A stretch of 64,000 bases of DNA from a virus. The DNA lies in IMG/VR virus record IMGVR_UViG_3300047476_000704, positions 1-64,000 of that record; one strand, written 5' to 3'. This document shows positions 1 through 64,000 of the stretch, in pieces. The notes beneath the pieces were generated by a model. The model worked only from the letters and a program-made list of their open reading frames with translations. It was not told the DNA's origin and ran no database searches. The first letter of the stretch is position 1. Each line of letters starts with the position of its first letter. The position numbers and the translations under genes were made by a program.

Positions 1-31
1 GGATTATATTTTCTAAATAATGTACCATAAT

Positions 32-1144
32 TTAATTACTTAAAGGTGCTTTAATTGTTGGGTGAAATTCATAACCATTTAGTTCAAAACAATCTGGTCT
101 ATATGATAATATTTTTTCACTAAATGATTTTGGTCCCATATGTTGTTTTACTTTTTCGTGCTGATACCAATTTCTTTCTGTTATTGTAACAGTTGGTAAA
201 TCGTATGGTGTTCTATTGATTTGCTCTTTGGCTTGCTCAATATGATTTTTGTATAAATGTACATCTCCCAAATTACCAATCAACTCATCAGGTATCATAT
301 TAACTTCTTTTGCAATAATCTCCAATAACAATCCATAAGATGCTATGTTAAATGGTAATCCTAAAAATGTATCTACACTTCGTTGATTCCACATTAGAGA
401 GATTGTTCTTTTTGGGATGTTATTTTCATCCATTCTTTTGAGTTTAAGTTCATCAATTAAATGATGAATAAAGATGTTTTTTTCATTAGAATAAATACCG
501 TCTAACTTACTGATTTGGATTTGGCATCTCTCTTCAAAACTCAACTCTCTCGTATAAACTTGGAATCCATAATGACAAGGTGGTAAAACCATTTGGTCTA
601 ACTCCGCCACATTCCAAGCATTCACCATCAATCTTCTACTATCTGGATTTGTTTTAAGGTCATGTACCAATCGTAGTATTTGGTCATACCACAATGAACC
701 TTTCTCATTACCATTCATATCCATCCAACCTTGCCACTGTCTCCATTGTTTTCCATAGATTGGTCCTAAATCACCCCACTCTTTGGCAAATACTTCATCG
801 GTTTTGATTTTGTTGGTGAATTGTTCTTTCGTTAAATAGTGTTCGTGTCCTATTGGTGCGTTATGTAAATACACTTTATAAGCATCACCATCCCAAATGT
901 GGCAATCATAATCCAATAAGAATTTGATGTTAGTATCACCTCTTAAAAACCATAGGAGTTCAGTCACCATAGTTTTCCATGCCATCTTCTTTGTGGTTAG
1001 TAATGGAAACCCTTGTGACATTCTGTGGCGAATCTGTCTACCAAATACTGAAATAGTACCAGTACCAGTTCTATCACTTTTCTCAACCCCGTTATCTAAA
1101 ATATCTTCTAATAAATCTTGGTACTTTTTATCAATTGTGTTCAT
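32..1144 (-). CDS. thyA: thymidylate synthase
   Basis: Folate-dependent synthase that methylates dUMP to dTMP in the cytoplasm. The catalytic Cys sits in LPPCHYGFQ near residue 190, preceded by the paired-Arg motif DSRRLMVNAWN. The later LGLPFNIASYGLL carries the Asn that selects dUMP over dCMP in this family, so a thymidylate synthase is favoured over a T4 gp42-type dCMP hydroxymethylase. At 370 residues it is about 100 longer than the common bacterial enzyme. Part of the excess lies between the catalytic loop and the LPFN motif (about residues 200-255). The start overlaps the stop of the upstream oxygenase by one base (TAATG), so the two are translationally coupled. The gene fits with the ribonucleotide reductase in this window as phage dNTP supply. 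Confidence 0.95.
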   Translation of the reverse strand: MNTIDKKYQDLLEDILDNGVEKSDRTGTGTISVFGRQIRHRMSQGFPLLTTKKMAWKTMVTELLWFLRGDTNIKFLLDYDCHIWDGDAYKVYLHNAPIGHEHYLTKEQFTNKIKTDEVFAKEWGDLGPIYGKQWRQWQGWMDMNGNEKGSLWYDQILRLVHDLKTNPDSRRLMVNAWNVAELDQMVLPPCHYGFQVYTRELSFEERCQIQISKLDGIYSNEKNIFIHHLIDELKLKRMDENNIPKRTISLMWNQRSVDTFLGLPFNIASYGLLLEIIAKEVNMIPDELIGNLGDVHLYKNHIEQAKEQINRTPYDLPTVTITERNWYQHEKVKQHMGPKSFSEKILSYRPDCFELNGYEFHPTIKAPLSN

Positions 1145-1752
1145 TATCTAATATATACAAAATTGGTTATACAATATCTACCATATCCGCTATACGGCTC
1201 TACCTGTTCAATCATTTTAATAGGTGTTACTTCATGCAATCTCCAAGATGGAAATATAACTAACCTATTGTTTTTATATTCAATTCCAGCATCTAACTCT
1301 GGTAATATTAAATCACCACCCTCAAACTTTTTAGGTTCTTTATGACACCAATATAGATATGTTAAGATTGATGTATCAGTATGTGCTTTGTAATAATCTT
1401 TTTCTTCATAATAACTTATTAAGGTTGCATCATAGTTGGTGTGGTGTATATACTTAAAGCAATTATCCATACCATCAAAGTTTTCCGTAACCGCTGGTGA
1501 AAATAGCTTTCTATTTAAAGTTAGTATGTTTGATAATTCGCGTCTAACATAGATACCATCTAAAAATATAGCAGAGTTTTGTTTTAACGCTTCACCGGTG
1601 TTCAAATCATGTGCAGTACCAGTTTCTTCGGGTGGCATTAATTTTCTATCATAGGTTAGAAAATCTAATTCTTTCCAAATATCTATTTGTTCTTCATTTG
1701 TATAGAAATCATCTATAACCAAAAAATCTTCTGAATAACTTGTTATTTTCAT
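1144..1752 (-). CDS. 2OG-Fe(II) oxygenase (first of tandem pair)
   Basis: Putative 2-oxoglutarate/Fe(II)-dependent dioxygenase of the prolyl-4-hydroxylase-like type. The metal-binding facial triad is visible as HTDTS (His-x-Asp, about residue 120) and the distal His in PSWRLHEVTP (about residue 173). An EGGDL turn lies between them, as is usual in this fold. At 202 residues it is a complete single domain. It is a paralogue of the next gene upstream, with matching motif order and a two-base gap (stop to start across 1753). The substrate cannot be read from sequence. T4-like marine phages carry many such enzymes, with protein, nucleic acid or glycan targets proposed. Family call is firm, function is open. 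Confidence 0.8.
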   Translation of the reverse strand: MKITSYSEDFLVIDDFYTNEEQIDIWKELDFLTYDRKLMPPEETGTAHDLNTGEALKQNSAIFLDGIYVRRELSNILTLNRKLFSPAVTENFDGMDNCFKYIHHTNYDATLISYYEEKDYYKAHTDTSILTYLYWCHKEPKKFEGGDLILPELDAGIEYKNNRLVIFPSWRLHEVTPIKMIEQVEPYSGYGRYCITNFVYIR

Positions 1753-1753
1753 A

Positions 1754-2365
1754 TTACTTTCCTACCGATGGATATACAAATAAAAATTTTGAGATAGAAT
1801 ATCTACCTTTACCTCGTCCAACTTCACTCATTGATATAGGTGATACTGAATGTACATTGTGTGATGGGAATATAACCAATCTATTGTTTTTCATACCAAT
1901 AACCTCACCAATTTGATGTAGAGTTAAATCACCACCCTCAAATACTTTTGGTTCTTTATAGCACCAATATAAACAAGTTAGAATTGCTGCATCAGTATGC
2001 GGTTTATAGTGGTCATTATTCTCATAGTAATTCAATAGAGTCCTATCAAAGTTCACATAAAATGCATACTTAAATTCAGGACTCATTGTTGAAAATCTCT
2101 CATATATTTCTGGACAAATAAACTTATCATACATATTAAGTATTGATGAGTCCTCTCTATTTTCATAGTAATCATCCAAAAATATACCAGAGTTTTTCTT
2201 TATAATTGTACCATCATCACCCTTTGCTCCCGCAGTTTCGGATGGTGGTTGTAGTGCATTTTTACTTTGTATAGTATCCAATTCTCCCCATAACGATAGC
2301 AACTCGCTTTGATTAAAGAAATCATCTACAATTAAATATTGTTTGGAATTACTTGTAATTTGCAT
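1754..2365 (-). CDS. 2OG-Fe(II) oxygenase (second of tandem pair)
   Basis: A 203-residue paralogue of the gene immediately downstream, sharing motif order: VDDFFNQ near the N-terminus, HTDAA for His-x-Asp, EGGDLTL, and RLVIFPSHNVHSVSP carrying the distal His. The pair looks like a local duplication that has diverged considerably, since only the motif blocks are nearly identical. Its 5' end overlaps the 3' end of the 131-residue membrane protein gene by 17 bases. As for its paralogue, the substrate is unknown. The two may act on related targets such as phage-modified nucleotides or virion proteins, which is inference. Confidence 0.78.
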   Translation of the reverse strand: MQITSNSKQYLIVDDFFNQSELLSLWGELDTIQSKNALQPPSETAGAKGDDGTIIKKNSGIFLDDYYENREDSSILNMYDKFICPEIYERFSTMSPEFKYAFYVNFDRTLLNYYENNDHYKPHTDAAILTCLYWCYKEPKVFEGGDLTLHQIGEVIGMKNNRLVIFPSHNVHSVSPISMSEVGRGKGRYSISKFLFVYPSVGK

Positions 2366-2744
2366 ATCCCGCTTTTTGTTTTAGTTTTCGGTTTTCCTCA
2401 AAGTAATCTTCGTTTACCTTTTCACTATAATCTTCACTAAACATAGCGTATCTGATAAATTCTTTACGATTAGCTTTGTCCAACCCACTCAAACCAAACT
2501 CATACTTACCAACCAGTATTTTTAGAGTCTCAACCTCTTCATCTCTGATTCGGTTTTTCATTTCATACTCACCTTGTAATCCATCTATTACACTTTGCAA
2601 TGAATCAATTGTACGAGTTTGAATCTCATAGTTTTCTTTACTCATTGCAACAATTGGCTTGTATTCTTTGTATTTTTCAGATAATGCAAGTATAATAATT
2701 GAAGCCATCAGTATTAGAGGCGAATATCTTAAAAACTTATCCAT
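2349..2744 (-). CDS. membrane-anchored coiled-coil protein, unknown
   Basis: 131 residues, not recognised. An N-terminal hydrophobic segment (about residues 8-22, SPLILMASIIILAL) is followed by a long charged helix with heptad-like spacing (about 35-85) and a basic C-terminus. The topology, one inner-membrane anchor plus a periplasmic coiled coil, resembles inner-membrane spanins. No outer-membrane spanin partner is visible next to it, so that is only a possibility. It lies six bases downstream of groEL and overlaps the next gene, so it is part of the groEL-to-thyA transcript. Confidence 0.6.
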   Translation of the reverse strand: MDKFLRYSPLILMASIIILALSEKYKEYKPIVAMSKENYEIQTRTIDSLQSVIDGLQGEYEMKNRIRDEEVETLKILVGKYEFGLSGLDKANRKEFIRYAMFSEDYSEKVNEDYFEENRKLKQKAGYANYK

Positions 2745-2750
2745 ATTAGT

Positions 2751-4947
<2,197 letters not shown>

Positions 4948-4951
<4 letters not shown>

Positions 4952-5751
4952 ACTAATGCGTTTAATTTAGATTGTGCTTTTTGAATTAGTTTTTTAGAAG
5001 TTTCAATATCTTGCTTTTTCCAACCTATGTTTCTTTTCTTCCAATAATCTATACCACTTTCTTCGTATTCTTTTTTTTGTTGGTTAAAATAATTCTCATC
5101 ATTTTTGTAGTTTTTCTTTCCATCATCCGATAACTCTTTCCAATTTGGGAATTTCCAAGGTTTTCCCATTATATTATCTCCGGATTGTATTTTATCCAAA
5201 ATTTGTTTATCGGTAAGTTTAGAAGCAGCTTCTACTTCTTTTTGTAACATTTCTATTCGGGTCTCATTGAATTTAATATCCTTTTGTAGTTTCTCACCTT
5301 TACTTAACTTACTCAACTCTGCTTTTAACTTTTGAGTTTCAGCTGATTGACCGGTTTGTGGTAAGGTTGTTTTGGTTAGATAACGAAAGTGTAATTTCTG
5401 AATGTTGTATCCACCCGCGTAGATTACTTCGGTGTTGAATGGGTATTTATTACCATCTCTCTCAATTATACATTTGATTTGAAATGCTCCTTTGGAAGAA
5501 TTTCTTACATCAACATTACTCATTTTATCGGTAGGTAGAGTGTATTTTTCTAATGCTCTAACCATATCATATTTTAATACAATTTCGGTATAATAAGCAT
5601 CATATTTGGTAAACTCTCTATCTTCTTTTTTATAACTTTTTTTGGTATCCTCAATAATATTAGCAATCAAAGGTTTTAACTCCACCAACAATCTGTTGAT
5701 TAGTGGGTTTTTAGTTTCTCCTTCGTTTAATAAATTTTTGAGCTTTATCAT
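4948..5751 (-). CDS. unknown protein with MIKLKNLLNE leader
   Basis: 267 residues, no recognised family. The N-terminus carries the short amphipathic leader MIKLKNLLNE, shared with the HAD phosphatase downstream. The rest is lysine- and glutamate-rich with a predicted coiled-coil stretch at about residues 140-185. No signal peptide or membrane segment. A -7 promoter box (5772-5779) lies just upstream, so this gene probably begins a two-gene transcript with the phosphatase. A virion-associated or internal head protein is possible given the leader, but this is inference. Confidence 0.65.
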
Positions 5752-5771
5752 AATATATCTTTTGGTACTTA

Positions 5772-5779
5772 CAAATATA
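5772..5779 (-). promoter_or_regulatory. probable -7 promoter box
   Basis: TATATTTG on the minus strand 21 bases before the start of the 267-residue gene. A clear TTTG at the -33 position is not seen, so this is a weaker call than the groEL promoter. Confidence 0.5.
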
Positions 5780-5810
5780 AGTATATTATTTGATATTTCC
5801 TAATTTCTGC

Positions 5811-6578
5811 TTAATATTTTTCTATTTTTTTATAGTCTAATATCTCAATTGGCTTTATTATTATTTCATTCCAAAGTGCAGTTTTGTTTTCTTTACACTT
5901 TTCCCAATTCCTACATAAATTGTTTTCATTATCTGGATAGGAAAATCTGAATAAATTTGCTGCTCTATCACCATTATCTATCACCAACGATTTAACATCC
6001 GATTGAAATGCTGCTACCAATTTACCTCTAATCTTTAGTAATATATTACTTTCAGGTCTAAAGAATGATTTAGCTTGTGTAGTGAATGTAGATATAGAAA
6101 ATTGTGCTTTATTATCTATACTATCTTGCAAGTTTTTCAATCCGGCTTCATCCGTCCAATGTAGTGATATAACTTCCTCATCCGTAGTACCATATGTATC
6201 TTTTGTAAATCTTTTATCCAAAAGGATATATGGTTCAATAGCTCCTCTACTATAAAAGAATGCAAACTTATCATCATTTATATCTACTATGTACTCTGCA
6301 AATTCATCTGCAAGTGACCAAACTCTATGATTAACAAAATCTTCAATAAAATCTAATACATTTTTTTGAGTCAAATCATTAAATCTTTGAGTCTCTACAT
6401 ACAATTGAAATCCAAACCATTTATGTACCAATGTAATTAGTTCTGGATTATTATCAATCATACCACCTCTAGTATCAAACCCTTTCTTTTGTAAAGATAA
6501 AAACTCGTTAGCAACGGCTTCCCATTCTGCTATTGTAGCAAAACTAGTATATGGGTGAAAATATCCTCTTACTTCCAT
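5811..6578 (-). CDS. unknown protein, possible ADP-ribosyltransferase-like fold
   Basis: 255 residues, no confident family. No signal peptide or membrane helix. The C-terminal half has a pattern loosely like ADP-ribosyltransferases: an Arg strand (YSRGAIEPYILL, about 110), a Ser-x-Ser strand (FSISTFT, about 165), then ILLKIRGK and a late acidic strand (ALWNEIIIKPIEIL, about 235). That pattern is suggestive only; a structure prediction compared with T4 Alt/ModA would settle it. It follows the GAF protein by 23 bases and ends about 60 bases before the next gene. Conserved hypothetical proteins in this genome position are common in T4-like phages. Confidence 0.6.
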   Translation of the reverse strand: MEVRGYFHPYTSFATIAEWEAVANEFLSLQKKGFDTRGGMIDNNPELITLVHKWFGFQLYVETQRFNDLTQKNVLDFIEDFVNHRVWSLADEFAEYIVDINDDKFAFFYSRGAIEPYILLDKRFTKDTYGTTDEEVISLHWTDEAGLKNLQDSIDNKAQFSISTFTTQAKSFFRPESNILLKIRGKLVAAFQSDVKSLVIDNGDRAANLFRFSYPDNENNLCRNWEKCKENKTALWNEIIIKPIEILDYKKIEKY

Positions 6579-6601
6579 TACAAATAATTTATTGTTTAGA
6601 A

Positions 6602-7228
6602 TTACTTTTCATCATGTATAAAATTGGAAATATATCCAGATAATCTATTTGCTTCTGCTGATAAGTAAGTTAATTGGTCTTGTTTTAATACCTTTGGTCT
6701 CGTTACCCATTCTATACCAATTACACCAATGAACTCATTTTTACCCATATTAAATAGTGCAAACATATAGCAAGATTTAGTACCAACTGCCTCTGCCCCA
6801 CCCTTTAATCCAAATGTGGCAATAGTTTCATCCTTGTAATCATTTATAAATATACTACCATTTTTTAGTAATTCATCAAACGCTCTTGAATATAATGAAG
6901 CAGGTATGTTTCTAAATGTATGTGCTATTGGTGATATACCTACTGCGGTTGTTTCGTGAAATATAGAGAACTTTTGTATTGATTTTGTAGAATGTAAAAA
7001 CTTTCCACCATTATGAAATTGAGAAATCCAAACTCTATCCGCATGAATAGTATCTAAAATTATTTCAATCTCTTCATTGATTACACAACTTTTAGCCAAT
7101 TCCTTTTTAACAACATCTTCCGGTGTTTCTTTGGACAATTTGGCTTTAACCCACTCAACAACGGCGGGACCTAATGTAGATACTATAAAAGCAGTTGCAA
7201 TACTAGCTATTATCTCTATATTATTCAT
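6602..7228 (-). CDS. membrane-anchored GAF-domain protein
   Basis: 208 residues. An N-terminal hydrophobic helix (about residues 5-25) is followed by a linker and a GAF-like sensor domain (about 50-200). The GAF core is visible as ADRVWISQFHNGG, a central region with GLKGGAEAVGTKSCYMFAL and the strand NEFIGVIGIEW. The protein has no attached output domain. It sits between the ParB-like protein and the unknown 255-residue protein, one base after the former. Ligand and role are unknown. An inner-membrane location is inferred from the anchor. Confidence 0.7.
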   Translation of the reverse strand: MNNIEIIASIATAFIVSTLGPAVVEWVKAKLSKETPEDVVKKELAKSCVINEEIEIILDTIHADRVWISQFHNGGKFLHSTKSIQKFSIFHETTAVGISPIAHTFRNIPASLYSRAFDELLKNGSIFINDYKDETIATFGLKGGAEAVGTKSCYMFALFNMGKNEFIGVIGIEWVTRPKVLKQDQLTYLSAEANRLSGYISNFIHDEK

Positions 7229-7229
7229 A

Positions 7230-8963
7230 TTAGTCTTGGTCAGGATTTCCTTTATAGTATCTGTTTATAGAGTGAAGATAATCACTTGCTAACGCAGATT
7301 TTGCTTGAACCCAAGCTGGTACATCAAAGTTTTCACCTTTTGATTGAATTGTTTGTTGAAGACCTTGTGCTGATTCTATTGCAGATGTTATACTACTGAT
7401 AAACATTCCACTTTCATCTGCGGTTGTATCCATATCTTCTTTAATGATACCCTCAATTCTCAATCTATCTGTAACATCCGTTACTTCATCATAGTCAGAA
7501 TTTCTCAATTCATCCTCAACATCTCTTCTAGTTGCTTTTGGGTCTTTACAAATAATACTTGCTAATTTCTTACGAGTAAATGAACCACCCTTATCCCAAA
7601 GAGACATGATTGCTTTATAATGCCAATCGTTTGTAGTTACTTCCGTTACTTCTTTCTTTTGTGAAAATGGTTTCCACAATCCTCTACTATCAATTTCCTT
7701 TGATGTTGATGGTGCAACTTTAGCATCCTTTTGGTGTGGATACTTCATTGGGTTGTATGGTTCTAATTCATCAGTATTTACATTACCATCTGCATCGGTT
7801 TTTGTTTCACCTCGTTCATCACCCAATCTTACAATACCAACTGTCTTTGTTCTTTTGTTATATACAACCGAATCTACACCCATATCGTTCTTTGGTGCTT
7901 CCGCATTAGCATCTGCTTTCTTTTGTTGAATACCTATTTGGTCTGCAAACTCATTTGATATTTTAACCAAATCTTTGATTGGCATATCAATTACTCTTAC
8001 ATTCATCATAGCAGGTTTACCACTTGCTACTGCTGCCGATGTAACTGCTGCCCATCTGTGATGACCATCTAATACATATCCATCGTTTGATACATAGATA
8101 GGTGCGGTAATCTTTGGATGATTTGGTTCTGTTTCCAATGCTTTAGTCATACCTGCTACCTTTGCTCCAACTAATTCAGTTTGAGTTGCTTTCAATTGGT
8201 CTGCCGGTACTTCTTGTGGTTCTGATACTGCTACACCATTCTTCTTTAATAGAACTTTGAATTGTGCTTCCGTATCTACTTCACCACCATTATCTTTTGG
8301 TAATTTATCTGCAATTGAACCTGGTTTTGCGTATCCTTTGAATTGTGGCATATCCTCACGAGGAATACCTTTGTTTCCTTTACAATATAAGTTAGTGCCA
8401 GGAATAGTAATATCACATAGATTAAAGTTTGGTGCTTTCTCACCCTTTGCTTTAGCTTCTGCTGCTGCTTTTGCTAATTGGTCTATTTTCATAGATACCA
8501 TACTACGGAACTTTTGTGGAATATCTTTGATGTGTGATTGTTTATCTACATCTAATTTAGGTCCTTTAGTTGGTTCTGCTTTTACTTGTCCACCATTATC
8601 AGCTTTAGCTTTTGCTATATCCTTTGATGTTGGTTTTGTATGGATTGCTGGGTTTGCCTTCTTTACCGAATATACATTACCCGTCTTTTTATTCTTTACT
8701 ATCGTATCTTCACCCAAATCAATTGGCTCACCTGCTAATGCTTTTTCAAACGCAGCTTCTGCTCTATCTACCAAATCTTGGTGATGTTGCATTTCTTTGT
8801 GCAAAGCAATAAGGTATGGTTTTATTTTAGCTTTAGTATGCGCATCACCAACTTTAAATTGGTCAATTAAAGAACGCTGTTCTTTTTCTTTTGCTTGATA
8901 TTGCTGAACCGCTCTTTGGTATAGCTCTGATGCTTTCTTAAATTGTGAAGATATATTTGCCAT
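7230..8963 (-). CDS. large protein with ParB/sulfiredoxin-like domain
   Basis: 577 residues. The N-terminal 80 residues form a Gln/Lys/Glu-rich coiled coil. A low-complexity middle is rich in Lys, Ala and Pro. A ParB/Srx-like domain lies at about residues 230-350, with PIYVSNDGYVLDGHHRWAA carrying the conserved Asp-Gly-His-His-Arg signature. The C-terminal portion (about 440-577) is helical and unassigned. ParB-like domains in phages can bind nucleotides or act as nucleases, and some have kinase-like activity. The long helical flanks suggest a structural or virion-associated protein. The ATG follows the next upstream gene by three bases. Confidence 0.7.
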   Translation of the reverse strand: MANISSQFKKASELYQRAVQQYQAKEKEQRSLIDQFKVGDAHTKAKIKPYLIALHKEMQHHQDLVDRAEAAFEKALAGEPIDLGEDTIVKNKKTGNVYSVKKANPAIHTKPTSKDIAKAKADNGGQVKAEPTKGPKLDVDKQSHIKDIPQKFRSMVSMKIDQLAKAAAEAKAKGEKAPNFNLCDITIPGTNLYCKGNKGIPREDMPQFKGYAKPGSIADKLPKDNGGEVDTEAQFKVLLKKNGVAVSEPQEVPADQLKATQTELVGAKVAGMTKALETEPNHPKITAPIYVSNDGYVLDGHHRWAAVTSAAVASGKPAMMNVRVIDMPIKDLVKISNEFADQIGIQQKKADANAEAPKNDMGVDSVVYNKRTKTVGIVRLGDERGETKTDADGNVNTDELEPYNPMKYPHQKDAKVAPSTSKEIDSRGLWKPFSQKKEVTEVTTNDWHYKAIMSLWDKGGSFTRKKLASIICKDPKATRRDVEDELRNSDYDEVTDVTDRLRIEGIIKEDMDTTADESGMFISSITSAIESAQGLQQTIQSKGENFDVPAWVQAKSALASDYLHSINRYYKGNPDQD

Positions 8964-8966
8964 TCT

Positions 8967-9344
8967 CTATTTTAATGTTAGTAAGTATTTTGTTTTATTA
9001 CATTTAGCTATCAACTCATCTCGTAAGTTTAATAGGTCCGTATCTTTTCTAGCATCAGTAGCATCTGTAAGATTGGTTGATTTTTCAATCATATCATCAA
9101 TTGCAGTAATTACATTTGCATCACTAATGTTTACAAAATCATACGATAAACCGGATACATCAACTCTACCATATTTGCCCATTGCAGTTTCAGTAAAATC
9201 ATCAACTAATTCAGTTACACCATCAAACAATTCACCCAATGCAATATGTTTTGCATAGATTTTAGTTTGCCAATGAAAGAACTTCAATGCATTTGCAAAG
9301 TGTTGAATATCAAATATGTATTGTTGTAAGTCTTTATTTTCCAT
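8967..9344 (-). CDS. DUF5856-like, ferritin/Dps-like fold
   Basis: 125 residues, helical throughout. The segment ALKFFHWQTKIYAKHIALGE followed by LFDGVTELVDDFTETAMGKYGR resembles the first two helices of Dps/ferritin-like proteins, where His and acidic residues bind metal. It resembles the DUF5856 family of T4-like phages. Whether it binds iron cannot be judged. It overlaps the DUF3008-type gene upstream by one base and precedes the ParB-like gene, so it belongs to one operon running from 10594 to about 5811. Confidence 0.65.
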   Translation of the reverse strand: MENKDLQQYIFDIQHFANALKFFHWQTKIYAKHIALGELFDGVTELVDDFTETAMGKYGRVDVSGLSYDFVNISDANVITAIDDMIEKSTNLTDATDARKDTDLLNLRDELIAKCNKTKYLLTLK

Positions 9345-10594
9345 TATCTAAAATTGTTTCTTGTTATCTTGCTAATTAAATCGTAATCTTTTGGGTCTAA
9401 TTTTTTCTTCAAAACCTTTGCAAAATCTACTGTTCTTGGATGTGATACCGCGTGCTTAATATCTTCATCTTTTTCTAATTCTTTTTCTAATTGGTGTATT
9501 CTACTCATATTCTTTAATGAACTCCAAGCATTTTTAACACCCTGAATAATACTCTTTATACCATTCATCGTTGTATCTTTTGATGATTTTAAGAACTCAC
9601 CAATCATATATCTAATTAAAAATCTTAAAAAGAAACCACCTGCTGCTATACCAATCATTTGCAATCCATTCATTACAACATCCGATATATCTTCGTTTAG
9701 TTTAGATTCGGTTTGAACTTTTTTTTTTAAAATAGCTCTAACACTTTCTTTGATTTCTTTTACTTTTTTTCTTTCGTAGTATAATTCTTTTAGTGAGTTG
9801 AATACTTGCTCATCACCTTTTACTCCTTCTCTCCAAGCACCACCTTTCTTCTCATACATTTTGATGCGTTCAACAACAGGTCTTCCTTCACATACCTTAC
9901 CAGTTGCGTTCCATAAAACTCTATTTGTTGGTAGTGGGAAATTCTTTTGAGTTCTGTTGTTTGGTAAATCTTCAATTGATGCCATAGTAGCATTTTGATT
10001 TACATCAGCTGATTCGTTTTGTAATTTATCCCAAAACTTATCTACATATGGTTTTAATTCCGCATAATGATTTGGGTATTTATCGTATTCTTTTTTAGAA
10101 ATAACTTTAAAATCAGGATTAAAATTAAATTGAGAACCTTTTGGTTTTCTCACTTTAAATTTATCTTTGTAATATAGCTGTACTGGGTGAGGACCCATTG
10201 CACTATAATCTGCGGCAAATTGTCCTTTATAAAAAGCATAATATATGTTTTCTGGCTTTCCGGTTTTAATTTGCTTTTCGTTATAAGTTAGTTCGTTTAC
10301 CGATTCACTTCTAAAACACCCACAACTTGCATCATATCCTTTCATAGTGTTTTCTACACTAACGCCTGATATTGCTGCTGATGGTAAATCCTCGTCTTCC
10401 AAATCTACTTTGTTTTCTTTCTTAACGTGGTTTGGTAAACCTTTGTGTTTTGTAGATGCGAAATCCCTTGCTGCTTTATCAGTCATTGAATCTGCTGCTT
10501 TCTCAACTTCGGGTGATGGGTTCTCTAAATCACCCTTTTGAGCGGCGTGAACCATTCCCATAAATCGTTGTTGTGCTTTTGATTGTGCTGGCAT
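9344..10594 (-). CDS. DUF3008-type protein with membrane segment
   Basis: 416 residues. The first 60 residues match the DUF3008 pattern, MPAQSKAQQRFMGMVHAA, ending in DFASTKHKGLPNHVKKE, which in many phages is a stand-alone protein. Here it is extended by about 350 residues. A hydrophobic region near 310-335 (MIGIAAGGFFLRFLIRYMIG) suggests one membrane segment, and a basic helical C-terminus follows. The function of DUF3008 is unknown. Its frequent place near head and prohead genes in T4-like phages suggests virion association. First gene of its transcript. Confidence 0.7.
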   Translation of the reverse strand: MPAQSKAQQRFMGMVHAAQKGDLENPSPEVEKAADSMTDKAARDFASTKHKGLPNHVKKENKVDLEDEDLPSAAISGVSVENTMKGYDASCGCFRSESVNELTYNEKQIKTGKPENIYYAFYKGQFAADYSAMGPHPVQLYYKDKFKVRKPKGSQFNFNPDFKVISKKEYDKYPNHYAELKPYVDKFWDKLQNESADVNQNATMASIEDLPNNRTQKNFPLPTNRVLWNATGKVCEGRPVVERIKMYEKKGGAWREGVKGDEQVFNSLKELYYERKKVKEIKESVRAILKKKVQTESKLNEDISDVVMNGLQMIGIAAGGFFLRFLIRYMIGEFLKSSKDTTMNGIKSIIQGVKNAWSSLKNMSRIHQLEKELEKDEDIKHAVSHPRTVDFAKVLKKKLDPKDYDLISKITRNNFR

Positions 10595-10634
10595 ATCTTT
10601 TTATATATAGTTTTACCAATATAAATATATAAAT

Positions 10635-11831
10635 TTAAACTTTAACTAATGAATTTTGATACTCCGTTAGTTTATTTACCGATATATCAAATACATCATA
10701 CCTAAATTTTCCCAATGAATTGTTATCAGTAATAACCATAGGTAACATAGTTAGGAATTGAAAACGATTGTGGTCCGCAAGTAAATCATCACAATTGCAC
10801 TTAACTACTACATCATTATAGGTTGCTGCATCTAATGGTTTAAACTTTTTATTTATATCAATGTTAGTAAATCGTAATTCGCTGGATAAATAATCAACTG
10901 CTATTTCAGTATCACAATGAATTGTTGAAAAGTATGGTTCTAAATATCCAATAACATCTTCTCTTGCATTTTCCAAAACCAAACCAATATCATATTTTGG
11001 AATGATTGTTGGGTATTGGTATTCATTATACAATGGAGTTGTTCCCCATTTGCGAATAAACTCTCTAGTCTGCCTCATAGCAAGATGATTCCAATCATCA
11101 CTTTTCTTTTGTAAATCATCCGTTTGATTCGCGTGTTCAAATTGTCCACCTCTACAAGTTAAATGATAAACTAATGCATTCCAAGGTTGGATGAAATCAT
11201 AACCATTCAATAAGAAACGATTAAACAAATCCCTATCCTCACTATGCGATTTCATAATTGGGTCATGCCCACCCACCGATAAGAAATCATCTCTATGGAT
11301 TAACCAAGGTGCAAATACACCTTTGGTTGTTCTATCGTTATCTAAATTATGTTCTACAAAATCATTAAACCTTTGTTTCATAAACCCATCCTTCACATCT
11401 TCCTCTGGCCATAACCCAAAGTTCTCAACTATCTTTGCTGGGTCTGATGGGTGTAGTGGTGGTTCAATTCTTGTAGCAGATACTACCATACCTTTATGCC
11501 AATTTTTATATAGATTTAAATCCATATCTTTACCAGCTAACATATCTGCATGATATATTACTACAAACTCCGTAGTTGCTTTCTCTACCAATAAGTTATA
11601 TGCACTACCAATACCATACAATTCAGTATGTGGGTTCTTATGATAATCTACACCATTCTCCTTACACCAATCTTCTGTACCATCGTTATCAGCATCTATG
11701 AATACTAATATCTTATGCTCTTTGTTATAGCAGTTCTCTCTAATGTATTGAACCGCATGTTTTAAGTATCGTAAGTTATTCTTACTGGTGATACAAAATG
11801 TAAAATCTGGTATTATTTCTATTGTTTCCAT
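10635..11831 (-). CDS. family 2-like glycosyltransferase
   Basis: 398 residues with a GT-A type N-terminal domain: DFTFCITSKNNLRYLKHAV near residue 10, ILVFIDADNDGTEDW (nucleotide-sugar loop) near 45, and FVVIYHADM near 95 in place of the canonical DxD. The C-terminal third (from about 260) is an unassigned extra domain. It is the last of five glycosyltransferase genes transcribed together. Targets could be host surface glycans, virion proteins or modified DNA bases; the sequence does not distinguish these. It overlaps the next gene upstream by one base. Confidence 0.82.
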   Translation of the reverse strand: METIEIIPDFTFCITSKNNLRYLKHAVQYIRENCYNKEHKILVFIDADNDGTEDWCKENGVDYHKNPHTELYGIGSAYNLLVEKATTEFVVIYHADMLAGKDMDLNLYKNWHKGMVVSATRIEPPLHPSDPAKIVENFGLWPEEDVKDGFMKQRFNDFVEHNLDNDRTTKGVFAPWLIHRDDFLSVGGHDPIMKSHSEDRDLFNRFLLNGYDFIQPWNALVYHLTCRGGQFEHANQTDDLQKKSDDWNHLAMRQTREFIRKWGTTPLYNEYQYPTIIPKYDIGLVLENAREDVIGYLEPYFSTIHCDTEIAVDYLSSELRFTNIDINKKFKPLDAATYNDVVVKCNCDDLLADHNRFQFLTMLPMVITDNNSLGKFRYDVFDISVNKLTEYQNSLVKV

Positions 11832-12478
11832 TATTCTCCTACGTCTACCACGTGTCTATCCCAACCTATGTGCTTACAATATCCTTTTGTGAATATCATA
11901 GCAAAGTATTCTCTTTCGTAATAGTATTTACTTATTTCTAACTCTCTACCAATCGGTGTGTATCCATCCTTTGGATAATCTTTCATCTTTCGTAATGATG
12001 GATTGAATGTGAATCCATGCCAATGACCATCAAATCCCCAAATCAATCTACGAACTCCTCTACCATTCACATTGTATGTTGGGTCTATGGATGGATGCGG
12101 CGTATCGTTGGGGTCTCTTGTCCATACACACACAATCTTTTCATCCAAATCAATTACATCCAAACATGCTTCAATGAAACCTTCTTTATAGAACTCCCAA
12201 TCTTCTTCCATATGGAATACATAATCAGTTGTAACCATAGAATATGCTTTATCTATACTACGAACTTGCCCTATGTTTTGTGGGTTATCTATAAACTTTA
12301 TTAGTGGATACTTCTTGATTAGTTCATTGTTGCACCCAACTACACCACTATCATCAATCACTATAAACTTTTTGATTGGATATGTGTTAAACTTATGGAA
12401 ACTATCCAAAGTTTTCTCTAACAAATCTGGTCTGTTACACGATGTAACTACAACTGAAACTTCTTTATAGTTGCTCAT
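11831..12478 (-). CDS. family 2 glycosyltransferase
   Basis: 215 residues, a compact GT2 domain. VSVVVTSCNRPDLLEKTLDS opens the Rossmann-like fold, KFIVIDDSG follows, and YVFHMEEDWEF replaces DxD with an acidic EED motif that could bind the metal. It is short for the family and lacks membrane helices, so it is soluble. It overlaps both neighbours (1 and 14 bases), indicating tight translational coupling within the glycosyltransferase operon. Confidence 0.85.
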   Translation of the reverse strand: MSNYKEVSVVVTSCNRPDLLEKTLDSFHKFNTYPIKKFIVIDDSGVVGCNNELIKKYPLIKFIDNPQNIGQVRSIDKAYSMVTTDYVFHMEEDWEFYKEGFIEACLDVIDLDEKIVCVWTRDPNDTPHPSIDPTYNVNGRGVRRLIWGFDGHWHGFTFNPSLRKMKDYPKDGYTPIGRELEISKYYYEREYFAMIFTKGYCKHIGWDRHVVDVGE

Positions 12479-13091
12479 AGAAATCGTTTTGTTTTCTTTG
12501 ACGTTCTATATCTTTAATGTGTTTGATTGAATATACTTCTTCTGGTGGGAAAATAGAATAACTTTCATATCCTTGTACTTTTTCATGCACTTTACCTGCC
12601 CAAAATATTCCTTGTTTGTTTCGGTACAATCTACCTTGTACATCTGGATAATTTACCCAACCTTGCTCATTGATATTCCATCCCCACTTTATAATATCAT
12701 CGGGTGTTAAACCATTTACAATGTTGATACGTGGTAACCAAAACATATCTATTTGTGGGTTTCCCTCTAAAATAGTATGTAAATTTGCAATCAAATCGGG
12801 TTCCAAATCTTCATCCGCATCTAATTGAAAAATCCAATCACCACTACAATTTTGATTTAGATGTTGTTTGAATTGCCCAAAATCACCATTTAATGGATAT
12901 GATACTAATTTCTGAATTGAACCATCAATTACAGATTTATTTAGATATTCAACAACCGGAACAGTTGCCGTTGGTGAGTCAAACTGAACTACAATTTCAT
13001 CCTCCTCACGTTTGTGAGCAGATAATCGTTGTATAAGATTTTGTATCTCAACTAATTCGTTGGATACTGTAACTGCGTAACTAATTTTCAT
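12465..13091 (-). CDS. family 2 glycosyltransferase
   Basis: 208 residues, GT2-like. SYAVTVSNELVEIQNLI begins the fold and WIFQLDADEDL (about residue 95) supplies the DxD metal-binding motif. The later HEKVQGYESY and a terminal basic stretch resemble the acceptor half of bacterial LPS or capsule transferases. No membrane segment. It lies seven bases after the 177-residue unknown gene and overlaps the next transferase by 14 bases. Confidence 0.85.
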   Translation of the reverse strand: MKISYAVTVSNELVEIQNLIQRLSAHKREEDEIVVQFDSPTATVPVVEYLNKSVIDGSIQKLVSYPLNGDFGQFKQHLNQNCSGDWIFQLDADEDLEPDLIANLHTILEGNPQIDMFWLPRINIVNGLTPDDIIKWGWNINEQGWVNYPDVQGRLYRNKQGIFWAGKVHEKVQGYESYSIFPPEEVYSIKHIKDIERQRKQNDFYEQL

Positions 13092-13098
13092 AATCTAT

Positions 13099-13632
13099 TT
13101 ATTTTCTACCTACTGGTTGTATTGATAAACCTATTTTTTTACCTAATTTTTCATAATTTAGATATACTTCACTAACTCTTTGTAATCCTGGCGTTTTATA
13201 GGTTCTATAACAATCGTATGGTTTAAGTAGTGCATTATTTCTAATTCGTTTTTTGTAAAATTGAGCACCCGTCTTATCTATTTTTATAGCCTTTGCTCCC
13301 TTATCATATTCATTCTTTTCGGTAATCAAATGATTACTTTCTTGTATATCTTTCAAAAGAGAAGCTACATATACTGGATTTTGTATTTGTATCATCAATT
13401 TACTAAAAACTCTCAAAGGTATTTCACTTACTTTAATACAATGTATTAAATCATCATTTGTACTGATACCTACTACTAGCAATAATGGAGTTTTTGAACC
13501 ACCATATGATTTTTTTGTTCCATCTATATAATCATACCCATACAATCTATAAAATCCACCATTTTTTATTGATGCCTTTGTTGTATTTTTTTCTCTATAA
13601 ATGTATGGTATATAATAATATAGGTTATTCAT
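13099..13632 (-). CDS. conserved unknown protein in glycosyltransferase operon
   Basis: 177 residues, very rich in Tyr, Lys and Ile, with no signal peptide and no recognised domain. The reading frame overlaps the upstream glycosyltransferase by eight bases and precedes another by seven, so it belongs to the operon. Placement among glycosyltransferases hints at a role in the same pathway, which is inference only. The frame is long, AT-rich and unbroken with start and stop fitted closely to its neighbours, which supports a real gene. Confidence 0.55.
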   Translation of the reverse strand: MNNLYYYIPYIYREKNTTKASIKNGGFYRLYGYDYIDGTKKSYGGSKTPLLLVVGISTNDDLIHCIKVSEIPLRVFSKLMIQIQNPVYVASLLKDIQESNHLITEKNEYDKGAKAIKIDKTGAQFYKKRIRNNALLKPYDCYRTYKTPGLQRVSEVYLNYEKLGKKIGLSIQPVGRK

Positions 13633-14890
13633 CTACTTTTGTCAACTTTGGAATATTCAATGGAATAAATTGCTTTATTGTTGGAACATATTTAGTTAAA
13701 ATACCATCAAACAATTTAGTCATTTTTTCCAAACCAAAGTTTTGTTGGTTTTGTTTTCCTAATTGAAATGATGCCGTTTTGTACTTATCGTATCCCTTAT
13801 AAATATCAGTAAATGTTTTAATTGCCCCAGTATAACTTACATAAAACCATTTAGTTCCTTCCAAAATGAATTGGTCTTGTGCGGATGGATGTACATCTTT
13901 TAACTCACCATCCAACAATACTGCTCCACTTTTTAAGAAATCCAAATGCCCACTCCAATTAGATGCAATTACTGGTTTACCGGTTAAACTGAACTCCAAT
14001 AAAGGTCTACCGAATCCTTCACCATGTGTAAATGAAACCATAGCTTTTACTTTTGGATGTTGGTATAATGCGTTCATTTCTTCATCACTTAACTCACCAT
14101 GTAGTAAATAGATTGATGGAATGTTTTTACCAAACTCTGCCGTAACTTCTTCCAATTTACCCATAGTTGCTTCTCTATCCATTACAGAGAAACCTGCTGA
14201 TGATGTTTTTAGGATAAGTGCAGGTGCGTTCTTTTGTCCACGAAATGCGTGACAGAATGATTTAATCATCATACCCACATCTTTTCTATCGTGTCCTAAT
14301 TCACCCTTTAACCAATGTCCTACGAATAAGAATGTAAAATCTTCCTTTACTTTGTCTAATTCGGATAATGTAACCTCTGCCTTCTTACCAAAGAACTTTT
14401 CATTATATCCTTCAAACAAAACTTCAACTGGTTTTTCTAATTTATGTTGTTTGATTACATTTCCGGTTGCTCTATCATTTTCATTATATACAGTCTTAAT
14501 CAGTACCTCTTTTGAAAATTCAGATGGAACTATAACCAAATCCATACGATTGCATCCATGAATAAATTCAACAGAACAAGCAGTAGTTTCAATTCCAGCA
14601 GTAATACCAATGTTGTAATTACCCATAGGTTGGAACTCATTTGGTACTGTGACCTGAATATATAAATCTGGCTTTCTATCAACACCCGTAACAATTCTCT
14701 GTATAATTTCACTATCATCGGCAGTTAGTGCTGTCATTGGAGTTGCTCCCCAACGAGTTGAAATGATACGAACATCGTACTTATCTAATTGAATTAGGGA
14801 ACGAACTAAATCCCGTGCATGGTCCCCATATCCACTTCTTGTGGCTACGGGTCCTTGAAATACTAATAATGGTTTGTTTACTTCTGCCAT
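13625..14890 (-). CDS. GT-B fold glycosyltransferase (family 4-like)
   Basis: 421 residues. The N-terminal Rossmann domain starts with LLVFQGPVATRSGYGDHARD. The donor-binding C-terminal domain shows FTFLFVGHWLKGELGHDRKD and the E-x7-E type signature FTHGEGFGRPLLEFSLTGKP near residue 290, typical of GT4 retaining transferases. No membrane segment. It lies three bases from the next gene upstream, which is another GT-B enzyme. The two GT-B and three GT-A enzymes together could build a short oligosaccharide. Confidence 0.88.
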   Translation of the reverse strand: MAEVNKPLLVFQGPVATRSGYGDHARDLVRSLIQLDKYDVRIISTRWGATPMTALTADDSEIIQRIVTGVDRKPDLYIQVTVPNEFQPMGNYNIGITAGIETTACSVEFIHGCNRMDLVIVPSEFSKEVLIKTVYNENDRATGNVIKQHKLEKPVEVLFEGYNEKFFGKKAEVTLSELDKVKEDFTFLFVGHWLKGELGHDRKDVGMMIKSFCHAFRGQKNAPALILKTSSAGFSVMDREATMGKLEEVTAEFGKNIPSIYLLHGELSDEEMNALYQHPKVKAMVSFTHGEGFGRPLLEFSLTGKPVIASNWSGHLDFLKSGAVLLDGELKDVHPSAQDQFILEGTKWFYVSYTGAIKTFTDIYKGYDKYKTASFQLGKQNQQNFGLEKMTKLFDGILTKYVPTIKQFIPLNIPKLTKVDE

Positions 14891-14893
14891 AAC

Positions 14894-16288
14894 TTATTTA
14901 ATATCTAATGTAAAAATCTCGTGTTTCTTTCTAGGTGTAAAGTTTACCAATGCATCGTTGATACCATCTGTCATAGTTTTACACATATTCTCCAATGATA
15001 ATCCACCTTCACCCAAAGCCCATTCTCTACCTTTCAATCCCAATGCTTTTCTTTCTTCTCTACCCATATCATAGAACTCACGCAATGCCGATGCTACCTC
15101 ATAGTTATCCACATGGTCTTCCATAATGTATGGCGTTGGAGGTGAACCTGTATAAGAACGAGCTCTACTCCATACTGGAATTACCCAATCTCCCCAAGTT
15201 AATTTATCTTCAAACTTTCTCCAATCGTGCAATGAACCAATCTCTACATAATCTTCTTCGGTTAATTGTTTACCACTATCTTTCCATCGGAAACCACATT
15301 GGTCTTGTAATCCACCCGTTACATTTACAATAATCGGTGTTCCAGCCACAATACTTTCAGCACTAGCCAAGCCAAATCCTTCTGCTGATGAAATATTTAG
15401 GGTAACATCTGCAATATTGTATAGTTGATTTAATTGTGGTTCATTCCACTTTCTATCATCAAATACTACATTGATATGCGGACACAAATCTTGTACTACT
15501 TTTGGTAAATCCGTACCATTATCATCCACTTTTTGTGTATGCATTAGTAATACGCAACCATCTTGCTTTTCTTTTGGTAATCCCTCAACAAACTCTTTGA
15601 ATGAAACAATAACATCAATTGCCTGCTTTCTACGAATGTTTCGGTTAGACCAATATGCTATGAAATCGTATTTCTTATCACCCAATACCTCTTTATAGAA
15701 TGGTTCATCAATTGGTGTTGGTTTGTAATCCACATCATTGATACCATGTGGTACATATTTTACTTGCCAATCAGCAGGTTGCTTCCACCGTGATTTATCA
15801 GTTGAACCCCATACTCTACGGGCAATGCCATATGTTTGTTTTGAGATAGTGCCAATCCAATCACAACTTTCTAAATAATCTCTATTGTATTTTGGGTCTG
15901 GTAAATCATCCCAAATGTGATAAAATAAAATTGGAATGTTTTGACGAATCTCATGCTCAATTTGGTATAACCAAATCCAATACCTAGGGTCTGTAAAGTG
16001 TAGGATTGCATCTGGGTTTTCCATATTGATGATTTGCCGTAACATATCCGGATTACCATATCCTGATGATGGATAGATTTTTACAGATGCATCTTCAATA
16101 CCCGTTCTCTTACGGACATCCTCACATAAATCCATAATCTTACCTTCTTCCGGATGCTTTACTGCTGCTCCAATTTGTACCCAATCAAAATCTTTTAATG
16201 TACCTAATACGAATTGCTTTGACATTGTTGCAATACCACTCGCCATTCGTAGGTCATCTGATAGTAACAATATTTTCTTTTTTGCCAT
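14894..16288 (-). CDS. GT-B fold glycosyltransferase (family 4-like)
   Basis: 464 residues. The N-terminal domain begins KKILLLSDDLRMASGIA, with the Gly-rich acceptor loop. The donor domain has DFIAYWSNRNIRRKQ near 215 and SSAEGFGLASAESIVAGTPI near 320, the GT4 E-x7-E motif. It is longer than the neighbouring GT-B enzyme owing to an insertion around residues 360-410. First glycosyltransferase of the operon, six bases after the ribbon-helix-helix gene. Confidence 0.88.
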   Translation of the reverse strand: MAKKKILLLSDDLRMASGIATMSKQFVLGTLKDFDWVQIGAAVKHPEEGKIMDLCEDVRKRTGIEDASVKIYPSSGYGNPDMLRQIINMENPDAILHFTDPRYWIWLYQIEHEIRQNIPILFYHIWDDLPDPKYNRDYLESCDWIGTISKQTYGIARRVWGSTDKSRWKQPADWQVKYVPHGINDVDYKPTPIDEPFYKEVLGDKKYDFIAYWSNRNIRRKQAIDVIVSFKEFVEGLPKEKQDGCVLLMHTQKVDDNGTDLPKVVQDLCPHINVVFDDRKWNEPQLNQLYNIADVTLNISSAEGFGLASAESIVAGTPIIVNVTGGLQDQCGFRWKDSGKQLTEEDYVEIGSLHDWRKFEDKLTWGDWVIPVWSRARSYTGSPPTPYIMEDHVDNYEVASALREFYDMGREERKALGLKGREWALGEGGLSLENMCKTMTDGINDALVNFTPRKKHEIFTLDIK

Positions 16289-16294
16289 AACTTG

Positions 16295-16498
16295 TTAAAA
16301 TGCTGAACCGCTTATTTGTAACTGATTGTAATTATTTAATTTGTTTTTGTAATCTTCATCATTCAGATAAAGGTTTATACTCCGATTTACTAACTTTTGT
16401 AATGTTATTCCGTTCCTGTCAACGGATACAACCCTAAATGTTTGGTATAAATCGGACATTATCTTTACCGAAGTTAATTTTGTTTCTGTTTTTTTCAT
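16295..16498 (-). CDS. ribbon-helix-helix-like DNA-binding protein
   Basis: 67 residues. The pattern LTSVKIMSDLYQTFRVVSVD followed by GITLQKLVNRSINLYLNDE fits a ribbon-helix-helix fold: a short beta strand with alternating residues, then two helices. Similar small proteins occur in T4-like phages. It may regulate the glycosyltransferase operon of which it is nearly the first gene, though no operator could be identified. Confidence 0.6.
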   Translation of the reverse strand: MKKTETKLTSVKIMSDLYQTFRVVSVDRNGITLQKLVNRSINLYLNDEDYKNKLNNYNQLQISGSAF

Positions 16499-16501
16499 AA
16501 T

Positions 16502-16966
16502 TTAGTTCCTAACCATTTCAAGTGGATATTTTTGACGTAATATATATTTAGTATCAACCAATAACCTTTTTACTTTGTGTCTGGATATTCCCAAATCTAC
16601 ACTTGCCTCTTCAATTGTATCGTAGTATTTGTTGGTTAATGGGTTTTTACAACTAATTTTTTTTGGATTTTCCAAATTAGTTGGTTTGTATTCTATAATA
16701 TCGTCAATATTCCAATCTTCTTCCCAAGGGTCTGTTTGTTTGTTTGATAAATTATGTCCTTCACTAATATACTTTTTAATGTAATAATATTCTTTATCAT
16801 AAAAATAATCTAATATACGCATTTTATTTACAGATGCATGTCCATTATTCTTGTGTGATGAAAATCTATCACTTGGAGTTGAACTTTTTCCAATATAGAT
16901 AATTTCGTCATCTTCATTTAATAATGCGTATATATAAACCTTTACACCTTGGATAGTTGATTTCAT
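16502..16966 (-). CDS. GIY-YIG homing endonuclease
   Basis: 154 residues, free-standing homing-type endonuclease. The N-terminal catalytic domain has VYIYALLNEDDEIIYIGKSS (the GIY...YIG strands), followed by the catalytic Arg in SDRFSSHK. The C-terminus NKYYDTIEEASVDLGISRHK resembles the NUMOD1 helix-turn-helix DNA-binding module. The start was placed at MKSTIQG because the 49 codons upstream are low-complexity hydrophobic sequence unlike the family. It is inserted between the nuclease gene at 17049 and the ribbon-helix-helix gene, preceded by a very AT-rich 80-base leader. Confidence 0.85.
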   Translation of the reverse strand: MKSTIQGVKVYIYALLNEDDEIIYIGKSSTPSDRFSSHKNNGHASVNKMRILDYFYDKEYYYIKKYISEGHNLSNKQTDPWEEDWNIDDIIEYKPTNLENPKKISCKNPLTNKYYDTIEEASVDLGISRHKVKRLLVDTKYILRQKYPLEMVRN

Positions 16967-17048
16967 ATATATTTTTAACAATAGTAAGTTTACACTTATA
17001 TATATAAGAAATATATAAAAATATACAAAAAAATGAAAAAAAATTAAA

Positions 17049-17918
17049 TTATTTTTGAAATGCTGGACATCTATCCTTAAACTCACAAAACCGGCAGTTC
17101 TTACCTTTCTCACCTGGGTTTGGTGAATAATCTGCGTTTAAGTTATCCGTACCATCTTCGTTGAATACCGAATCTACAAATCTCATAAAATCTTTAACCG
17201 CACGAGCCACCGATGGACCACCATTAGCAGGAACTAATTTAGAAATACGTGGGATGGTGTATTCCGTATTCTCACTAATTTTTCGTTTAATGATTTGGAA
17301 CTCTACCTGTATTCTATCTATGGGATGATTGTACTGCTCTGCGTAGTAATGTTTATATAATAGTAATTGATTTAGTTTTGTTTTATCTGCTTTTTGTTCT
17401 TTACTCCAACCGCGTGTTGATGTTTTGAAGTCAATAATCTTTAATAGGTTGAACTCTTTGTGGCGAATTACTACGTCCAAATAACCTAACATACTTACAT
17501 TAGGTTTTAATTGAATGTTTAATGGTAACTCAATACCTACCAACTCCCAACCTTTTTTTGTGAAGAAATCATCACCATGCTTTTTGAACCACTCCAAACA
17601 AATCACACCATCCTCATAGAACTCCATAAGTTCTTCTTTGGAGCATACGAACTTACCTTCCTCAAATCCTTCATGCTCCTTCTTAAAAGTTTCTACAAGC
17701 CTTTCTTTGAGTAATTGTGGTAAATCTATTTGATTTGCCTCTTTCTTTGTCTTATTGTAGAATATATCTAAATAGTGTTGTAAGGTTTCGTGAAATGCAG
17801 TACCAAAGATTGTGTGAATACTACCAGAGTAAACACCCAACTTATCTATATAGTTGAACTTGTATTGTTGTGGACAGGTTGTCCACATTGAATATCTTGA
17901 ATAACTTACTCTTGCCAT
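17049..17918 (-). CDS. Cas4/RecB-like PD-(D/E)XK nuclease
   Basis: 289 residues. It opens with SRYSMWTTCPQQYKFNYI, the Cas4/AddB-type entry helix with its first Cys. The PD-(D/E)XK core is MLGYLDVVIR followed by KIIDFKTSTRG (Asp and Asp-x-Lys, about residues 150-175). The C-terminus NCRFCEFKDRCPAF provides three further Cys, completing a four-Cys set that in Cas4 and AddB holds an iron-sulfur cluster. Start chosen at MARVSYS, just downstream of a TATATTTG promoter box; the longer frame would begin inside it. Probably a recombination or DNA-processing exonuclease that works with the UvsX-like recombinase. Confidence 0.88.
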   Translation of the reverse strand: MARVSYSRYSMWTTCPQQYKFNYIDKLGVYSGSIHTIFGTAFHETLQHYLDIFYNKTKKEANQIDLPQLLKERLVETFKKEHEGFEEGKFVCSKEELMEFYEDGVICLEWFKKHGDDFFTKKGWELVGIELPLNIQLKPNVSMLGYLDVVIRHKEFNLLKIIDFKTSTRGWSKEQKADKTKLNQLLLYKHYYAEQYNHPIDRIQVEFQIIKRKISENTEYTIPRISKLVPANGGPSVARAVKDFMRFVDSVFNEDGTDNLNADYSPNPGEKGKNCRFCEFKDRCPAFQK

Positions 17919-17935
17919 AACATTTTCTTTAAGTA

Positions 17936-17943
17936 CAAATATA
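17936..17943 (-). promoter_or_regulatory. -7 promoter box of the nuclease gene
   Basis: TATATTTG on the minus strand, 18 bases before the nuclease start. It abuts the T run of the terminator at 17949-17972, so the end of one transcript and the start of the next are back to back. No clean -33 TTTG is seen because the terminator hairpin occupies that region. Confidence 0.6.
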
Positions 17944-17948
17944 CAAAA

Positions 17949-17972
17949 AAGACTTGGAATTACCAAGTCTTT
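17949..17972 (-). terminator. Rho-independent terminator
   Basis: A 9-bp stem AAGACTTGG/CCAAGTCTT with loop TAATT and a following T run on the minus strand. It ends the transcript of the ParB-nuclease fusion gene whose stop is at 18001. Confidence 0.85.
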
Positions 17973-18000
17973 CTTATTTTATTTTTAAAAATATTAAATA

Positions 18001-19188
18001 TTATTTCAAAGTATCTAATTGTGCCACAACCTTACCACTATTTTCGTAAAGGTCTCCATACACAATAACCATATCGTTTTTATGATTATCCAATACATTC
18101 TTTATTGGTAAAGTATGTCCACCCATACCTGCTGATTTCCAATCTTTAGCGGTTAGGTAAGTAAATATAACCAACCAACGATTTATAGTATCATCGTATG
18201 CTACTAAAATGTATTGACCTTCTCTAATACCCATACCACCTTTCCAAGAAGTAGCTGATGAATTAAAATTGGTTACTTTTATCTCAACTTTATCATCAAT
18301 ATCTTTGTGATAAATATCAGGGTCTGTTGCGTGTCCCTGTGCAGCTTGAACATCGTATCCCTCACTTCGTAATACTTGAGCACCAATCATTTCAGTTAAA
18401 TGAGAAACTATTCCAGCAGTTGCACCTTTTGTAAAATCTTTAAAAGGAAAATAATCCTCATTATCTATACGAGATGATATGTTTAATGTGGAATTAATTG
18501 CATTTGAAACTCTATTAAATATGATTTTAAAAATATCAGTAGTATATATTTCACTCCAGTTTCTATTAGGATTATTTGATTTAATTACTTTTGGTTTATT
18601 TCTACCAGTTGCTTCTTCCCAAGCAGTTTTAACCGCCATTTCTCCAGAATCAATCAATAATAATAAATCGCTACGATGCGATTTAATTTCCTGTAGCTTC
18701 TTTATAGTATCACGGCTTGTACCTAATTGTTTGATATGTGCATCTTCTTCGGAAGTAGTTCTATTGATACCAAATTCTTTTACATATGCTCTATTCATTT
18801 GCTCAAACTCATTTAACTTAACCGAATGAGTCATCTTACGATAAATGTTTGAACTAACTACGGATTGTAAAGTTGTATATGGTTCGTTTTCAAAATCAGG
18901 ATATGGTTTATCGGATAGTTCAACCCACAAATCAACATTTGCTAATTTAGCAGCCTCTGTTCTAGTATGACCAGCATCAATTAACCCATCCGGCCATATA
19001 ATTACAGGTTGTTCATTTGGAACTAACCCCATTTCAACACGTTTTTTAAAATCTTCGGATAATTTTAATTGTGTTTCTTTTTCTTGTTCTATGTTTGTAT
19101 ATATTTCTTTATTAAGCGGATTTGGGTTAAGTATTTTTGGGTCTACAAAATTCTTTCCCGCTTTTTTGATTAATTTAATTTTATTCAT
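18001..19188 (-). CDS. ParB-like domain fused to PD-(D/E)XK nuclease
   Basis: 395 residues in two parts. Residues about 10-110 are ParB/Srx-like: a strand pair then VIIWPDGLIDAGHTRTEAAK, which matches the D/G-x-H-R nucleotide-binding signature, followed by a helical segment (to about 200) resembling the ParB helix-turn-helix. The C-terminal 150 residues look like a restriction-type nuclease: ATDPDIYHKDIDDKVEIKVT gives Asp and Glu-x-Lys in the PD-(D/E)XK arrangement. Similar ParB-nuclease fusions occur in mobile elements and defence loci. In a phage it could degrade host or competitor DNA or help in genome processing. The fusion is visible; the role is inference. Confidence 0.72.
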   Translation of the reverse strand: MNKIKLIKKAGKNFVDPKILNPNPLNKEIYTNIEQEKETQLKLSEDFKKRVEMGLVPNEQPVIIWPDGLIDAGHTRTEAAKLANVDLWVELSDKPYPDFENEPYTTLQSVVSSNIYRKMTHSVKLNEFEQMNRAYVKEFGINRTTSEEDAHIKQLGTSRDTIKKLQEIKSHRSDLLLLIDSGEMAVKTAWEEATGRNKPKVIKSNNPNRNWSEIYTTDIFKIIFNRVSNAINSTLNISSRIDNEDYFPFKDFTKGATAGIVSHLTEMIGAQVLRSEGYDVQAAQGHATDPDIYHKDIDDKVEIKVTNFNSSATSWKGGMGIREGQYILVAYDDTINRWLVIFTYLTAKDWKSAGMGGHTLPIKNVLDNHKNDMVIVYGDLYENSGKVVAQLDTLK

Positions 19189-19213
19189 ATTTTTATTGTT
19201 TAAATTTTAAAGA

Positions 19214-19477
19214 TTAGTAATTCTTTATGTTTTCAGTATAGGTATGTTTACCTTCCGATTGTGTAGAAATGGTTTCACCATTCGTTGTAAAGTAATGAAC
19301 ACGCCCACCATCAATAAAACGATAGACTTTTACACCATCTTTCTGAAATAGATAATCTACTTTAATTTCACTATCCTTACCAACCCTTTCAGAAGATATT
19401 GGTTCGTTTGTACAAGCTCCAAAAATTATAACACCCAATGCTATGAATATTATATAAATTGCTAATATCTTTTTCAT
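19214..19477 (-). CDS. small lipoprotein
   Basis: 87 residues. The hydrophobic signal ILAIYIIFIALGVIIFGAC ends in the lipobox FGAC at about residue 21, so it should be a lipoprotein. The mature part is short and polar, with DYLFQKDGVKVYRFIDGGRV and YFTTNGETIST, resembling the DUF4884 type seen in Bacteroidota and their phages. The start MKKILAIY is one base past the preceding stop; the longer open frame overlaps the upstream gene and was rejected. Could be a superinfection or envelope-modifying protein; unknown. Confidence 0.65.
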   Translation of the reverse strand: MKKILAIYIIFIALGVIIFGACTNEPISSERVGKDSEIKVDYLFQKDGVKVYRFIDGGRVHYFTTNGETISTQSEGKHTYTENIKNY

Positions 19478-19478
19478 A

Positions 19479-19928
19479 TTACCAAGAAGATGAATAGTAA
19501 AAATCGCCACCCTTATCAGCCAAAGCTTCTTCCAAAATCTGAATTGTATTATCAATATCTTTGAAATACCACTCATCATATTGAGTTCCACCAAAGAAGA
19601 AACCACTCACAGTTGGTAACAATACCTCCGCCAATGAATTATCTGCTTGAACTTTCTTACATAAGTCAAGCAACTCTGCTAACTTATCCGAACTAACATA
19701 ATATTCGGCGCAGTTATCTTCACCATCCTGCACATTATCAACGAACCATTGGTGGATTTGATTAGCTTTACGCCAATAACCAGCTTCCTCAATAATATAC
19801 TTAACCTTTTTACGGTCAATCTTTGTAGGTTCACCACCTTTGGTTACCTCTACTTGATAATTTTCATCACCATTGTGCTCCCAATACTGAACATAAGTGC
19901 GTTTATCTAAATACATGTCTAATCCCAT
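19479..19928 (-). CDS. conserved phage protein of the MGLDMYL type, unknown
   Basis: 149 residues. It begins MGLDMYLDKRTYV, a start seen in a widespread family of small phage and bacterial proteins of unknown function. Trp- and Tyr-rich, with YWRKANQIHQWFV in the middle and TQYDEWYFKDI near the end. No signal peptide or membrane segment. It lies between two small genes with early-type promoters and probably shares their timing. Confidence 0.7.
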   Translation of the reverse strand: MGLDMYLDKRTYVQYWEHNGDENYQVEVTKGGEPTKIDRKKVKYIIEEAGYWRKANQIHQWFVDNVQDGEDNCAEYYVSSDKLAELLDLCKKVQADNSLAEVLLPTVSGFFFGGTQYDEWYFKDIDNTIQILEEALADKGGDFYYSSSW

Positions 19929-19939
19929 AATTTTATATT

Positions 19940-20182
19940 TTAAAGTTTATAATTTTTAATAACTGAAACTACATTTTTTATTCTATTATAAAGTGTCTTC
20001 TTTATTTTTGCACCTCTAGCTACTTCAAGCAAATCATCATAAAGGAAGCCATCATATAATCCATACAACATATTCATAAGGTCAAAACCAGTATTGAAAT
20101 CAACCTCCCCAATAATATCACCAATCTCTCGTAGCGTTTCCACACTCATATTGGCATGTCTATCAAATTTAATATAACCCAT
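19940..20182 (-). CDS. small early-type protein, unknown
   Basis: 80 residues, mixed charge, no recognised family. It has a strong promoter of the TTGACATTTT type at 20220-20250 and a leader containing GTTAAAC, shared with three other small genes in the window, which suggests coordinated early expression. Eleven bases separate its stop from the next gene. Confidence 0.55.
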   Translation of the reverse strand: MGYIKFDRHANMSVETLREIGDIIGEVDFNTGFDLMNMLYGLYDGFLYDDLLEVARGAKIKKTLYNRIKNVVSVIKNYKL

Positions 20183-20219
20183 AACTTTTATATTTTAATG
20201 TTTAACTCTAATCACGTAG

Positions 20220-20250
20220 TAAAGATACGCAAAATTTAGTAAAATGTCAA
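20220..20250 (-). promoter_or_regulatory. class B promoter (TTGACA...TATCTTTA)
   Basis: Minus strand TTGACATTTTACTA, then TATCTTTA 17 bases after TTGACA. It belongs to a set of four nearly identical promoters in the window that combine a TTGACA -35-like box with a TAnCTTT(A/G) -7 box and a shared GTTAAAC leader. Confidence 0.7.
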
Positions 20251-20273
20251 GACATTTTTAAAATATTTTTCAA

Positions 20274-20504
20274 TTATTGTAGGGAATATTTATACAACCA
20301 GCCACAATCATCATCGTAAAAATCCTCTTCAACAACCGCATTCATACCACCAAGTATAGAGTTTAATTTATCCACATCGACCCGTCCCCAATAACCAAAT
20401 CGTAAAAACACGTCATAAGTACCACCAAAAGTTTGTTTGATTTCAAAATCACCCAACTCTTCTTCAATCTTTTTCAATGTTGAAATATCTAATCCGTTTC
20501 TCAT
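20274..20504 (-). CDS. small early-type protein, unknown
   Basis: 76 residues, acidic at the C-terminus (EEDFYDDDCGWLYK), no recognised family. First gene after the class B promoter at 20541-20571. It is followed by about 90 bases with the promoter of the next gene, so it may be monocistronic. Function unknown; position and promoter fit an early host-takeover peptide. Confidence 0.55.
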   Translation of the reverse strand: MRNGLDISTLKKIEEELGDFEIKQTFGGTYDVFLRFGYWGRVDVDKLNSILGGMNAVVEEDFYDDDCGWLYKYSLQ

Positions 20505-20540
20505 ATCTTTTATTATTTATGTTTAACTTTTATTACATAG

Positions 20541-20571
20541 TAAAGGTACGCAATTTTGCGCAAAATGTCAA
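20541..20571 (-). promoter_or_regulatory. class B promoter (TTGACA...TACCTTTA)
   Basis: Minus strand TTGACATTTTGCGC, then TACCTTTA 17 bases after TTGACA, followed by the CTATGTAATAA and GTTAAAC leader shared with the promoter at 52831. Confidence 0.7.
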
Positions 20572-20623
20572 GTCTTTTTGAAAATATTTTTTTAATATAT
20601 TTATATATACATCCGGAGGTTAT

Positions 20624-20782
20624 ATGCAAACATCATTTACAAAAGTATTAGTTTATTCAATTGGAACATTAGTTGTTTCAGCTGCTATATTCAGTATGAC
20701 TATGGCAGGATTGAATCTTGCTGGTCAAACTGATATTACCAAAGAAGTCATTGAAGAAATGGATGATGTTTTAGGAATTTAA
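20624..20782 (+). CDS. 52-residue plus-strand membrane peptide
   Basis: The only convincing plus-strand gene in the window. An unusually good Shine-Dalgarno, GGAGG, lies five bases before the ATG. The peptide begins MQTSFTKVLVYSIGTLVVSA, contains one hydrophobic helix (residues 8-30), and ends in an acidic tail (DITKEVIEEMDDVLGI). A possible plus-strand promoter is TTTG at 20577-20580 with TATATTTA at 20596-20603, spaced slightly short. Its stop overlaps the stop of the outer-membrane protein gene on the other strand by three bases (convergent). A small membrane-acting peptide, for example an antiholin or a superinfection factor, is possible. Function unknown. Confidence 0.6.
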   Translation: MQTSFTKVLVYSIGTLVVSAAIFSMTMAGLNLAGQTDITKEVIEEMDDVLGI

Positions 20783-22365
20783 AGCATCAATCTAGAACCT
20801 ATTAAGAAATTACTCAATATTGGTGCTCCCGCAGCAGTTGATGTGTTTATCTTATAGTTGAAACTCAATCCAAACTTACGAGTAATTTTATAATCTACCG
20901 ATGTTCCCAATAGGAATCCAACATTAGTAGAGTAAGTAACCTCACCTTTCCCAGCATTAAAACTTGCACCAGGCGTCATTACGAATACTTGTGGTGATAC
21001 TGTAATCTTTTTTGATTTCTGATATGGTTTAGTCCAAAATACAACTGCTGAACTACTCATACTATAATCACTTCCAATAAATAAATTTACCAAACCTAAA
21101 TTGTAACCATATACACCATATTTTGGATTTGGTATGATGTGTGTATAACCAGCTAATGCCATATAGTTACCCGTTAAATATGCACCTGTTAGTGAATAAG
21201 AGTTCATAGAAACCATCTTACCACCTTTCATATTCATTTTTGTAATACCACCACTCAAAGCAAATTGCTTCAATGTAGACCACACCATAGAGTTTAGAGA
21301 ATAGGTTACATTACCAGCTGCTGATGAACGAGATATACCATTAGTTAGTATAACTGCAAAGTCACCTGGTGAACCTTCTGCTACCGTTAAATCTGATGCA
21401 ATTAGTAATGGATTTATGTTTTGTGCCTTTTGTTTCTTATCTTCCTTTTTTTCCTCTTTCTTTTCTTCTTTTTTAGATTCCTCTTTCTTCTCTTCCTTTT
21501 TAGATTCCGATTTAGATTCTTCTTTCTTTTCCTCACTCTTGCTTTCCGATTTTGATTCCTCTTTAGATTCGGATTTAGACTCGGATTTAGTTTCAGACTT
21601 TGTTTCTGATTTGGTTTCGGTTTTAGTTTCCGTCTTACTTTCCGAAGATGAAGATGAACTATTGGATGATGAACTACTACTACCCCCACTTGATGAAGAT
21701 GATGAACCACTACTTGCAGGTGCCGATGAAGCAGGTGCAGATGAAGATGGGGCAGGTGCTGGAGTTGGTGCCGATGTAGTTGGAGTTGGTGGTGGAGGCG
21801 GAACTGCTGCTGATGCCGCTGAACTTGCTGCACCACTTGCAGCAGATGAAGCGGCTCCACTTGCTGCTCCACTTGCAGCAGTTGATGCAGCCGAACTCGC
21901 AGCTGAACTCGCCGCACTACTTGCAGCAGATGATGCCGCATTACTAGCGGCTGAACTTGCGGCATTACTTGCAGCTTGTGATGCTGCTGAACTAGCTGCT
22001 TGAGCTGCTGCTGCCGATGCTGCTTGTGTTGCCGCTTGAGCTGCTGCTTGCTGTACTGCTTGATTTACTGTTTGTTGAACTGTTTGTTGAACTACTACAT
22101 TTGTTTCACATCCTTTGGATGAATATGCAGTATAAACCATTTGTAACCATATTTTCATTGCACCACTTGAAACTTCATCTGGTGTGAATACTCTCATTTG
22201 GTCATAAAAGGATACAAATGCGTTTCCGTTGACATAAGTAGTAGTGGCGATTTTTACCTCACCACTACACTTATCTATAAATGTTTGTGTAAATGTTTGT
22301 CCGTTAGCTTTGGAAGCTAGACAAAATATAAATAATACACTTAATAGTATTCTTAACTTTTTCAA
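20779..22365 (-). CDS. outer-membrane barrel protein with low-complexity linker
   Basis: 528 residues in four parts. A signal peptide (residues 1-22, LLSVLFIFCLASKANG) is followed by a short N-terminal domain with two Cys. A long low-complexity region comes next: Ala/Ser repeats of the AASSAAS type (about 105-190), Pro-rich (190-205), Ser-rich (205-245) and Lys/Glu/Ser-rich (245-310). The C-terminal 210 residues (SDLTVAEGSPGDFAVILTNG onward) show alternating amphipathic strands consistent with an 8-12 strand outer-membrane beta barrel, including YGVYGYNLGLVNLFIG and NVGFLLGTSVDYKI. Probably an exported surface protein whose linker spans the periplasm or the capsule. No phage-tail signature is seen. 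Confidence 0.72.
   Translation of the reverse strand: MKKLRILLSVLFIFCLASKANGQTFTQTFIDKCSGEVKIATTTYVNGNAFVSFYDQMRVFTPDEVSSGAMKIWLQMVYTAYSSKGCETNVVVQQTVQQTVNQAVQQAAAQAATQAASAAAAQAASSAASQAASNAASSAASNAASSAASSAASSAASSAASTAASGAASGAASSAASGAASSAASAAVPPPPPTPTTSAPTPAPAPSSSAPASSAPASSGSSSSSSGGSSSSSSNSSSSSSESKTETKTETKSETKSETKSESKSESKEESKSESKSEEKKEESKSESKKEEKKEESKKEEKKEEKKEDKKQKAQNINPLLIASDLTVAEGSPGDFAVILTNGISRSSAAGNVTYSLNSMVWSTLKQFALSGGITKMNMKGGKMVSMNSYSLTGAYLTGNYMALAGYTHIIPNPKYGVYGYNLGLVNLFIGSDYSMSSSAVVFWTKPYQKSKKITVSPQVFVMTPGASFNAGKGEVTYSTNVGFLLGTSVDYKITRKFGLSFNYKINTSTAAGAPILSNFLIGSRLML
21414..22090 (-). repeat. low-complexity coding repeat (Ala/Ser then Ser/Lys/Glu)
   Basis: Degenerate tandem repeats inside the outer-membrane protein gene: GCTGCAAGT-like units encoding Ala-Ala-Ser over about 21810-22060, then TCTGAATC-like units encoding Ser-Glu/Lys over about 21450-21660. 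Length variation by slippage is expected here. Confidence 0.8.
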
Positions 22366-22400
22366 TCATTAGGGTATTTGCTACCTATATAAATATAAGA

Positions 22401-25400
22401 TTAGAAATTATATCTAACACCTAATTGAATTTGCCACTTACTATTTATTTGGTCTACTGAATATGGTTTTTGTGTTGGTTTAGTAAATGAGAATGTTTCA
22501 CCACTTACTTTTGCCAATCCAACCGATGATGTGGAGTTGAATGAATTGGATACAAAATACATTTCTCCCCACTCTTTATTCAATAGATTTGTTAGGTTGA
22601 ATATATCCGCAGTTAATTGAAAACTCTTACCCACATTTTGTACTATTTTTGCATCTATCGTTGTACTCCAAGGTGTTCTTCCTCCGTTTCTTTCAGTAAA
22701 GTTTCCTTTTCTACTACTCAAATATTCATTACTATTTACAAAATCAGTAAATGCTTGTGCTTGAGTTGCGTTTGGAATATACTTTGCCACCTCATCATCT
22801 TTGAAGATATACACTAACCCCGCTGCCTGCGGATTGTTTTGTAAAGTTCCATTAACTAATCCCCAAGTAAATGGTGTTCCACTTTGTGAATTTAACACCA
22901 AAGATACTTGTGTTGTCTTAAATGATTTTGTAATTTGAGATATGATACGATGTCTAATATCAAAGTTTGAATATGCTAATTGTGGGTCATTAGGAGTTAG
23001 TGATTGATTCAATGTCCAATTACTTTCCATAGAGTTACGAATACCATTTGTTAAATCCTTTGCTACTCCGTATGTGTATGCTCCATAAACATCTAAACCA
23101 AATGGATACTTTTTAGTTACTGATGTTGTTAGTTGGTATCTATATCCTTTGTTCGTATTTGATAATAGGTATGCGTTTGATAAGTTTGAGTTTATCTTTA
23201 CCCCACTATATATTGGCATTTGTTTTTGAGTATCAAATGAATAATAAGTTGGATTATCAGTCACAATGTTGATTTGTTGGAATTTCAAATCATTTATTAC
23301 TTGCGTATATAATCCTTCTACTGAAAATTTGTATCCACCGATTGTTTTATCTACTGCCAAATTACTTCTTAATACGGATGGCATTTTGAAACCATTATCA
23401 ACTAAATCAATTTGTGTTAGATTCTTTTGTCCATTGTTGAATGCAAATGTTTTAGCACCGTCCGTAATTGGGTCTCCCACATTCTTCAAACTTGCTCTAT
23501 TGTTCAAATCAAATGAACCAAAACCAATACCATCATTGTAGTATGCGTATCCCAACCAAGCAAATGGTATTCTACCTACGAACACACCACTACCACCTCT
23601 TACAACTAAATCATTATCCAACTTCCAATTGAATCCAAAACGAGGAGAGATGTTGATGTTGTTAAAGTAATCGTTTGTATATTGTGTTGGTGTTTGTGAA
23701 CTTAATGTAGGTTTGTTTGGTAAGTTTGTATAATCAAAACGAATGCCAGGTGATAGTTTTAAGTTTCCTAATTGGATTTCATCTTGCACATATCCACTTA
23801 ATAAATTTATATCAAATTGTGCATATGGATTATTGAATATATAATCTCTATCGTTGTTTTGGAAACCATAGAAACCTCTTACTCTATTTACTTTTCCAAC
23901 TAAATAATCATCAACTGATTTGTAAGCAATTCTACCATTCCAACTATTTACAAAACCATAATCAATTTTGTAGAACTCATTATGTGTTCCAATTAAGAAT
24001 GAATGATTACCAACTGAAAAGTTAAAGTTGTTTGTAAACTCAAATGTTTTTTGTTTTAAGTTAAAGATAGTTGCTTCTCTTTCGTTTCCAATAAAGATAG
24101 TTCCACCATTGTATGCAATCTCCGTTTGTGGGAAGCCAAAGTTCTCACTTAAAGGAGTTCTATAATCGTGGATGTTGGTGTATCCCAAAATCAAAGAGTT
24201 AGATGCCGAACCTAAATGTGAACGCAACTCCATCACAGTTGATGATTGATTTACATTCTGTCTAAAATCTTGCGAACCAAAACGGAAATTTGCTGCATCT
24301 CTTTCTAAATTGGTAGCATCTGAAATTGTAGTATTGTTTCTCAATGTCAATTGATTGTTATCATTGATATTCCAATCCAATCTATTGAAGAATTTTTTAG
24401 AATTAGAACTGATACTGTAATCTTTGTAATCACCAACATTGTAACCATATTTAGTTTGAGTGTAATCACTTATCTTCTTTGCAGTAATCTCATCTATTAA
24501 ACCACCAGAGTTTACCCCATAGAATACAGGTTCGTTACGATGTGTGATTTCTTCGTTAGTAAATAAAAATAGTTTATTTTTGATTAAAGGTAATCCAATA
24601 CGGAATCCAGTCTGCGCATCTACATAATCCGATGTTGTATTGAATCCTGCTAGCGCCCCATTTCTACCGAATCCGTATATAGAACCTTTAATATCGTTTG
24701 TACCACTACGAGTAATTGCGTTGATTGAACCCCCTACAAAGTTTCCAACCTTTACATCATATGGTGCTATATAAACTTGTATATCTTGTATTGCATCTAC
24801 TGATATTGGAGATGTACGAGTTGATGAACCAGGCATACCAGATGTACCACCCTGTCCTCCCAATGATGGAGAGAATCCAATTGCATCGTTATTGATTGTA
24901 CCATCTATTGTTACATTGTTATAACGAAAGTTTGTACCTGCAAATGAATTGTTTACCGATTGTGGAACTAACTTTGTGAAATCAGTAATTGCTCTACTCA
25001 ATGTAGGAACTGATTTAAGTTTTTCTTCTCCCAAATAAATACCAGCACCAGTCTTTGTACCACCTTTGGTAGCGGTTACTACTACTTCATTTAATTGTGT
25101 TGTTTCTTCTTCTAATTGAATATCTAAATCATTAGAACCTAATGTTAAATAAACACCATCTTTTTCTAATCCTTTATATCCCACCGATGTTACCTTTATT
25201 TTATAAGGTCCACCAGTATTAGCATTAAATATGTGAAAAGTACCATTTACATCTGCGGATGCTCCGTATTTTGTACCAGTAGATGTAAGTGTGATTTGAA
25301 TTGTGGAACCAGGTAGTGTTTCTCCCTTCTTATCTTTGATTGTTCCGTTGATTGATGAATTTGTAACTTGTGAGATTGCTGATGTAGAAATCAACAATGC

Positions 25401-25424
25401 TAAAAATAAAAATAGTTTCCTCAT
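22401..25424 (-). CDS. TonB-dependent outer-membrane receptor (Oar/SusC-like)
   Basis: 1007 residues, full length for the family. Signal peptide (1-18, LFLFLALLISTSAIS), carboxypeptidase-regulatory-like domain (about 22-105, INGTIKDKKGETLPGSTI), TonB-box-like NEVVVTATKGG at about 115, plug domain (to about 240) with FAGTNFRYNNVTIDGTINN and GGSINAITRSGTNDIKGS, then a beta barrel ending in the terminal Phe (IQLGVRYNF) recognised by the BAM machinery. No frameshifts. This protein class imports large substrates through the outer membrane of Bacteroidota using host TonB. Its presence inside a lytic-type replication region is striking. It may replace a host receptor, for superinfection exclusion or nutrient uptake. 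The role is inference. Confidence 0.92.
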   Translation of the reverse strand: MRKLFLFLALLISTSAISQVTNSSINGTIKDKKGETLPGSTIQITLTSTGTKYGASADVNGTFHIFNANTGGPYKIKVTSVGYKGLEKDGVYLTLGSNDLDIQLEEETTQLNEVVVTATKGGTKTGAGIYLGEEKLKSVPTLSRAITDFTKLVPQSVNNSFAGTNFRYNNVTIDGTINNDAIGFSPSLGGQGGTSGMPGSSTRTSPISVDAIQDIQVYIAPYDVKVGNFVGGSINAITRSGTNDIKGSIYGFGRNGALAGFNTTSDYVDAQTGFRIGLPLIKNKLFLFTNEEITHRNEPVFYGVNSGGLIDEITAKKISDYTQTKYGYNVGDYKDYSISSNSKKFFNRLDWNINDNNQLTLRNNTTISDATNLERDAANFRFGSQDFRQNVNQSSTVMELRSHLGSASNSLILGYTNIHDYRTPLSENFGFPQTEIAYNGGTIFIGNEREATIFNLKQKTFEFTNNFNFSVGNHSFLIGTHNEFYKIDYGFVNSWNGRIAYKSVDDYLVGKVNRVRGFYGFQNNDRDYIFNNPYAQFDINLLSGYVQDEIQLGNLKLSPGIRFDYTNLPNKPTLSSQTPTQYTNDYFNNINISPRFGFNWKLDNDLVVRGGSGVFVGRIPFAWLGYAYYNDGIGFGSFDLNNRASLKNVGDPITDGAKTFAFNNGQKNLTQIDLVDNGFKMPSVLRSNLAVDKTIGGYKFSVEGLYTQVINDLKFQQINIVTDNPTYYSFDTQKQMPIYSGVKINSNLSNAYLLSNTNKGYRYQLTTSVTKKYPFGLDVYGAYTYGVAKDLTNGIRNSMESNWTLNQSLTPNDPQLAYSNFDIRHRIISQITKSFKTTQVSLVLNSQSGTPFTWGLVNGTLQNNPQAAGLVYIFKDDEVAKYIPNATQAQAFTDFVNSNEYLSSRKGNFTERNGGRTPWSTTIDAKIVQNVGKSFQLTADIFNLTNLLNKEWGEMYFVSNSFNSTSSVGLAKVSGETFSFTKPTQKPYSVDQINSKWQIQLGVRYNF

Positions 25425-25501
25425 TATTGTGTTTTTTGTTCAACAATAAGTAGGAAACTATCTGATTAAAATACCATTTTGTATGTTACCAAATTGTTAA
25501 A

Positions 25502-26221
25502 TTACTTCGGAAACTTACCTTTCTTTATCATACGAAGAAGAATACGAGCACAAGCAATATCCAATGCTTTCTTTGTAGATGTACCAATAGTAGATTGGTT
25601 GAACTTAACATCCGATAAGTTATCATCATTCAATAGTGATAGTTCACGAGTTGTAGTTGCTTCACCTAAACCAGATGCTCCAAATATCTCACCAGTTTCT
25701 GCATCTGTGAATCTAACTTGCAAACCTAAACGAGTAACCATTTTGTTTTTAACACCATCTTTCATATTGATTGTTTCATCCTCACTAACAGAGAAATCAT
25801 ATACTTCAATAGATACAAAATAATGTGCTAATCTAATCTTACCTCTACCATCTAACTTATCTTGGGAAATGCCCGCTTGAGAAGCTTGATATTGTTTAAC
25901 CATTCTATTTTTGATTTCGGTTTTGTCCTCTGTAAAAGTAAAACGATTGAGATTTTCAAGGTATTCCATAGATATGTTCGCCACACCAAGACCCACCTTC
26001 TTTTCTTTAAGTTCCGGATATTGTTCCAATATTTCATCACTAATTCCACATTTTAAGATTTGAATTGGAATCGTTGGACCATCATAGTCCATCAACTCAC
26101 TTATGTCCACTTTTGTTTCAAAACTCGCTTTGTAGTTTTCCGTAGTAGTCTTCCCAACCACCTGTCCCTTCACAACGAAGGTCATTAATCCCATTGCTAA
26201 AATTAGAAATATATTTTTCAT
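25502..26221 (-). CDS. CsgG-like secretion channel protein
   Basis: 239 residues. Signal peptide (1-19, LILAMGLMTFVVKG) without a lipobox Cys. The body resembles CsgG family proteins: VGLGVANISMEYLENLNRF, a paired VRFTDAETGEIFGASGLGEA, and a C-terminal helix TKKALDIACARILLRMIKKG. CsgG forms an outer-membrane pore that exports curli subunits. CsgG-like genes are known in T4-like marine phages. Here it lies immediately upstream (in transcription order) of the TonB-dependent receptor and near secreted cohesin/dockerin proteins. The lipobox typical of CsgG is missing, so membrane insertion would differ. Confidence 0.7.
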   Translation of the reverse strand: MKNIFLILAMGLMTFVVKGQVVGKTTTENYKASFETKVDISELMDYDGPTIPIQILKCGISDEILEQYPELKEKKVGLGVANISMEYLENLNRFTFTEDKTEIKNRMVKQYQASQAGISQDKLDGRGKIRLAHYFVSIEVYDFSVSEDETINMKDGVKNKMVTRLGLQVRFTDAETGEIFGASGLGEATTTRELSLLNDDNLSDVKFNQSTIGTSTKKALDIACARILLRMIKKGKFPK

Positions 26222-26268
26222 TACCTTATAGTTTTTTGTTTTCTATAAGTATATAAAAAAAGGATAAG

Positions 26269-26688
26269 TTAAATAAGTGATTTGAATAAATTTATGGCTT
26301 CTTCAATATCATCTACAATTTTATCACCAACTATAAACTTATTTGTATGTTGATTATAAACAATAGATGGAACATTTCCAATCACTAATCTATTATCCAA
26401 ATTCTCAATAGGTGTAACAACTCTCAAATTATCTATATTGTTGTTTTTACGATTTCTATCAATATGGTCAACTTGTAAGTTACGAGGTATAATTCCTTGC
26501 CATGCTTCTATCACCAATCTATGAACCAATTCCCCCTTTGCTATTTTATCCTTTCTAACATTTAATATTTCATATCCTTTGGGATGCATTCTTTTTTTAA
26601 GTATTCTACCTGTTTTATTATTACGAATATTTCCGTTATTTGAAATATCATAATTAGTATATACCGGATGTGTTCTATATTGTTCCAT
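26269..26688 (-). CDS. HNH homing endonuclease
   Basis: 139 residues. A NUMOD4-like start, EQYRTHPVYTNYDISNNGNI, is followed by an HNH core: VHRLVIEAW, LQVDHIDRNRKNNNIDNLRV. It resembles the HNH_3 family of free-standing homing endonucleases in T4-like phages. The start was set at MEQYRTHP because the preceding 12 codons are hydrophobic and lie in an AT-rich promoter-like leader. It sits as an insertion between the holin-like gene and the CsgG-like gene, downstream of a terminator. Confidence 0.88.
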   Translation of the reverse strand: MEQYRTHPVYTNYDISNNGNIRNNKTGRILKKRMHPKGYEILNVRKDKIAKGELVHRLVIEAWQGIIPRNLQVDHIDRNRKNNNIDNLRVVTPIENLDNRLVIGNVPSIVYNQHTNKFIVGDKIVDDIEEAINLFKSLI

Positions 26689-26712
26689 GTATATAAATAT
26701 AGGTATATAAAA

Positions 26713-26741
26713 AAAGGGAAACATTTTTTTTGTTTCCCTTT
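26713..26741 (-). terminator. Rho-independent terminator
   Basis: Stem AAAGGGAAACA/TGTTTCCCTTT with an A-rich loop and a following T run on the minus strand, ten bases after the stop of the 99-residue membrane protein. Confidence 0.85.
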
Positions 26742-26750
26742 TTCAATAGA

Positions 26751-27050
26751 TTATCCTAATTCTTCTTCTTCTTTAATTGGTTCTGGTTGAATACTATCCA
26801 AATGTGCCAATTTATCATTTTCAGCTTTCTTATTAACAAACTTGTCAACCGATGCTATACCAAATGAACCTAATGTTATGGTTAGGAAACCATTAAAGAT
26901 ATACTCATTGATAAGTAATTCCTTACCCATATATCCAGTTATTAAATCAACTGCGATTGCTATTACCATTACACCGAATGATGCAAATCCAACAACTGAT
27001 TTTTCGTTGATGTTATTATCATCATCAAACAATTCTTTAAAAAAACCCAT
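26751..27050 (-). CDS. small two-helix membrane protein, holin-like
   Basis: 99 residues. Two hydrophobic helices (about 18-38, VVGFASFGVMVIAIAVDLI, and 47-68, NGFLTITLGSFGIASV) separated by a short polar loop, with a charged C-terminal tail. The size and topology fit class II holins. A second holin-like gene directly follows upstream, and pairs of such proteins can form holin/antiholin sets. No lysin is recognised next to it, so the lysis role is not proven. Confidence 0.55.
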   Translation of the reverse strand: MGFFKELFDDDNNINEKSVVGFASFGVMVIAIAVDLITGYMGKELLINEYIFNGFLTITLGSFGIASVDKFVNKKAENDKLAHLDSIQPEPIKEEEELG

Positions 27051-27071
27051 AGTTACTCCCCTTAATTTTAA

Positions 27072-27419
27072 TTAATCTATATTATGATGTGCTTCATCAT
27101 TTTCAGGGGATGCTGCTGCTCCGCCTGTGTTTGATAAGGATACACCGTCTTCCTCGTCCATTTTCTGAACTAACATTTTATCTTTGTCTGTATCTGAAAA
27201 CCAGTAATCTATAATCTTACCATAAGAACCAATAAATGCTCCTAACAATAACATTAACAATTCTTTCCATTCGCCAGCAATAGTAGTTCCCAATGATATA
27301 GCAGTAAATATACCAGCTATTATTAACATGAAACCACCCAATACCATAGCAGTGATGAGCCATCTACGCATCATCATTGCATTTAATAATTTCTTAAACC
27401 CGTCCGGCTGCTGTTCCAT
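27072..27419 (-). CDS. small membrane protein, holin-like
   Basis: 115 residues. Hydrophobic helices at about 18-45 and 52-72 (WKELLMLLLGAFIGSYGKII), then an acidic tail with DKMLVQKMDEEDGVSL. This pattern of two helices followed by DYWF and an acidic, Gly/Ala-rich end recurs in small membrane proteins of T4-like marine phages. Adjacent membrane and exported proteins suggest it is part of the envelope cassette, or a holin. Confidence 0.55.
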   Translation of the reverse strand: MEQQPDGFKKLLNAMMMRRWLITAMVLGGFMLIIAGIFTAISLGTTIAGEWKELLMLLLGAFIGSYGKIIDYWFSDTDKDKMLVQKMDEEDGVSLSNTGGAAASPENDEAHHNID

Positions 27420-27422
27420 ATT

Positions 27423-27743
27423 TTACCAAGCTGCTGGTTTCTCTTTGAACTCGTCTGCTTCTTTTTTAGGTTTAGGAGCAGGTGCTGGCGCTGGTTGTGC
27501 ATTTCCACCGGCTGCTTTTTCTTTGATGATAACTGTTTTACCACCACTTGCAGCTTGTTGTTGTGCTTGATTTTGTGTAATGTTAATTACAGGTGCCGCT
27601 GCTGGTTGTACAGCTGGTTGCTCACCACCTCCAAACATTTGTGAACCTAACCAAGCTCCGCCTGCGGTTACAATTGTTCCTACTGTGCCTATGATTGTTT
27701 TAACCAATCCTGACATTGTTCCATCGTTTGATTCTTCTGACAT
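27423..27743 (-). CDS. small membrane protein with Ala/Pro/Gln-rich tail
   Basis: 106 residues. One hydrophobic segment (about 12-36, GLVKTIIGTVGTIVTAGGAW) is followed by a Gln/Ala-rich stretch (residues 45-70) and a Pro/Lys-rich end (PAPAPAPKPKKEADEF). No recognised domain. The layout suggests an anchor with an extended, flexible periplasmic or extracellular tail. Three bases from the next gene, same transcript as the exported proteins. Confidence 0.5.
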   Translation of the reverse strand: MSEESNDGTMSGLVKTIIGTVGTIVTAGGAWLGSQMFGGGEQPAVQPAAAPVINITQNQAQQQAASGGKTVIIKEKAAGGNAQPAPAPAPKPKKEADEFKEKPAAW

Positions 27744-27767
27744 AATCTTTGTTTTTGTAAGTTGTTA

Positions 27768-28136
27768 TTATAATTTATTAAAATCCGTAATTCCTATTTG
27801 TACTCCTTTTTCATCAAATAGTGCAATTCTATATGCAGATGCTGGTAATGCTGATGTATATACTTTAAGTACATTATCTCCCGCCGTTACATCAACTTCT
27901 TCTTTTGATACCACTCTGTTTGCTATGTTAAATATCTTTACAGTAAATTTACCATTCTTTTCCGTCTTTACATTCATTGCAACTTCGTTTGTTACAAATG
28001 CTGTCTGTAATTTAATACCAACTTTATCTGCCATTTTAAGTTCCTGTGCAACTTCCATTCTTGGTACAAATGATTCTTCGTTTTGGCAAGATACTAATAA
28101 TGTAGTTATTGCTGCTAATATAAGTATTTTTTTCAT
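27768..28136 (-). CDS. lipoprotein with beta-sandwich tail
   Basis: 122 residues. Lipobox LVSC at residue 17 after the signal ILILAAITTLLVS. The last 60 residues, KFTVKIFNIANRVVSKEEVD onward, ending in YRIALFDEKGVQIG, resemble the type IX secretion C-terminal sorting domain fold (VKIYNI...G..V pattern) found in Bacteroidota. The upstream neighbour is a clear paralogue. A protein carrying both a lipobox and a sorting-like fold is odd, so the fold may simply be a beta-sandwich adaptor. Confidence 0.6.
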   Translation of the reverse strand: MKKILILAAITTLLVSCQNEESFVPRMEVAQELKMADKVGIKLQTAFVTNEVAMNVKTEKNGKFTVKIFNIANRVVSKEEVDVTAGDNVLKVYTSALPASAYRIALFDEKGVQIGITDFNKL

Positions 28137-28137
28137 T

Positions 28138-28482
28138 TTATTTTATTATTATTGTTGTTTTTCCTATTTGATTTTTAGCAACATCTTCCAATAACACATA
28201 TAAATATCTACTTTGTAACGATTTCGTATAAATCTTTTTTACATTTTCTCCAGCTTGCCCAACAAATCTTTCTCTACTGATTACTTGATTTGTTTGATTA
28301 TCTATTAAAGTTAGTGTATGGATACCATTTTTTGGTAAATTAAAATGTATAGATTGTCCGTTTGTTACCATACTTTCCTTTACACTAAATATATTAGTTT
28401 TTGCCATAACTTCCAACATTTCTATTTCAGGTCCACTACATCCAATCAAAAATAAAAACGATATGTATAATAATTTTTTCAT
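28138..28482 (-). CDS. lipoprotein, paralogue of downstream gene
   Basis: 114 residues. Lipobox LIGC at residue 15 after LLYISFLFLIG. The rest parallels the downstream lipoprotein: HTLTLIDNQTNQVISRERFV, then NVKKIYTKSLQSRYLYVLLE. The two form a lipoprotein pair directly downstream of the lectin/dockerin gene, with one-base spacing. They could anchor or assist the large exported proteins at the outer membrane, which is inference. Confidence 0.6.
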   Translation of the reverse strand: MKKLLYISFLFLIGCSGPEIEMLEVMAKTNIFSVKESMVTNGQSIHFNLPKNGIHTLTLIDNQTNQVISRERFVGQAGENVKKIYTKSLQSRYLYVLLEDVAKNQIGKTTIIIK

Positions 28483-30422
28483 TAGTTTACATTTACTTTT
28501 AATTGTGTACCATTTTTATTTACCGCATCAGTTACCGATATGGATGTTAAACCCAATGTACCTTCTATTCCAATTAGTGGTAAAAATGTTATTCTATATT
28601 CAGTTGTTTTATCTAATGTAGTTGAACCATTGGTTATTAGAGAACCTACATTTATATAAGTTCCCATATCGTTCCCAAAGTTAGTTGCTTTCGCATTAGA
28701 TTCTACCTTTTCAAATTGTAAAGAAGTTTTATCGTAATTTAATTGAAATTGAGTTCCTACTACGGATTGTTGTAATGGGTCTAATGTAATTGTTACAATA
28801 ACCTTACCACCAACATTTTCACTAATTATTGATGCGTTTATTTCATTTGTAGTTGATATTGTTCTATTCATCATACCAACACTATTACCAACAACCGAAC
28901 TTTGTGGCGCAGAATGTGATAAATTTACATCCCCTTTCCAAAATACACTTATATCGTAGTTGTAAGCATATTGTCCAGCAATAGGTGTTATTGGTGCGAA
29001 TGTATCTCTAGTTAAATTACTATTGCCACTCCAATTTGCTTTGGTTATACTATTATAAGTCGAACTACTCATAAGTTTCATCCAACAACTTAATGTATTA
29101 CAATTATCAGTAAGGTTTCTTGCGCCAGTTAGGTGTTGTAATAATCTATATGTATCTTCTTCATTAAATACACCATCCCCATTTACATCTGCATTCATAT
29201 ATTGAATACCTGATGTGAACTCATTTCCACCATTACCTAATAATCCTTTGTTAGATAGTTCTCTAAAAGCAAGATAAACATCACTCACACTTACTATTTG
29301 ATTTGTTAGTGTAGTTAGATTTGTAGCTGGGTATGGTTCAAATATAAATCCCATATTTGTTTTGGTAGTATCAAAATCTGCACTCATATCTACCTTACCC
29401 AGCCCACTCAATTGTTTTGGAGTAGTTGATATGTTTGTCCATATATTTGGATTTGTAAAATAAGCAAGTTTACCAGAAAATGTTGTTTCATCAATAGTAG
29501 TACCAAAGTTAAAATTAAAGTTTGCACTCTTTACTGCACCATTAGTATGTGATGTACTATTAGTATAAAACTCTGTAAATGTTTGGTTATCAGGATTAGT
29601 CCAAGTTCCATATTCAATTACATACGGATTTGCCCAATTGTTTGATAAATCATTCCATTGATTACCATTCCATTTTGTTACCGCATAATCCTCACTATGA
29701 TTACTACCATTTGGTTCACCAGCCGCCCAGTTATTATATACACCGGCTATGTTTCCGGCAGTTTGACCATTTGATGTTTTCATCACAGTTCCTTTTTCAG
29801 GTCCAGCATCAATTACCCATCTTCCATCCACAACTTCATCAGTTGCTGCAAACCATATATTAGTTTGTGGTACATTCGCTTGTATGAATGCATCTTCGGA
29901 AGCGGATGTTATAGTTACTAAATAACCCGTCTGCCCTTTAAATGTTGTTGTTAATGAAGCTGCTCTAGCTGCGGTATAAGTTGCACCAGTTGTTACAGGT
30001 TTGTAGAAGTGTCCATTAACGCCATTGTAATAAAATCCCGTTGGATTTATTGTTGCTGCTACTGATAATTTTACAGTACCTTTGATTGAACCCGTATTTA
30101 TTTTTAATGATGCCAATGCAGTATTGATATTAGCCATTGTACCAGTTACTACCAAACGAGTTTTATTACCTGCCAATGTAAATCCACTAGCCGCAGTTAA
30201 ACCCGTTGATGTGTTTAGATAAAATGTAGTACCGGTTGGAAACTCTACTAAACTGATTGATGTGAGTAAAATATCGGTTGCCGTAAATCCACTCAATGAG
30301 AATCCACTAGCATCCTGTCCGTTTGTATTTACGGAAAATGATTTAGCAACCGGAGCAGTTACACTTTGTCCGGTTGCTAAAAATGATAATAATAAAAATA
30401 ATATAGTAACTAATTTGTTCAT
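28482..30422 (-). CDS. secreted C-type lectin / dockerin / cohesin-like protein
   Basis: 646 residues. Signal peptide (1-20, LVTILFLLLSFLATGQS). A cadherin-like or immunoglobulin-like region runs to about 125, then a C-type lectin-like domain (about 135-285) with YKPVTTGATYTAARAASLTT and WAAGEPNGSNHSEDYAV, the EPN-type carbohydrate motif. A dockerin-like calcium repeat, ADVNGDGVFNEEDTYRLLQH, follows at about 410. The C-terminal 110 residues resemble a cohesin-type beta sandwich (VTITLDPLQQSVVGTQFQLN). The start was placed at MNKLVTILF, giving a proper signal peptide. The domain set points to cell-surface carbohydrate binding and modular assembly. Confidence 0.75.
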   Translation of the reverse strand: MNKLVTILFLLLSFLATGQSVTAPVAKSFSVNTNGQDASGFSLSGFTATDILLTSISLVEFPTGTTFYLNTSTGLTAASGFTLAGNKTRLVVTGTMANINTALASLKINTGSIKGTVKLSVAATINPTGFYYNGVNGHFYKPVTTGATYTAARAASLTTTFKGQTGYLVTITSASEDAFIQANVPQTNIWFAATDEVVDGRWVIDAGPEKGTVMKTSNGQTAGNIAGVYNNWAAGEPNGSNHSEDYAVTKWNGNQWNDLSNNWANPYVIEYGTWTNPDNQTFTEFYTNSTSHTNGAVKSANFNFNFGTTIDETTFSGKLAYFTNPNIWTNISTTPKQLSGLGKVDMSADFDTTKTNMGFIFEPYPATNLTTLTNQIVSVSDVYLAFRELSNKGLLGNGGNEFTSGIQYMNADVNGDGVFNEEDTYRLLQHLTGARNLTDNCNTLSCWMKLMSSSTYNSITKANWSGNSNLTRDTFAPITPIAGQYAYNYDISVFWKGDVNLSHSAPQSSVVGNSVGMMNRTISTTNEINASIISENVGGKVIVTITLDPLQQSVVGTQFQLNYDKTSLQFEKVESNAKATNFGNDMGTYINVGSLITNGSTTLDKTTEYRITFLPLIGIEGTLGLTSISVTDAVNKNGTQLKVNVN

Positions 30423-30426
30423 ATTG

Positions 30427-32049
30427 TTATTCAACAATTAAATCTATTTTGTTACCTTTGCCATCTACCGCATCTGATAATTCGGTGTAGAATAAACCTG
30501 CTGTATTTGTTAAAGGTACTTTTGGTGTAAATACTAATTTGTATGGTGTACCAGTTTTAATTCTAGCAGTTCTAATTTGGTCAATTGAACCAAATGTTAA
30601 TCTACCATCTTTGTTTGTTGAGAAGTTAGTTACAGTTGAACCCGCATCAAATACCACATTATCCAATGTTAATTTTGATTCATCATATTTCATAATAACT
30701 TCCAATCCAGCCAAATCTGCTTTTGATAATGATGTAGTTAAAACAACTTTACCATTTTCAATTTTAGATGATAAACTCAATGTTGCTTGCTCCAATACCT
30801 TATCAGCGTAATATGCAGGTGCAATAGTTCTATTCATTGTACCAGTTGATACACTTTGAGCGGCAACTGCAGATGGTGCGGATGAATGTGAGAAGTCTAA
30901 ATCACCACCCCAAGCATAAGCGAAATCTTCCGTTTGAGTTGCTGCTGTAATTTCAACTGCGTAATTGTTTATAGTACCTGCATTAAATCCTGCTTTCTTA
31001 CCAGATACAAATCTAACTGATGTAGAAGTTGATGATGGTATCATTGCATTTGCCGATACATCTATACCCATAATGTGTGCAAATATATAGTATGCATCCG
31101 TTTCATCAAAAGTATTACCAGTTTTAGAAATGTTACCAACTATCCTTTCAATAGCAGGATATTGGAAAAAATCATTTGTACCACTTAAACCAACATTTGC
31201 GATTGCAGAAAATGCTTTATATGCATCGGTTACAGTTACAATGTTATTCATCCAAGTCTTTTGGTATGCCGGTGTTATTATTACTCCAAACTTATCCCCA
31301 ATCTTAAATTGTGAGAAAGTTGCTTCACCCTGTGCGTTCAATGGTGCAACTGCTAATGGTTGTGGATTAGCTGCCCAATCAATTATACCAGCAGTAGTAA
31401 GTGGCATAATTTGTACATTTTGGTCTACAATGTTTGTATGCGATGTTGGGAATACCACTCTAACTCTAAATGCCGATGTACCACCTTTGATTGGCTCAGG
31501 TACCGATAATTGAAGAACTTGTGAACCAATGTTTGGAATAGTAGCACCAGCCGCATCAAATGCATTTGCCATATCTAACTTATGTACATTCTGATAGTTT
31601 ACTGCATCTTTAACTATATACTTTTGAGTTGCAAGTTGTCCATCAATTGCAGCATCAGTTCTTTGTACTGTCAATTGCCCAACATTCCAATCGGAATTTG
31701 GTGCATATCCCCAAGGTGTTGAAGCATATTGTTGGTCTAATGCACCAACTCCAATATTTGGATTTTGATTAAACTTATAATTATCCCAATTTGTAAAATA
31801 AGTTTGAGATGCATTACCTTGTGAGAATACTGTACTATTTGGTACATATTGTAAATGTTTGTTAGAAAATTGGTATCTCAACCAAAAATAACGAGGTGTT
31901 GTAGTACCCTTAACAATATTATATTTTATTGTTAAAGTATCACCAACTTTGAATGGTGGTGTTTGAACAATTGATTGGTCAATTATTAGTTGTCCAAAAG
32001 ATGTGAATGATGTAAAAAATAACACCAAGCCGAATAATAAGTTTTTCAT
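30427..32049 (-). CDS. secreted paralogue with degenerate dockerin and cohesin-like end
   Basis: 540 residues. Signal peptide (1-19, LLFGLVLFFTSFTSFG). The C-terminal 300 residues parallel the lectin protein: a dockerin-like stretch with VTVTDAYKAFSAI and TFDETDAYYIFAHIMG lacking the calcium Asp set, the shared block GGDLDFSHSSAPS and TGTMNRTI, then a cohesin-like beta sandwich (LEVIMKYDESKLTLDNVVF). The N-terminal 250 residues are beta-rich and unassigned. The shared GD-x-x-SHS and MNRTI blocks show the two large proteins arose by duplication. Four bases separate it from its paralogue. Confidence 0.72.
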   Translation of the reverse strand: MKNLLFGLVLFFTSFTSFGQLIIDQSIVQTPPFKVGDTLTIKYNIVKGTTTPRYFWLRYQFSNKHLQYVPNSTVFSQGNASQTYFTNWDNYKFNQNPNIGVGALDQQYASTPWGYAPNSDWNVGQLTVQRTDAAIDGQLATQKYIVKDAVNYQNVHKLDMANAFDAAGATIPNIGSQVLQLSVPEPIKGGTSAFRVRVVFPTSHTNIVDQNVQIMPLTTAGIIDWAANPQPLAVAPLNAQGEATFSQFKIGDKFGVIITPAYQKTWMNNIVTVTDAYKAFSAIANVGLSGTNDFFQYPAIERIVGNISKTGNTFDETDAYYIFAHIMGIDVSANAMIPSSTSTSVRFVSGKKAGFNAGTINNYAVEITAATQTEDFAYAWGGDLDFSHSSAPSAVAAQSVSTGTMNRTIAPAYYADKVLEQATLSLSSKIENGKVVLTTSLSKADLAGLEVIMKYDESKLTLDNVVFDAGSTVTNFSTNKDGRLTFGSIDQIRTARIKTGTPYKLVFTPKVPLTNTAGLFYTELSDAVDGKGNKIDLIVE

Positions 32050-32531
32050 TATAATAGTTTTTTGATTAAGGTTTCACAAGTCTTTTTAATCGCATTTCTT
32101 GCAGATTGTTGGTTGAATTGTCCACCTTCATTAACTAATAATGTGCTAGTAGATACTTCGGATGAACTTTCTTCTGCCAAAAACTGCTTTATTTTCTTGC
32201 CGTTTTTGTAAAGCGTACCCTTTATTCGTATAACTACTTCAGTCTCATCTGAATGAAAAACTGATATGTTTGTTTTGGTTGTTAGAATATCAAAGAAAAT
32301 GATTTCCGTTTTGAGAACGATTGTATTTTCATCAATGGTTTCCACCAATGAATGATTCTCCTGTACTAATTCTTGTAAGATGTTTTTAACACCAAAAGCC
32401 AGATTTTTGTTGTCTGTCAATGGTCCTATTTGGATGTTATTGACAACTTTTTCAACAAAAACTGGCTCTGTAATTTGTGCCATACCCATAATAGGTAATA
32501 GCACCAATAAAATTGATGTTAATAGTCTCAT
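32049..32531 (-). CDS. exported CsgG/YajG-like accessory protein
   Basis: 160 residues. Signal peptide (1-18, LLTSILLVLLPIMGMA). The body has paired beta strands (ETEVVIRIKGTLYKNGKKIK) and a terminal amphipathic helix QQSARNAIKKTCETLIKKLL, an arrangement like CsgG-family and YajG-like periplasmic proteins. Start chosen at the ATG of MRLLTSI, which has GGGAGAA eight bases upstream; an in-frame GTG 12 bases earlier was rejected. First gene of the exported-protein transcript and overlapping the next gene by one base. It may assist the CsgG-like protein at 25502. Confidence 0.6.
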   Translation of the reverse strand: MRLLTSILLVLLPIMGMAQITEPVFVEKVVNNIQIGPLTDNKNLAFGVKNILQELVQENHSLVETIDENTIVLKTEIIFFDILTTKTNISVFHSDETEVVIRIKGTLYKNGKKIKQFLAEESSSEVSTSTLLVNEGGQFNQQSARNAIKKTCETLIKKLL

Positions 32532-32574
32532 AATTTCTCCCACAAATAAATATGAGAGAAATCAGAAAACGATA

Positions 32575-33039
32575 TTAAATTTTAATTTTTAAGGAATTGA
32601 TTTCCTTCTCCGGTGTCCCGTATTTCTTGCAAAGGTTTAGTATTTCACCCTTACCATGTTTAGTAGAATATAAAATATCCAAATATTCTTCGGCTTGCAA
32701 TATAGATACTTGATTATCTTTTGCTACCAACTCAACTAACCACTTTTCGTAATCAGCTGTCTTTCTACCCTTCATATATTTTAGGTAGTATTTCTTTTTT
32801 GGTATCACATCTATCATAACTTTGTAGAATTGTTCGGCTGGTAATGTTTCAACCAATGGTTGTATTTCAGCTAAAAACTCTACAAAATCATAATTCATTG
32901 ATAAGTAACGGAAAATAAGATAATTAGTCCAAGTTTTCTTATCATCTACTGATAGAGTATTGAAATAATTAGGGTCTTGCTTTTCCGTTACTGCTGATAT
33001 GTGGTCAAATAAGCCCAATCGGGTTTTTTCCTTCGCCAT
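32575..33039 (-). CDS. clamp-loader small subunit (gp62-like)
   Basis: 154 residues. Resembles T4 gp62-type proteins from T4-like marine phages: KTRLGLFDHISAVTEKQDPN at the start, LIFRYLSMNYDFVEFLAEIQ, then DVIPKKKYYLKYMKG. It partners with the gp44-like ATPase encoded 530 bases upstream to load the clamp on DNA. The start at MAKEKTRLG is preferred over one 18 codons upstream, because the upstream segment is Lys/Gln-rich and overlaps the zinc-ribbon gene. The remaining overlap of 35 bases with that gene still indicates coupling. Confidence 0.8.
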   Translation of the reverse strand: MAKEKTRLGLFDHISAVTEKQDPNYFNTLSVDDKKTWTNYLIFRYLSMNYDFVEFLAEIQPLVETLPAEQFYKVMIDVIPKKKYYLKYMKGRKTADYEKWLVELVAKDNQVSILQAEEYLDILYSTKHGKGEILNLCKKYGTPEKEINSLKIKI

Positions 33040-33259
33040 TTTCTTTTTGCTTTCTTGCTTCTTTTGGTAACAACTCTTCCAATACTTCCCCACACTCTAC
33101 ACATAGGTATAGTTCAATTGGGATTACTGCATCTTGTGGTGTACCAGTTAGTAATCTACTGATTTTCTTAAATTTAAATCCTGGTGCAAAGGTATCACCT
33201 CCACACTTTTCACAAACCATATCCTTTGCTTGTGATAAATCTATATTAGGTGCTTGCAT
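33005..33259 (-). CDS. zinc-ribbon protein
   Basis: 84 residues. Two CxxC knuckles, VCEKCGGDTF at about 15 and LCVECGEVLE at about 53, form a four-Cys zinc ribbon. The acidic C-terminus follows. T4-like phages often carry such a protein between the clamp-loader genes, where gp33-like transcription co-activators are found in T4. The family cannot be fixed from this length. It overlaps gp62 by 35 bases and abuts groES. Confidence 0.65.
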   Translation of the reverse strand: MQAPNIDLSQAKDMVCEKCGGDTFAPGFKFKKISRLLTGTPQDAVIPIELYLCVECGEVLEELLPKEARKQKENGEGKNPIGLI

Positions 33260-33564
33260 TATCTAATTACCATTAAAAGTTCACCTTCACGTAATAACAC
33301 ATATTCGGTATTGTTAAACTTTACCTTTTGAGTATCATAACTATTATGTGGTAACAATACCTTATCACCAACCTCAACTTGCATTGGAATACGAACACCA
33401 TTGTTTGTATAGATACCAGCACCAACTGATACTACCTTACCAACTTTGTTATCTCCAAATTGTGCGGTTTCTGGTAGGATGATTCCACCAACTGTCTTTT
33501 CTACTTTTTCAATTTCTACTAAAACCTTATCACCAATAGGTTTTGCTAATTCTACATTTTCCAT
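33259..33564 (-). CDS. groES: GroES co-chaperonin
   Basis: 101 residues. The fold is evident from AKPIGDKVLVEIEKVEKTVG, the mobile loop GGIILPE that contacts GroEL, VGKVVSVGAG, and VEVGDKVLLPHNSY. It should form the heptameric lid for the phage GroEL encoded at 2751. It lies inside the replication operon, seven bases downstream of the gp44-like gene and overlapping the zinc-ribbon gene by one base, rather than next to groEL. Confidence 0.95.
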   Translation of the reverse strand: MENVELAKPIGDKVLVEIEKVEKTVGGIILPETAQFGDNKVGKVVSVGAGIYTNNGVRIPMQVEVGDKVLLPHNSYDTQKVKFNNTEYVLLREGELLMVIR

Positions 33565-33570
33565 ATTTCT

Positions 33571-34527
33571 TTATTTAATAATGTTAATAATTCCAATAAT
33601 TCCAGCTACAAAGCAGATTTCTTTATCTACAACCATAGCATCTCTATATTGTGATTCTGCTAATGCGAGAATAACACTTGCTGTATTACCAGCTGCGTAT
33701 TCATCTACCTTTTCATATAAGTAAGTATATAATTCCGTAAAATCATTCAACTTATTATCCAATACCAATTGTCTGATATTTAGGTAGGTGTTTCGTTTAT
33801 CATCGTTGCCTTTTAGATATTCAACCAATTTAGATTTAACATCTGATTGAATTAAACTTTGAGTATCAATTTTCAATTCACCCTTTGATGATTGTAGTTG
33901 GCAGTTGTTGATAACTCTACGAATATCAGGGTAATACTGATTGATAATCTCTGCCAAATTTTTAATATCAAATGTAATACCTTCCGTTGTTAAGATACTA
34001 CTAACATGAACAGCTACATCTTTTTTTGATGGTGGTGTTACTGCAAATGTTTGGCAACGTGATAAGATTGGTTCAATAATCTTCTCGTGATAATTACAAG
34101 TCAAGATGAATCTACAATGTTTGCTAAATGTTTCCATCAAGTTACGCAAGATTGCTTGTGCATTCGGAGTCATATAATCAAACTCATCCAAAATGATAAT
34201 CTTAAATCCTTTGAATCCAGCTCCACTTGCAAAGTTCTTCACTTTGTTACGAACTGTATCCACATTGTTTTCATCGGATGCGTTGATAATCATATAATCA
34301 CATTCAATTGTGTTTGCTATGATTTTAGCCAATGTAGTTTTACCAGTACCTGCTTTACCATAAAGTAATAGATGTGGTACATCATTTGTTTCCAAATATC
34401 CAGCAACCTTTTCTTTTAGTAAATCATTACCAATATAATCCTTCAATACTTTTGGACGATATTTCTCTACCCACAAACTATGGTTTACGGATACATCTTC
34501 TACCTTTTCTGTTTCAAAAAATGCCAT
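33571..34527 (-). CDS. clamp-loader large subunit (gp44-like AAA+ ATPase)
   Basis: 318 residues. RFC/gp44-type AAA+ ATPase: Walker A LLLYGKAGTGKTTLAKI (about 55), Walker B IIILDEFDYM (about 105), sensor 1 CRFILTCNYHEK, and the SRC motif ILSRCQTFAV (about 155). A helical lid and collar domain fill the C-terminus. It loads the sliding clamp encoded at 36891, together with the gp62-like protein. Same operon order as T4: clamp, loader large, loader small. Confidence 0.95.
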   Translation of the reverse strand: MAFFETEKVEDVSVNHSLWVEKYRPKVLKDYIGNDLLKEKVAGYLETNDVPHLLLYGKAGTGKTTLAKIIANTIECDYMIINASDENNVDTVRNKVKNFASGAGFKGFKIIILDEFDYMTPNAQAILRNLMETFSKHCRFILTCNYHEKIIEPILSRCQTFAVTPPSKKDVAVHVSSILTTEGITFDIKNLAEIINQYYPDIRRVINNCQLQSSKGELKIDTQSLIQSDVKSKLVEYLKGNDDKRNTYLNIRQLVLDNKLNDFTELYTYLYEKVDEYAAGNTASVILALAESQYRDAMVVDKEICFVAGIIGIINIIK

Positions 34528-34533
34528 TATGTT

Positions 34534-35655
34534 TTATTGTTTATCTGTTAGTTTATTATGTAATAGTTGTAACATAACATCATTGTTTTTTGATAACTCA
34601 CTACAACGATTTATAGCCATAACCTCTTTTTCTTTTCTGAACTCTTCATTATCCAATAGATTATCCAACATTTCAAATAAATCTTTTTTGAATTTAAAGA
34701 ACATACCATCAGGTTCAATCTCTCTATAACAATCTGATTCCTGATATATCATAGGTGTACCATTCATCATACAATCCGTAGCTGCTACACTCCACCCATA
34801 ATTGGTTTGTCTCATTTGAATACCAACCAAACATTGTTGTAATCGGTTATAATATTCGTGCTTTGGTACTTTTGTATTATCAATCCAACTATGTTCGGGT
34901 GTACCATCTAATTGAGGCACCCACACATTGAAGTCTTGTCTTTTTTCCCTATACTCTTCCATTAGTTTAATGAAAGTTGGATACCCCTTATAAGCTGCTG
35001 CTCTATGATTGAATACGATAGTTTTAGTTTTATTTGAGGATGGTTCTGAAATAATTTTAGTATCATCTATACCAAGATTCCAAACCGTAAGAATATTATT
35101 TAATCTTTCCACAAACCCATCACTATACCAAGCACTAGCTTCTTCCAATACTCTATTCTTTTGGTCTTGTGTATTTAAGAAGCAAGTATCCATTTGAGAT
35201 ACACCTAATAATTCTATGGGCATCCATCTCCATTTGTTCTTTCTATCCTCCGCGTTGCACGATTTCATTTCCCACCAATGTGCGTAACCAACTATTTTAG
35301 TATCAAATGAGTTTTTATATCTACCCACTTGCGGCCAATCTGGTAAATGGGAATAAATTACATCGTATTCAACATTCTCCAACACTTTATTCATATCAGG
35401 TGGATATGTACGCATCTTTATCATATCACCAGAGAATGGTAGTATATGCTGCTTAACATTTAATAGGTTAAGCTTTTGTACGGGTTTGGGTAATATGATA
35501 TTCCAAAAGTATTCTCCATAGTTTTCTAACCCTTTAATGTGATTGTAAATTACATCCACAAAAGAATCTTTTTCTATATTGCTGGAGTTAGTGATGTTTG
35601 GTATCACTAATACTTTTCTAGCATTATTACTTATTTGTCCTTCCCAAAATTGCAT
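34534..35655 (-). CDS. GT-B fold glycosyltransferase-like protein
   Basis: 373 residues. VLVIPNITNSSNIEKDSFVD begins an N-terminal Rossmann-like domain, and the C-terminal half has KTIVFNHRAAAYKGYPTFIK and GWSVAATDCMMNGTPMIYQE, the E/D-type donor-binding pattern of GT-B enzymes. Single enzyme isolated from the main glycosyltransferase cluster and embedded in the replication operon between clamp loader and the DruA-like gene. It may act on phage DNA (base glycosylation), as T4 glucosyltransferases do, but no hydroxymethylase is seen in the window. Confidence 0.72.
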   Translation of the reverse strand: MQFWEGQISNNARKVLVIPNITNSSNIEKDSFVDVIYNHIKGLENYGEYFWNIILPKPVQKLNLLNVKQHILPFSGDMIKMRTYPPDMNKVLENVEYDVIYSHLPDWPQVGRYKNSFDTKIVGYAHWWEMKSCNAEDRKNKWRWMPIELLGVSQMDTCFLNTQDQKNRVLEEASAWYSDGFVERLNNILTVWNLGIDDTKIISEPSSNKTKTIVFNHRAAAYKGYPTFIKLMEEYREKRQDFNVWVPQLDGTPEHSWIDNTKVPKHEYYNRLQQCLVGIQMRQTNYGWSVAATDCMMNGTPMIYQESDCYREIEPDGMFFKFKKDLFEMLDNLLDNEEFRKEKEVMAINRCSELSKNNDVMLQLLHNKLTDKQ

Positions 35656-35656
35656 A

Positions 35657-36877
35657 TTACCTTCCTACTTCTGATAAATAAAGTTCTTTCATTTTCTCCC
35701 AACTAATACCAATTGCATCTACATAAAATAGAACCTCTGGTTTAATCTTACCTTCATCGTATAATTTAATGTAACGATTTTTGGCTTTCTTTTTCCACCA
35801 ATCCATTGTATATTGAATACCATTCTTAAACTTGTCTTTCAATACCAATTCATCTTCGGAAATCTTATCACATAAGAACTCATTACCATTCTCATACATT
35901 TGTGCGAAATATACACCTCTTTGAAATCCGTGGTCATATGCATCTGATTTAATTCCCAACTCTTTATAGATTGATTGAATAATCTTTTGCTTAATACCAC
36001 TTACAGGTCCGTTTTTTTCATAACCCATATTAGCACCATTTCTTTCACGTTCTTGTGTAATATTTTTACTATACCACTCTGAACGATTTTCTTTAATCCA
36101 TTGATGCCAAGGGTCATAAACCGAATCATCTGGCTTTGTAGAAATCTTACCTTTTGATTCACCTAATGTTTTGAAGTGAGGGATACCATTGTATTGTGAG
36201 TGAATACCATATAGGGATGTTGTACCTATACCAACTAATGGATTACTATATTTCTTTTTCCAATAATCCCGTATCTCTGGTGCGGTTGCTAATGCTGCAA
36301 TTAGTTTACCACCCAAAAAGTTATAACCAAATGGTTGTGTTGATACGATAGTAGTTGCAATAGCAGTACAATTCAATTTACCCTTCTTAAACTTATCATC
36401 TTTACTCCAACCAATGTATGCATCTCTAACACCCAATGATGTAATATCAGAACCTAAACAAATCTGTCCTAATATTTTACCAGTCTTTCTATCTTTTGCA
36501 TAGATTTTAACATTACGACCTGGGTTAGCAGAGAACTCCATTGTATGGATAAGTCTACGAATATCAGTCCATCTTGTTGATTCCTTTGGATTATCTTCAA
36601 CAATTTCCACATAAGGGTCTAACTCATCCAATTCTTTCAGAGTTAGCTCCTTATTGTATATATCGGTTGGTCTCCACAATACATCGTAGAATTGTCCCAA
36701 ATATGATTTTTTAGGAAATGTTGTTTTTAAATCCGCATTCCATTCCATCCACTTTTTGTATAGTGTTTGTTCTTCAACGGACATTTCTTTAAGATAATCC
36801 AAATTCTCAATGAACTTGCGTTTCATCTCATCGTAATTAAAAACCTCCTTTGGTTCTTCGGTATCCCAAAACTTCAT
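35657..36877 (-). CDS. DUF4338/DruA-like protein, unknown role
   Basis: 406 residues. The middle (about 150-260), ILGQICLGSDITSLGVRDAY, then IGWSKDDKFKKGKLNCTAIA and ATTIVSTQPFGYNFLGGKLI, resembles the DUF4338 domain present in DruA of the Druantia defence system. No helicase or methylase partner is nearby. The frame is long and intact and fits tightly between neighbours (one base from the glycosyltransferase gene). Similar proteins are scattered in phages. The domain resemblance is moderate and the function is unknown. Confidence 0.55.
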   Translation of the reverse strand: MKFWDTEEPKEVFNYDEMKRKFIENLDYLKEMSVEEQTLYKKWMEWNADLKTTFPKKSYLGQFYDVLWRPTDIYNKELTLKELDELDPYVEIVEDNPKESTRWTDIRRLIHTMEFSANPGRNVKIYAKDRKTGKILGQICLGSDITSLGVRDAYIGWSKDDKFKKGKLNCTAIATTIVSTQPFGYNFLGGKLIAALATAPEIRDYWKKKYSNPLVGIGTTSLYGIHSQYNGIPHFKTLGESKGKISTKPDDSVYDPWHQWIKENRSEWYSKNITQERERNGANMGYEKNGPVSGIKQKIIQSIYKELGIKSDAYDHGFQRGVYFAQMYENGNEFLCDKISEDELVLKDKFKNGIQYTMDWWKKKAKNRYIKLYDEGKIKPEVLFYVDAIGISWEKMKELYLSEVGR

Positions 36878-36890
36878 ATATGATTTGTTA

Positions 36891-37610
36891 TTATGCTCCA
36901 GCTTGTACTTCTACTAAATAATATTTTGATGTAAAGTCATCAATTTGGAATGCAATGTGTGCTAATCCTTGTGTTGAAATTTGTAATTTAGCTGAATTTG
37001 CATCTTTGTTTGCTACCAATACCTCTTTAAGATATTTAGCGGAAAATGAAATTGCTTTAACTTCTGCACCATACGAAGAATGTACAGTATATGTAATTCG
37101 GTTAGAGTTTACATTTGAATAACCTAATACCAAATTCAAATCACCCTTCTCGGTAAGAATTGTAAATGTATCTACATCAGATAATGCATTTTTACCTTTG
37201 ATAAAACGGTCAATAAATGCGTTATCCAATTCAATCTGAATATCAAACTCTGGTAATGATTTCAAATCAGGTACCGCTGGAATAACTGCCAATTCAGCTA
37301 ACTGATAATTTACCTTTGTTTTGTCACTTTTGATGTTCAATGAAATACTTTTTTCTTCCATCTTACCAACCTCTAATTCAACATCATCACCCATTACAGA
37401 TAACATACGATTTAGATTTGATGTAGTGTAAACACCCAACTCTGCTGTATCAAATGTGAAATTTGCTAACTCTACCTCACCCAATAGAGTCTTATCATCG
37501 GAAATAAACTTTGTACTCAATGTAGTACCATCAGTTTTCCAAGCAACACTTTCAATAAGCCCAGCCAAGTTGTACTTTTGAATGAAACGATTTAATCTTA
37601 CTTTGTTCAT
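36891..37610 (-). CDS. sliding clamp (gp45-like)
   Basis: 239 residues, the right length for the T4-type trimeric processivity clamp. Alternating strand/helix pattern with LGEVELANFTFDTAELGVYT, LNRMLSVMGDDVELEVGK and VLVANKDANSAKLQISTQG. Located between the DruA-like gene and the polymerase gene as in T4-like phages. It has its own strong TTTG/TATATTTG promoter at 37632-37663. Confidence 0.9.
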   Translation of the reverse strand: MNKVRLNRFIQKYNLAGLIESVAWKTDGTTLSTKFISDDKTLLGEVELANFTFDTAELGVYTTSNLNRMLSVMGDDVELEVGKMEEKSISLNIKSDKTKVNYQLAELAVIPAVPDLKSLPEFDIQIELDNAFIDRFIKGKNALSDVDTFTILTEKGDLNLVLGYSNVNSNRITYTVHSSYGAEVKAISFSAKYLKEVLVANKDANSAKLQISTQGLAHIAFQIDDFTSKYYLVEVQAGA

Positions 37611-37631
37611 AATTTATTGTTTTAATTTTTA

Positions 37632-37663
37632 CAAATATACGAAAATTTATTTTAGAATCCAAA
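37632..37663 (-). promoter_or_regulatory. Bacteroidota-type promoter of the sliding clamp gene
   Basis: TTTG (37660-37663), 20-base spacer, TATATTTG (37632-37639) on the minus strand, 22 bases before the clamp start and overlapping the end of the polymerase gene. Confidence 0.85.
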
Positions 37664-40180
37664 AAATTGTGATAGTTTTTTTTCTGCATGGTTTACTTTT
37701 TCCCATTTCAATGCTCTATAAAAGTCATTCATTTTGTTTTCCAACTCTGCTTCAAATATTCTATCAACATCAATGTATTTTTTAACAAAATCCATAATAA
37801 CATCTGGGTCATTATAGTTTTTAAATGCAACCGTATCTAATCCAAACGGATTTTGTTTTAAATATACCCATTTAATCTTATCTCCATCTCTAATTGGTTC
37901 GTATAAGAATGGGCAATTGTAATGTTTAAGTAATCGGTTATATGTAATTGCTGCTTTAACGTGGGCAGGTGTGCCAGGTAAAAATGCTCCAATTCGTTTT
38001 TCTAAATTTTTGGTATCATATTTACTAATCTCCTTTACTGCTCCACCCTTTGCTATAACTGATACATCTAAATCAGCTAAACTCAACTTAAACTCTCGTA
38101 GTTCCTTATCAACATCTTCATTTGTTTTACCAGTTAGGATGTCACGAAGAATACCACTCATAAAGTCTTGAAATGCTTTTGGAAATGATGAACGAACTAC
38201 ATCCAATCCTTTCACATCCAACTTATCACAAGGAATACCATTCTTTAGAATCATCCATTGTGCGTATCTCTTCTTTGCTACCCAAAATCCTGCTTTACTG
38301 ATATATTCTTTCTTAATTTCAAAACGATGTTTATCCTTTGATATAAAGAAGAACCTTTCTGCTAACATATCATAAAACTTATTTAGGAATGATTGCGTTT
38401 CTTCTGCAATATCATTTACCACCGAAGCCATTTGTTTCTCATCAAATGTTTTATACTCCGGAAACCTATGTTTTACCAAAGGTTCTGCTAACATATAGAT
38501 TGAATCCGTATCAATATACACATTATAATCTTCTTTTGTACCTAATTCTTTTTGGTACTTGATGTTTGCCATCTCTGCCGTTTTCTTAATAACAGTTTGG
38601 CCCGTAATCGTAACTGCCTCTGCATTATCAATATCGTAAAACCGAAAGGCAGGAAGACCAAGAACACCATACATAGAGTTAAGAAGAATCTTCTGAACCA
38701 ACTGCCTTTTAGCATAAAATTCATATTTCTCCGTATCACCCGCTTCACCATATTGCTTTTCTAATTTTCTAAATTCTACCCGTTGTGAAAACCATAAATC
38801 TAAAATATCTGCAATAAGTCCAGGTTTACTCTGGTCATACAGAACCCCATTGGCGGCTACACCCAATCCGTGCTCTTTAATCATCTGCTGTACTTCACCT
38901 TTACTATAAGTTTCCGTACTACCTTCCGATGTTACATCATATGTTTTATCCACACCTCTAATCCATTCTTCCGCATCCCAATTCTCAATCTTACCCATTT
39001 TAGTTTCGGGAGAAATATTTAGGGTCATAATAATAGATGGATATAGCGATGTTAAATCCAAGTCATAAATCCAATCATACTTACCAACGATAGGTTCTTT
39101 CACATATGCTCCGATGAACTTCTCTTGGTTATTATCATTGATTTCCTGCATCCGTTCTCTTCTATCCGCAGGTTTGTTTGGTGCTACTAAATTCTTTTGT
39201 TTAAGATAGTTCAAACAAGCACCTTCCAAATACTTTGATGAATACACAAAGTCCTCATATGGAACGTGACCCGCGTGGCAGATTGCTCTACATAGTTCAA
39301 TGAATTGTAGTTTCTTTTCCAAACCAACAACCAACTCAACGTCTACAATGTTATAATCAATGTATTTGTTTATATCCTCTCTGAACAAATCATCCAAATT
39401 ACCTTTGTATTCCACCTTACCCTTACCCAACTCTTTGGTTGCAATATAGTTTAGAGTATATGATGGTTCTAATGTATAGGTATATGTCTTATATAAGTGA
39501 ATATAATCCAATGCACTTACCCCAGCAAAACTCCAACGATTACGATATGGCGAATAGAAACACTCACCAATTGGTGAAAGGCGAGTTGCGTTATTTCTAC
39601 CCAATACATTTGTAATACGATTGAATAGATATGGTACGTCAAATGAGTCAATATTCCAACCCGTAATAATTGATGGTCTGATTTCCTCATAGATTGTTAA
39701 GAATGCTCTCAACAAATCTCTCTCATTACTATACGATTTAACAACTCTATTGCCAGTTGTAGTATTTTGTACCTTATCATCTTTATCCAATACCAAAGCA
39801 TAGTAAATATCAGTTGCACTATCGTGTAATGCAATTGCTGTGATTTCATTCTTTGCTTTTTGGGTATCCGGCAAACCTGATAACATTTCAACCTCAATGT
39901 CAAATGTCATCACAACATGCCCTTCGGATGGAATATCGGATGTATGATATAAATCTACTAATATACGAGTAGTTTCTGGAACATCCGATTCAAATAGATT
40001 TGGGTCATCTTTTGTAAACTCATATGTTTTGGAAACTTTAACTCCACTCAATGATGTTGCTTCACCGAATGGGTCAGGTCTCCAAGCATATGGTTTGAAA
40101 TCAAAAACCGTGTAACCGATTTTATCATCCCAAATATGGACTTTATTTTTGCCCTTTTGATAAAAAATATTTTGATACAA
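37652..40180 (-). CDS. family B DNA polymerase (gp43-like)
   Basis: 842 residues. 3'-5' exonuclease motifs are MTFDIEVEM (Exo I), SIITGWNIDSFDVPYL (Exo II) and YNIVDVELV (Exo III). Polymerase motifs are DLTSLYPSIIMTLN (motif A), LLNSMYGVLG (motif B) and YIDTDSIYML (motif C), so both activities look intact. The terminal residues LSQFFGF are consistent with a clamp-binding peptide. It is uninterrupted by introns or inteins, unlike several relatives. It has its own promoter at 40203-40234. Confidence 0.97.
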   Translation of the reverse strand: MYQNIFYQKGKNKVHIWDDKIGYTVFDFKPYAWRPDPFGEATSLSGVKVSKTYEFTKDDPNLFESDVPETTRILVDLYHTSDIPSEGHVVMTFDIEVEMLSGLPDTQKAKNEITAIALHDSATDIYYALVLDKDDKVQNTTTGNRVVKSYSNERDLLRAFLTIYEEIRPSIITGWNIDSFDVPYLFNRITNVLGRNNATRLSPIGECFYSPYRNRWSFAGVSALDYIHLYKTYTYTLEPSYTLNYIATKELGKGKVEYKGNLDDLFREDINKYIDYNIVDVELVVGLEKKLQFIELCRAICHAGHVPYEDFVYSSKYLEGACLNYLKQKNLVAPNKPADRRERMQEINDNNQEKFIGAYVKEPIVGKYDWIYDLDLTSLYPSIIMTLNISPETKMGKIENWDAEEWIRGVDKTYDVTSEGSTETYSKGEVQQMIKEHGLGVAANGVLYDQSKPGLIADILDLWFSQRVEFRKLEKQYGEAGDTEKYEFYAKRQLVQKILLNSMYGVLGLPAFRFYDIDNAEAVTITGQTVIKKTAEMANIKYQKELGTKEDYNVYIDTDSIYMLAEPLVKHRFPEYKTFDEKQMASVVNDIAEETQSFLNKFYDMLAERFFFISKDKHRFEIKKEYISKAGFWVAKKRYAQWMILKNGIPCDKLDVKGLDVVRSSFPKAFQDFMSGILRDILTGKTNEDVDKELREFKLSLADLDVSVIAKGGAVKEISKYDTKNLEKRIGAFLPGTPAHVKAAITYNRLLKHYNCPFLYEPIRDGDKIKWVYLKQNPFGLDTVAFKNYNDPDVIMDFVKKYIDVDRIFEAELENKMNDFYRALKWEKVNHAEKKLSQFFGF

Positions 40181-40202
40181 CTTATTATTGGTTTAATTTT
40201 TA

Positions 40203-40234
40203 CAAAGATACAAAATATAAACCAAAAGAACAAA
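40203..40234 (-). promoter_or_regulatory. Bacteroidota-type promoter of DNA polymerase
   Basis: TTTG (40231-40234), 20-base spacer, TATCTTTG (40203-40210) on the minus strand. It fits TAnnTTTG and lies 23 bases before the polymerase start, inside the end of the upstream gene. Confidence 0.78.
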
Positions 40235-40238
40235 TAGT

Positions 40239-40703
40239 TTAATACATTTTTACTAAACTATCTGCTGCATATGTTACTGCTGCGTTTGTTCCTTTGTGTC
40301 TACATTTATAACCCATACCTTCCACCATTCCTACTGCTTGACGGAATACTTCATTTGATTTGAATTGTGGGTCTGGGTTCAAGTCTACATCAATATAAGT
40401 TGCCTTTGGTAATCCAGCTTCTCTTAAATACTCTGCTACCTCAATAGAAGACCAAACTTCGTGTATCAAACGATTGCCTGAATAATTTTCTCTGTTTGTA
40501 TTCCAACGAGTGAATAGTAAGTGAGCTCCTTTGCCTGGAGTATATAATGCAATTACAATTGCGTAGATTGTTTTTGTTTTGAATACTTGTGAATCACACC
40601 CAATGAGTATTTCTATACCATCGTTTTTAGATAGGTATTCAGATATATATGCTACTAACTCTACTTTTTTTCTGTCAATTAATCTTCTGAATACCTTTTC
40701 CAT
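40239..40703 (-). CDS. YkuK-like RNase H-fold protein
   Basis: 154 residues. ILIGCDSQVFKTKTIYAIVI at about 32 gives the first catalytic-type Asp strand of the RNase H fold, followed by ATYIDVDLNPDPQ and VEGMGYKCRHKGTNAAVTYAAD. This matches the DUF458/YkuK family, predicted RNase H-like nucleases. Four bases from the next gene upstream. A nucleic acid-processing role fits its position beside the polymerase. Confidence 0.7.
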   Translation of the reverse strand: MEKVFRRLIDRKKVELVAYISEYLSKNDGIEILIGCDSQVFKTKTIYAIVIALYTPGKGAHLLFTRWNTNRENYSGNRLIHEVWSSIEVAEYLREAGLPKATYIDVDLNPDPQFKSNEVFRQAVGMVEGMGYKCRHKGTNAAVTYAADSLVKMY

Positions 40704-40707
40704 ATCC

Positions 40708-41238
40708 TTACCTTATTTTGAATTTGTGTTTACTACCATCACTTTTTGAATAAATTACATATAATGGTGAAACTTCAAATTGCATCTGCATAAACTTATT
40801 AGTATATTGTTGCCACTTACCTTTCTTTAAGTAAGCTACAGTCATATGTGGATGATATTCTGGATAATCGTTTGAATGTGGTAGTTTCTTTAAGAGTTCG
40901 TTTGCTCTTTCCAATCCTTCGCCACTTGCATCAAACTTTAATACATCATAATCTGGGTTATCATCAAAGATAGATGGATTTGTTAGTTTAATATCACCAA
41001 ATGGAACTTGATTGATAATTTGAGATACTACACCATCTGGTACATTTGTATGTAAACCATATAGTAATGTAACGTGTGGTTCTGTTTCTAAACCATAATG
41101 ACCGTTCTCATCATCATACAAATCAACATCACTAATTGTACCAGTTAATATAGATTCATCAAAATCCAAATATAACATTGCACAACCATATTGATATGGT
41201 GTTTTTTGTATTTCTTTTAATATCTTGCGTAGTTTCAT
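40708..41238 (-). CDS. 2H phosphoesterase (2'-5' RNA ligase-like)
   Basis: 176 residues. Two HxT motifs define the 2H superfamily: PHVTLLYGL at about 60 and HPHMTVAYLKKG at about 140. Such enzymes open 2',3'-cyclic phosphates; in phages they are associated with RNA repair and with counteracting tRNA-cleaving defences, which fits the tRNA array that begins 16 bases away. The start at MKLRKILKE was chosen because the 13 earlier codons run into the RNA element at 41255. The leader MKLRKILKE resembles MIKLKDLLVE of two other proteins here. Confidence 0.85.
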   Translation of the reverse strand: MKLRKILKEIQKTPYQYGCAMLYLDFDESILTGTISDVDLYDDENGHYGLETEPHVTLLYGLHTNVPDGVVSQIINQVPFGDIKLTNPSIFDDNPDYDVLKFDASGEGLERANELLKKLPHSNDYPEYHPHMTVAYLKKGKWQQYTNKFMQMQFEVSPLYVIYSKSDGSKHKFKIR

Positions 41239-41254
41239 TTTGTTTTTGTTTTGC

Positions 41255-41425
41255 TGTGGTAGGAGGATTCGAACCATCCAAAGGGAGATTCAGTAAGTAA
41301 CATCCGCCGGCCGGCTTGGTGGTCTACCCCATATTACTTACCTATTTCTTTATCCCCGCCCCCGAGACAGGAGGGTGTGTCTGCCAGATTAGTGCCGCGC
41401 GCTAATCATTTTTCACCATACCACA
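41255..41425 (-). ncRNA. tRNA-like RNA element with internal insertion
   Basis: 171 nt closed by a perfect 7-bp acceptor-like stem (TGTGGTA/TACCACA). The 3' part has a TTCGAAT T-loop-like motif, though the T-stem is imperfect. Inside are two further stems: GATTAG/CTAATC and the 8-bp GTAAGTAA/TTACTTAC. A possible anticodon arm CCCTC-CTGTCTC-GGGGG is present. It is about 95 nt longer than a tRNA. It lacks an Ala-rich tag frame, so it is not a tmRNA. It could be a tRNA with an insertion or a novel tRNA-like RNA. Confidence 0.45.
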
Positions 41426-41428
41426 ATT

Positions 41429-41623
41429 TTAAGGTCTATTGAATGTTATATTATTTTGTAACCGTATATCTTTATTATTTAATACCCAAATTTGTCCATC
41501 ATCCATTCCACAAGTAAAAAATAAATCGTGCTCTTGTGAGTAATCTATACACATAAATGCATATCCTTTCATTCCATCAGATAATCGGATAATTGGTATT
41601 GTTGGGTTTAATTGTATTATCAT
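41429..41623 (-). CDS. small conserved phage protein
   Basis: 64 residues. MIIQLNPTIPIIRLSDGMKG at the start, then CIDYSQEHDLFFTC and GQIWVLNNKDIRLQNNIT. The pattern of an N-terminal IQL-NP strand, a Tyr-x-x-Glu-His turn and the ending NKDIR-x-x-NIT matches a small family seen in T4-like marine phages. Unknown function. Overlaps no RNA gene: it sits between the tRNA-like element and tRNA-Ser. Confidence 0.65.
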   Translation of the reverse strand: MIIQLNPTIPIIRLSDGMKGYAFMCIDYSQEHDLFFTCGMDDGQIWVLNNKDIRLQNNITFNRP

Positions 41624-41652
41624 GCCTATAAATATAAAGTTATGATAATTGT

Positions 41653-41741
41653 AGAGAGTGAGGGGCTCGAACCCTCGCGCCGGTTTTACCCAACCTAACA
41701 GTTTAGCAAACTGCCCCCTTCACCAACTTGGGTAACTCTCT
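41653..41741 (-). tRNA. tRNA-Ser(GCT)
   Basis: Acceptor AGAGAGT/ACTCTCT, anticodon loop TTGCTAA (stem GCAGT/ACTGT), T-loop TTCGAGC. 89 nt, with the long variable arm expected of serine. Confidence 0.88.
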
Positions 41742-41742
41742 G

Positions 41743-41818
41743 TGGTGACTCCATCAGGACTCGAACCTGAAACCTACGCATTAGAAGTGCGTTGCTCTAT
41801 CCATTGAGCTATGGAGCC
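41743..41818 (-). tRNA. tRNA-Arg(TCT)
   Basis: Acceptor GGCTCCA/TGGAGTC, anticodon loop CTTCTAA (stem ACGCA/TGCGT), T-loop TTCGAGT. A 3' CCA is encoded directly after discriminator A. Confidence 0.92.
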
Positions 41819-41823
41819 ATATG

Positions 41824-41910
41824 AGGAGGGTGTGAGATTCGAACTCACGGTCCTGTTACAGACTCCGGTTTTCAAGACCGGTGCAATAGACCAACTCTGC
41901 CAACCCTCCT
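41824..41910 (-). tRNA. tRNA-Ser(TGA)
   Basis: Acceptor AGGAGGG/CCCTCCT, anticodon loop CTTGAAA (stem CCGGT/ACCGG), T-loop TTCGAAT. 87 nt with a long variable arm. Confidence 0.92.
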
Positions 41911-41919
41911 TTTATTATA

Positions 41920-42474
41920 TTACTCTTCGTTTAATTTCAAATCTTCAATAACTTCTTTATGGATTCGTCTTTCCTCTTCCATTAGTTCTTCTAACATTGC
42001 ATAAACTTCATCTCGATAATCATCATCTCCATAGAATTTATTTGCATCAATATCTTCATCTAAATATTCTTCCGAACCATATTCCGATGAATAATATGCT
42101 ATACCCATTGGGTCACAACTTTCGTCCTGAAATGTATTCTCAATTACAACATCCTCTTTGATACATATAAGTTTAGAACATAATTGTTTAAGTAATGGAT
42201 TTACTGCATCCCATGCTGATGTTAGATTGATTGAAATTTCAGTATCCCATTCTCCCTCAATTTGTCCATATACCCATTTAGCACCAACATTATCATTTAC
42301 CCAACCTCTATCATAATCCTCATCTGTCCAATTCATATCATATACACCATTAATTATATCAATTGTATGTGTATCTCCAATTTCATCCTGCACCGAAAAG
42401 ATTCTTTTCAACTCATCAATAACTGCTTGGTTACAATTTTTAACTCTAACCATATTATCTACGTGATTTGCCAT
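41920..42474 (-). CDS. DUF1281-like protein, unknown
   Basis: 184 residues, acidic. MANHVDNMVRVKNCNQAVID at the start resembles DUF1281/YubB-type phage proteins, where a ferredoxin-like domain follows. The middle contains TDEDYDRGWVNDNVGAKWVY, the C-terminus is a highly acidic helix. It overlaps the upstream coiled-coil gene by one base, so the two form a small operon inside the tRNA array. Confidence 0.6.
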   Translation of the reverse strand: MANHVDNMVRVKNCNQAVIDELKRIFSVQDEIGDTHTIDIINGVYDMNWTDEDYDRGWVNDNVGAKWVYGQIEGEWDTEISINLTSAWDAVNPLLKQLCSKLICIKEDVVIENTFQDESCDPMGIAYYSSEYGSEEYLDEDIDANKFYGDDDYRDEVYAMLEELMEEERRIHKEVIEDLKLNEE

Positions 42475-42827
42475 TAGATTTCTTCGGTTTTAGTTTGTGT
42501 TGAATCAGATTTTAATTTAATTTCGGGATATTTTTGGCGAATTTCAACCGAATCTTCAACTGCCCACTTTTGTTTAAGTTTAGCTCTTTTTTCAATATTC
42601 TTCAATTGTTCTTTCTTCTTTTGAATATCTTTTGTTAGTTTTTCAATACGAACATATTTACTTGCATAATCTTCATCGGTGGCATCAATCCACTCAATTT
42701 TTCTTTTAGATTCTTTGATTTCTGCTTTCAAACTTTCAACCAATGGTGCCTCATCACTAAACTTCGGGTCAATAGTTCCACCCAATGTGTTTAGTAAAAG
42801 CATGATAGACATTCCCAATTCTTTCAT
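42474..42827 (-). CDS. coiled-coil protein, unknown
   Basis: 117 residues. A short hydrophobic start (about residues 4-15) is followed by a long charged coiled coil (about 30-95) with many Lys and Glu. Not recognised. It has a -7 promoter box at 42843-42850. Confidence 0.5.
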   Translation of the reverse strand: MKELGMSIMLLLNTLGGTIDPKFSDEAPLVESLKAEIKESKRKIEWIDATDEDYASKYVRIEKLTKDIQKKKEQLKNIEKRAKLKQKWAVEDSVEIRQKYPEIKLKSDSTQTKTEEI

Positions 42828-42842
42828 ATGAATTATTTTTTA

Positions 42843-42850
42843 CAAATATA
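42843..42850 (-). promoter_or_regulatory. -7 promoter box
   Basis: TATATTTG on the minus strand 16 bases before the coiled-coil gene. No clean TTTG at the -33 position. Confidence 0.5.
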
Positions 42851-42891
42851 AGATATTTTTTTATTATATCCTAATTTTATTTAACTTTTGT

Positions 42892-42961
42892 TACCCGAGC
42901 TGGATTCGAACCAACCCTAACTGCACCAAAAACAGTTGTGCTACCGCTACACCATCGAGCA
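42892..42961 (-). tRNA. tRNA-Gln(TTG)
   Basis: Acceptor TGCTCGA/TCGGGTA (G-U pairs), anticodon loop TTTTGGT (stem ACTGT/GCAGT), T-loop TTCGAAT. Confidence 0.85.
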
Positions 42962-42967
42962 ATTCGC

Positions 42968-43040
42968 AGTTCGTACGGGATTCGAACCCGTGGTCTCCAC
43001 AGTGACAGTGTGGGATGTTGGGCCTCTACACCAACGAACT
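42968..43040 (-). tRNA. tRNA-Asp(GTC)
   Basis: Acceptor AGTTCGT/ACGAACT, anticodon loop CTGTCAC (stem CCACA/TGTGG), T-loop TTCGAAT. Confidence 0.93.
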
Positions 43041-43045
43041 AAATG

Positions 43046-43300
43046 TGATTACTGATTTGACTCATTTCGAACTTTCGGGGCTCGTATCATTCAATTTCAG
43101 TAATCAATAATTAAAACAAACTTTTTGTACCCGATGTACATCATAACCAATTCGCATTGGTGGTTACATTTTCGCATTTGGGTTAATTACTCCCGACTTA
43201 TAGTAACTCTCTCCTGACCTGTATGACTATTCCGGCTTCAACAGTACCCTTTTGGATTTTATATACCGAGGGGTTACACCTCAGTCTTCGTTTGTTTTGA
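43046..43300 (-). other. 260-base non-tRNA stretch with hairpins
   Basis: No ORF with coding character. A 10-bp stem TGATTACTGA/TCAGTAATCA encloses 41 bases at 43046-43106. TAACCA/TGGTTA and ACTGAGG/CCTCGGT hairpins follow. The latter ends in CTCGGTA, also present at the start of the elements at 44226 and 48190. Possibly a structured RNA, or a decayed tRNA region. Confidence 0.4.
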
Positions 43301-43372
43301 GCTTCCAGTCGGAATCGAACCAACAACCTCTCGATTACAAATCGAAGGCTCTACCAGTTGAGCTATGGAAGC
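43301..43372 (-). tRNA. tRNA-Thr(TGT)
   Basis: Acceptor GCTTCCA/TGGAAGC, anticodon loop TTTGTAA (stem TTCGA/TCGAG), T-loop TTCGATT. Its 5' end overlaps the stop of the HNH gene. Confidence 0.93.
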
Positions 43373-43782
43373 GTATTATTTCTTTTTTGCAAAGCTATTT
43401 TAGAACCTTTTATACCACCTTCTAACATTCTAGCATAACCTTCTTCTGATATATTTTTTAAACCAAAAGTTGGAGTTTGTGAATGACAATTAGGACACAT
43501 TATTTTTAGGTTTTCATGTCTATTATCTCTTCTATTTCCATTTATATGGTCAATCTGAAATGTTATTGGTTTTCCATTATATTCGGTAATACCACATTCT
43601 TCACATCTTTCACCTCTTATCTTTTTAAGATGAATACCCATACCTTTACTCCAATTAGTATCTAATTGAAACTTTGTTTTAATTCTATCGGCTGCTGAAC
43701 AATCCCACCCACAATACAATCCTTTTGATTGAGATGGCATATATGTTATTTCTTTTCCACAATTTTTACAATTTGATTTCAT
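43363..43782 (-). CDS. HNH endonuclease in the tRNA array
   Basis: 139 residues. Zinc-binding Cys pairs at the N-terminus (NCKNCGKEI, LYCGWDC) and in the HNH core (RCEECGI, then FQIDHINGNRRDNRHENLKI and MCPNCHSQ). It resembles free-standing homing endonucleases of phages, which often insert at tRNA genes. The stop codon lies ten bases inside the tRNA-Thr gene, so transcript processing must separate them. A hairpin of eight base pairs (TAGGTTAC/GTAACCTA) precedes it. Confidence 0.88.
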   Translation of the reverse strand: MKSNCKNCGKEITYMPSQSKGLYCGWDCSAADRIKTKFQLDTNWSKGMGIHLKKIRGERCEECGITEYNGKPITFQIDHINGNRRDNRHENLKIMCPNCHSQTPTFGLKNISEEGYARMLEGGIKGSKIALQKRNNTLP

Positions 43783-43804
43783 AGTATTTTCTTTACTATA
43801 AATA

Positions 43805-43836
43805 TTAGGTTACTAAAAAAAAGTAAAGTAACCTAA
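43805..43836 (-). other. hairpin between tRNA-Glu and HNH gene
   Basis: TAGGTTAC/GTAACCTA, 8 bp, with a T-rich loop. It could end the tRNA transcript or act in the HNH leader. No T run follows on the minus strand, so it is not a classical terminator. Confidence 0.3.
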
Positions 43837-43844
43837 CCAAATGT

Positions 43845-43917
43845 ACTCCGGACGGGACTCGAACCCGTAAGCTTCCACGTGAAAGGCGGATGTCCTAACC
43901 AATTAGACGACCGGAGC
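43845..43917 (-). tRNA. tRNA-Glu(TTC)
   Basis: Acceptor GCTCCGG/CCGGAGT, anticodon loop CTTTCAC (stem TCCGC/GTGGA), T-loop TTCGAGT. A promoter lies six bases upstream. Confidence 0.92.
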
Positions 43918-43922
43918 ATTTA

Positions 43923-43954
43923 CAAATATAACTATTTTATTTTTTAATTCCAAA
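43923..43954 (-). promoter_or_regulatory. Bacteroidota-type promoter for tRNA-Glu
   Basis: TTTG (43951-43954), 20-base spacer, TATATTTG (43923-43930) on the minus strand. Confidence 0.8.
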
Positions 43955-43971
43955 CTTTTATGGAATTATTT

Positions 43972-44054
43972 TGGTGGGGGCAGAAAGACTCGAACTTCCG
44001 AACCCGAAGGAGAGCATTTACAGTGCCCCGCAATTGCCGCTATGCGATACCCCC
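43972..44054 (-). tRNA. tRNA-Tyr(GTA)
   Basis: Acceptor GGGGGTA/TGCCCCC, anticodon loop CTGTAAA (stem GGGCA/TGCTC), T-loop TTCGAGT, long variable arm. 3' CCA encoded. Confidence 0.93.
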
Positions 44055-44153
44055 AATTTAGTCTTTTCCTTACCTCTTAATAACCACATTGCCAGTCCGA
44101 TGTTACTATCGGATGCTTACCAAAATCATACTTTGGAGCGATTACTACATTGA

Positions 44154-44224
44154 GCAGGTAGTCAGATTCGAACTGACGTCTCCGGTTTGGAAGACCAGAG
44201 CACTAACCACTGTGCTATACCTGC
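44154..44224 (-). tRNA. tRNA-Gly(TCC)
   Basis: Acceptor GCAGGTA/TACCTGC, anticodon loop CTTCCAA (stem CTGGT/ACCGG), T-loop TTCGAAT. Canonical shape. Confidence 0.93.
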
Positions 44225-44225
44225 A

Positions 44226-44452
44226 AATTTCCCCACTTGAGATTCCAGATGAGTAGATATTTATAGTTTTTCCTTTCAAAAACCCAATGCATCTTACTGC
44301 TTAAAAAGTCAACACTACGGGGAGGAGCCGTGTCCCCACTCCTTTATTCCCACGAGAACGGCGTTTTATTAGTTAGGATGTCCGCTCCATTACCCTATCC
44401 ATTGTTAAATGAGTCTTGGATTAAAGACTACCGAGTATCTCTTACTCGTTGT
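44226..44452 (-). ncRNA. candidate structured RNA between tRNA-Met and tRNA-Gly
   Basis: 227 nt without a coding frame. It starts with hairpin CGAGTA/TACTCG, continues with AGATACTCGGTA, hairpin AGTCTT/AAGACT, the block AATAAAACGCCGTT, then CTCGTGGGAATAAAGGAGTG and the hairpin GGGG/CCCC around ACACGGCTCCT. The order AGATACTCGGTA, hairpin, ATAA-ACGCC, CGTG-AATAAA recurs in the 5' part of the element at 47277-48266 with a different stem sequence. That is consistent with a related RNA. Confidence 0.5.
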
Positions 44453-44525
44453 GGACCAGGTAGGAATCGAACCTACTACCTTCACATTATGAGTGTGCCG
44501 CTCTAACCGAGTGAGCTACAAGTCC
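44453..44525 (-). tRNA. tRNA-Met(CAT)
   Basis: Acceptor GGACTTG/CTGGTCC with one mismatch, anticodon loop CTCATAA, T-loop TTCGATT. Elongator Met or, if lysidine-modified, Ile for AUA; not separable from sequence. Confidence 0.85.
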
Positions 44526-44581
44526 ATATCGTTTAATCTAACGATAAAATCTAATATCGTTTCTTTCAACGATAAATAAGG

Positions 44582-44690
44582 TGCCGGAGGAGAGATTGGT
44601 TACTCTCACGATGCCCTTCTCGGTTACACCACCACTCTAGAATAGGTACGTCTAATGGTTGTACTTCCCATTTGTTCCGCCACTCCGGCA
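44582..44690 (-). ncRNA. tRNA-like RNA element (109 nt)
   Basis: Perfect 8-bp closing stem TGCCGGAG/CTCCGGCA. The 5' part GTGGCGGAAC resembles a Leu/Ser D-arm, but the T-arm equivalent GAGAG-TAACCAA-TCTCT lacks the TTC motif and no clear anticodon arm forms. It ends nine bases before tRNA-Ala, so it is likely co-processed. A decayed tRNA or a novel RNA. Confidence 0.45.
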
Positions 44691-44699
44691 TATTTCTTT

Positions 44700-44776
44700 T
44701 GGTGGAGAAAGTGGGATTCGAACCCACGACCTCTTGAATGCAAATCAAGCGTTCTAGCCAACTGAACTAAATCCCC
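44700..44776 (-). tRNA. tRNA-Ala(TGC)
   Basis: Acceptor GGGGATT/TTTCTCC with mismatches at its inner end, anticodon loop TTTGCAT (stem CTTGA/TCAAG), T-loop TTCGAAT, 3' CCA encoded. Confidence 0.85.
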
Positions 44777-44780
44777 ATTA

Positions 44781-44884
44781 TGTAACGGCTGTGCGGTTTG
44801 TGTCTCATTCACTCCTTTATACGAGCTTCAAAAGTTTCCATTTCATACCTAGCGTCTGTTCCGCCATTCTTTCGAATCGTTACA
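44781..44884 (-). ncRNA. tRNA-like RNA element (104 nt)
   Basis: Perfect 7-bp closing stem TGTAACG/CGTTACA, four bases from tRNA-Ala and four from tRNA-Leu. Contains ATGGCGGAAC as in the element at 44582. Contains CTCGTATAAAGGAGTG, similar to CTCGTGGGAATAAAGGAGTG at 44226-44452. No T-loop motif or anticodon arm. The tight packing suggests it is excised by the same tRNA-processing enzymes. Confidence 0.45.
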
Positions 44885-44888
44885 TTGT

Positions 44889-44971
44889 ACTTCGGACTGG
44901 AATCGAACCAGCACTCTCTTACGAAAACAAGATTTTAAGTCTTGCGGGTCTACCTATTCCCCCACCGAAGC
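44889..44971 (-). tRNA. tRNA-Leu(TAA)
   Basis: Acceptor GCTTCGG/CCGAAGT, anticodon loop CTTAAAA (stem CAAGA/TCTTG), T-loop TTCGATT, long variable arm. Own promoter begins eight bases upstream. Confidence 0.93.
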
Positions 44972-44978
44972 AACTTTA

Positions 44979-45010
44979 CAAATATACGAAACTTTTTTCA
45001 TATATCCAAA
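44979..45010 (-). promoter_or_regulatory. Bacteroidota-type promoter for tRNA-Leu
   Basis: TTTG (45007-45010), 20-base spacer with AAAAAAGTTTCG, TATATTTG (44979-44986) on the minus strand. One of several near-identical copies in the array. Confidence 0.85.
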
Positions 45011-45033
45011 TGATTTCAACAAAAAGTTTAATG

Positions 45034-45104
45034 TTGCGTGTGTGGGGTTCGAACCCACTTGACTTTCCTTATGAGAGATAGCTCTTTTCCACCAAGCCAC
45101 GCAA
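45034..45104 (-). tRNA. tRNA(CAT), Met or Ile2
   Basis: Acceptor TTGCGTG/CACGCAA, anticodon loop CTCATAA with a weak stem (one mismatch), T-loop TTCGAAC. A second CAT anticodon; an Ile AUA reader is possible. Confidence 0.75.
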
Positions 45105-45109
45105 TATGG

Positions 45110-45183
45110 GGTGTTTAATGGGATTCGAACCCATACTATCAGTACCACAAACTGATGTGCTAACCATTAACACCATAAACAAC
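45110..45183 (-). tRNA. tRNA-His(GTG)
   Basis: Extra 5' G opposite discriminator C, acceptor TTGTTTA/TAAACAC with a first-pair mismatch, anticodon loop TTGTGGT (stem TCAGT/ACTGA), T-loop TTCGAAT. Confidence 0.85.
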
Positions 45184-45185
45184 GA

Positions 45186-45256
45186 GGTGAATATTGGATT
45201 CGAACCAATGTAAAAGGTTTTGCAGACCTCCACCTTACCAACTCGGTCAATTCACC
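45186..45256 (-). tRNA. tRNA-Cys(GCA)
   Basis: Acceptor GGTGAAT/ATTCACC, anticodon loop CTGCAAA (stem GAGGT/ACCTT), T-loop TTCGAAT. Confidence 0.92.
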
Positions 45257-45263
45257 ATTATGT

Positions 45264-45334
45264 AGTTCCATAGAGACTCGAACTCCAACTTTGACATCCG
45301 TAGTGTCAGGTGCTATCCATTACACCATAGAACC
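45264..45334 (-). tRNA. tRNA-Arg(ACG)
   Basis: Acceptor GGTTCTA/TGGAACT, anticodon loop CTACGGA (stem TGACA/TGTCA), T-loop TTCGAGT. A34 would need conversion to inosine by host TadA to read CGU/CGC/CGA. Confidence 0.9.
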
Positions 45335-45339
45335 ATTGC

Positions 45340-45409
45340 ACGTCCTGAAAGATTCGAACTTTCATCTGCGGTTTTGGAGACCGATATGCTACCATTGCAC
45401 CAAAGACAT
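45340..45409 (-). tRNA. tRNA-Trp(CCA)
   Basis: Acceptor ATGTCTT/AGGACGT, anticodon loop CTCCAAA, T-loop TTCGAAT. Confidence 0.85.
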
Positions 45410-45452
45410 GTATTTTATTTCCAAAGTAAAAAATTACCTTCAAAAAATTTTT

Positions 45453-45471
45453 CCAACTTCACCCAAAAGTT
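45453..45471 (-). terminator. possible terminator inside the tRNA array
   Basis: Hairpin CAACTT/AAGTTG followed on the minus strand by GAAAAATTTTTT, downstream of tRNA-Ile. Moderately stable. Confidence 0.45.
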
Positions 45472-45481
45472 GAAAAAGTGT

Positions 45482-45554
45482 AGAGAAAATAGGACTCGAA
45501 CCTATAACCTTCTGCGTATCAGGCAAATGCTCTAACCAATTGAGCTATATCTCT
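45482..45554 (-). tRNA. tRNA-Ile(GAT)
   Basis: Acceptor AGAGATA/TTTCTCT (one mismatch), anticodon loop CTGATAC (stem TTTGC/GCAGA), T-loop TTCGAGT. Confidence 0.9.
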
Positions 45555-45561
45555 ATTCGGT

Positions 45562-45633
45562 AGGGTAAGCAGGACTCGAACCTACAACCTCACGCACCCA
45601 AAACGTGTAATCTAGCCATTGATATACTACCCT
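45562..45633 (-). tRNA. tRNA-Pro(TGG)
   Basis: Acceptor AGGGTAG/TTACCCT, anticodon loop TTTGGGT (stem CACGT/GCGTG), T-loop TTCGAGT. Confidence 0.9.
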
Positions 45634-45640
45634 ATATTGT

Positions 45641-45712
45641 GAACCCGTTGGGAATCGAACCCAAAACCCCTACATTAAAAGTGTAGTGCTCTACCAATTG
45701 AGCTACGAGTTC
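45641..45712 (-). tRNA. tRNA-Lys(TTT)
   Basis: Acceptor GAACTCG/CGGGTTC, anticodon loop CTTTTAA (stem CTACA/TGTAG), T-loop TTCGATT. Confidence 0.93.
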
Positions 45713-45714
45713 GT

Positions 45715-45791
45715 TGGTGGAGCAGACAGGTATCGAACCTGTTCCTCTGGATTTTCAGTCCAGCGCAATGCACCTCATCTGCCACTACTCC
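45715..45791 (-). tRNA. tRNA-Phe(GAA)
   Basis: Acceptor GGAGTAG/CTGCTCC, anticodon loop CTGAAAA (stem CTGGA/TCCAG), T-loop TTCGATA, 3' CCA encoded. Confidence 0.93.
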
Positions 45792-45832
45792 TTCTAATCC
45801 GATTTTGATTTGTAGCATCGGGAACTACCTGT

Positions 45833-45905
45833 GTCCATAGTAGGATTCGAACCTACACAATCTGGTTTCTAAAACCAACACGGTTGCCAATTACGTCATA
45901 CGGAC
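45833..45905 (-). tRNA. tRNA with TAG anticodon (Leu codons) and short variable arm
   Basis: Acceptor GTCCGTA/TATGGAC, anticodon loop TTTAGAA (stem TTGGT/ACCAG), T-loop TTCGAAT. The anticodon reads CUA/CUN leucine codons, but the variable region is only five bases (ATTGT), unlike the long arm of bacterial leucine tRNAs. Confidence 0.75.
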
Positions 45906-45914
45906 ATTTATTGT

Positions 45915-45986
45915 AGTGAGTGAGGGACTCGAACCCCCAACATCCGCCATGTAAAGACGGCGCTCTACCAATTGAGCTAACCCACT
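45915..45986 (-). tRNA. tRNA-Val(TAC)
   Basis: Acceptor AGTGGGT/ACTCACT, anticodon loop TTTACAT (stem CCGTC/GGCGG), T-loop TTCGAGT. Confidence 0.9.
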
Positions 45987-46019
45987 GTTTCACCATTATG
46001 TCAAAGAACTTATTCTTGC

Positions 46020-46090
46020 GTTGATGGTAGGATTCGAACCTACGACCAATAGATTAACAGTCTACTGCGCTACCACTGCGCCACATCAAC
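46020..46090 (-). tRNA. tRNA-Asn(GTT)
   Basis: Acceptor GTTGATG/CATCAAC, anticodon loop CTGTTAA (stem GTAGA/TCTAT), T-loop TTCGAAT. Confidence 0.93.
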
Positions 46091-46103
46091 TTATTTTTAA
46101 TCA

Positions 46104-46136
46104 TAAAAAAACCCCTAACTTTTTGAGTCAGGGGTT
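46104..46136 (-). terminator. strong Rho-independent terminator
   Basis: 11-bp stem AACCCCTGACT/AGTTAGGGGTT with loop CAAAA, then seven T on the minus strand. It ends the transcript carrying the 47-residue ORF, 14 bases before tRNA-Asn. Confidence 0.92.
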
Positions 46137-46163
46137 GTTTTAATTTAAGTATGTAGTTTGGTC

Positions 46164-46307
46164 TTATCCCAAGTCTACATCGTTTAATATTGTTGCCCCT
46201 AACTGATTTTCAATTCCTTTCGAACTAAAATCACACACGCGATTGCCTGCCCACATCAAATTTGATGTCGGTTGATAAGCTATCGTATGCAGGTTAAGAG
46301 TTTTCAT
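46164..46307 (-). CDS. 47-residue small protein
   Basis: Small frame starting MKTLNLHTIAYQPTSNLMWA and ending NQLGATILNDVDLG, preceded by an A/G-rich AAAAGAAAAAAGAAA leader and followed 28 bases later by a strong terminator. The compact gene-plus-terminator arrangement supports it being real. No recognised family. It contains one Cys and no membrane segment. Confidence 0.5.
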   Translation of the reverse strand: MKTLNLHTIAYQPTSNLMWAGNRVCDFSSKGIENQLGATILNDVDLG

Positions 46308-46350
46308 TTTCTTTTTTCTTTTAATATATATAAGTTTTTTTTATTTTAAG

Positions 46351-46911
46351 TTAAAAATCGTAATATCCTTTTACTTTTGTTATATTACAATCGCTATTCC
46401 AAGATATAATTGTTTTTACTACATCACTATCAACTCTAGGTGCTCTATGTAGAATAAAACTTGGGAATGTTAGAACATCTCCTTCTTTCACATCCATCTC
46501 AATTATTTCATCCTGATTTATTGGATTTAATAATTGTGTTTTTGGAGAACCTTCTGGTAAATCTAAATAATAAACATTAGTCCATTGGCATCCTAAATGA
46601 ACATGCCAACCATGTTCCGAACCTTTGTTGTATTGTTGAAACCAAATATTTCTTATTTTAATTTCATCATACCCAAGCTCATCAAATCTATGTTGTAATA
46701 GATTAGTTATTGGTTGCATTACTGGCTTCAAATAAAGCCGTTCAACTTCCCTACTTACATCCCAATCTGTTCTACTTATATCAGTATAATCATTTGGAAA
46801 TGTATATCTTGTAGATTCACATTCATTTATTAATTTCAATACCTCATCCTTTATTATTTCATGCTCTGGTAATTTGGAGATGATATATGGACATTGTATT
46901 GATTTAATCAT
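46351..46911 (-). CDS. 2OG-Fe(II) oxygenase-like protein
   Basis: 186 residues. The metal-binding region is EHGWHVHLGCQWTNVYYLDL (His-x-His, about residue 100) followed by LTFPSFILHRAPRVDSDVVK (distal His and Arg, about 150). It resembles the PF13759-type putative 2OG-Fe(II) oxygenases common in T4-like marine phages. It is the only sizeable protein gene in the middle of the tRNA array. Substrate unknown; its place beside the tRNA genes allows the guess that it modifies tRNA, which is untested. Confidence 0.75.
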   Translation of the reverse strand: MIKSIQCPYIISKLPEHEIIKDEVLKLINECESTRYTFPNDYTDISRTDWDVSREVERLYLKPVMQPITNLLQHRFDELGYDEIKIRNIWFQQYNKGSEHGWHVHLGCQWTNVYYLDLPEGSPKTQLLNPINQDEIIEMDVKEGDVLTFPSFILHRAPRVDSDVVKTIISWNSDCNITKVKGYYDF

Positions 46912-46925
46912 AATCTAATTTTTGG

Positions 46926-46996
46926 AGCGGAGGGATGGAATCGAACCACCTCATTGTACTGGAATGTACACATGCTACCGGAACACTTCCTCCGCT
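46926..46996 (-). tRNA. tRNA, probable Gly(TCC), odd anticodon loop
   Basis: Acceptor GCGGAGG/CCTCCGC, T-loop TTCGATT. The best anticodon stem (TGTAC/GTACA) leaves a six-base loop ATTCCA instead of seven. Anticodon TCC is the likely reading; Trp (CCA) cannot be excluded. Confidence 0.6.
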
Positions 46997-47014
46997 TATA
47001 ATTTAGAAAGATTT

Positions 47015-47112
47015 GTGGGGTGGCTCTTTCTAGTGGAACTAGCTACATTCCGTTTTTACCATTCAACTTTTATTCGTATCGTTGAAGTTATTTTATAGGT
47101 TAAACTCCCCAC
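47015..47112 (-). ncRNA. stem-closed element between two tRNAs (98 nt)
   Basis: GTGGGG/CCCCAC closing stem, inner hairpins TTCAAC/GTTGAA and GGAA/TTCC around TGTAGCTAG. It is bounded by tRNA-Gly-like genes on both sides. No coding frame. Speculative structured RNA. Confidence 0.35.
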
Positions 47113-47204
47113 CTAAAAACTTGGTATTACTTTTTAATCTGATTTGTGGTTAAAGTGTAAAATCAATCTCGTTACCTTCACGCCTATTGAAAACCACTAC
47201 GAAG

Positions 47205-47276
47205 AGCGAAACAAAGGAATTGAACCCCCTCCTTCGACCTGGACGGCCGATGTGCTACCATTACACCAATCTCGCT
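47205..47276 (-). tRNA. tRNA, probable Gly(TCC), U33 missing
   Basis: Acceptor AGCGAGA/TTTCGCT, D-arm TTGGTGTAATGGTAGCACA, anticodon loop CGTCCAG (stem TCGGC/GTCGA) with G instead of the universal U at position 33, T-loop TTCAATT. Isotype uncertain; possibly degenerate. Confidence 0.6.
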
Positions 47277-48266
47277 TATATTATTACGGATGAGAATACT
47301 CACGTAAACGAACCAGCTTTTGTTGGATTATTGTTTCCCAACTTTTCCACTATCTTTTGGATAGTACCGATTCAATGCGGGTTAGTTAAGCCAACCACTC
47401 ATAAAGTTACAAACTACTCTCTCTTTACTCCGCTTCTTCTACTCTGCCGAACAGATTCACACTTGCGGTGTTAGAAGTTTTTCGAAAGAATCACAGACCT
47501 CTTGCGGAGGTATCGTGGCAGGGAACATCTCCCTACTATGTACGCACCTTTCGTTTGCAACTGGCGAACACTTTTGCTCTTTTTGTTTAAGATTTGCGTC
47601 AAATGCAAAATGAGTTTGGTTTGTAGATGGTTTCAAGTAGTGGTTCACCAACCTGCTCCGTTATCTTTTGAACAACAGAATACTGAACTACTCGATGTGT
47701 TATCCCTAACACCATACTTTAAGTCTGCTTCATAACTCCTACCTTGGTAGGTGAAGAGTAAGGATAATAACGACACCACTCGTACTTTATCTTACCTTTC
47801 GGTTTTAAGCAAACTCTAATATTGAATCACGCAATTGTTGAAAGGGATTAAGTTTCAGTTTCTCGCAATAACTCTATGGATTATTCTTATTGGTGTTCCC
47901 ACCTCAACTGAACTATCTACTTTAGCCCAGTCATTTCACCACCCTCTTTACAGTGTTACCCTCAATACTAAAGGTGAAATGATATTCCACTTGCCTACTC
48001 AAGCTCCTTTCGAAGCCGCAAATCACTTAAACCAAATGATTCACTTTATCCTACTTTCGTAGTTTATTTCACGACCATAGGCGGCCGATGTACACTATGT
48101 AGAACTAGTCTACTATGTGCTAATGCTTTTAATAATAATTGAAATGTTGTACATTTTACGGGCGTCTTATTTACAATTAGTCTACTATCCCACAATTATT
48201 ATATTTCTCAAAGAACTTTTTATTTGAGTTACCGAGTATCTTTCATCACCTATTGGTCTCAAATCT
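47277..48266 (-). ncRNA. candidate ~1 kb structured noncoding RNA
   Basis: About 990 nt with no convincing coding frame, less AT-rich than its surroundings, and densely packed with hairpins. Examples are CTAC-GAAA-GTAG, ACC-GAAA-GGT, AGGGA/TCCCT, ATTTCACC/GGTGAAAT (8 bp, enclosing 32 nt), CCTAC-CAAG-GTAGG, ACCTC/GAGGT, ACTATC/GATAGT and CTCAAA/TTTGAG. GNRA tetraloops favour the minus strand. A promoter at 48273-48303 starts it, and a tRNA follows directly. Size, ornate structure and location beside tRNAs recall GOLLD and ROOL RNAs of phages, but no consensus match could be tested. Confidence 0.55.
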
Positions 48267-48272
48267 ATAATA

Positions 48273-48303
48273 CAAATATACGAAACTTTTTCCATATATC
48301 AAA
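48273..48303 (-). promoter_or_regulatory. Bacteroidota-type promoter of the large RNA
   Basis: TTTG (48300-48303), 19-base spacer, TATATTTG (48273-48280) on the minus strand, reading directly into the 47277-48266 segment. Confidence 0.85.
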
Positions 48304-48309
48304 ATTATT

Positions 48310-48507
48310 TTTACTTTTTTTTAAGATTGGTTGTCTCCGGCTTTTTAACCCCCCGCGTTTGGAAAGATATTCACACATTCGGTTTTATTAGATGTTGGCT
48401 TCAACAACCATTCTTAAATATTGGATGAGTAGTGGGATGGTATTTCTACCTCTCGGGTCCTCTTAACACCGGACTTCTCCACACCGGCATACTAACCTCA
48501 TTTTCAA
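48310..48507 (-). other. 198-base noncoding segment with own promoter
   Basis: No coding frame of note. Hairpins GTTG/CAAC, GTCC/GGAC and a G-run CGCGGGGGGTT are seen. It is transcribed from the promoter at 48513-48543 and ends where the next promoter begins. Possibly a small RNA. Confidence 0.35.
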
Positions 48508-48512
48508 CATTA

Positions 48513-48543
48513 CAAATATACGAAACTTTTTTCATATATCAAA
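48513..48543 (-). promoter_or_regulatory. Bacteroidota-type promoter
   Basis: TTTG (48540-48543), 19-base spacer, TATATTTG (48513-48520) on the minus strand, directly after tRNA-fMet. Confidence 0.85.
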
Positions 48544-48562
48544 GTCTTTTTAACTTTTTTTT

Positions 48563-48637
48563 TGGTTGCGGGAGACAGAATCGAACTATCGTAGACCTGG
48601 CTTATGAGACCGGTGGGAAACCAACATCCTCCCCGCG
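48563..48637 (-). tRNA. initiator tRNA-fMet(CAT)
   Basis: Acceptor CGCGGGG/TCCCGCA with the C1-A72 mismatch that marks bacterial initiators; the 5' heptamer CGCGGGG is the same as in E. coli tRNA-fMet. Anticodon loop CTCATAA, T-loop TTCGATT, 3' CCA encoded. Promoter directly upstream. Confidence 0.85.
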
Positions 48638-48650
48638 ATTTATTATGATA

Positions 48651-48682
48651 CAAATATACGAAACTTTTTTCATATATCCAAA
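48651..48682 (-). promoter_or_regulatory. Bacteroidota-type promoter of tRNA-fMet
   Basis: TTTG (48679-48682), 20-base spacer, TATATTTG (48651-48658) on the minus strand. Confidence 0.85.
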
Positions 48683-48689
48683 TGATTTC

Positions 48690-49232
48690 TCATTTATTTT
48701 TTACGATATTAAAAAACTCAAATACATCTTCTTCTAGCATATTACTTTTTAAGTTGTTAGCTGTAAGACTTATGAATTGAATATTATCAATTGTATATGG
48801 TTTTGATGAATCAATTCTATCAATAGATGCTTTGTAATTACTTGATATGGTTTTATATTTTGGTTGATATTGTAATACTAAATCTACATTTGTAAGTTTA
48901 CATTTACCATTTTGATAATTCCATATTTCAACTAATTTATCTAAATCCAATTCATATACAAATTTAGATTTCCTAGCTCTAACTCTTTTAGCAAAATCTC
49001 GCATAGATGATTTGATTTTCTGCTCTTCTGTGATGAGTTTGTTTTCACCACCTTTGAAATGATATGGATTTGCAGATAGTTTTATCATTTCAATATTACC
49101 ATCTCTATTACCAGAACATTTTAGACTACAATAAAAATCGGTCTTTCCCAATTTTATTCTTCTGTTGTATTCGTTTTTTGGTTTTTCAAAATCAACATTA
49201 CATATTTTGCATTTTACTTTTATCGTTTTCAT
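48690..49232 (-). CDS. HNH-type endonuclease with zinc ribbon
   Basis: 180 residues. N-terminal zinc-binding knuckles KVKCKICNVDFEKP and FYCSLKCSGN, a helical linker, then a C-terminal nuclease-like region: GKCKLTNVDLV and YKASIDRIDSSKPYTIDNIQ, the Asp-Arg-Ile-Asp version of the HNH/endonuclease VII beta-beta-alpha motif. Probably a free-standing homing endonuclease within the tRNA array. ATG start of MKTIKVKC preferred to an in-frame GTG two codons upstream. Confidence 0.78.
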   Translation of the reverse strand: MKTIKVKCKICNVDFEKPKNEYNRRIKLGKTDFYCSLKCSGNRDGNIEMIKLSANPYHFKGGENKLITEEQKIKSSMRDFAKRVRARKSKFVYELDLDKLVEIWNYQNGKCKLTNVDLVLQYQPKYKTISSNYKASIDRIDSSKPYTIDNIQFISLTANNLKSNMLEEDVFEFFNIVKNK

Positions 49233-49282
49233 ATCCACTATATGTTTGTATATAAATATAGTGGAGATGAAGAAAACGAATA

Positions 49283-49399
49283 GTGGAGATGGTGGTATTC
49301 GAAACCACGTCCAGATAAGTTTCTAATGTAAATCGTTCACAAGTTTATTCAATTTTTCTAAACTGAAAAAATATAGAGTTTCTATTTTGCCATTGCCAC
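49283..49399 (-). ncRNA. tRNA-like RNA element (117 nt)
   Basis: Closing stem GTGGCAATGG/CCATCTCCAC (8 of 10 pairs). A complete T-arm, GTGGT-TTCGAAT-ACCAC, lies at the 3' side, with hairpins ATAGA/TCTAT and AGTTTA/TAAACT inside. No anticodon arm of standard shape. Longer than any standard tRNA. Compare 41255-41425. Confidence 0.4.
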
Positions 49400-49462
49400 T
49401 CTCAAATGTGGAAGATTCACTTTAATAGGTAGAACCTCAAACGAGACCTCACTTCCGTTCAC
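49382..49462 (-). CDS. possible 26-residue peptide
   Basis: GTG-started frame after AAAAAGAA, encoding NGSEVSFEVLPIKVNLPHLR with a short C-terminal tail. It overlaps the tRNA-like element by 18 bases. Low confidence. Confidence 0.25.
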   Translation of the reverse strand: MNGSEVSFEVLPIKVNLPHLRVAMAK

Positions 49463-49496
49463 TTCTTTTTAAGTCCCACGAGTGATGCGGGATTGA

Positions 49497-49679
49497 TTAG
49501 GCAGCTACTGCGTAATCGAATGAGTTCATCCATGCCATAGCATCTTCGAACGTCATTGTAGATAATTCTACGTCTGCACTTATTGTTTGATAGGTATTCA
49601 AAGGTTTCCATCTAACCTTACTTGCATCAATACAACCAGTCTTCATACCTGTCAAAAGCCGGTCATCCCCATATTTCAA
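49497..49679 (-). CDS. 60-residue small protein, TTG start
   Basis: 60 residues, from a TTG start a few bases after the promoter at 49690-49721. Ends STMTFEDAMAWMNSFDYAVA. No recognised family. The near-leaderless start is unusual. It could be a chance frame upstream of the tRNA-like element. Confidence 0.4.
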   Translation of the reverse strand: MKYGDDRLLTGMKTGCIDASKVRWKPLNTYQTISADVELSTMTFEDAMAWMNSFDYAVAA

Positions 49680-49689
49680 ATAACTTATA

Positions 49690-49721
49690 CAAATATACGA
49701 AACTTTTTTCGTAATTCCAAA
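49690..49721 (-). promoter_or_regulatory. Bacteroidota-type promoter
   Basis: TTTG (49718-49721), 20-base spacer with AAAAAAGTTTCG, TATATTTG (49690-49697) on the minus strand, at the upstream end of the tRNA array. Confidence 0.85.
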
Positions 49722-49734
49722 TAATATATATTAT

Positions 49735-50334
49735 TTATTCAAAGTTTAAAATAACATTACCAGCTGCTACTATTCTTTCTTTTGTAGATTTCGGTGCCAA
49801 CGATGGTAAATGGTCTAAATTTGCATCAAATACATATAGATAACCTTCTTCTGGAAAAAATGTATGTGTTATTCTGTGGTCTTTATCATCTCTAAAAAAT
49901 AACTTACCTTCTGGACCTTCACAATTATCTGGAACCTGTACATAATATACCCATGTCCAATCTGTAAATGTTTCGTAATCCGGATGAAACTTTAAATGAT
50001 TATGATAATGTGCATCTGGTAATTCGGGAACTGCTACATATATCCAAGTTCGTTGATAACCACTTAAATATTTTTCACCATCTAACTCAATGAAAAAATC
50101 TCTTACCTTATTAAAGCAGGATGAAAACATATGTCTGGTTTCATCACCACACAATGCTTGTCCATCAATTTGTAAACCAGGAGCCCTCATTTTAGTATCA
50201 TTGAAACGCTTATCAGGCATCCACATTTCTCTATCAATCTGAACTTCTTTAATAACCTTTTGATTATCAATACCACTAATAGGTATTTTATAAATCTTGT
50301 GATTTAAAAAACCAATTTCTTCGTAACTAATCAT
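49735..50334 (-). CDS. 2OG-Fe(II) oxygenase-like / cupin protein
   Basis: 199 residues. PDAHYHNHLKFH (His-x-His, about residue 110), then DWTWVYYVQVPD and DANLDHLPSLAPKSTKER near 175 giving the distal His and an Arg. The fold is double-stranded beta-helix; a 2OG oxygenase is likely, with a plain cupin as the alternative. It is the fourth such enzyme in the window. Five bases from the kinase gene upstream, so co-transcribed with it. Confidence 0.68.
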   Translation of the reverse strand: MISYEEIGFLNHKIYKIPISGIDNQKVIKEVQIDREMWMPDKRFNDTKMRAPGLQIDGQALCGDETRHMFSSCFNKVRDFFIELDGEKYLSGYQRTWIYVAVPELPDAHYHNHLKFHPDYETFTDWTWVYYVQVPDNCEGPEGKLFFRDDKDHRITHTFFPEEGYLYVFDANLDHLPSLAPKSTKERIVAAGNVILNFE

Positions 50335-50339
50335 AAAAT

Positions 50340-51146
50340 TTATCTTATTATCTTACCTTTTAATGCTCTTGCAGTTATAATCCATTTTTTAGCAATTGGA
50401 TTTGTTATTGGTTGTGCTAAAAATCTAGCTGCTGCTTTTGTTACATCACCATGCTTAACACCTGCTACTGAATTATCTACAATTGAGAATTTGTATCCAC
50501 CAAATAATCTTTGGAACTTACCCATATTCTCTTGGCATGCTTTCCAACTCTTTACCAATAATTCTTCTGGTACTACTCTACTTCTTTGTTGGTTTCTTTC
50601 TTTTGCTACTTCCAAAGATGTATTTACAAAAACCATATAGCAATCATACCCTAATGCTTCGGCATGTGCTTTTTGTTTTGCAATCTTATCGTACTCATGC
50701 CCAGTACCATCAATAATCATACCTAATCTACCGGCTTCGTAAAAATCTTTTAACTTTTTTGTTATACCTTTTGCAATATTACGAATTGAATCTGGCGATT
50801 TTCCTTGTATTTTATCCCATAATTGTGGGTCTTCTTTTTCAATTTTTGCTAAATCCTTTGGGTCTATACCATTCTTCTTTAAACCAGCTTCAAATGCGGC
50901 ATCTGAATTTACAACTTTTAAACCAGATGGTGCAAATTTTGTATAATCAACTACACCAAAGATTTCTTTTGATGTATATCCTTTACCACTACCAGGTCCA
51001 CCTGCTAAAAATACACACTTAAATATACCAGGGTCATCAACACCCTCTGCAATCATTTGCTCTTGCAACTTTTGCTTTGTTCTTTGTAAGTATGTGCTTA
51101 AAGTAGATAGTTCATCTACTGCTTCGTTCAATAAATGTTTAGACAT
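50340..51146 (-). CDS. P-loop kinase, zeta-toxin/polynucleotide-kinase-like
   Basis: 268 residues. After a 30-residue helical start comes Walker A FLAGGPGSGKGYTSKEIF (about 48), then VVNSDAAFEAGLKKNG, MIIDGTGHEYDKIAK (Walker B-like) near 140 and the lid Arg region NTSLEVAKERNQQRSR. This pattern is shared by zeta-toxin-type and polynucleotide kinases. T4-like phages have such kinases for RNA repair or dNMP phosphorylation. Substrate not determinable. The first residues MSKHLLNEAVDELS hold a short leader. Confidence 0.78.
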   Translation of the reverse strand: MSKHLLNEAVDELSTLSTYLQRTKQKLQEQMIAEGVDDPGIFKCVFLAGGPGSGKGYTSKEIFGVVDYTKFAPSGLKVVNSDAAFEAGLKKNGIDPKDLAKIEKEDPQLWDKIQGKSPDSIRNIAKGITKKLKDFYEAGRLGMIIDGTGHEYDKIAKQKAHAEALGYDCYMVFVNTSLEVAKERNQQRSRVVPEELLVKSWKACQENMGKFQRLFGGYKFSIVDNSVAGVKHGDVTKAAARFLAQPITNPIAKKWIITARALKGKIIR

Positions 51147-51183
51147 ATTTAGTTTGTTTATATAGTATAAATATATATTTTTT

Positions 51184-51357
51184 CTAAATATGAGTCCAAA
51201 TTTCCCGTTTAACTATCTTACGAACATTTGTAGTTGATACTCCATTGTTTCTCGCAATAACTTTTAAATTACGATGTCCTATTTCCCATAGGTGTCTGAT
51301 AGATACAACTTGTACATCCGTTAGTTTATGATTTGGATGTTGCTCTCCTTTTAACAT
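51184..51357 (-). CDS. 57-residue helix-turn-helix protein
   Basis: Frame with ATG start, encoding HPNHKLTDVQVVSIRHLWEI then a helix-turn-helix NLKVIARNNGVSTTNVRKIV and the ending WTHI. The KLT-x-x-Q-V-x-x-I-R and WTHI signatures match the DNA-binding tails of HNH homing endonucleases, here as a separate protein. It lies 21 bases downstream of a larger HNH-like gene and could be its DNA-binding partner or a remnant of a fusion. Confidence 0.65.
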   Translation of the reverse strand: MLKGEQHPNHKLTDVQVVSIRHLWEIGHRNLKVIARNNGVSTTNVRKIVKREIWTHI

Positions 51358-51378
51358 TTATTAAAGTCCTATAATATA

Positions 51379-51999
51379 CTATTTTTTATTTTTAATTTGA
51401 TAATCTACATTACCACGTTTATCAAATACAAATTTATTTTTATAAATCTGATTACAATAATTACATTGTGGGAATACATTATTCAAACTTAATTCTTTTC
51501 TAGGGTCACAATGTCCTTTTTCTAATCTAACTATTAATGTTTTATCTTTATAGTGATATTCATTTTCAATTGCGCCACAGGTTAAACATCTATAACCATT
51601 TTCTTTTTTCAAATCCAACCATTCTGATTCTGTAAATGTTTGGTTTCTCCTAGTAGGTATAAACGATGGGTGTGGTTTTTCCAAAGTTAATAATCTATAC
51701 CAACCAAATATTTTACTACCACTTTTTTCAATAAAGTAACCATATTGCATTCCCAAATGTCTTGTTATTTGAAAATCATTTGTCTGTCTACCTATATTAT
51801 TCCATCCATCCGTTAATTCTTTTTTAGTAACAACTTCACCATGGTATTTTAATAAAAATAATATAGCAAATAATGATTGACTTATCTTTGTATCGTTATA
51901 TTTAATGAATTTTACACCATATTGTTTAAGATATTTATTATAATAATTAGTATAGTTACTATATAAAGTATCAAATTCATCCAAATTCAAAGATTTCAT
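51379..51999 (-). CDS. HNH restriction-type endonuclease
   Basis: 206 residues. N-terminal winged-helix-like region with SLFAILFLLKYHGEVVTKKE. The C-terminal nuclease region has YRCLTCGAIENEYHYKDKT, then RLEKGHCDPRKELSLNNVFP, QCNYCNQIYKNKFVFD: two Cys pairs and a Gly-His-x-Asp-Pro motif, which matches HNH-type restriction endonucleases rather than typical homing enzymes. No methyltransferase is visible nearby. It may attack host or rival phage DNA; inference. Confidence 0.7.
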   Translation of the reverse strand: MKSLNLDEFDTLYSNYTNYYNKYLKQYGVKFIKYNDTKISQSLFAILFLLKYHGEVVTKKELTDGWNNIGRQTNDFQITRHLGMQYGYFIEKSGSKIFGWYRLLTLEKPHPSFIPTRRNQTFTESEWLDLKKENGYRCLTCGAIENEYHYKDKTLIVRLEKGHCDPRKELSLNNVFPQCNYCNQIYKNKFVFDKRGNVDYQIKNKK

Positions 52000-52014
52000 A
52001 ATTTTAGTTTTATG

Positions 52015-52395
52015 TTATAACCCAACACTATCCCAATTCGAATTGATGAACCCAGCATCCCTACCAACGGCAACTGCCATAGCACGTGCGTTTTCGGGCT
52101 CACCCTTTGAATTGTTGTTGATTAAAATTCTTTCTTCTCGTCCGATACCCATTACTAACTGATGGTAAAGAATACCTGCGTTTATCATTTGTTGTTTAGT
52201 AATCTCTCTCAATGATTCCGGTCTTGCGGTAGTTAAAACAATATAGTGTCCAGCATTAACCCACTCTGTCATCTTCTCTTTTACACCTGGCAACACATTT
52301 ACTATGTTAGGGTCTAAATCTTCAAAACGAACTTGCTCAATCAAAGTACCGTCTATATCACTAAAAATCGTTTTGTAATTTTGTTCTCTTTTCAT
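52015..52395 (-). CDS. HAD-superfamily phosphatase
   Basis: 126 residues. TIFSDIDGTLIEQ (motif I, about 10-20), IVLTTARPESLRE (motif II) and ILINNNSKGEPENARAMAVA (motif III/IV region) place it in the small HAD phosphatases. It may start from a weaker -7 box at 52426-52433. A nucleotide or polynucleotide 3'-phosphatase is plausible beside the kinase. Confidence 0.75.
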   Translation of the reverse strand: MKREQNYKTIFSDIDGTLIEQVRFEDLDPNIVNVLPGVKEKMTEWVNAGHYIVLTTARPESLREITKQQMINAGILYHQLVMGIGREERILINNNSKGEPENARAMAVAVGRDAGFINSNWDSVGL

Positions 52396-52425
52396 ATTTT
52401 CTATCGTTTAACTCTCACTACTTTG

Positions 52426-52433
52426 TAAAGATA
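52426..52433 (-). promoter_or_regulatory. -7 box (TATCTTTA)
   Basis: TATCTTTA on the minus strand 31 bases before the HAD gene, with the GTTAAAC leader seen at class B promoters but without a clear TTGACA. Confidence 0.4.
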
Positions 52434-52473
52434 AGAAATGTTTTTCACTTATCCTAATTTTATTTCATGTATT

Positions 52474-52794
52474 TTACAAATAAGTTACACCATAAACACC
52501 ATATCTAGCAGTTCCATCAATGATGTTTCCTCTACTATGTTTAGCGGGCGAAGCGTAAGAAGCTGCTTTTAACAAATCACCTTTTTTAATTGGAACTCCT
52601 TTGTAATCACCATCATAACGCGAGATAAATCCCCACACATAACTACCATTTAATATTTTAATAAACTTATTACCAGCCTTTATTGTCAATTTAGTTGGTT
52701 CTAAATTTGATAAGTGATTTGCGTAATAATCTTCAATTTCTAAATTAACTTTCTCAATAAATTTATCAACGATTGGGTTATTGTAGTTTTTCAT
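52474..52794 (-). CDS. small early-type protein, unknown
   Basis: 106 residues, no recognised domain. IIDGTARYGVYGVTYL at the end and GSYVWGFISRYDGDYKGVPI in the middle suggest a compact beta-rich fold. Preceded by a strong class B promoter (52831-52861) and the GTTAAAC leader, so expected early. Confidence 0.6.
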   Translation of the reverse strand: MKNYNNPIVDKFIEKVNLEIEDYYANHLSNLEPTKLTIKAGNKFIKILNGSYVWGFISRYDGDYKGVPIKKGDLLKAASYASPAKHSRGNIIDGTARYGVYGVTYL

Positions 52795-52830
52795 CTTATT
52801 GTTGTTTTATGTTTAACTCTTATTACATAG

Positions 52831-52861
52831 CAAAGGTACGCATAAAAAGGCAAAATGTCAA
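52831..52861 (-). promoter_or_regulatory. class B promoter (TTGACA...TACCTTTG)
   Basis: Minus strand TTGACATTTTGCC, then TACCTTTG 17 bases after TTGACA; shares the CTATGTAATAA and GTTAAAC leader with the promoter at 20541. Confidence 0.75.
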
Positions 52862-52974
52862 GATTTATTTGCTTTTTTTTCAAATAATTCTAAAAAAATA
52901 AATTCAAATAAACACACTACCGAAAATACAATGATTATTGAAACCATCCAAATATCTTTTAATATTCTATACAT
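52858..52974 (-). CDS. 38-residue single-helix membrane peptide
   Basis: Frame starting MYRILKDIWMVSIIIVFSVV with one hydrophobic helix (residues 10-30) and a Lys-rich end. Three bases after the stop of the 125-residue gene, so translated from the same mRNA. Its 3' end overlaps the TTGACA box of the next promoter. Confidence 0.5.
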   Translation of the reverse strand: MYRILKDIWMVSIIIVFSVVCLFEFIFLELFEKKANKS

Positions 52975-52977
52975 AAG

Positions 52978-53355
52978 TTATACGATTGGAAATCCAGCAG
53001 ATGAGTTTGTTGTTGAAGGTAATTTCGGAGCCCACCCCTTTGAGTGATTACTATATGTAGGACGAGGAGTATAAGCAAATGTAGGTCTTACACCAATCCC
53101 ATCCCAAGCCGATTCCCATTTATCTGGCAATATACCATCTTCGATTAGAACAAAAGTACCACCATCGGTTTTTTGTCCTACCTTTTCAATATTTTTTTTA
53201 TTAAACTTACGAAAGATGTTTTTACGATTTTCTTTATCTACTTCGATGAATAGAACTGAACGGGCTTTAACCTTACATACTTTAAGGGGTTTTGTTCCAA
53301 TCTTACCATTTTTAGAAACAACCACATCAACAATTTGACCTATTAAATTTTCCAT
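52978..53355 (-). CDS. small early-type protein, unknown
   Basis: 125 residues. The first 70 residues show an SH3-like or KOW-like beta pattern (LIGQIVDVVVSKNGKIGTKP, then KARSVLFIEVDKE), followed by a Pro- and Tyr-rich tail (ARP-free, with TFAYTPRPTYSNHSKGW). No recognised family. Strong class B promoter upstream. Confidence 0.55.
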   Translation of the reverse strand: MENLIGQIVDVVVSKNGKIGTKPLKVCKVKARSVLFIEVDKENRKNIFRKFNKKNIEKVGQKTDGGTFVLIEDGILPDKWESAWDGIGVRPTFAYTPRPTYSNHSKGWAPKLPSTTNSSAGFPIV

Positions 53356-53378
53356 ATCTTTATCGTTTTATTACAGAT

Positions 53379-53409
53379 TAAAGATAGGTAAAATGTAGCA
53401 AAATGTCAA
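53379..53409 (-). promoter_or_regulatory. class B promoter (TTGACA...TATCTTTA)
   Basis: Minus strand TTGACATTTTGCTA, then TATCTTTA 17 bases after TTGACA. Confidence 0.7.
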
Positions 53410-53421
53410 GTGTTTTGTAAA

Positions 53422-54129
53422 TTATTTTTTAGGTTTTTTTATTGCTGCAAATGCAGTTTTATATGCAGGCGATGTTTTATCGTAACCTAATGCAGTTTTA
53501 ACTTTGATACTTCTACCAGTTTCTGGATTCTTTATTCGTTTATCTAATGCACCGTCGGGTATCATAGATGATAATTTTTTAATATTGGCTTGCTTTTTTT
53601 CCGCACCAACATTTTTTCCAGTTTGTGCTTTTTTACCTTTCATAAATAAGAATGTTTTTTCTTTATTTTTAAACTTTGAAAATGCTTGTGCGGTTTGGTT
53701 TGGATGAAATTTACCTATATTTTCATCACCACCTTCTCTGAAAATTAAATGTGCATTTCCTTTTGTATCTTTACCACCATATACCACTGCATCTTGATTG
53801 TACTTTTTAGCTATTTTGGTCATAAACTCTTTAGATGCGCCCGGTATAAATAGAGTTTCCTCTGTTGAGTCTACTAATTTATCAGATGGACAATCTTCAT
53901 ATTTTATATTTGAATCTTGACACTCTCTCCAATGTCCATCAATCTTAAAAAATCCCAAACCCTTTGCACGAACTTCTGCTTCTAATTGTTTGTTTAGAGC
54001 TTTGTTTTCTTTTGGTGTATTGGAATAACGGTATGCAGTTGCCATTCCCCAACTAGGAACTTTTTTATCTATAACGTGTTGGTATGCTCTTGCTAATGAT
54101 GCTTCTGATAGTTTGTGAAATTTTTCCAT
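53422..54129 (-). CDS. DUF3293-like protein
   Basis: 235 residues. The first 130 residues, VPSWGMATAYRYSNTPKENK, LGFFKIDGHWRECQD and ETLFIPGASKEFMTKIAKKY, match the DUF3293 pattern. A Lys-rich C-terminal extension (about 150-235) looks DNA- or RNA-binding or disordered. Function of DUF3293 is unknown. No promoter is obvious; it follows the AAA ATPase gene by 40 bases. Confidence 0.6.
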   Translation of the reverse strand: MEKFHKLSEASLARAYQHVIDKKVPSWGMATAYRYSNTPKENKALNKQLEAEVRAKGLGFFKIDGHWRECQDSNIKYEDCPSDKLVDSTEETLFIPGASKEFMTKIAKKYNQDAVVYGGKDTKGNAHLIFREGGDENIGKFHPNQTAQAFSKFKNKEKTFLFMKGKKAQTGKNVGAEKKQANIKKLSSMIPDGALDKRIKNPETGRSIKVKTALGYDKTSPAYKTAFAAIKKPKK

Positions 54130-54168
54130 TCTTTATTATTATACTAATAAATATAATAAATTATTCTT

Positions 54169-55293
54169 TTACCTACCAAATCCAATTTTAGGTTTTACTT
54201 CTTCTGTTTTATATTGTTCTGTATTAATATTATAAATATCTGCCAATACCATTTCTTCTTTCACCTCATTATCCATTCCCAAATGTTTTATTAGGATATT
54301 AGTATCTTCTACATTTAGTTTACCAAACTTATGTTCGGCAATCAATCTACCTTTTCGCAATAGAGCAGAATCAATCTTTTCTTTATCCATATTAAATGTA
54401 GCAATAATACTAATGTTTAGAATATCACCCAATATACCATCTGTTAAATTTAGAATGTTAGATACACCCGTAGATGCATAGGAATTATTTCTATCACCAA
54501 TAATCTTCTCCGCATCCTCAATCACCAAAATACAATCTTTGTTGTCCATTAGGAATGGAACAAAATCAGGATTAACAATACTCTCTGCTAAAATTGGTGG
54601 TAAAAACAAAACCTTTCTCTTCATATGATTTGCTAACCATTTGATGTATGTGGTTTTACCTGTACCCGGCAGTCCATGCAACAACACCAATCTACCTCTT
54701 TGTTCCTTTTTAGATGTCAATGCAGTTACAATTGAATCGTTTATTTTAACAAAATCCTTACCATAATTTAATTCTAAATCAATCTTTGGCTTTGGTAATT
54801 TAAACTCCTCCGTTTCGAATCCATACGATGTTGCTTTTAATAAATGTATCTTACCCTCTTTACTTTGTTTAGATAACTTCGTAACATCATCCAATATAGT
54901 ATGTTTTAATATATCTTTTGTACAAGTATATGCAAATGATAATCTATATTGATTCTTCTTTATTGATTTTGAATCTTGTTCTACATAATCTGGCTCATCA
55001 AAGTAATCACCATCAATCTCCGATACATTTATTAAAATCAAATCCATACCATCTACCCGTCTTTCATAAGTAGAATTACATTTTGATTCCTTTGGTGATA
55101 GAAAATACTCCGATTGTTGGATTTTATTAAATCCAGCATTTTCTATTAAGGATAAAACCTTTTTATCAAACTTTATATCGCTTGAAAACTTTGTAGTGTT
55201 ATATAATTTACCAGTCTTTAAGGCAATATATTTGCCCATAGAAAAGTCATCACCATGTCCTGCTGTATATAATTTCTCTAATTCTGTATTCAT
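54169..55293 (-). CDS. AAA-type ATPase
   Basis: 374 residues. The N-terminal 180 residues are unassigned. The C-terminal AAA module has Walker A LLHGLPGTGKTTYIKWLANH (about 208), Walker B CILVIEDAEKIIG (about 255), sensor ISIIATFNMDKEKID and an Arg-finger-like ALLRKGRLIAEHKF. It resembles stand-alone phage AAA ATPases. Role unknown. The ATG start overlaps the stop of the upstream Mom-like gene by one base (TAATG). Confidence 0.82.
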   Translation of the reverse strand: MNTELEKLYTAGHGDDFSMGKYIALKTGKLYNTTKFSSDIKFDKKVLSLIENAGFNKIQQSEYFLSPKESKCNSTYERRVDGMDLILINVSEIDGDYFDEPDYVEQDSKSIKKNQYRLSFAYTCTKDILKHTILDDVTKLSKQSKEGKIHLLKATSYGFETEEFKLPKPKIDLELNYGKDFVKINDSIVTALTSKKEQRGRLVLLHGLPGTGKTTYIKWLANHMKRKVLFLPPILAESIVNPDFVPFLMDNKDCILVIEDAEKIIGDRNNSYASTGVSNILNLTDGILGDILNISIIATFNMDKEKIDSALLRKGRLIAEHKFGKLNVEDTNILIKHLGMDNEVKEEMVLADIYNINTEQYKTEEVKPKIGFGR

Positions 55294-56096
55294 TACCAAA
55301 AGTTTTTAGCTATTTCCGTACTTGGTTCTATTGTAGTATGGTGTTCAATTCCTTTATTATATTCTCTTGCATTTTTTGGATACTCTCTGATTGGATGTTT
55401 TAATCGTTTCATCAAATCTTTCTTCTCCCGTTTGTCCTGTGGTATTAACTGAATGTATCTATGTTTTGGTGGTTCTTCTCTTCTCCAAAATTCAGTATAT
55501 CCATCTTTACCAATTTCTCTACGAAGATGTTCTAAATTACCACTACCCCATTTTGTAAATACACTCCTACTATGTATCCATTTATATGGGTCTTTTTGTA
55601 CCGATATACCATAATTTGGCATCAGTGCAATATCGGTATTTAATCCTTGATAAATCCAATTGGTTGCTTGGTATATTCCACCCAAATGTTCTTGTCCATT
55701 ATCAGCGTATGAGAGCAAAACTTTGATTGCCTTATCATTTTCTTTCAACCACTTAAACGATTGCCCCAGAGCAAAACTTTCAATGTTAGAACCATACCCA
55801 TCATCGCAATATAAACGAGTTAATTCCAAAATGTTATCTTTGGTTAAACCCTCACATACAGATGTAGGTGCCTTTGCTCCAACCGGAAAACCATAGATTA
55901 AACAACCTATAAGTTTTTCAGTATCACCCAAAGCATTTTCGGTATCCGTTTTATAGAATATACCCAACGAATATCTACAAGCAGTCCAAGCGTGAGTATA
56001 GTGTTTCTTTACAATGATTTCTTTTGCAATGGATGTACTAATCTCCCTAACGGATACTCTACTCGTATCACAATAATTTTTATTAGCTTCTTTCAA
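55293..56096 (-). CDS. Mom-like GNAT-fold protein (second of tandem pair)
   Basis: 267 residues. The pattern SIAKEIIVKKHYTHAWTACR, IGCLIYGFPVGAKA, ILELTRLYCDDGYGSNIESF, LLSYADNGQEHLGGIYQATN matches the Mom family, GNAT-like enzymes first known from phage Mu that modify adenine in DNA to block restriction. All core blocks appear intact. It is a close paralogue of the upstream gene, overlaps it by 14 bases and overlaps the ATPase gene by one base. The modification chemistry here is unknown. Confidence 0.75.
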   Translation of the reverse strand: MKEANKNYCDTSRVSVREISTSIAKEIIVKKHYTHAWTACRYSLGIFYKTDTENALGDTEKLIGCLIYGFPVGAKAPTSVCEGLTKDNILELTRLYCDDGYGSNIESFALGQSFKWLKENDKAIKVLLSYADNGQEHLGGIYQATNWIYQGLNTDIALMPNYGISVQKDPYKWIHSRSVFTKWGSGNLEHLRREIGKDGYTEFWRREEPPKHRYIQLIPQDKREKKDLMKRLKHPIREYPKNAREYNKGIEHHTTIEPSTEIAKNFW

Positions 56097-56847
56097 TTGG
56101 TTCTAATTTGAATATTTCTTCATCATGCTCTTCACTTTCTTTTGGATATGGGAAAGTTTCATGCTTTAATGATTTAATTAACTGCTTTCTAACTTTTTTA
56201 TCTTTGGTTAAGATATAAACATAACGATGTTTGCGTGGTTCTCTTTTAATCCAAAATGGAGATGTTACCATTGTCTGAATTATCTTTGGGTCATTCGTTC
56301 CGTATTTCACATAAGATGTTCTACTATGATGCCATTCATCTTCCTCACTCCACTTAAAACTCCAACTATCACTCCATCTGATTTTGTTACCCTGATATAT
56401 CCAATTGGTAGCTTGATAGATAGTCCCTTTATGTCCAACCTTTGGGTCTGAATATGAAATTAGTGCTTTAATCTTTGGTGTATTATCTCGCAACCATTGA
56501 AATGTTTGTCCAACAAACCAACTCTCAATATTAGAACCATACCCATCAAATACAAATAGGCGAGTTAATTCCAATACAGTATCCCTTTCCAACATATCAG
56601 AAATTGATGCTCCTGCGTTTCTACCAATAGGGTCTCCATAACAAGCTATACCTATTAGCTTTTCATTTACTCCACTAAAAAATTGATGCTCATCTGCCGA
56701 TTGATAAAACAAACCCAATGCATAGGATACTTTTGTCCATATACCACTATAATGGTTATTTACAATAATATCCTTTGCAACGGACTTGTTTACAGGTCTA
56801 ACTATGAGTTTGGATGTATCGCAATACTCTTTACCTTCTACTTTCAT
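56083..56847 (-). CDS. Mom-like GNAT-fold protein (first of tandem pair)
   Basis: 254 residues, paralogous to the following gene: SVAKDIIVNNHYSGIWTKVS, IGIACYGDPIGRNA, VLELTRLFVFDGYGSNIESW, LISYSDPKVGHKGTIYQATN. Same family as Mu Mom. Both copies keep the LTRL, YGSNIES and IYQATNW blocks, so both are likely functional, possibly with different targets or as a heteromer. A -7 box TATCTTTG at 56853-56860 lies just before the start. Confidence 0.75.
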   Translation of the reverse strand: MKVEGKEYCDTSKLIVRPVNKSVAKDIIVNNHYSGIWTKVSYALGLFYQSADEHQFFSGVNEKLIGIACYGDPIGRNAGASISDMLERDTVLELTRLFVFDGYGSNIESWFVGQTFQWLRDNTPKIKALISYSDPKVGHKGTIYQATNWIYQGNKIRWSDSWSFKWSEEDEWHHSRTSYVKYGTNDPKIIQTMVTSPFWIKREPRKHRYVYILTKDKKVRKQLIKSLKHETFPYPKESEEHDEEIFKLEPIERS

Positions 56848-56852
56848 AGTTA

Positions 56853-56860
56853 CAAAGATA
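56853..56860 (-). promoter_or_regulatory. -7 promoter box before Mom-like pair
   Basis: TATCTTTG on the minus strand, six bases before the ATG. The -33 TTTG is not clear. Confidence 0.4.
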
Positions 56861-56891
56861 ATAAAACTTTTTTATATAACCTAATTTTTTA

Positions 56892-57152
56892 CTACAAACT
56901 TTCGTTAATAGCATTTATGTATGCAATCTTTGAAGATACACCTGCAAATCTTTCAACTTCCTTACCATCTTTTTCAATAATTACAGTAGGAACTGAACGG
57001 ATGTTGTATTTAGTTGCCAATTCAAATGCTTCATCTACATCATACTCTTCAAACTTAACACCACTAACAGATTGTTTAACCTCTTCAAAAATTGGTTTTA
57101 AAGTTTTGCATGGTCCACACCAGCTTGCAGAGAATTTCTTTACACTAATCAT
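56892..57152 (-). CDS. thioredoxin-like protein
   Basis: 86 residues. Active site ASWCGPCKTL at about 10 and the cis-Pro in SVPTVIIEKDG at about 53. Slightly shorter than bacterial thioredoxin. It presumably reduces the phage ribonucleotide reductase, whose alpha subunit ends in the Cys pair CVSC. Two bases from the PhoH gene. Confidence 0.9.
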   Translation of the reverse strand: MISVKKFSASWCGPCKTLKPIFEEVKQSVSGVKFEEYDVDEAFELATKYNIRSVPTVIIEKDGKEVERFAGVSSKIAYINAINESL

Positions 57153-57154
57153 AA

Positions 57155-57883
57155 TTATTTTCCTTCTTTGTTTTGTTTTTCCTTAAAATCATCGTATGCA
57201 TCTAATAAAGCATCAACAACTGGATGTCTATGGTTTGTTAGTAAAGTTTGAGAATCCATATCTTTAATCTTTTTAGCTGCTGATAATAAAAACTTAAACC
57301 CACTATCTCCTTTATATTTCAAATCCACTTGTTGTGTATCACCACATACCACCATTTTACTTCTCAATCCTAAACGAGATGTAATCATTTCCATTTGGTC
57401 ATTTGTACAGTTTTGTGCTTCATCTACAATAATAAATGAATCCAAAAATGTTCTACCTCGCATAAATGCCAATGGTACAATTTCTACTTGTCCGTTTTCT
57501 AAAATCTTATCAATTTTTTCTTTGTTGTAAAGTTGATAAAAGTTAGAATAGATTGGTTGCATCCACGGCTCCATCTTTTCTCTTAAATCACCTGGTAAGA
57601 AACCAATTTCTTCTTTACTTACCGTTGGACGAGTTATAATAATTTTAGTTACCGATTTCTTAAACAACATATCCAATGCTACTTGGCAGGCAAGTAGTGT
57701 TTTACCACTACCTGCTTTACCACTTAATATTGTAATTGCGTTGTTTAGGATTTTATCTTTCGCTTCTTTTTGTTCATCATTTAGTTGAACCTGAAACTTA
57801 ATAGGTCCTTTCGGTTTTTCAATTATCTCTTCTTTAATCTTTTCCGTAATCTCTCTTTTCTTTGTTGAGATGTTCTCACCCAT
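57155..57883 (-). CDS. phoH: PhoH-like ATPase
   Basis: 242 residues. Walker A TILSGKAGSGKTLLACQVAL (about 55), ITRPTVSKEEIGFLPGDLRE, Walker B SFIIVDEAQNCTNDQMEMIT (about 155) and VVCGDTQQVDL. A typical PhoH domain, widespread in marine phages, with an RNA- or phosphate-related role that is still unclear. Start placed at MGENISTKK. The ATG 21 codons upstream would begin inside the ribonucleotide reductase gene. Confidence 0.92.
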   Translation of the reverse strand: MGENISTKKREITEKIKEEIIEKPKGPIKFQVQLNDEQKEAKDKILNNAITILSGKAGSGKTLLACQVALDMLFKKSVTKIIITRPTVSKEEIGFLPGDLREKMEPWMQPIYSNFYQLYNKEKIDKILENGQVEIVPLAFMRGRTFLDSFIIVDEAQNCTNDQMEMITSRLGLRSKMVVCGDTQQVDLKYKGDSGFKFLLSAAKKIKDMDSQTLLTNHRHPVVDALLDAYDDFKEKQNKEGK

Positions 57884-57899
57884 AAAATTATTATTTAGT

Positions 57900-59681
57900 T
57901 TATCCTTCACACGAAACACATTCAGGGTCCATTGCTCTTGCGGCAATATCTCCTCTCAATACACTTTCAGTTCTCATATAGTATAGAGTTTTTACACCCT
58001 CTTTCCATGCTTCCATAGTAACCTGATTTATCCACTTTGGTTCTGCGGTTGCAGGGAATGCTAAATTAAGAGAAACTGCTTGGTCTATATATTGTTGTCT
58101 AACACCAGCTTGCTTTACTAAATCTAATTGGTTGATTTCTTTGAATGTTTTGAATACATCTTTAACCGAATTACATTTATGCATATGGTCTTCCGCAGTT
58201 ACTTCGTTACATTGAACTAACTTACCTTCAAAGAAACACCACTCATCTAAAAAATCCAAATCTTGTACTGAACCACCATCTGCAAGAATCTTATCCCATA
58301 CTTCTTTGGTGTTCTTACTCATCTTCTTTAACACTTTTTCTAACTCTGGGTTCTTACGAATGAATGTTCCTTTTGCAGTTTGTTCGGTAAACACATTAGC
58401 TGCCCAAGGTTCAATACCACTACTTACATTACCACTTAATTTAGAGTTTGATACCGTAGGTGCTACTGCTCGTAAGTGAGTATTACGGAAACCCGTATCT
58501 CTACACCATAATGGTTCACCATATTCTGAAGCCATGTCTCTACTTGCTCTTTCAGATTCAATCTTCATTTGAGAGAAAATCTTACGAGTTTCAAATTGTG
58601 CAGGTAATCCTTCAAATGGAATACCTTTTTGTTGCAAGTATGTATGCCATCCTAATACACCTAACCCTAATGCTCTTCCTTTTACTGCTGAACGAACCGA
58701 GTTATCAAATCCAGTCATTCCTTTGGCTCTTTGGATAAACTCCTCTAATACACCATCTAAAAACATTGTAGCTGTATATACTAAATCGGTATCTTTCCAC
58801 TCATCATATTTAGCTAAATTCAAAGAAGATAAACAACATACAAATGAATGCGATTCATCGGTGTGTAATACAATCTCCGAACAAATATTGGTCATATATA
58901 CTTTTAAACCATTCTTTTTATATGCTTCTGGGTTTTGTTTGTTTACATTACCTTTGTACATAATATATGGTTCACCAGTTGCCTTTCTCTTTTGTAATAG
59001 TTTACCCCACTTTCTTCTTGCTTCTGGTTCTCCCTCTTGCAACTTTCTCATAAACTTATCACCTACTACTGCACATTGGTGCATATTAAGTGATTGACGA
59101 TTCACATCACCCTTTGGTTCTCTAATCTCCAACCAATCTTCAAAGTCTTTATGCTCAATATTCATATTCACCGAAGCGGCTCCTCTACGAACTGAACCTT
59201 GGTTTGTAGCAAGGATAGTTGAATCATAAATCTTACAAAATGGAACTACACCATCGGATGTACCATTACCAGTAATCTTTGAACCAGCAGGTCTAATCTG
59301 ATTGATACCAATACCAACCCCACCTCCGTGCTTTGCTAATAGCATCAACTCTAAATTCTTTGAGCCAATCTCATAGATACTATCCCCAACATCAATACCA
59401 AAACAAGAGATTGGTAAACCTCTATCAGTACCAGTGTTTGAAAGTACCGGTGTAGCTAAACATAACCACCCTTTCCAAATGTAATCAAAAAACTTTGTAG
59501 CCAATTGTGGTTTACCCAATCTTCGTGCTACCTTTGTGGCAACTCTCCAATAGGCATCCTTTGGTTTCTCACCGTCTTGCAAGTACCCTTTGGATATAGT
59601 TTTTACATATATCTCATTATTTCCCCAGCTTGGGAAATCTACATCTAGCTCCCAGCCTAATTCTTCTCCGTAATTTTTCAT
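57900..59681 (-). CDS. nrdA: ribonucleotide reductase alpha subunit
   Basis: 593 residues, class I alpha subunit without an N-terminal ATP cone. Active-site Cys residues are in GLPISCFGIDVGD (about 95), NICSEIVLHTDE (radical Cys between Asn and Glu, about 270) and SFVCCLSSLNLA. The C-terminal redox pair is CVSCEG. It makes dNDPs for phage replication with the beta subunit encoded seven bases upstream. No intron or intein. Confidence 0.95.
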   Translation of the reverse strand: MKNYGEELGWELDVDFPSWGNNEIYVKTISKGYLQDGEKPKDAYWRVATKVARRLGKPQLATKFFDYIWKGWLCLATPVLSNTGTDRGLPISCFGIDVGDSIYEIGSKNLELMLLAKHGGGVGIGINQIRPAGSKITGNGTSDGVVPFCKIYDSTILATNQGSVRRGAASVNMNIEHKDFEDWLEIREPKGDVNRQSLNMHQCAVVGDKFMRKLQEGEPEARRKWGKLLQKRKATGEPYIMYKGNVNKQNPEAYKKNGLKVYMTNICSEIVLHTDESHSFVCCLSSLNLAKYDEWKDTDLVYTATMFLDGVLEEFIQRAKGMTGFDNSVRSAVKGRALGLGVLGWHTYLQQKGIPFEGLPAQFETRKIFSQMKIESERASRDMASEYGEPLWCRDTGFRNTHLRAVAPTVSNSKLSGNVSSGIEPWAANVFTEQTAKGTFIRKNPELEKVLKKMSKNTKEVWDKILADGGSVQDLDFLDEWCFFEGKLVQCNEVTAEDHMHKCNSVKDVFKTFKEINQLDLVKQAGVRQQYIDQAVSLNLAFPATAEPKWINQVTMEAWKEGVKTLYYMRTESVLRGDIAARAMDPECVSCEG

Positions 59682-59688
59682 AATTTAA

Positions 59689-60702
59689 TTAAAATATATC
59701 TCCCCAATCTTCCCCTTCACCTGCTTTTGAATAATCAGTTGGTCTCATTGCAAAGAAATCGGTATGCGTAACCCCACCCGTAAGATGATAAAACCAGTCT
59801 AATTCACTTGCCTTTGTATCATCATACTCAAAATATACATCACTACCGGGTATTGGATTGTATCCTAATTCAGCAATCTTTTCATTGATTCTTTTTGTAA
59901 TAAACTCTTTTAGGTCATCTTTTTTAAGATTTTCCAAATCGCCCATTTCAAACATTTTATCAATAAATTTGTGTTCTAAATCTCTAATCAATCCAGCTGC
60001 CTCAACTATACTAGCTTTTGCATCTTCTCTTAATTCTGGATACTCTTCACACATATGATTGAATAATTGACAACCCATTTTAGAATGTAATGATTCATCT
60101 CTCACACTCCACTTCATTTGCTGCCCAACACCCTTTAATAAGTTTCTCATTTGGAAACTATAAAGAACTGCGAACGATGAATAAAGTGCAACACCTTCTG
60201 CAAATGCTGAAAAAATTGCTAAACTTCTTGCTACTTCCTTTCTCGCCAATGGATTTGTTCGTAAATCCTCCGGTGTCCAATCGGCAGTAGTTTCAGTTAG
60301 CATTTCAAATCTAGCCTTTGTAGCGGGTTCATGTAAGAATGCTTCAAAATCTTCTAACCCCAATGTTTCATTTAAGTACGAATATGCAGTAGCATGAATT
60401 GTTTCTTGTGAACCAAATAACATTGCCATTTGTCTGATTTCGTGTTTAGGAAACCATTTAGTAACCATACCTGTCCAATAGTCAGAAACTGCACATTCTG
60501 TTTGAGCAAAACCCAAAAGAATATTTCCAACTAAATGCTTTTCAGCAGGTGTAAGATTTTCGTTCCAATCTTTAACATCACCTTGCATCGGTATTTCCGT
60601 ATGTAACCAAAACGCTTGAGCTTGTAGTAACCAACCCTCTGTATAATAAACCGGATATTCAAATGGTTTATATGCCACTCTTTCTGTAAATAATTTGCTC
60701 AT
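59689..60702 (-). CDS. nrdB: ribonucleotide reductase beta subunit
   Basis: 337 residues. Diiron ligands appear in TECAVSDYWTG, GSQETIHATAYSYL (Glu, His and the radical-type Tyr four residues after His), FAEGVALYSSF and RDESLHSKMG. The Tyr is conserved, favouring a tyrosyl-radical class I enzyme. C-terminal residues GEGEDWGDIF resemble the alpha-binding tail. Confidence 0.95.
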   Translation of the reverse strand: MSKLFTERVAYKPFEYPVYYTEGWLLQAQAFWLHTEIPMQGDVKDWNENLTPAEKHLVGNILLGFAQTECAVSDYWTGMVTKWFPKHEIRQMAMLFGSQETIHATAYSYLNETLGLEDFEAFLHEPATKARFEMLTETTADWTPEDLRTNPLARKEVARSLAIFSAFAEGVALYSSFAVLYSFQMRNLLKGVGQQMKWSVRDESLHSKMGCQLFNHMCEEYPELREDAKASIVEAAGLIRDLEHKFIDKMFEMGDLENLKKDDLKEFITKRINEKIAELGYNPIPGSDVYFEYDDTKASELDWFYHLTGGVTHTDFFAMRPTDYSKAGEGEDWGDIF

Positions 60703-60813
60703 AGTTTTTATCTATTTTTAATTTTAGGTATAGATAAGTATCGTATATATTTCCTTTTCAACTCAACTTTTCATAGGATTTTTCTATGTAAGTTTGGTAG
60801 TATTTTAAGGATG

Positions 60814-62181
60814 TTAGCCCATATCATTTGGCATGGTTTCCAAGTACTTTTTGTGTAATAATTTCTTTTCTATCTGAACTCCATTATTACTTTCTTTGGA
60901 TGCCATAATACCATTTGATGATTGTGCATCATATATTTCTATTTCACCTTTCATTGTGTCCATTTTTGTTGGGAATGTTAAACCATCCGGTCCAAATCGG
61001 TTTTTCATCACGTGTACTCTCGCAGTATTTGCCAACTTATCTTTATCTTTACGAGATACACTCATAATAAAATCAGCTGTCATTACTTTAGCGTAACTAT
61101 CCGCAATTGAATCCGCATGAATTACTTCATCTTCCAACGCACCTCTATTGGTTTGTGATGCTGTCCAAATTGGAACACCAACTTCACCACCCATACCACG
61201 TAGTTCCTCATACACGCCACCTAACTCTGCATATAAACCATCTCGTTTATTTACAGGTTTAAGTAAGTCTGCATAATCTACTATAATAATATGTGGAATA
61301 AATCCAGTTGCTCTCAATTTATCAATGTGAGCTTTCATAGTTTTAACACTAGCACCTCTATTTGGATAATTTTTAATCATCAAACGAGATGAATAGTTTT
61401 TCAACTTTCTTTGGATTTCATCTTTGTTGTTTTTCAAATCTGCTAATGGGATACCTGTAAAGATTGTATCATACCTGCAACCTACATAGTTCTCACTCAA
61501 TTCCAAACTATAATGCAATACATTGAAACCTTTTGCTACTGCATCTGCTCCTAGCTTACACAATAACCAAGTCTTACCAATACCAGATGGTGCTACTACA
61601 ACACCTAATTCACCAGGTCCTAAACCACCATCCATCAAATCGTTGATTGGTGCCCAACCAGTTGGTACGGAATTTCTCTTTACATCTTCTAAACGATATA
61701 GAATATCTAAAAAGTAATCATGTCCTAAATTGTTTTCTAATCCAGCTCTTAAAGCATCCTGAATAATTGTTCCTACCTCATCATACTTACCACTTTGTAA
61801 TAAGTCTACGGATTGGAAAATTGCAGATTTAAGTTTCTGTCTTTTACAAAATTGTAGATATTCTTTCTTAACAAAATCAGCATCAGGTGAACCAAATAAA
61901 TCGTAGATTTGTTGTAATCTATCTACAATCATTTTCTTCTGCGCATCTGTTTCTATTGCACTCAATTTAACTTTGAATACATCTAATGTAGGTGCAGCAT
62001 TGCTTGTTTGATTATAGGATACAATTTCACCAACTATCCATCTATCTGCTTCTAACTCAAAAAAATCTTTTTTGGTTATATCTGAAACTTGATTTAAAAA
62101 AGGTTGGGATTCCAATAATGATGCAACTACTTTGGCTTGGTACGATTGTCCGAACTTTTGTAGATTGTCTATTGCTTCCAT
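60814..62181 (-). CDS. replicative DnaB-type helicase (gp41-like)
   Basis: 455 residues. An N-terminal helical domain (to about 160) is followed by a RecA-fold ATPase: Walker A GVVVAPSGIGKTWLLCKLGA (about 195), Walker B-like HIIIVDYADLLK (about 290), then WTASQTNRGALE and the arginine-finger region RFGPDGLTF. It unwinds the fork ahead of the gp43-like polymerase. It overlaps the next gene by one base. Confidence 0.93.
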   Translation of the reverse strand: MEAIDNLQKFGQSYQAKVVASLLESQPFLNQVSDITKKDFFELEADRWIVGEIVSYNQTSNAAPTLDVFKVKLSAIETDAQKKMIVDRLQQIYDLFGSPDADFVKKEYLQFCKRQKLKSAIFQSVDLLQSGKYDEVGTIIQDALRAGLENNLGHDYFLDILYRLEDVKRNSVPTGWAPINDLMDGGLGPGELGVVVAPSGIGKTWLLCKLGADAVAKGFNVLHYSLELSENYVGCRYDTIFTGIPLADLKNNKDEIQRKLKNYSSRLMIKNYPNRGASVKTMKAHIDKLRATGFIPHIIIVDYADLLKPVNKRDGLYAELGGVYEELRGMGGEVGVPIWTASQTNRGALEDEVIHADSIADSYAKVMTADFIMSVSRKDKDKLANTARVHVMKNRFGPDGLTFPTKMDTMKGEIEIYDAQSSNGIMASKESNNGVQIEKKLLHKKYLETMPNDMG

Positions 62182-62393
62182 TATTTTTTATCCTTCTTCT
62201 TTCTTGCTAATCTTTTTTCTTCAATTGATAAATTTTTATCTACCTCAACTTTTGGTTTGTCTTCTTTCTTTGGACGTAGGGCTTTCCACTCTGATTTGGG
62301 AACGAACACCCATCCATAATTTGCTACCTTTTGGTCAGCTTCTAATTCTGTTACTCGGCGGATTTCTCCTTCTTTACTTTTAATGCACTTCAT
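62181..62393 (-). CDS. small basic protein, unknown
   Basis: 70 residues. MKCIKSKEGEIRRVTELEAD at the start, GWVFVPKSEWKALR in the middle, and a very Lys-rich end. The first 45 residues match a pattern common in small T4-like phage proteins. It overlaps the helicase start by one base, so it is co-translated. Possibly nucleic acid binding, given charge. Confidence 0.6.
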   Translation of the reverse strand: MKCIKSKEGEIRRVTELEADQKVANYGWVFVPKSEWKALRPKKEDKPKVEVDKNLSIEEKRLARKKKDKK

Positions 62394-62417
62394 AGATTTT
62401 GTCTCCGTGTTTAATTG

Positions 62418-63473
62418 TTATTTACTATATTTGTTTATTGTTCCGAAAGTTTTAACCACCCAGCTATTTACATCACCAAGTGCATCAATTACTTTCATAC
62501 TCATTGCCTTTTTAATAAAAGATAGTTTATCCAATTTGGATACATTCTCTTGATATTTGGCGTTAATCTTCATTCTTGTATTGGATGATATTTCAGGGTT
62601 CTCTAATTGCATCAATCTGAAATTTCTTTCTACAATTGGTTTTCCATCTAAAATATCTTTGTAAATTTTAGGTCCTTTTCCAGCACCCCGTTCTTCACAT
62701 AGTTCAAACAATTTATCAAACTCTACCCTTTCCGATTCCACCACTTCCGGAAATCTTTTAATAATTGTTTTGAGACCACACCCACTAATACCATCAATAT
62801 TATCAGAGGTATCACCATCAAGACAGCGATATACCATAAAATTGTTGGGATGGATACCAAACTCTTCAACAACCTTTTGCTCCGTATATAATTTCTTTTT
62901 GCTTGGAGAGTAAACTTGAACATTTGATTTAACTAATTGTAAAAAATCTTTATCTGATGACATTACTATTGCACCAGCATCTTCCGTAACCAATTGCGAT
63001 GCAATATAACCAATTACATCATCTGCTTCTATATTATCATATAACATAATATCCACAGGAAGATATTCAAGCAATTCTATTAAACCAATCATTTGGCGTT
63101 TCATAGAAACACTCTCATCTTCCTTGGACATCATATCTTCATATTGACGATTTACTCTAAAACGGCTTTTACCTCTATCAGCTTTGTATCCACTAAATAT
63201 CTTTTTACGGCTGTCCGAACCACCTTTACCATCAAATACAATAATACAACGAGTTGCTTTGTATTCTCTGATTGCGTAACCTATACTTTTTAAGAATCCA
63301 GTGATACCACCAATGTGGTCACCATTATCATCCATTGTGGGGTTTACCGTCCATGCTCTGATAAAAGTATTTAATCCATCTACTAATAGAACTTTTGAGT
63401 TTAGTGATTGCTCTACAACTTGTGTATGCTCATCATTTACCTCATCTAATAACCTTTTATATAACTCGTTCAT
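62418..63473 (-). CDS. 5'-3' exonuclease / flap endonuclease (RNase H-like)
   Basis: 351 residues. FEN-type nuclease: VLLVDGLNTFIRAW (about 30), CIIVFDGKGGSDSRKKIFSG (about 80), IEADDVIGYIASQL (about 145), IVMSSDKDFLQLV and the helix-hairpin-helix-like CLDGDTSDNIDGISGCGLKT. Corresponds to T4 RNase H, which removes RNA primers and 5' flaps. Eight bases from the recombinase gene. Confidence 0.92.
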   Translation of the reverse strand: MNELYKRLLDEVNDEHTQVVEQSLNSKVLLVDGLNTFIRAWTVNPTMDDNGDHIGGITGFLKSIGYAIREYKATRCIIVFDGKGGSDSRKKIFSGYKADRGKSRFRVNRQYEDMMSKEDESVSMKRQMIGLIELLEYLPVDIMLYDNIEADDVIGYIASQLVTEDAGAIVMSSDKDFLQLVKSNVQVYSPSKKKLYTEQKVVEEFGIHPNNFMVYRCLDGDTSDNIDGISGCGLKTIIKRFPEVVESERVEFDKLFELCEERGAGKGPKIYKDILDGKPIVERNFRLMQLENPEISSNTRMKINAKYQENVSKLDKLSFIKKAMSMKVIDALGDVNSWVVKTFGTINKYSK

Positions 63474-63481
63474 ATGTTTGT

Positions 63482-64000
63482 TTATTCATCACCTAATACA
63501 CTTGTATCTACTAATAGATTATCTGTATCCAATGAATCTTTTTTGTATTGTAGAATAGTGTATTCACAAATTCGTTTATAGATTTGTTCTTTTACCGATG
63601 GATTTGCTTCCAATATTTCCTGCAACTCTTTGGCTTGGAACTTAAATTCTTCACCAGTTTCAGTATCAACATATGTGTACCACGCTCCACCTTGTTTAAC
63701 AAAGTTATAATCCTTCATTGCTCCCAACCATGCGCCATAGTTATCAATACCCCTATCAAAGAAAATATCAAAATCTGCGGAACGCAATGGTGGTCCTAAT
63801 CTATTCTTAATTACATTGGCTCTTACTTTGATACCAACGATTCTCTCATTCCCCTTGTCATCCTTTGCTTTGATTTTACCAGTTGATGCTAATCTTAACC
63901 GAACCGAAGCATGGAAAGCAATTGCTTTACCACCCGATGTTGTCCAAGGGTCTGAAAATGCCATTGCGTTCATCTTTTGGCGTAATTGGTTTGTGAATAC
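63482..64000 (-). CDS. RecA/UvsX-like recombinase, partial
   Basis: C-terminal part of a RecA-family strand-exchange protein; the start lies beyond the right edge. The visible part begins VFTNQLRQKMNAMAFSDPWT and continues TSGGKAIAFHASVRLRL, matching the RecA L2 region (FINQLR...TTTGG.ALKFYAS). The C-terminal acidic tail ends TSVLGDE. No frameshift in the visible part. Corresponds to T4 UvsX. Confidence 0.92.
   Translation of the reverse strand, partial: VFTNQLRQKMNAMAFSDPWTTSGGKAIAFHASVRLRLASTGKIKAKDDKGNERIVGIKVRANVIKNRLGPPLRSADFDIFFDRGIDNYGAWLGAMKDYNFVKQGGAWYTYVDTETGEEFKFQAKELQEILEANPSVKEQIYKRICEYTILQYKKDSLDTDNLLVDTSVLGDE

Follow-up and report, generated by a model that had tools for sequence, protein, structure and literature searches.

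The window analysed here covers the opening 64 kb of a virus record that is 194,856 bases long, the remainder of which has nearly all of its genes on the minus strand and includes tail-sheath-, baseplate-, portal- and terminase-like genes together with a PG-binding endolysin at ~126.7 kb; on the strength of these look-alikes we assigned the record to a T4-like phage. Between positions 20779 and 32543, the minus strand of the window carries twelve genes in the order CsgG2, sec540, sec651, lip114, lip122, tm106, tm115, tm99, a homing endonuclease, CsgG1, a TonB-type receptor and OMP-linker. A preliminary description of this DNA had reported a contiguous block of at least eight exported proteins, and all eight were found to be minus-strand open reading frames with an N-terminal signal peptide or lipobox (8 of the 12 block genes); the run of exported proteins is interrupted, with the homing endonuclease and three small membrane proteins (26751-27743) lying inside it. 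These three membrane proteins belong to a conserved neighbourhood, and the HNH homing endonuclease (26269..26724, minus strand; PADLOC HEase 1.6e-20) is a mobile insert outside the module, giving no match in 82 related loci. As this endonuclease was the only gene to match convincingly in PADLOC, a reading of the block as a defence system was rejected. The GC content of the block resembles that of the rest of the window, and composition is even throughout. Elsewhere in the window, a GroES-like gene (33259-33564, minus strand) adjoins the clamp loader, a full-length GOLLD RNA (47287-47695, minus strand; RF02032, 293.6 bits, E 6e-83) lies where a dense tRNA array (41651-47275) ends, and a tmRNA (49281-49670, minus strand; RF00023, 83.8 bits) has an unusually long predicted tag, ADVELSTMTFEDAMAWMNSFDYAVAA.

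The most conserved gene of the module is CsgG1 (25502..26221, minus strand), which encodes an exported protein of 239 aa. Its close relatives share 77-98% identity, and relatives were found at 495 viral stretches, with one more in immuto, a cultured Flavobacterium phage (54% identity). A collection of genomes from 84,980 bacterial and archaeal species yielded a single relative, and when 297 genomes belonging to the phylum of this relative were surveyed, only the same genome came back, with the reservation that the scan works from short conserved stretches and so may miss distant relatives. Neither the 239-aa protein nor the 164-aa product of CsgG2 matched the CsgG family directly in Pfam, PHROGs, NCBIfam or PDB profiles. 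CsgG1 belongs to the CsgG family by a bridge homologue, by profile comparison and by predicted fold: a 36%-identical chromosomal homologue matches PF03783 at 1.1e-6, comparison of the CsgG1 profile with that of the family gave E 4e-5, and the structural model (built from a deeper alignment, pLDDT 74.8, in place of a poor first model from a shallow alignment, pLDDT 55) matched CsgG 4uv2 in Foldseek at 5.6e-6 with a probability of 1.00 and a TM-score of only about 0.4. The structure matches included PelC and LptE folds as well, and the top match in a viral structure library was an annotated CsgG from an uncultured phage.

The preliminary description had seen in this block a complete surface assembly with CsgG as its secretion channel. 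That view was not sustained, and a pore is not supported, because the signal peptide of CsgG1 in the window and in close relatives ends in Q without a lipid-anchor cysteine (absent from most CsgG1 copies), the one long hairpin of the model is charged, with acidic and basic residues, and is predicted not to face lipid, and the second membrane hairpin of CsgG is replaced in the model by a single strand. In addition, no Pfam match to CsgA/B, CsgE or CsgF was found in the cassette. CsgG2 (32049..32543, minus strand; start probably the ATG at 32531), also exported and claimed earlier as a second CsgG-like protein, is CsgG-like only by pattern: it has no family match and was not filed as a CsgG family member, since the profile comparison of CsgG1 with CsgG2 was weak (15% probability). 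CsgG2 is related (E 1e-5) to the second gene of a CsgG pair on an Ignavibacteriales chromosome, where a CsgG1 homologue with a lipobox-like cysteine is followed by the CsgG2-related gene, and thus the pairing exists outside phages too. In the chromosomal stretch concerned (L091:10001-17437), the CsgG-family lipoprotein, the CsgG2-like gene and other genes of exported or membrane type form a single run, which may represent a cellular equivalent of the pair in phages.

Neighbourhoods were collected around 99 distinct CsgG1 proteins, some at incomplete loci, so that all counts are lower bounds. Proteins of the sec540/sec651 type were present near CsgG1 in at least 91 of the 99, OMP-linker in at least 86 (directly after CsgG1 in 60 and with intervening material in 26), tm106 in at least 83, CsgG2 in at least 81, tm115 in at least 56 and tm99 in at least 50. 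The recurring core is two secreted proteins, two CsgG-like proteins, a linker-borne barrel and a small membrane protein. Gene order, which the preliminary description had proposed looking for in other Bacteroidota phages, is kept in many of them and is recognisable in immuto, where the run reads lectin, unknown protein, cohesin, tm106 homologue, CsgG1 and a 474-aa protein and lies far away from the structural genes. The idea that phages carry a set of genes for the envelope and cell surface is thus borne out beyond this record; assignment of the set to a virion structural module was rejected on gene position, both here and in immuto. The refuting conditions named in the preliminary description (absence from other phages, misassembly or virion genes) were thus checked, and they did not overturn it.

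OMP-linker (20779..22365, minus strand) consists of a signal peptide, a small conserved N-domain with invariant C33, W73 and C86, a low-complexity linker of about 220 aa and a C-terminal barrel-like domain; the barrel-ending Phe ascribed to it is in fact a Leu, and comparison of its profile with solved structures gave low-complexity matches only, nothing useful. The small membrane proteins comprise tm106 (27423..27743, minus strand), with one transmembrane segment and a Pro/Gln-rich tail, whose family lies directly upstream of tm115 or CsgG1, and tm115 (27072..27419, minus strand) and tm99 (26751..27050, minus strand), each with two apparent transmembrane segments. The tm115 family was delimited by clustering and has no family match, holin families included; searches of the small membrane proteins as a group gave no match to a holin or spanin family.

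The two large secreted proteins had been credited with lectin, cohesin-like and dockerin-like modules. In sec651 (28482..30437, minus strand; start probably 30422), Lectin_C (1.8e-6, 29.1 bits) and Cohesin (4.1e-6, 27.5 bits against a cutoff of 24.1) both exceed their Pfam cutoffs, whereas Dockerin (1.1e-3, 19.5 bits against a cutoff of 22.9) falls under its own; the dockerin-like segment has one canonical calcium loop, DVNGDGVFNEED at residue 417. The second protein, sec540 (30427..32049, minus strand), carries dockerin-like and cohesin-like blocks and aligns to the dockerin-cohesin half of sec651 (27% over 289 columns, E 5e-21), as expected from the shared block described earlier. The T9SS sorting domain (TIGR04183) is absent from both sec540 and sec651 of the window. 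Among 42 sampled secreted proteins of relatives, this domain was present in 23 (best E 1.6e-12), cohesin in 21 and lectin in 14, the lectin usually being borne by one protein and the cohesin, together with the sorting domain, by the other; immuto also has the sorting domain. As one adhesive protein in most relatives bears this domain, the recognisable exit route is the T9SS of the host.

Adjoining the secreted proteins are two lipoproteins, lip114 (28138..28482, minus strand; lipobox IGC) and lip122 (27768..28136, minus strand), both of which have the lipobox previously ascribed to them and which are paralogues of one another (hhalign E 1.8e-17). By profile comparison, lip122 has a domain resembling the T9SS sorting domain. 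When the sorting domain of immuto served as the seed of a profile, short lipoproteins adjoining secreted proteins were recovered, and a profile built from secreted proteins alone reached one lipoprotein family (3e-15) and, at 7e-5, members of the window-phage family, so that support for the kinship is free of circularity; the match of the window lipoprotein itself to the sorting domain is weak (Pfam 0.019, hhalign E 1e-4). Across 88 labelled loci, the sorting domain was on a secreted protein in 66, a lipoprotein with the similar domain was present instead in 22 (the window phage among them), and none had both; in a stricter locus set the corresponding numbers were 56, 16 and 1. Since the two anchoring states need about three changes on the CsgG1 tree, anchoring mode is a lineage trait, not 88 independent observations, and its exclusivity rests on few events. 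The published surface-export signal (LES) is C-X-K-(D/E)2-X after the lipid cysteine (PMC5080379). Mature lipoprotein N-termini read C-Y-K-D-D or C-S-K-E-D in several relatives and C-Q-N-E-E in lip122 of the window, the latter being only a near match to this signal.

The remaining large gene (22401..25424, minus strand) encodes an Oar-type TonB-dependent receptor, an earlier assignment now confirmed by PF25183 (111 bits, E 7.5e-32), an N-terminal CarboxypepD_reg domain (PF13620, 49 bits, 6e-13) and a terminal Phe. Its sequence also contains a TonB-box-like segment, LNEVVVTA; Pfam Plug gave no match on it, and does match the 827-aa receptor of the related locus L009. The window receptor was found at two viral loci, with a 94% copy in the same place at L002, from a different metagenome, and a search of 50,697 phages returned one short (6-kb) unannotated record. 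Among bacterial proteins, the nearest relative found matches it along its entire length at 55% identity, suggesting that the gene was acquired from a host. In close relatives, the slot between CsgG1 and OMP-linker holds a class 3 lipase, the window-type receptor, a second receptor type with a lipoprotein, glycosyltransferase-2-like proteins or calcineurin-like phosphoesterases, and in another clade its usual occupant is a tm115 homologue, placed just after CsgG1; the contents are mostly outer-membrane or surface related. Because they differ among relatives, we regard the receptor as cargo. The TonB importer had been counted as part of the assembly, and the comparison instead places it outside the core as swappable material in one slot. 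In two of the relatives (L009:15168-16364 and L014:15110-16312), a lipoprotein of ~400 aa with no Pfam match follows the 827-aa receptor in the slot, and in a third (L003:13386-15005) a GroEL-like gene directly follows that locus's own TonB-type receptor.

Upstream regions of the phage are enriched for the sequence TATATTTATA, which precedes the tail sheath gene and many other structural genes; the classical T4 late motif, TATAAATA, is absent. A perfect copy stands before the OMP-linker gene (22388..22397, minus strand; p 0.004, a score that is partly circular because this site helped build the scoring matrix) and a copy with one mismatch stands before CsgG1 (p 0.008). In relatives, the motif with at most one mismatch precedes CsgG1, CsgG2 and the barrel gene in about 20-23% of cases versus 4%, an enrichment that is modest, and their late motifs may differ from TATATTTATA. 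The two sites in the window suggest, from sequence, that the module would be expressed late. Over the whole record, about 32 genes are preceded, at a distance of a few tens of bases, by this late-promoter-like decamer (for example at 80596, 82941 and 162987, minus strand), and a Bacteroidota-type early motif, TTGAC-N-TAnnTTTG, precedes some other genes.

Taken together, we favour, at a probability of about 0.5, a late phage-specific module by which infected Bacteroidota cells would come to display a lectin, cohesin and dockerin assembly at their surface. The data show its gene content, conservation and domains, the exclusivity of the two anchoring modes and the late-type promoter sites; its surface location, assembly, the co-operation of its parts and its benefit are what we infer. 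The phage would make this assembly late in infection, with sec540 and sec651 as the displayed proteins, which could dock to each other via their cohesin-like and dockerin-like blocks. Anchoring would be by the T9SS sorting domain on one secreted protein in most relatives and, in the window-phage lineage, by the lipoproteins with their similar domain and surface-export-like motif. CsgG1, CsgG2, the linker-borne barrel and the small inner-membrane proteins may form an envelope-spanning support that helps to export or hold these proteins, and the slot between CsgG1 and the barrel would take interchangeable cargo, here a TonB-dependent receptor. The probable benefit is that what the infected cell binds or admits is altered late in infection, either through masking or replacement of receptors, which would keep progeny or rivals from adsorbing, or through cells being stuck together; any of these would be worthwhile to a phage at this point. 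A more elaborate version, which we put forward tentatively, is a phage-encoded machine spanning the envelope, which late in infection would coat the cell with cohesin, dockerin and lectin proteins that dock to one another; for this most lineages would borrow type IX secretion and attachment from the host, the window lineage having moved a sorting-type domain to its own surface lipoproteins and being able to plug in different outer-membrane receptors as cargo. Against display stand the missing sorting domain on the window's own secreted proteins, the weak link of the window lipoprotein to that domain, the few tree changes behind the exclusivity and the endolysin often found near the module, which fits a role in lysis as well.

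The most serious competitor is this lysis role, since 38 of the 99 loci have a GH19/PG-binding endolysin 3-6 genes downstream of CsgG1; in L003 an endolysin also sits just upstream of CsgG2. Here the small proteins would be holin-like, the barrel-linker and CsgG pair would breach or bridge the outer membrane in the manner of spanins and the secreted proteins would act on the envelope from outside. The late-type promoter sites fit this view, and a part in lysis has been put forward for CsgG in phage Melnitz (PMC9004378). We nevertheless think lysis or egress rather improbable, as the endolysin of the window phage is about 100 kb away from the module, the small proteins matched no holin or spanin family, and no part in lysis is known for TonB receptors or for domains of the lectin, cohesin or T9SS sorting kind.

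Less probable again is a diverged curli-like system, in which the adhesive proteins would leave through a CsgG-type channel and polymerise as the subunits of a fibre. The family and fold of CsgG1 fit such a system, adhesive substrates share the gene run with the CsgG-like genes, and sec540 and sec651 of the window lineage, being without a sorting domain, need some exit; yet the features of CsgG1 that speak against a pore, the lack of CsgE, CsgF and CsgA/B matches and the use of the T9SS sorting domain by most relatives despite their having CsgG1 make it unlikely. We doubt still more strongly that the genes are unrelated passengers of a hypervariable region gathering host envelope genes, with the receptor serving nutrient uptake in infection: the slot contents do vary widely and the receptor is a bacterial-type gene, but strongly diverged phages retain the order of the core, and bacterial genomes are almost devoid of CsgG1. 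Finally, an assembly chimera, which the rarity of TonB receptors in phages might suggest, has a negligible chance and host contamination is ruled out as far as sequence can do so, the block being real and phage-owned, because the 94% receptor copy in another metagenome is flanked by the same module, a second receptor type fills the same slot in related phages (18 viral loci) and composition across the window is even.

The proposed display may be set beside known systems. Receptors of the TonB-dependent class, through which other phages gain entry, are here seen to be encoded by Bacteroidota phages, in a slot that adjoins the module. Phage T5 encodes Llp, an outer-membrane lipoprotein that blocks a TonB-dependent receptor, and this is a functional precedent for late receptor masking; unlike T5, the window phage also brings its own receptor. 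Cellulosome scaffolds combine cohesin-dockerin modules, with a surface-anchored and a carbohydrate-binding partner, and the same partnership of cohesin and dockerin-like modules is predicted here, although this module is phage-encoded, is without enzymes and has dockerin matches under the curated cutoff. A csgF/csgG ("curli") operon has been reported in pelagimyophages and methylophage Melnitz (PMC7029224, PMC9004378). As there, a CsgG-family gene sits on a T4-like phage beside small unknown neighbours, with CsgA/CsgB missing; the present module differs in having no CsgF, a CsgG1 without lipobox, two CsgG-like proteins, lectin/cohesin proteins, a linker-borne outer-membrane barrel, T9SS or lipoprotein anchors and Bacteroidota hosts. 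Cryophage (76 kb) encodes T9SS type A cargo of enzyme and PA14 kinds, described as a unique occurrence (PMC7468147); it shares with the phages studied here the coding of T9SS type A sorting domains by a Bacteroidota phage, whereas the domain is here on a cohesin protein within a conserved module of many T4-like phages. Phage CsgG genes and one phage with T9SS cargo, reported as puzzles, are now tied into one conserved module and, because relatives occur in a cultivable phage-host pair, what a phage gains from rebuilding the surface of its host becomes testable.

Follow-up and report, generated by a model that had tools for sequence, protein, structure and literature searches.

Between a tRNA-Met gene (44451..44525) directly upstream and a tRNA-Gly gene (44152..44224) directly downstream, the minus strand of the window (64,000 nt, taken from a virus record of 194,856 bases) carries a small structured RNA at 44228..44448. 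Its core is spanned end to end by our covariance model R1 (168.7 bits, E 2e-53). The window's row of tRNA genes also contains a large RNA, GOLLD, on the same strand at 47276..48270 (ends approximate), where RF02032 matches 47287-47695 with 293.6 bits (E 6e-83) and the whole stretch folds with a z of -4.88; the window's own tmRNA (49281-49670, RF00023) is close by. The analysis strongly confirms that the element at 44226-44452 is a conserved structured RNA gene, separate from GOLLD. It is one copy of an RNA gene family borne by many uncultured bacterial viruses between tRNA genes, and it is probably a tool for the phage during infection. Elsewhere on the minus strand, the window encodes GroEL (2751-4397) and a DruA-like (Druantia) protein (35657-36877).

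Read along its own strand, the fold of the small RNA runs through P1, P2 with PK1, PK2, P4 with PK3, P5, P6 and P8, all on the minus strand of the window. The first hairpin, P1 (CGAGTA-AGAGA-TACTCG, 44432..44448), has five of its six pairs changed on both sides in alignment A3. It is followed by P2 (AGTCTT/AAGACT, 44412..44429), which is 98.3% paired with two-sided changes in 4/6 pairs. The P2 loop ATCC (44418-44421) pairs with GGAT (44397-44400) to form PK1 (44397..44421; two-sided changes in 5/5 pairs, 86.3% paired). The next pseudoknot, PK2 (44356..44396), consists of two interleaved helices, AGGGT (44392-44396) with ATCCT (44375-44379) and GAGCGG (44382-44387) with CCGTTC (44356-44361), and exists in several unrelated sequence versions within the family. 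P4 (GGG/CCC, then AGGAG/CTCCT; 44311..44351) shows two-sided changes in all eight pairs, and its loop GACAC (44330-44334) pairs with GTGTT (44311-44315) as PK3, in which 4/5 pairs have changed on both sides. P5 (GCA/TGC) and P6 (GTTTTT/AAAAAC) occupy 44266..44300, with two-sided changes in 3/4 and 1/6 pairs, respectively. The last hairpin, P8 (CTCAT/GTGGG with a TCTC loop, 44232..44253), is 100% paired, and three of its six family pairs have two-sided changes.

Column covariation across the family alignment is strong and supports both the hairpins and the three pseudoknots. In A3, which has 35 distinct rows, pairing extends to 89.4% of cells, compared with 76.8% after shuffling and 41-51% with the partner slid; 40/58 pairs have changed on both sides, and 0/500 shuffles reach either this count or the paired percentage. 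The claim that 44226-44452 holds a conserved RNA structure, made in an earlier note on this DNA, is thus borne out by covariation within the element's own family. A2 (71 distinct rows) gives 90.1% paired and 39/57 pairs with two-sided changes, again with 0/500 shuffles, a count that includes two non-family rows (L090 and L102) dropped from the member count. Because the shuffles ignore relatedness, the 0/500 values are not probabilities; the slid-partner control retains relatedness and agrees with the shuffle result.

How these counts were obtained bears on their reading. A1 is a plain MAFFT alignment and A2 and A3 are model-fitted; the pair counts were taken from the latter two because A1 misplaces PK2 and parts of P2. 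P1, P2, P4, P5, P6 and P8 are built into the model, so their counts lean to structure; PK1, PK2, PK3 and the loop-loop contact described below lie outside it. Conservation of P1 and AAGACT in A1 and A2 is by construction, because the first search pattern fixes them, and the same applies to P5 and P6 in A3, because most of the loci behind A3 were picked up by the P5-P6 pattern (7/47 rows are from earlier-found loci: three from L163, two from L082 and one each from L095 and L067). Support for PK2 is weaker than for the other parts of the fold. Its pair counts reach only 65-80% because the alignment is poor there, and in 45/86 members no more than 3/60 shuffles equal the member's own pseudoknot score, in a test whose fixed 54-nt segment reaches into P4 and so blurs the PK2 signal.

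The two ends of the RNA may also meet. The P1 loop GAGA (44438-44441) and the P8 loop TCTC (44239-44242) could kiss, and they are pairable in every row with letters on both sides (29/29 in A3, 66/66 in A2). Changes between these loops are one-sided only, A to G opposite U. This loop conservation, together with the one-sided A-to-G changes, fits a P1-P8 kiss, short of proof. A copy comprising the 3' half only, present as one sequence at L246, L257, L258, L260 and L263, has TCTT in place of TCTC, which likewise fits a kiss.

Minimum-energy folding of the window's single small-RNA sequence does no better than shuffles (z -0.78), which may be an effect of ignoring pseudoknots. A protein-coding reading was dropped, as no open frame is kept across members: of 91 distinct members, two can be read from end to end in a sense frame without a stop, and the other 89 cannot.

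The family is sizeable. The first search pattern, built on the first two hairpins, matched at least 119 stretches in IMG/VR. A second pattern, which draws on P5 and P6 and makes no use of the 5' half, gave 65 matches, 37 of them new loci, and R1 matches 37/37 of these. R1 scores of 46 bits or more occur in at least 155 viral contigs, the window's included, some of which are probably the same virus in different samples; scores below 23 bits were treated as chance, among them a 22.5-bit match in an archaeal MAG (L182). A2 and A3 together comprise 115 members of full length, of which 91 are distinct; this tally sets aside truncated copies and one batch of model matches. Members are 202-221 nt long (~210 nt), except for four with insertions. 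Second, diverged copies lie at L082:2441-2642 (45.2 bits) and L163:3855-4115 (81.8 bits), the former without the GAGA loop and without the TCTC loop.

Searches of known collections suggest that the family itself is new. Rfam 15, run on the window element and on 16 loci, gave no family match at cut-off or weakly; for the window element nothing came up beyond plastid or lncRNA matches at chance level, none above 14.5 bits. Also considered was whether the RNA is RNase P-like or an SRP, 6S, group I or tmRNA, and none of these matched in Rfam. A blastn search of INPHARED with five members yielded no family match: the window query, with a limit of E <= 10, returned two chance matches that did not exceed 37 bits, and the other four returned nothing. 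One member used as query against a plasmid collection found nothing, an exact pattern in 84,980 species genomes produced one off-family match only, and no description of the family was found in the open-licence PMC literature. The family thus appears to be new, judging from these comparisons, and its general kind, tRNA-island phage RNA with an elaborate structure, is already represented by GOLLD (PMC12286853). RNAs C and D of phage T4 are earlier examples of that kind.

The earlier note had read the small element as a smaller relative of the large RNA, on the grounds that a set of motifs recurs in both in one order. Those motifs are indeed present on the minus strand of both stretches: AGATACTCGGTA, a 6-bp inverted repeat, ATAAAACGCC / ATAAGACGCC, then CGTGGGAATAAA / CGTGAAATAAA. 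The two hairpins cited for compensation, AGTCTT/AAGACT and CTCAAA/TTTGAG, are also there; the compensating changes are found within the small RNA's own family (4/6 pairs of P2, the AGTCTT hairpin) and not with respect to GOLLD. A common 12-mer, the order of the short blocks and a tRNA-Gly(tcc) that follows both RNAs in the window speak for kinship. Alignment, however, is about at chance level: the score of 24 between the two RNAs is reached by 66/500 dinucleotide shuffles and, with looser gap costs, the local-alignment score of the small RNA against the whole of GOLLD is matched by 359/500. When the comparison is confined to the 5' part of GOLLD, the figures are 17/500 with strict gap costs, the sole result that leans toward kinship, and 182/500 with looser ones. 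The comparison with shuffles that the earlier note itself named as able to refute its reading comes out largely against kinship. The shared 12-mer is reached by 27/2000 shuffles, and several further repeated 12- to 13-mers, neither tRNA nor promoter, occur within 41278-49700 (8.4 kb).

Nor are the shared blocks conserved in either family. The consensus among relatives of the small RNA is TACTCAG rather than TACTCGG, and the ATAA-ACGCC block, which falls inside the PK2 region, varies freely. The GOLLDs of L014 and L009, which past query position 139 are 98% and 97% identical, respectively, have neither the CTCAAA/TTTGAG hairpin nor the ACGCC block, because both sit in a ~78-nt stretch found only in the window's copy. 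GATACTC pairs differently in each RNA: in the small RNA it is the loop end plus 3' strand of the first hairpin, and in the minimum-energy fold of GOLLD it supplies the 5' side of the terminal stem and pairs with GAGTATT close to the 3' end. Model searches concur. R1 run on the 194,856-base record (E <= 10) finds the small element alone and no GOLLD, RF02032 has no match to 44226-44450 even at E <= 5, and R1 finds no small RNA in two GOLLD-bearing, ~640-kb uncultured phage records, L183 and L184 (LR745206.1, LR756502.1). A scan of viral contigs with the motif pair from the earlier note returned a single contig, L002, at an unrelated stretch that has no Rfam RNA and is apparently coding. With alignment near chance, the blocks unconserved in both families and R1 blind to GOLLD, we reject the reading of the small RNA as a GOLLD paralogue or fragment and give it practically no credence. 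On GOLLD itself, the ~78-nt stretch in its 5' part (window 48150-48235) contains a near repeat of ATAGTAGACTA and is absent from the two close relatives; from these sequences, the GOLLD 5' end seems to vary by insertion.

The placement of the small RNA relative to tRNA genes is regular. Across 94 distinct loci, a tRNA called by ARAGORN ends 0-2 nt upstream in 44 (exactly 2 nt in 43), a tRNA begins 5-8 nt past the last hairpin in 56, and tRNAs adjoin on both sides in 29; the loci without an adjoining ARAGORN tRNA lie in part at contig ends or beside tRNA-like genes. Relatives of the window's phage have the small RNA at the same site, and across the family the flanking tRNA types vary. A selfish or decayed insertion element that lands at tRNA ends would account for the constant gap to tRNA 3' ends, for the varied flanking types and for the existence of 3'-half copies. 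Such an element would not be expected to remain mostly single copy, to lack an open frame, to keep its fold under strong covariation or to hold the same site in kin. Exactly one match is present in 41/48 carrier IMG/VR records searched whole, the other seven having extra matches that are mostly weak; these records were picked because they carry the small RNA and may be fragments, so such counts are lower bounds. We consider an insertion element very improbable.

The arrays also speak to a possible action in cis, in which the RNA would serve the tRNA transcript it belongs to by preventing termination, by insulating or by guiding the processing of a long untranslated operon. In favor of such a role, the small RNA lies inside or beside tRNA arrays and on their strand, and no opposite-strand tRNA is nearby in the 40 loci whose flanks extend 3 kb or more. 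Yet no place in the array is favored: the median is three tRNAs upstream and two downstream, and the extreme is 23 upstream and one downstream. An antiterminator would be expected early in the operon, and in our judgement three pseudoknots would be superfluous for a processing signal. A cis role therefore strikes us as unlikely.

A further alternative arises from the upstream neighbors. Of the upstream contexts, 79 are distinct, and 64 of these finish with a T-arm and an acceptor stem whose 5' strand is found, marking them as tRNA or tRNA-like; 43 of these are of normal length (70-89 nt) and 21 are elongated (100-235 nt). A ribozyme that cuts the tRNA array or acts on such elongated neighbors would suit the compact fold with its several pseudoknots. 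On the other side, none of Rfam's ribozymes, group I introns or RNase P families matches the small RNA, and 43/64 upstream neighbors are of ordinary tRNA length; we regard catalysis as quite unlikely.

The elongated genes, which may be another unlisted RNA family, occur at L113:3432-3605 and at L063, L069, L109, L111, L126, L127, L150, L166, L174 and others. They combine a tRNA-Leu-like acceptor (often AGTCAGG/CCTGACT) with a D-arm and a T-arm, span 100-235 nt and have no normal anticodon arm. Near the small RNA of L113 they are the only such genes, with no tRNA called by ARAGORN or Rfam. The window has a tRNA-like stretch of its own at 44560-44690 (minus strand), with acceptor GCCGGAG/CTCCGGC and no normal arms, which neither ARAGORN nor Rfam calls.

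The carriers are diverse, since the DNA polymerase of the window's phage is matched in only 18/50 carrier records, from 96% identity downward. Promoter copies of the form GATATATG(A/G)AAAAAGTTTCGTATATTTGTA, which we take to be a Bacteroidota-like type, stand ahead of minus-strand RNA genes in the window at 44989-45017, 48262-48291, 48511-48540 and 48649-48689. Bacteroidota-type promoters number 313 in the loci and 73 in a reversed control, and the window encodes a TonB-receptor-like outer-membrane barrel with a CarboxypepD_reg domain (22401-25424, minus strand). The promoter excess and the barrel hint at Bacteroidota hosts.

One carrier illustrates how the small RNA changes. L006 is close to the window's phage, with 96% identity in the polymerase and 95% in GOLLD (partial), and each tested 45-nt piece of its small RNA matches other phages at 42-44/45 positions and its own kin at 20-35/45. 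Comparison of these sequences indicates that the small RNA changes by recombination between phages, a swapping of modules in which pairing is kept.

Trans action is preferred over a cis signal or a selfish element because of the position of the small RNA, its near single copy and the conservation of its fold. We propose that this single-copy phage gene specifies a ~220-nt RNA that would be transcribed within the tRNA operon and released by tRNA enzymes, most likely through 3' processing of the upstream tRNA and RNase P cleavage where the downstream tRNA begins. The released RNA is predicted to fold into its chain of hairpins and three pseudoknots, with a ring closed by the kiss of the first loop, GAGA, with the last, TCTC. 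The stable product could then act in trans during infection by binding a fast-changing host target. Binding to a host target is the likeliest role because modules are swapped between phages while pairing is kept; a defence or translation factor is a first guess at its identity, with nothing pointing to one target, and we would sooner expect that guess to fail than to hold. Against the proposal stand several loci with no recognised tRNA on one side (of the 40 loci with 3-kb flanks, 10 have none upstream and 11 none downstream) and the single-sequence fold that is no better than shuffles. The proposal as a whole we hold to be probable, with considerable room for doubt.

Several known systems invite comparison. 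tmRNA is a stable RNA with a chain of pseudoknots, and the small RNA differs from it in having no tRNA-like end, no tag frame and no RF00023 match. RNAs C and D of phage T4 are stable non-tRNA RNAs of unknown function, ~120-140 nt long, that are cut from the tRNA transcript of these enterobacterial phages. The small RNA resembles them in lying between tRNA genes, and probably in sharing a single transcript with those genes; it is longer than they are, and the INPHARED blastn search without a match leaves distant kinship possible. ROOL is much larger than the small RNA and has no match in the window or in the 16 scanned loci. It shares with the small RNA an ornate structure and a place adjoining tRNAs in phages, and it assembles through kissing loops (PMC12286853). 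GOLLD is described as a phage RNA with a defined structure that resides in tRNA islands and whose function is unknown (PMC12286853). Like the small RNA, GOLLD is a tRNA-island phage RNA for which loop-loop contacts are possible, and the two share arrays in at least 13/48 carrier records; unlike it, GOLLD is ~1 kb rather than ~210 nt, has a different fold, gives no sequence or model match and occurs alone in two huge phages.

These comparisons lead to a bolder, more tentative idea, which we offer as possible rather than probable. The small RNA could represent a phage RNA machine of a new class: a three-pseudoknot ring closed by a kiss, perhaps oligomeric like GOLLD and ROOL, released by host tRNA maturation and module-swapped as phage and host contend at the RNA level. 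Several unlisted structured RNAs, this one and the elongated tRNA-like genes included, would then fill the tRNA islands of uncultured phages, probably of Bacteroidota. At the least, a widespread and strongly conserved RNA gene apparently has no entry in Rfam or in the annotated collections of phages and plasmids that were searched, and the non-tRNA content of phage tRNA islands extends beyond GOLLD and ROOL. The gene bears on the long-open question of why ornate RNAs lie beside phage tRNAs. Because it is compact (~220 nt), the RNA is a tractable target for cryo-EM, probing and knock-out, and module swapping with pairing kept would provide a natural test of RNA evolution in host conflict.

Other spacers beside tRNAs also look structured. 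In the window these are 46995-47204 and 48330-48510, with no Rfam family at the gathering cut-off, and L082:2020-2150 and L082:3501-3700 were judged similar from reading the sequence. At L115:3883-4191, a weak manA RNA match (31.1 bits against a cut-off of 55.2, E 2.5e-4) fills the gap between two tRNAs.

Follow-up and report, generated by a model that had tools for sequence, protein, structure and literature searches.

A ribosomal RNA-type boxA leader is predicted in front of a GOLLD RNA that heads a phage tRNA array

INTRODUCTION

The cage structure of the GOLLD RNA has been solved; to our knowledge, its function is not known. The env-38 GOLLD RNA, as determined by cryo-EM, forms a hollow cage as a 14-mer, for which the published inter-subunit contacts include base pairs between loop L20 and linker J13/15 (bridge B7) and a self-kissing loop, L21a (bridge B8), whose palindrome switches between GC and CG (PMC12286853). 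ROOL (RF03087) is another giant phage RNA that lies near tRNA islands and forms cages (PMC12286853). The other described system to be considered here is the boxA element of rRNA operons, for which a gamma-proteobacterial consensus, GYTCTTTAANA (PMC5725501), has been published.

Here, we analyze a locus in a 64,000-nt stretch of viral DNA (referred to as the window) from a record of 194,856 bases. The RNA in question is encoded on the minus strand and consists of a conserved part (48086-47287) and a leader (48266-48087). From its sequence, we read the region as the GOLLD gene of a large Bacteroidota phage, heading a phage tRNA array. The GOLLD family as such is known; what is apparently new is an rrn-type boxA leader common to more than 100 relatives.

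RESULTS

A full-length GOLLD match with covariation in both domains

A search with cmscan matched the minus strand of positions 47287-47695 to the Rfam model RF02032 (GOLLD) with 293.6 bits (cutoff, 150; E = 6e-83). This match spans the entire 416-position model (1-416) at about twice the gathering cutoff, and we refer to the matched part as the 3′ domain. The ROOL model, in contrast, gave no match in positions 46000-50000, neither at its gathering score nor at E values up to 1. A ROOL search of 249 Bacillota genomes was likewise negative but uninformative, since its control was also silent. The locus has the hallmarks of GOLLD, and shares them with env-38: it lies in a phage genome beside tRNAs, and its core of about 800 nt combines a conserved, complete 3′ domain with a distinct and separate 5′ domain.

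For the 5′ domain (47696-48086, minus strand), homologues were sought in IMG/VR with a short 5′ pattern, which matched at least 120 stretches, and a profile was built from twelve full-length sequences. Among the matches listed, this profile aligned end to end, across both domains, in 101 viral loci, 92 of them distinct, counts that represent relatives of shared ancestry and therefore not independent events. The 92 distinct homologues have a mean pairwise identity of 68%, with a minimum of 55%. By blastn, the match of the huge-phage records LR745206 and LR756502 also extends into the 5′ half. Among contigs matched by a short 3′ pattern, GOLLD was absent from 11 of 14 genome contigs and 5 of 23 viral contigs.

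To score covariation among the 92 homologues, an APC-corrected G statistic was computed for every pair of alignment columns (cutoff, E = 0.05) and compared with a null of 40 alignments in which the branch substitutions of a FastTree phylogeny were replayed at random sites, the phylogeny itself being kept; the procedure is a home-made analogue of R-scape and not R-scape itself. There were 62 column pairs above the null, 22 in the 5′ domain and 40 in the 3′ domain, and in every one of them the commonest combination was a standard base pair. Two observations of an earlier, sequence-only reading of this DNA, namely, GAAA tetraloops on the minus strand and long-range pairing, are borne out by these data. 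One GAAA loop (48058-48055) caps a covarying stem (hairpin 48062-48051), within which the pair 48061/48052 varies between UA (54 sequences) and CG (38 sequences). Covarying long-range pairings connect 47649-47643 with 47569-47563 and 47548-47543 with 47379-47374.

The sequence-only reading had considered a giant RNA resembling GOLLD or ROOL, or else a new family, and had proposed scanning with both covariance models. GOLLD matched over its entire model and both halves of the RNA covary, so this part of the proposal holds, and the ROOL part, for which the model remained unmatched, does not. The one point that might favor a new family or ROOL is that the 5′ half lacks a direct Rfam match, which is explained by the fact that Rfam models the 3′ half only; moreover, the 5′ half co-occurs with the GOLLD 3′ half in >90 loci. 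With a full-length RF02032 match at twice the gathering score, a new family is ruled out, the covariance-model search refutes this reading as a whole, and we give it practically no chance. The same applies to a decayed protein-coding region. Short open frames do exist on both strands, but the longest internal ones encode 64 to 77 aa, in keeping with the earlier statement that no credible protein frame is present. Across the 92 homologues, ungapped lengths are not conserved modulo 3 (26, 33, and 33 sequences in the three residue classes), the longest stop-free stretch has a median of 82 codons, and a long common frame is absent. Base-pair covariation throughout the RNA refutes the coding interpretation. 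As also claimed earlier, the composition is unlike that of the flanks, with a G+C content of 0.38-0.42 versus 0.26-0.31 in nearby protein-coding stretches. That 47287-47695 together with the 5′ half represents a genuine GOLLD RNA is, in our view, virtually certain.

Counterparts of the published cage contacts

Counterparts of the env-38 contacts are present here, with the names L20, L21a, and L27 given by helix order and not by alignment to the env-38 sequence. In the counterpart of the L20-J13/15 bridge, two pairs covary: 47576/47505 (CG 54, GC 31, AU 6) and 47577/47504 (GC 85, UA 7). At the dinucleotide of the L21a-like loop, 64 of the 92 sequences have GC, 23 have CG, and 3 have AU, so that 90 are palindromic. 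Pairing of the last hairpin loop with its upstream linker (47348-47345 with 47293-47296) is kept in 92/92, as expected for L27-J24/26. The conserved GAAA hairpin of the 5′ domain might correspond to loop L11a (GAAA) of env-38, a comparison made by description and not letter by letter. Judged by these features of its sequence, the RNA probably assembles into a cage.

A promoter, a hairpin, and a boxA-like motif precede the core

Both ends of the region are as the sequence-only reading had described them, with a promoter upstream and a tRNA gene downstream. The Bacteroidota-type promoter (48271-48303, minus strand) has a −33 element, TTTG, and a −7 element, TATATTTG, and transcription is expected to start near 48266. 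Allowing up to 3 mismatches, this 33-mer (48303-48271) occurs five times in the window versus 0 in 100 shuffles. There follow, on the same strand, a hairpin (48222-48264; predicted fold, −7.4 kcal/mol), a boxA-like antitermination motif, GTTCTTTGA (48208-48216), and a spacer (48087-48207), as delimited by alignment and blastn, leading to the core. Compared to relatives of 97% identity, the spacer contains ∼77 extra bases (48130-48205), partly repeated.

The same arrangement recurs in the relatives. Of 109 distinct loci, selected without reference to the motif, 106 have GTTCTTTRA on the sense strand no more than 150 nt 5′ of the core. The antisense strand gave 0, shuffled sequences averaged 0.7 (maximum, 3), and outside this interval these loci had ∼0.0085 per 150 nt. 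A promoter of the form TTG-N17-23-TANNTTTG lies 5′ of the motif in 91/107 loci versus 1.4 in shuffles and 5 antisense. Hairpins of at least 4 bp occupy the promoter-motif interval in 67 of 76 leaders, with a mean energy of −6.3 versus −1.6 after shuffling. Outside GTTCTTTGAAA, conservation of the leader drops, and the distance from motif to core ranges from 19 to 130 nt. The motif was absent from the upstream sequence (up to 1.5 kb) of GOLLDs that have the 3′ domain only, mostly from streptococcal prophages; a boxA leader is therefore not a property of all GOLLDs.

To place the motif, we compared it with nine Bacteroidota rRNA operons on plasmid records. In six of these (Persicobacter, Aureibacter, Rufibacter, Hymenobacter, Prevotella, and Segatella), the identical 9-mer is found 124 to 223 nt before the 16S gene, and four of the six additionally have GTTCTTTGAC in the 16S-23S spacer. 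Against a boxA reading stand the Flammeovirga leader, with a one-base variant, and the Flavobacterium and Chryseobacterium rRNA leaders in this set, from which the exact 9-mer is absent. Since sequence and place agree with the rRNA leaders, we equate the GOLLD leader motif with the Bacteroidota rRNA boxA; by both, it is a boxA, the predicted site of Nus-factor antitermination. The two systems have in common the 9-mer, its strand, the order promoter-hairpin-boxA, and repeats in spacers, here those of the tRNA array. They differ in that the present element is phage-borne and precedes tRNAs and a giant, probably cage-forming RNA where the host operons have 16S and 23S rRNA. Promoter and boxA form are also the basis for assigning a Bacteroidota host; the DNA polymerase of the phage has its best match among annotated phages in a Microcystis phage (49% identity).

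Two other readings of the motif deserve consideration. Being nearly invariant and, by prediction, transcribed with the RNA, it might be a structural strand of GOLLD that pairs with an A-rich loop or linker instead of acting in antitermination, and the conserved TTCAAAAGA loop of the 3′ domain is indeed partly complementary to it. This complementarity is imperfect, however, the distance to the core is variable, and the motif also precedes phage tRNAs far from GOLLD and sits in rRNA operons of the host phylum, all of which makes a structural strand quite unlikely. Alternatively, on a real GOLLD, the motif might serve another host factor or be an RNase site, such as an rRNA-type processing signal. 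For rRNA, boxA is also described as aiding processing and assembly (PMC10250234, PMC4807359), but the phage motif agrees with the known NusB-S10 site in its sequence and strand and likewise comes after a promoter and a hairpin, which renders this explanation very unlikely. We therefore retain the reading as boxA and expect, from the sequence comparisons, that the element is functional in the GOLLD leader; the combined claim of GOLLD identity and a working boxA leader would, with good confidence, hold as well.

In the open-licence literature searched, we found no link between GOLLD and boxA; co-mentions of the two came from papers on plants and look coincidental. The combined boxA and hairpin leader, which sets the present RNA apart from descriptions of env-38 in this literature, thus appears to be new.

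boxA-like sites recur in the tRNA array

According to ARAGORN, the window has 25 tRNA genes and one tmRNA. Directly 3′ of GOLLD lies tRNA-Gly(TCC) (47204-47275, minus strand), recognized by ARAGORN and Rfam, and farther downstream on the same strand an array (41651-46090) with tRNAs for Asn, Val, Leu, Phe, Lys, Pro, Ile, and others. A second boxA-like site of the spacer form, GTTCTTTGACATAATGG, occupies the gap between tRNA-Asn and tRNA-Val (46001-46009, minus strand) and is kept in the related loci L002, L004, L010, and L014. In 30 loci possessing three or more tRNA or tmRNA genes, boxA-like sites occur at 1.63 per kb on the gene strand in the 60 nt preceding such a gene versus 0.034 per kb elsewhere (∼48-fold); the opposite strand of these zones has none. 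Several relatives have in common the gene order tmRNA, tRNA-Met, GOLLD, tRNA array; many others have GOLLD and boxA with no tRNA in the locus examined, and the leader boxA therefore belongs to GOLLD itself.

Several neighbors of the RNA are noteworthy in their own right. The anticodon loop of tRNA-Gly(TCC), CGTCCAG, has a G in place of the U before the anticodon, which is unusual for a working tRNA. A tRNA-like gene at 46923-46995 (minus strand), which ARAGORN left untyped, has an anticodon loop of odd length (ATTCCA or CATTCCAG) and 79-96% identity in L004, L010, and L021; a nonstandard glycine tRNA or a frameshift tRNA may be encoded here. Between these two genes, which adjoin in L004 and L010, lies a 208-nt element (46996-47203, minus strand), part of which is 76-79% similar to sequence near the GOLLD 3′ ends of L098 and L062. 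Upstream of GOLLD, a tRNA-Met-like gene (CAT; 48565-48645, minus strand) missed by ARAGORN and Rfam has its own promoter copy and is 100% identical in L002, L004, L010, L014, and L098. The ∼195 nt between it and GOLLD (48505-48310, minus strand) also have their own promoter copy, show no Rfam match, and are possibly a second small RNA; in about ten relatives, the part around 48418-48370 is conserved (73-97%) ahead of GOLLD. The phage tmRNA (49283-49670, minus strand) encodes an unusually long tag (ADVELSTMTFEDAMAWMNSFDYAVAA), and a GOLLD-bearing relative contig has a tRNA with the anticodon CTA, of the amber suppressor type (L009:1081-1153, plus strand; ARAGORN). Elsewhere on the minus strand of the window, unusual phage cargo is seen in a TonB-receptor-like outer-membrane protein (22401-25424), a Mom-family DNA modification protein (55293-56096), and a gene that reads as GroEL chaperonin (2751-4397).

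DISCUSSION

By analogy with rRNA operons, we infer that the GOLLD-tRNA island would be transcribed by host polymerase modified with Nus factors. Host RNA polymerase would start at the Bacteroidota promoter, and the transcript would expose the hairpin and then boxA, to which NusB, ribosomal protein S10, and other Nus factors would bind, traveling on with the polymerase. In this way, the untranslated RNA of ∼1 kb and then the tRNA array might escape Rho termination and be assisted in folding as they are synthesized, and boxA sites within the array may renew Nus loading. The GOLLD 3′ end is likely freed by processing of tRNA-Gly, probably through an RNase P cut at the 5′ end of this tRNA. The 5′ and 3′ domains would fold separately, and the RNA would self-assemble into a hollow multimer like env-38. 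As E. coli rRNA is described as Rho resistant even when boxA is missing (PMC5725501), the role of boxA may lie in RNA folding and not in antitermination.

On balance, we lean slightly toward the general proposal that Bacteroidota phages transcribe GOLLD and tRNA islands as a mimic of an rRNA operon, complete with rrn-type leader, spacer boxA, and release by tRNA processing. A role of the RNA in late-infection translation, as a store or shield for tRNAs or ribosomal parts, is a more speculative idea that we consider rather doubtful.

For the family, the present analysis assembles 92 distinct full-length GOLLDs with a covarying 5′ domain that is absent from the Rfam model. The near-universal rrn-type boxA in their leaders indicates which host machine probably synthesizes GOLLD and assists its folding, predicts cotranscription of GOLLD with phage tRNAs, and, being nine bases long, offers a small and easily removed site for probing this RNA. 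Mimicry of an rRNA operon, if true, would mean that Nus factors drive the synthesis and folding of a giant RNA and would tie GOLLD to the ribosome-assembly machinery of the host, offering an initial mechanistic clue to what this RNA does.
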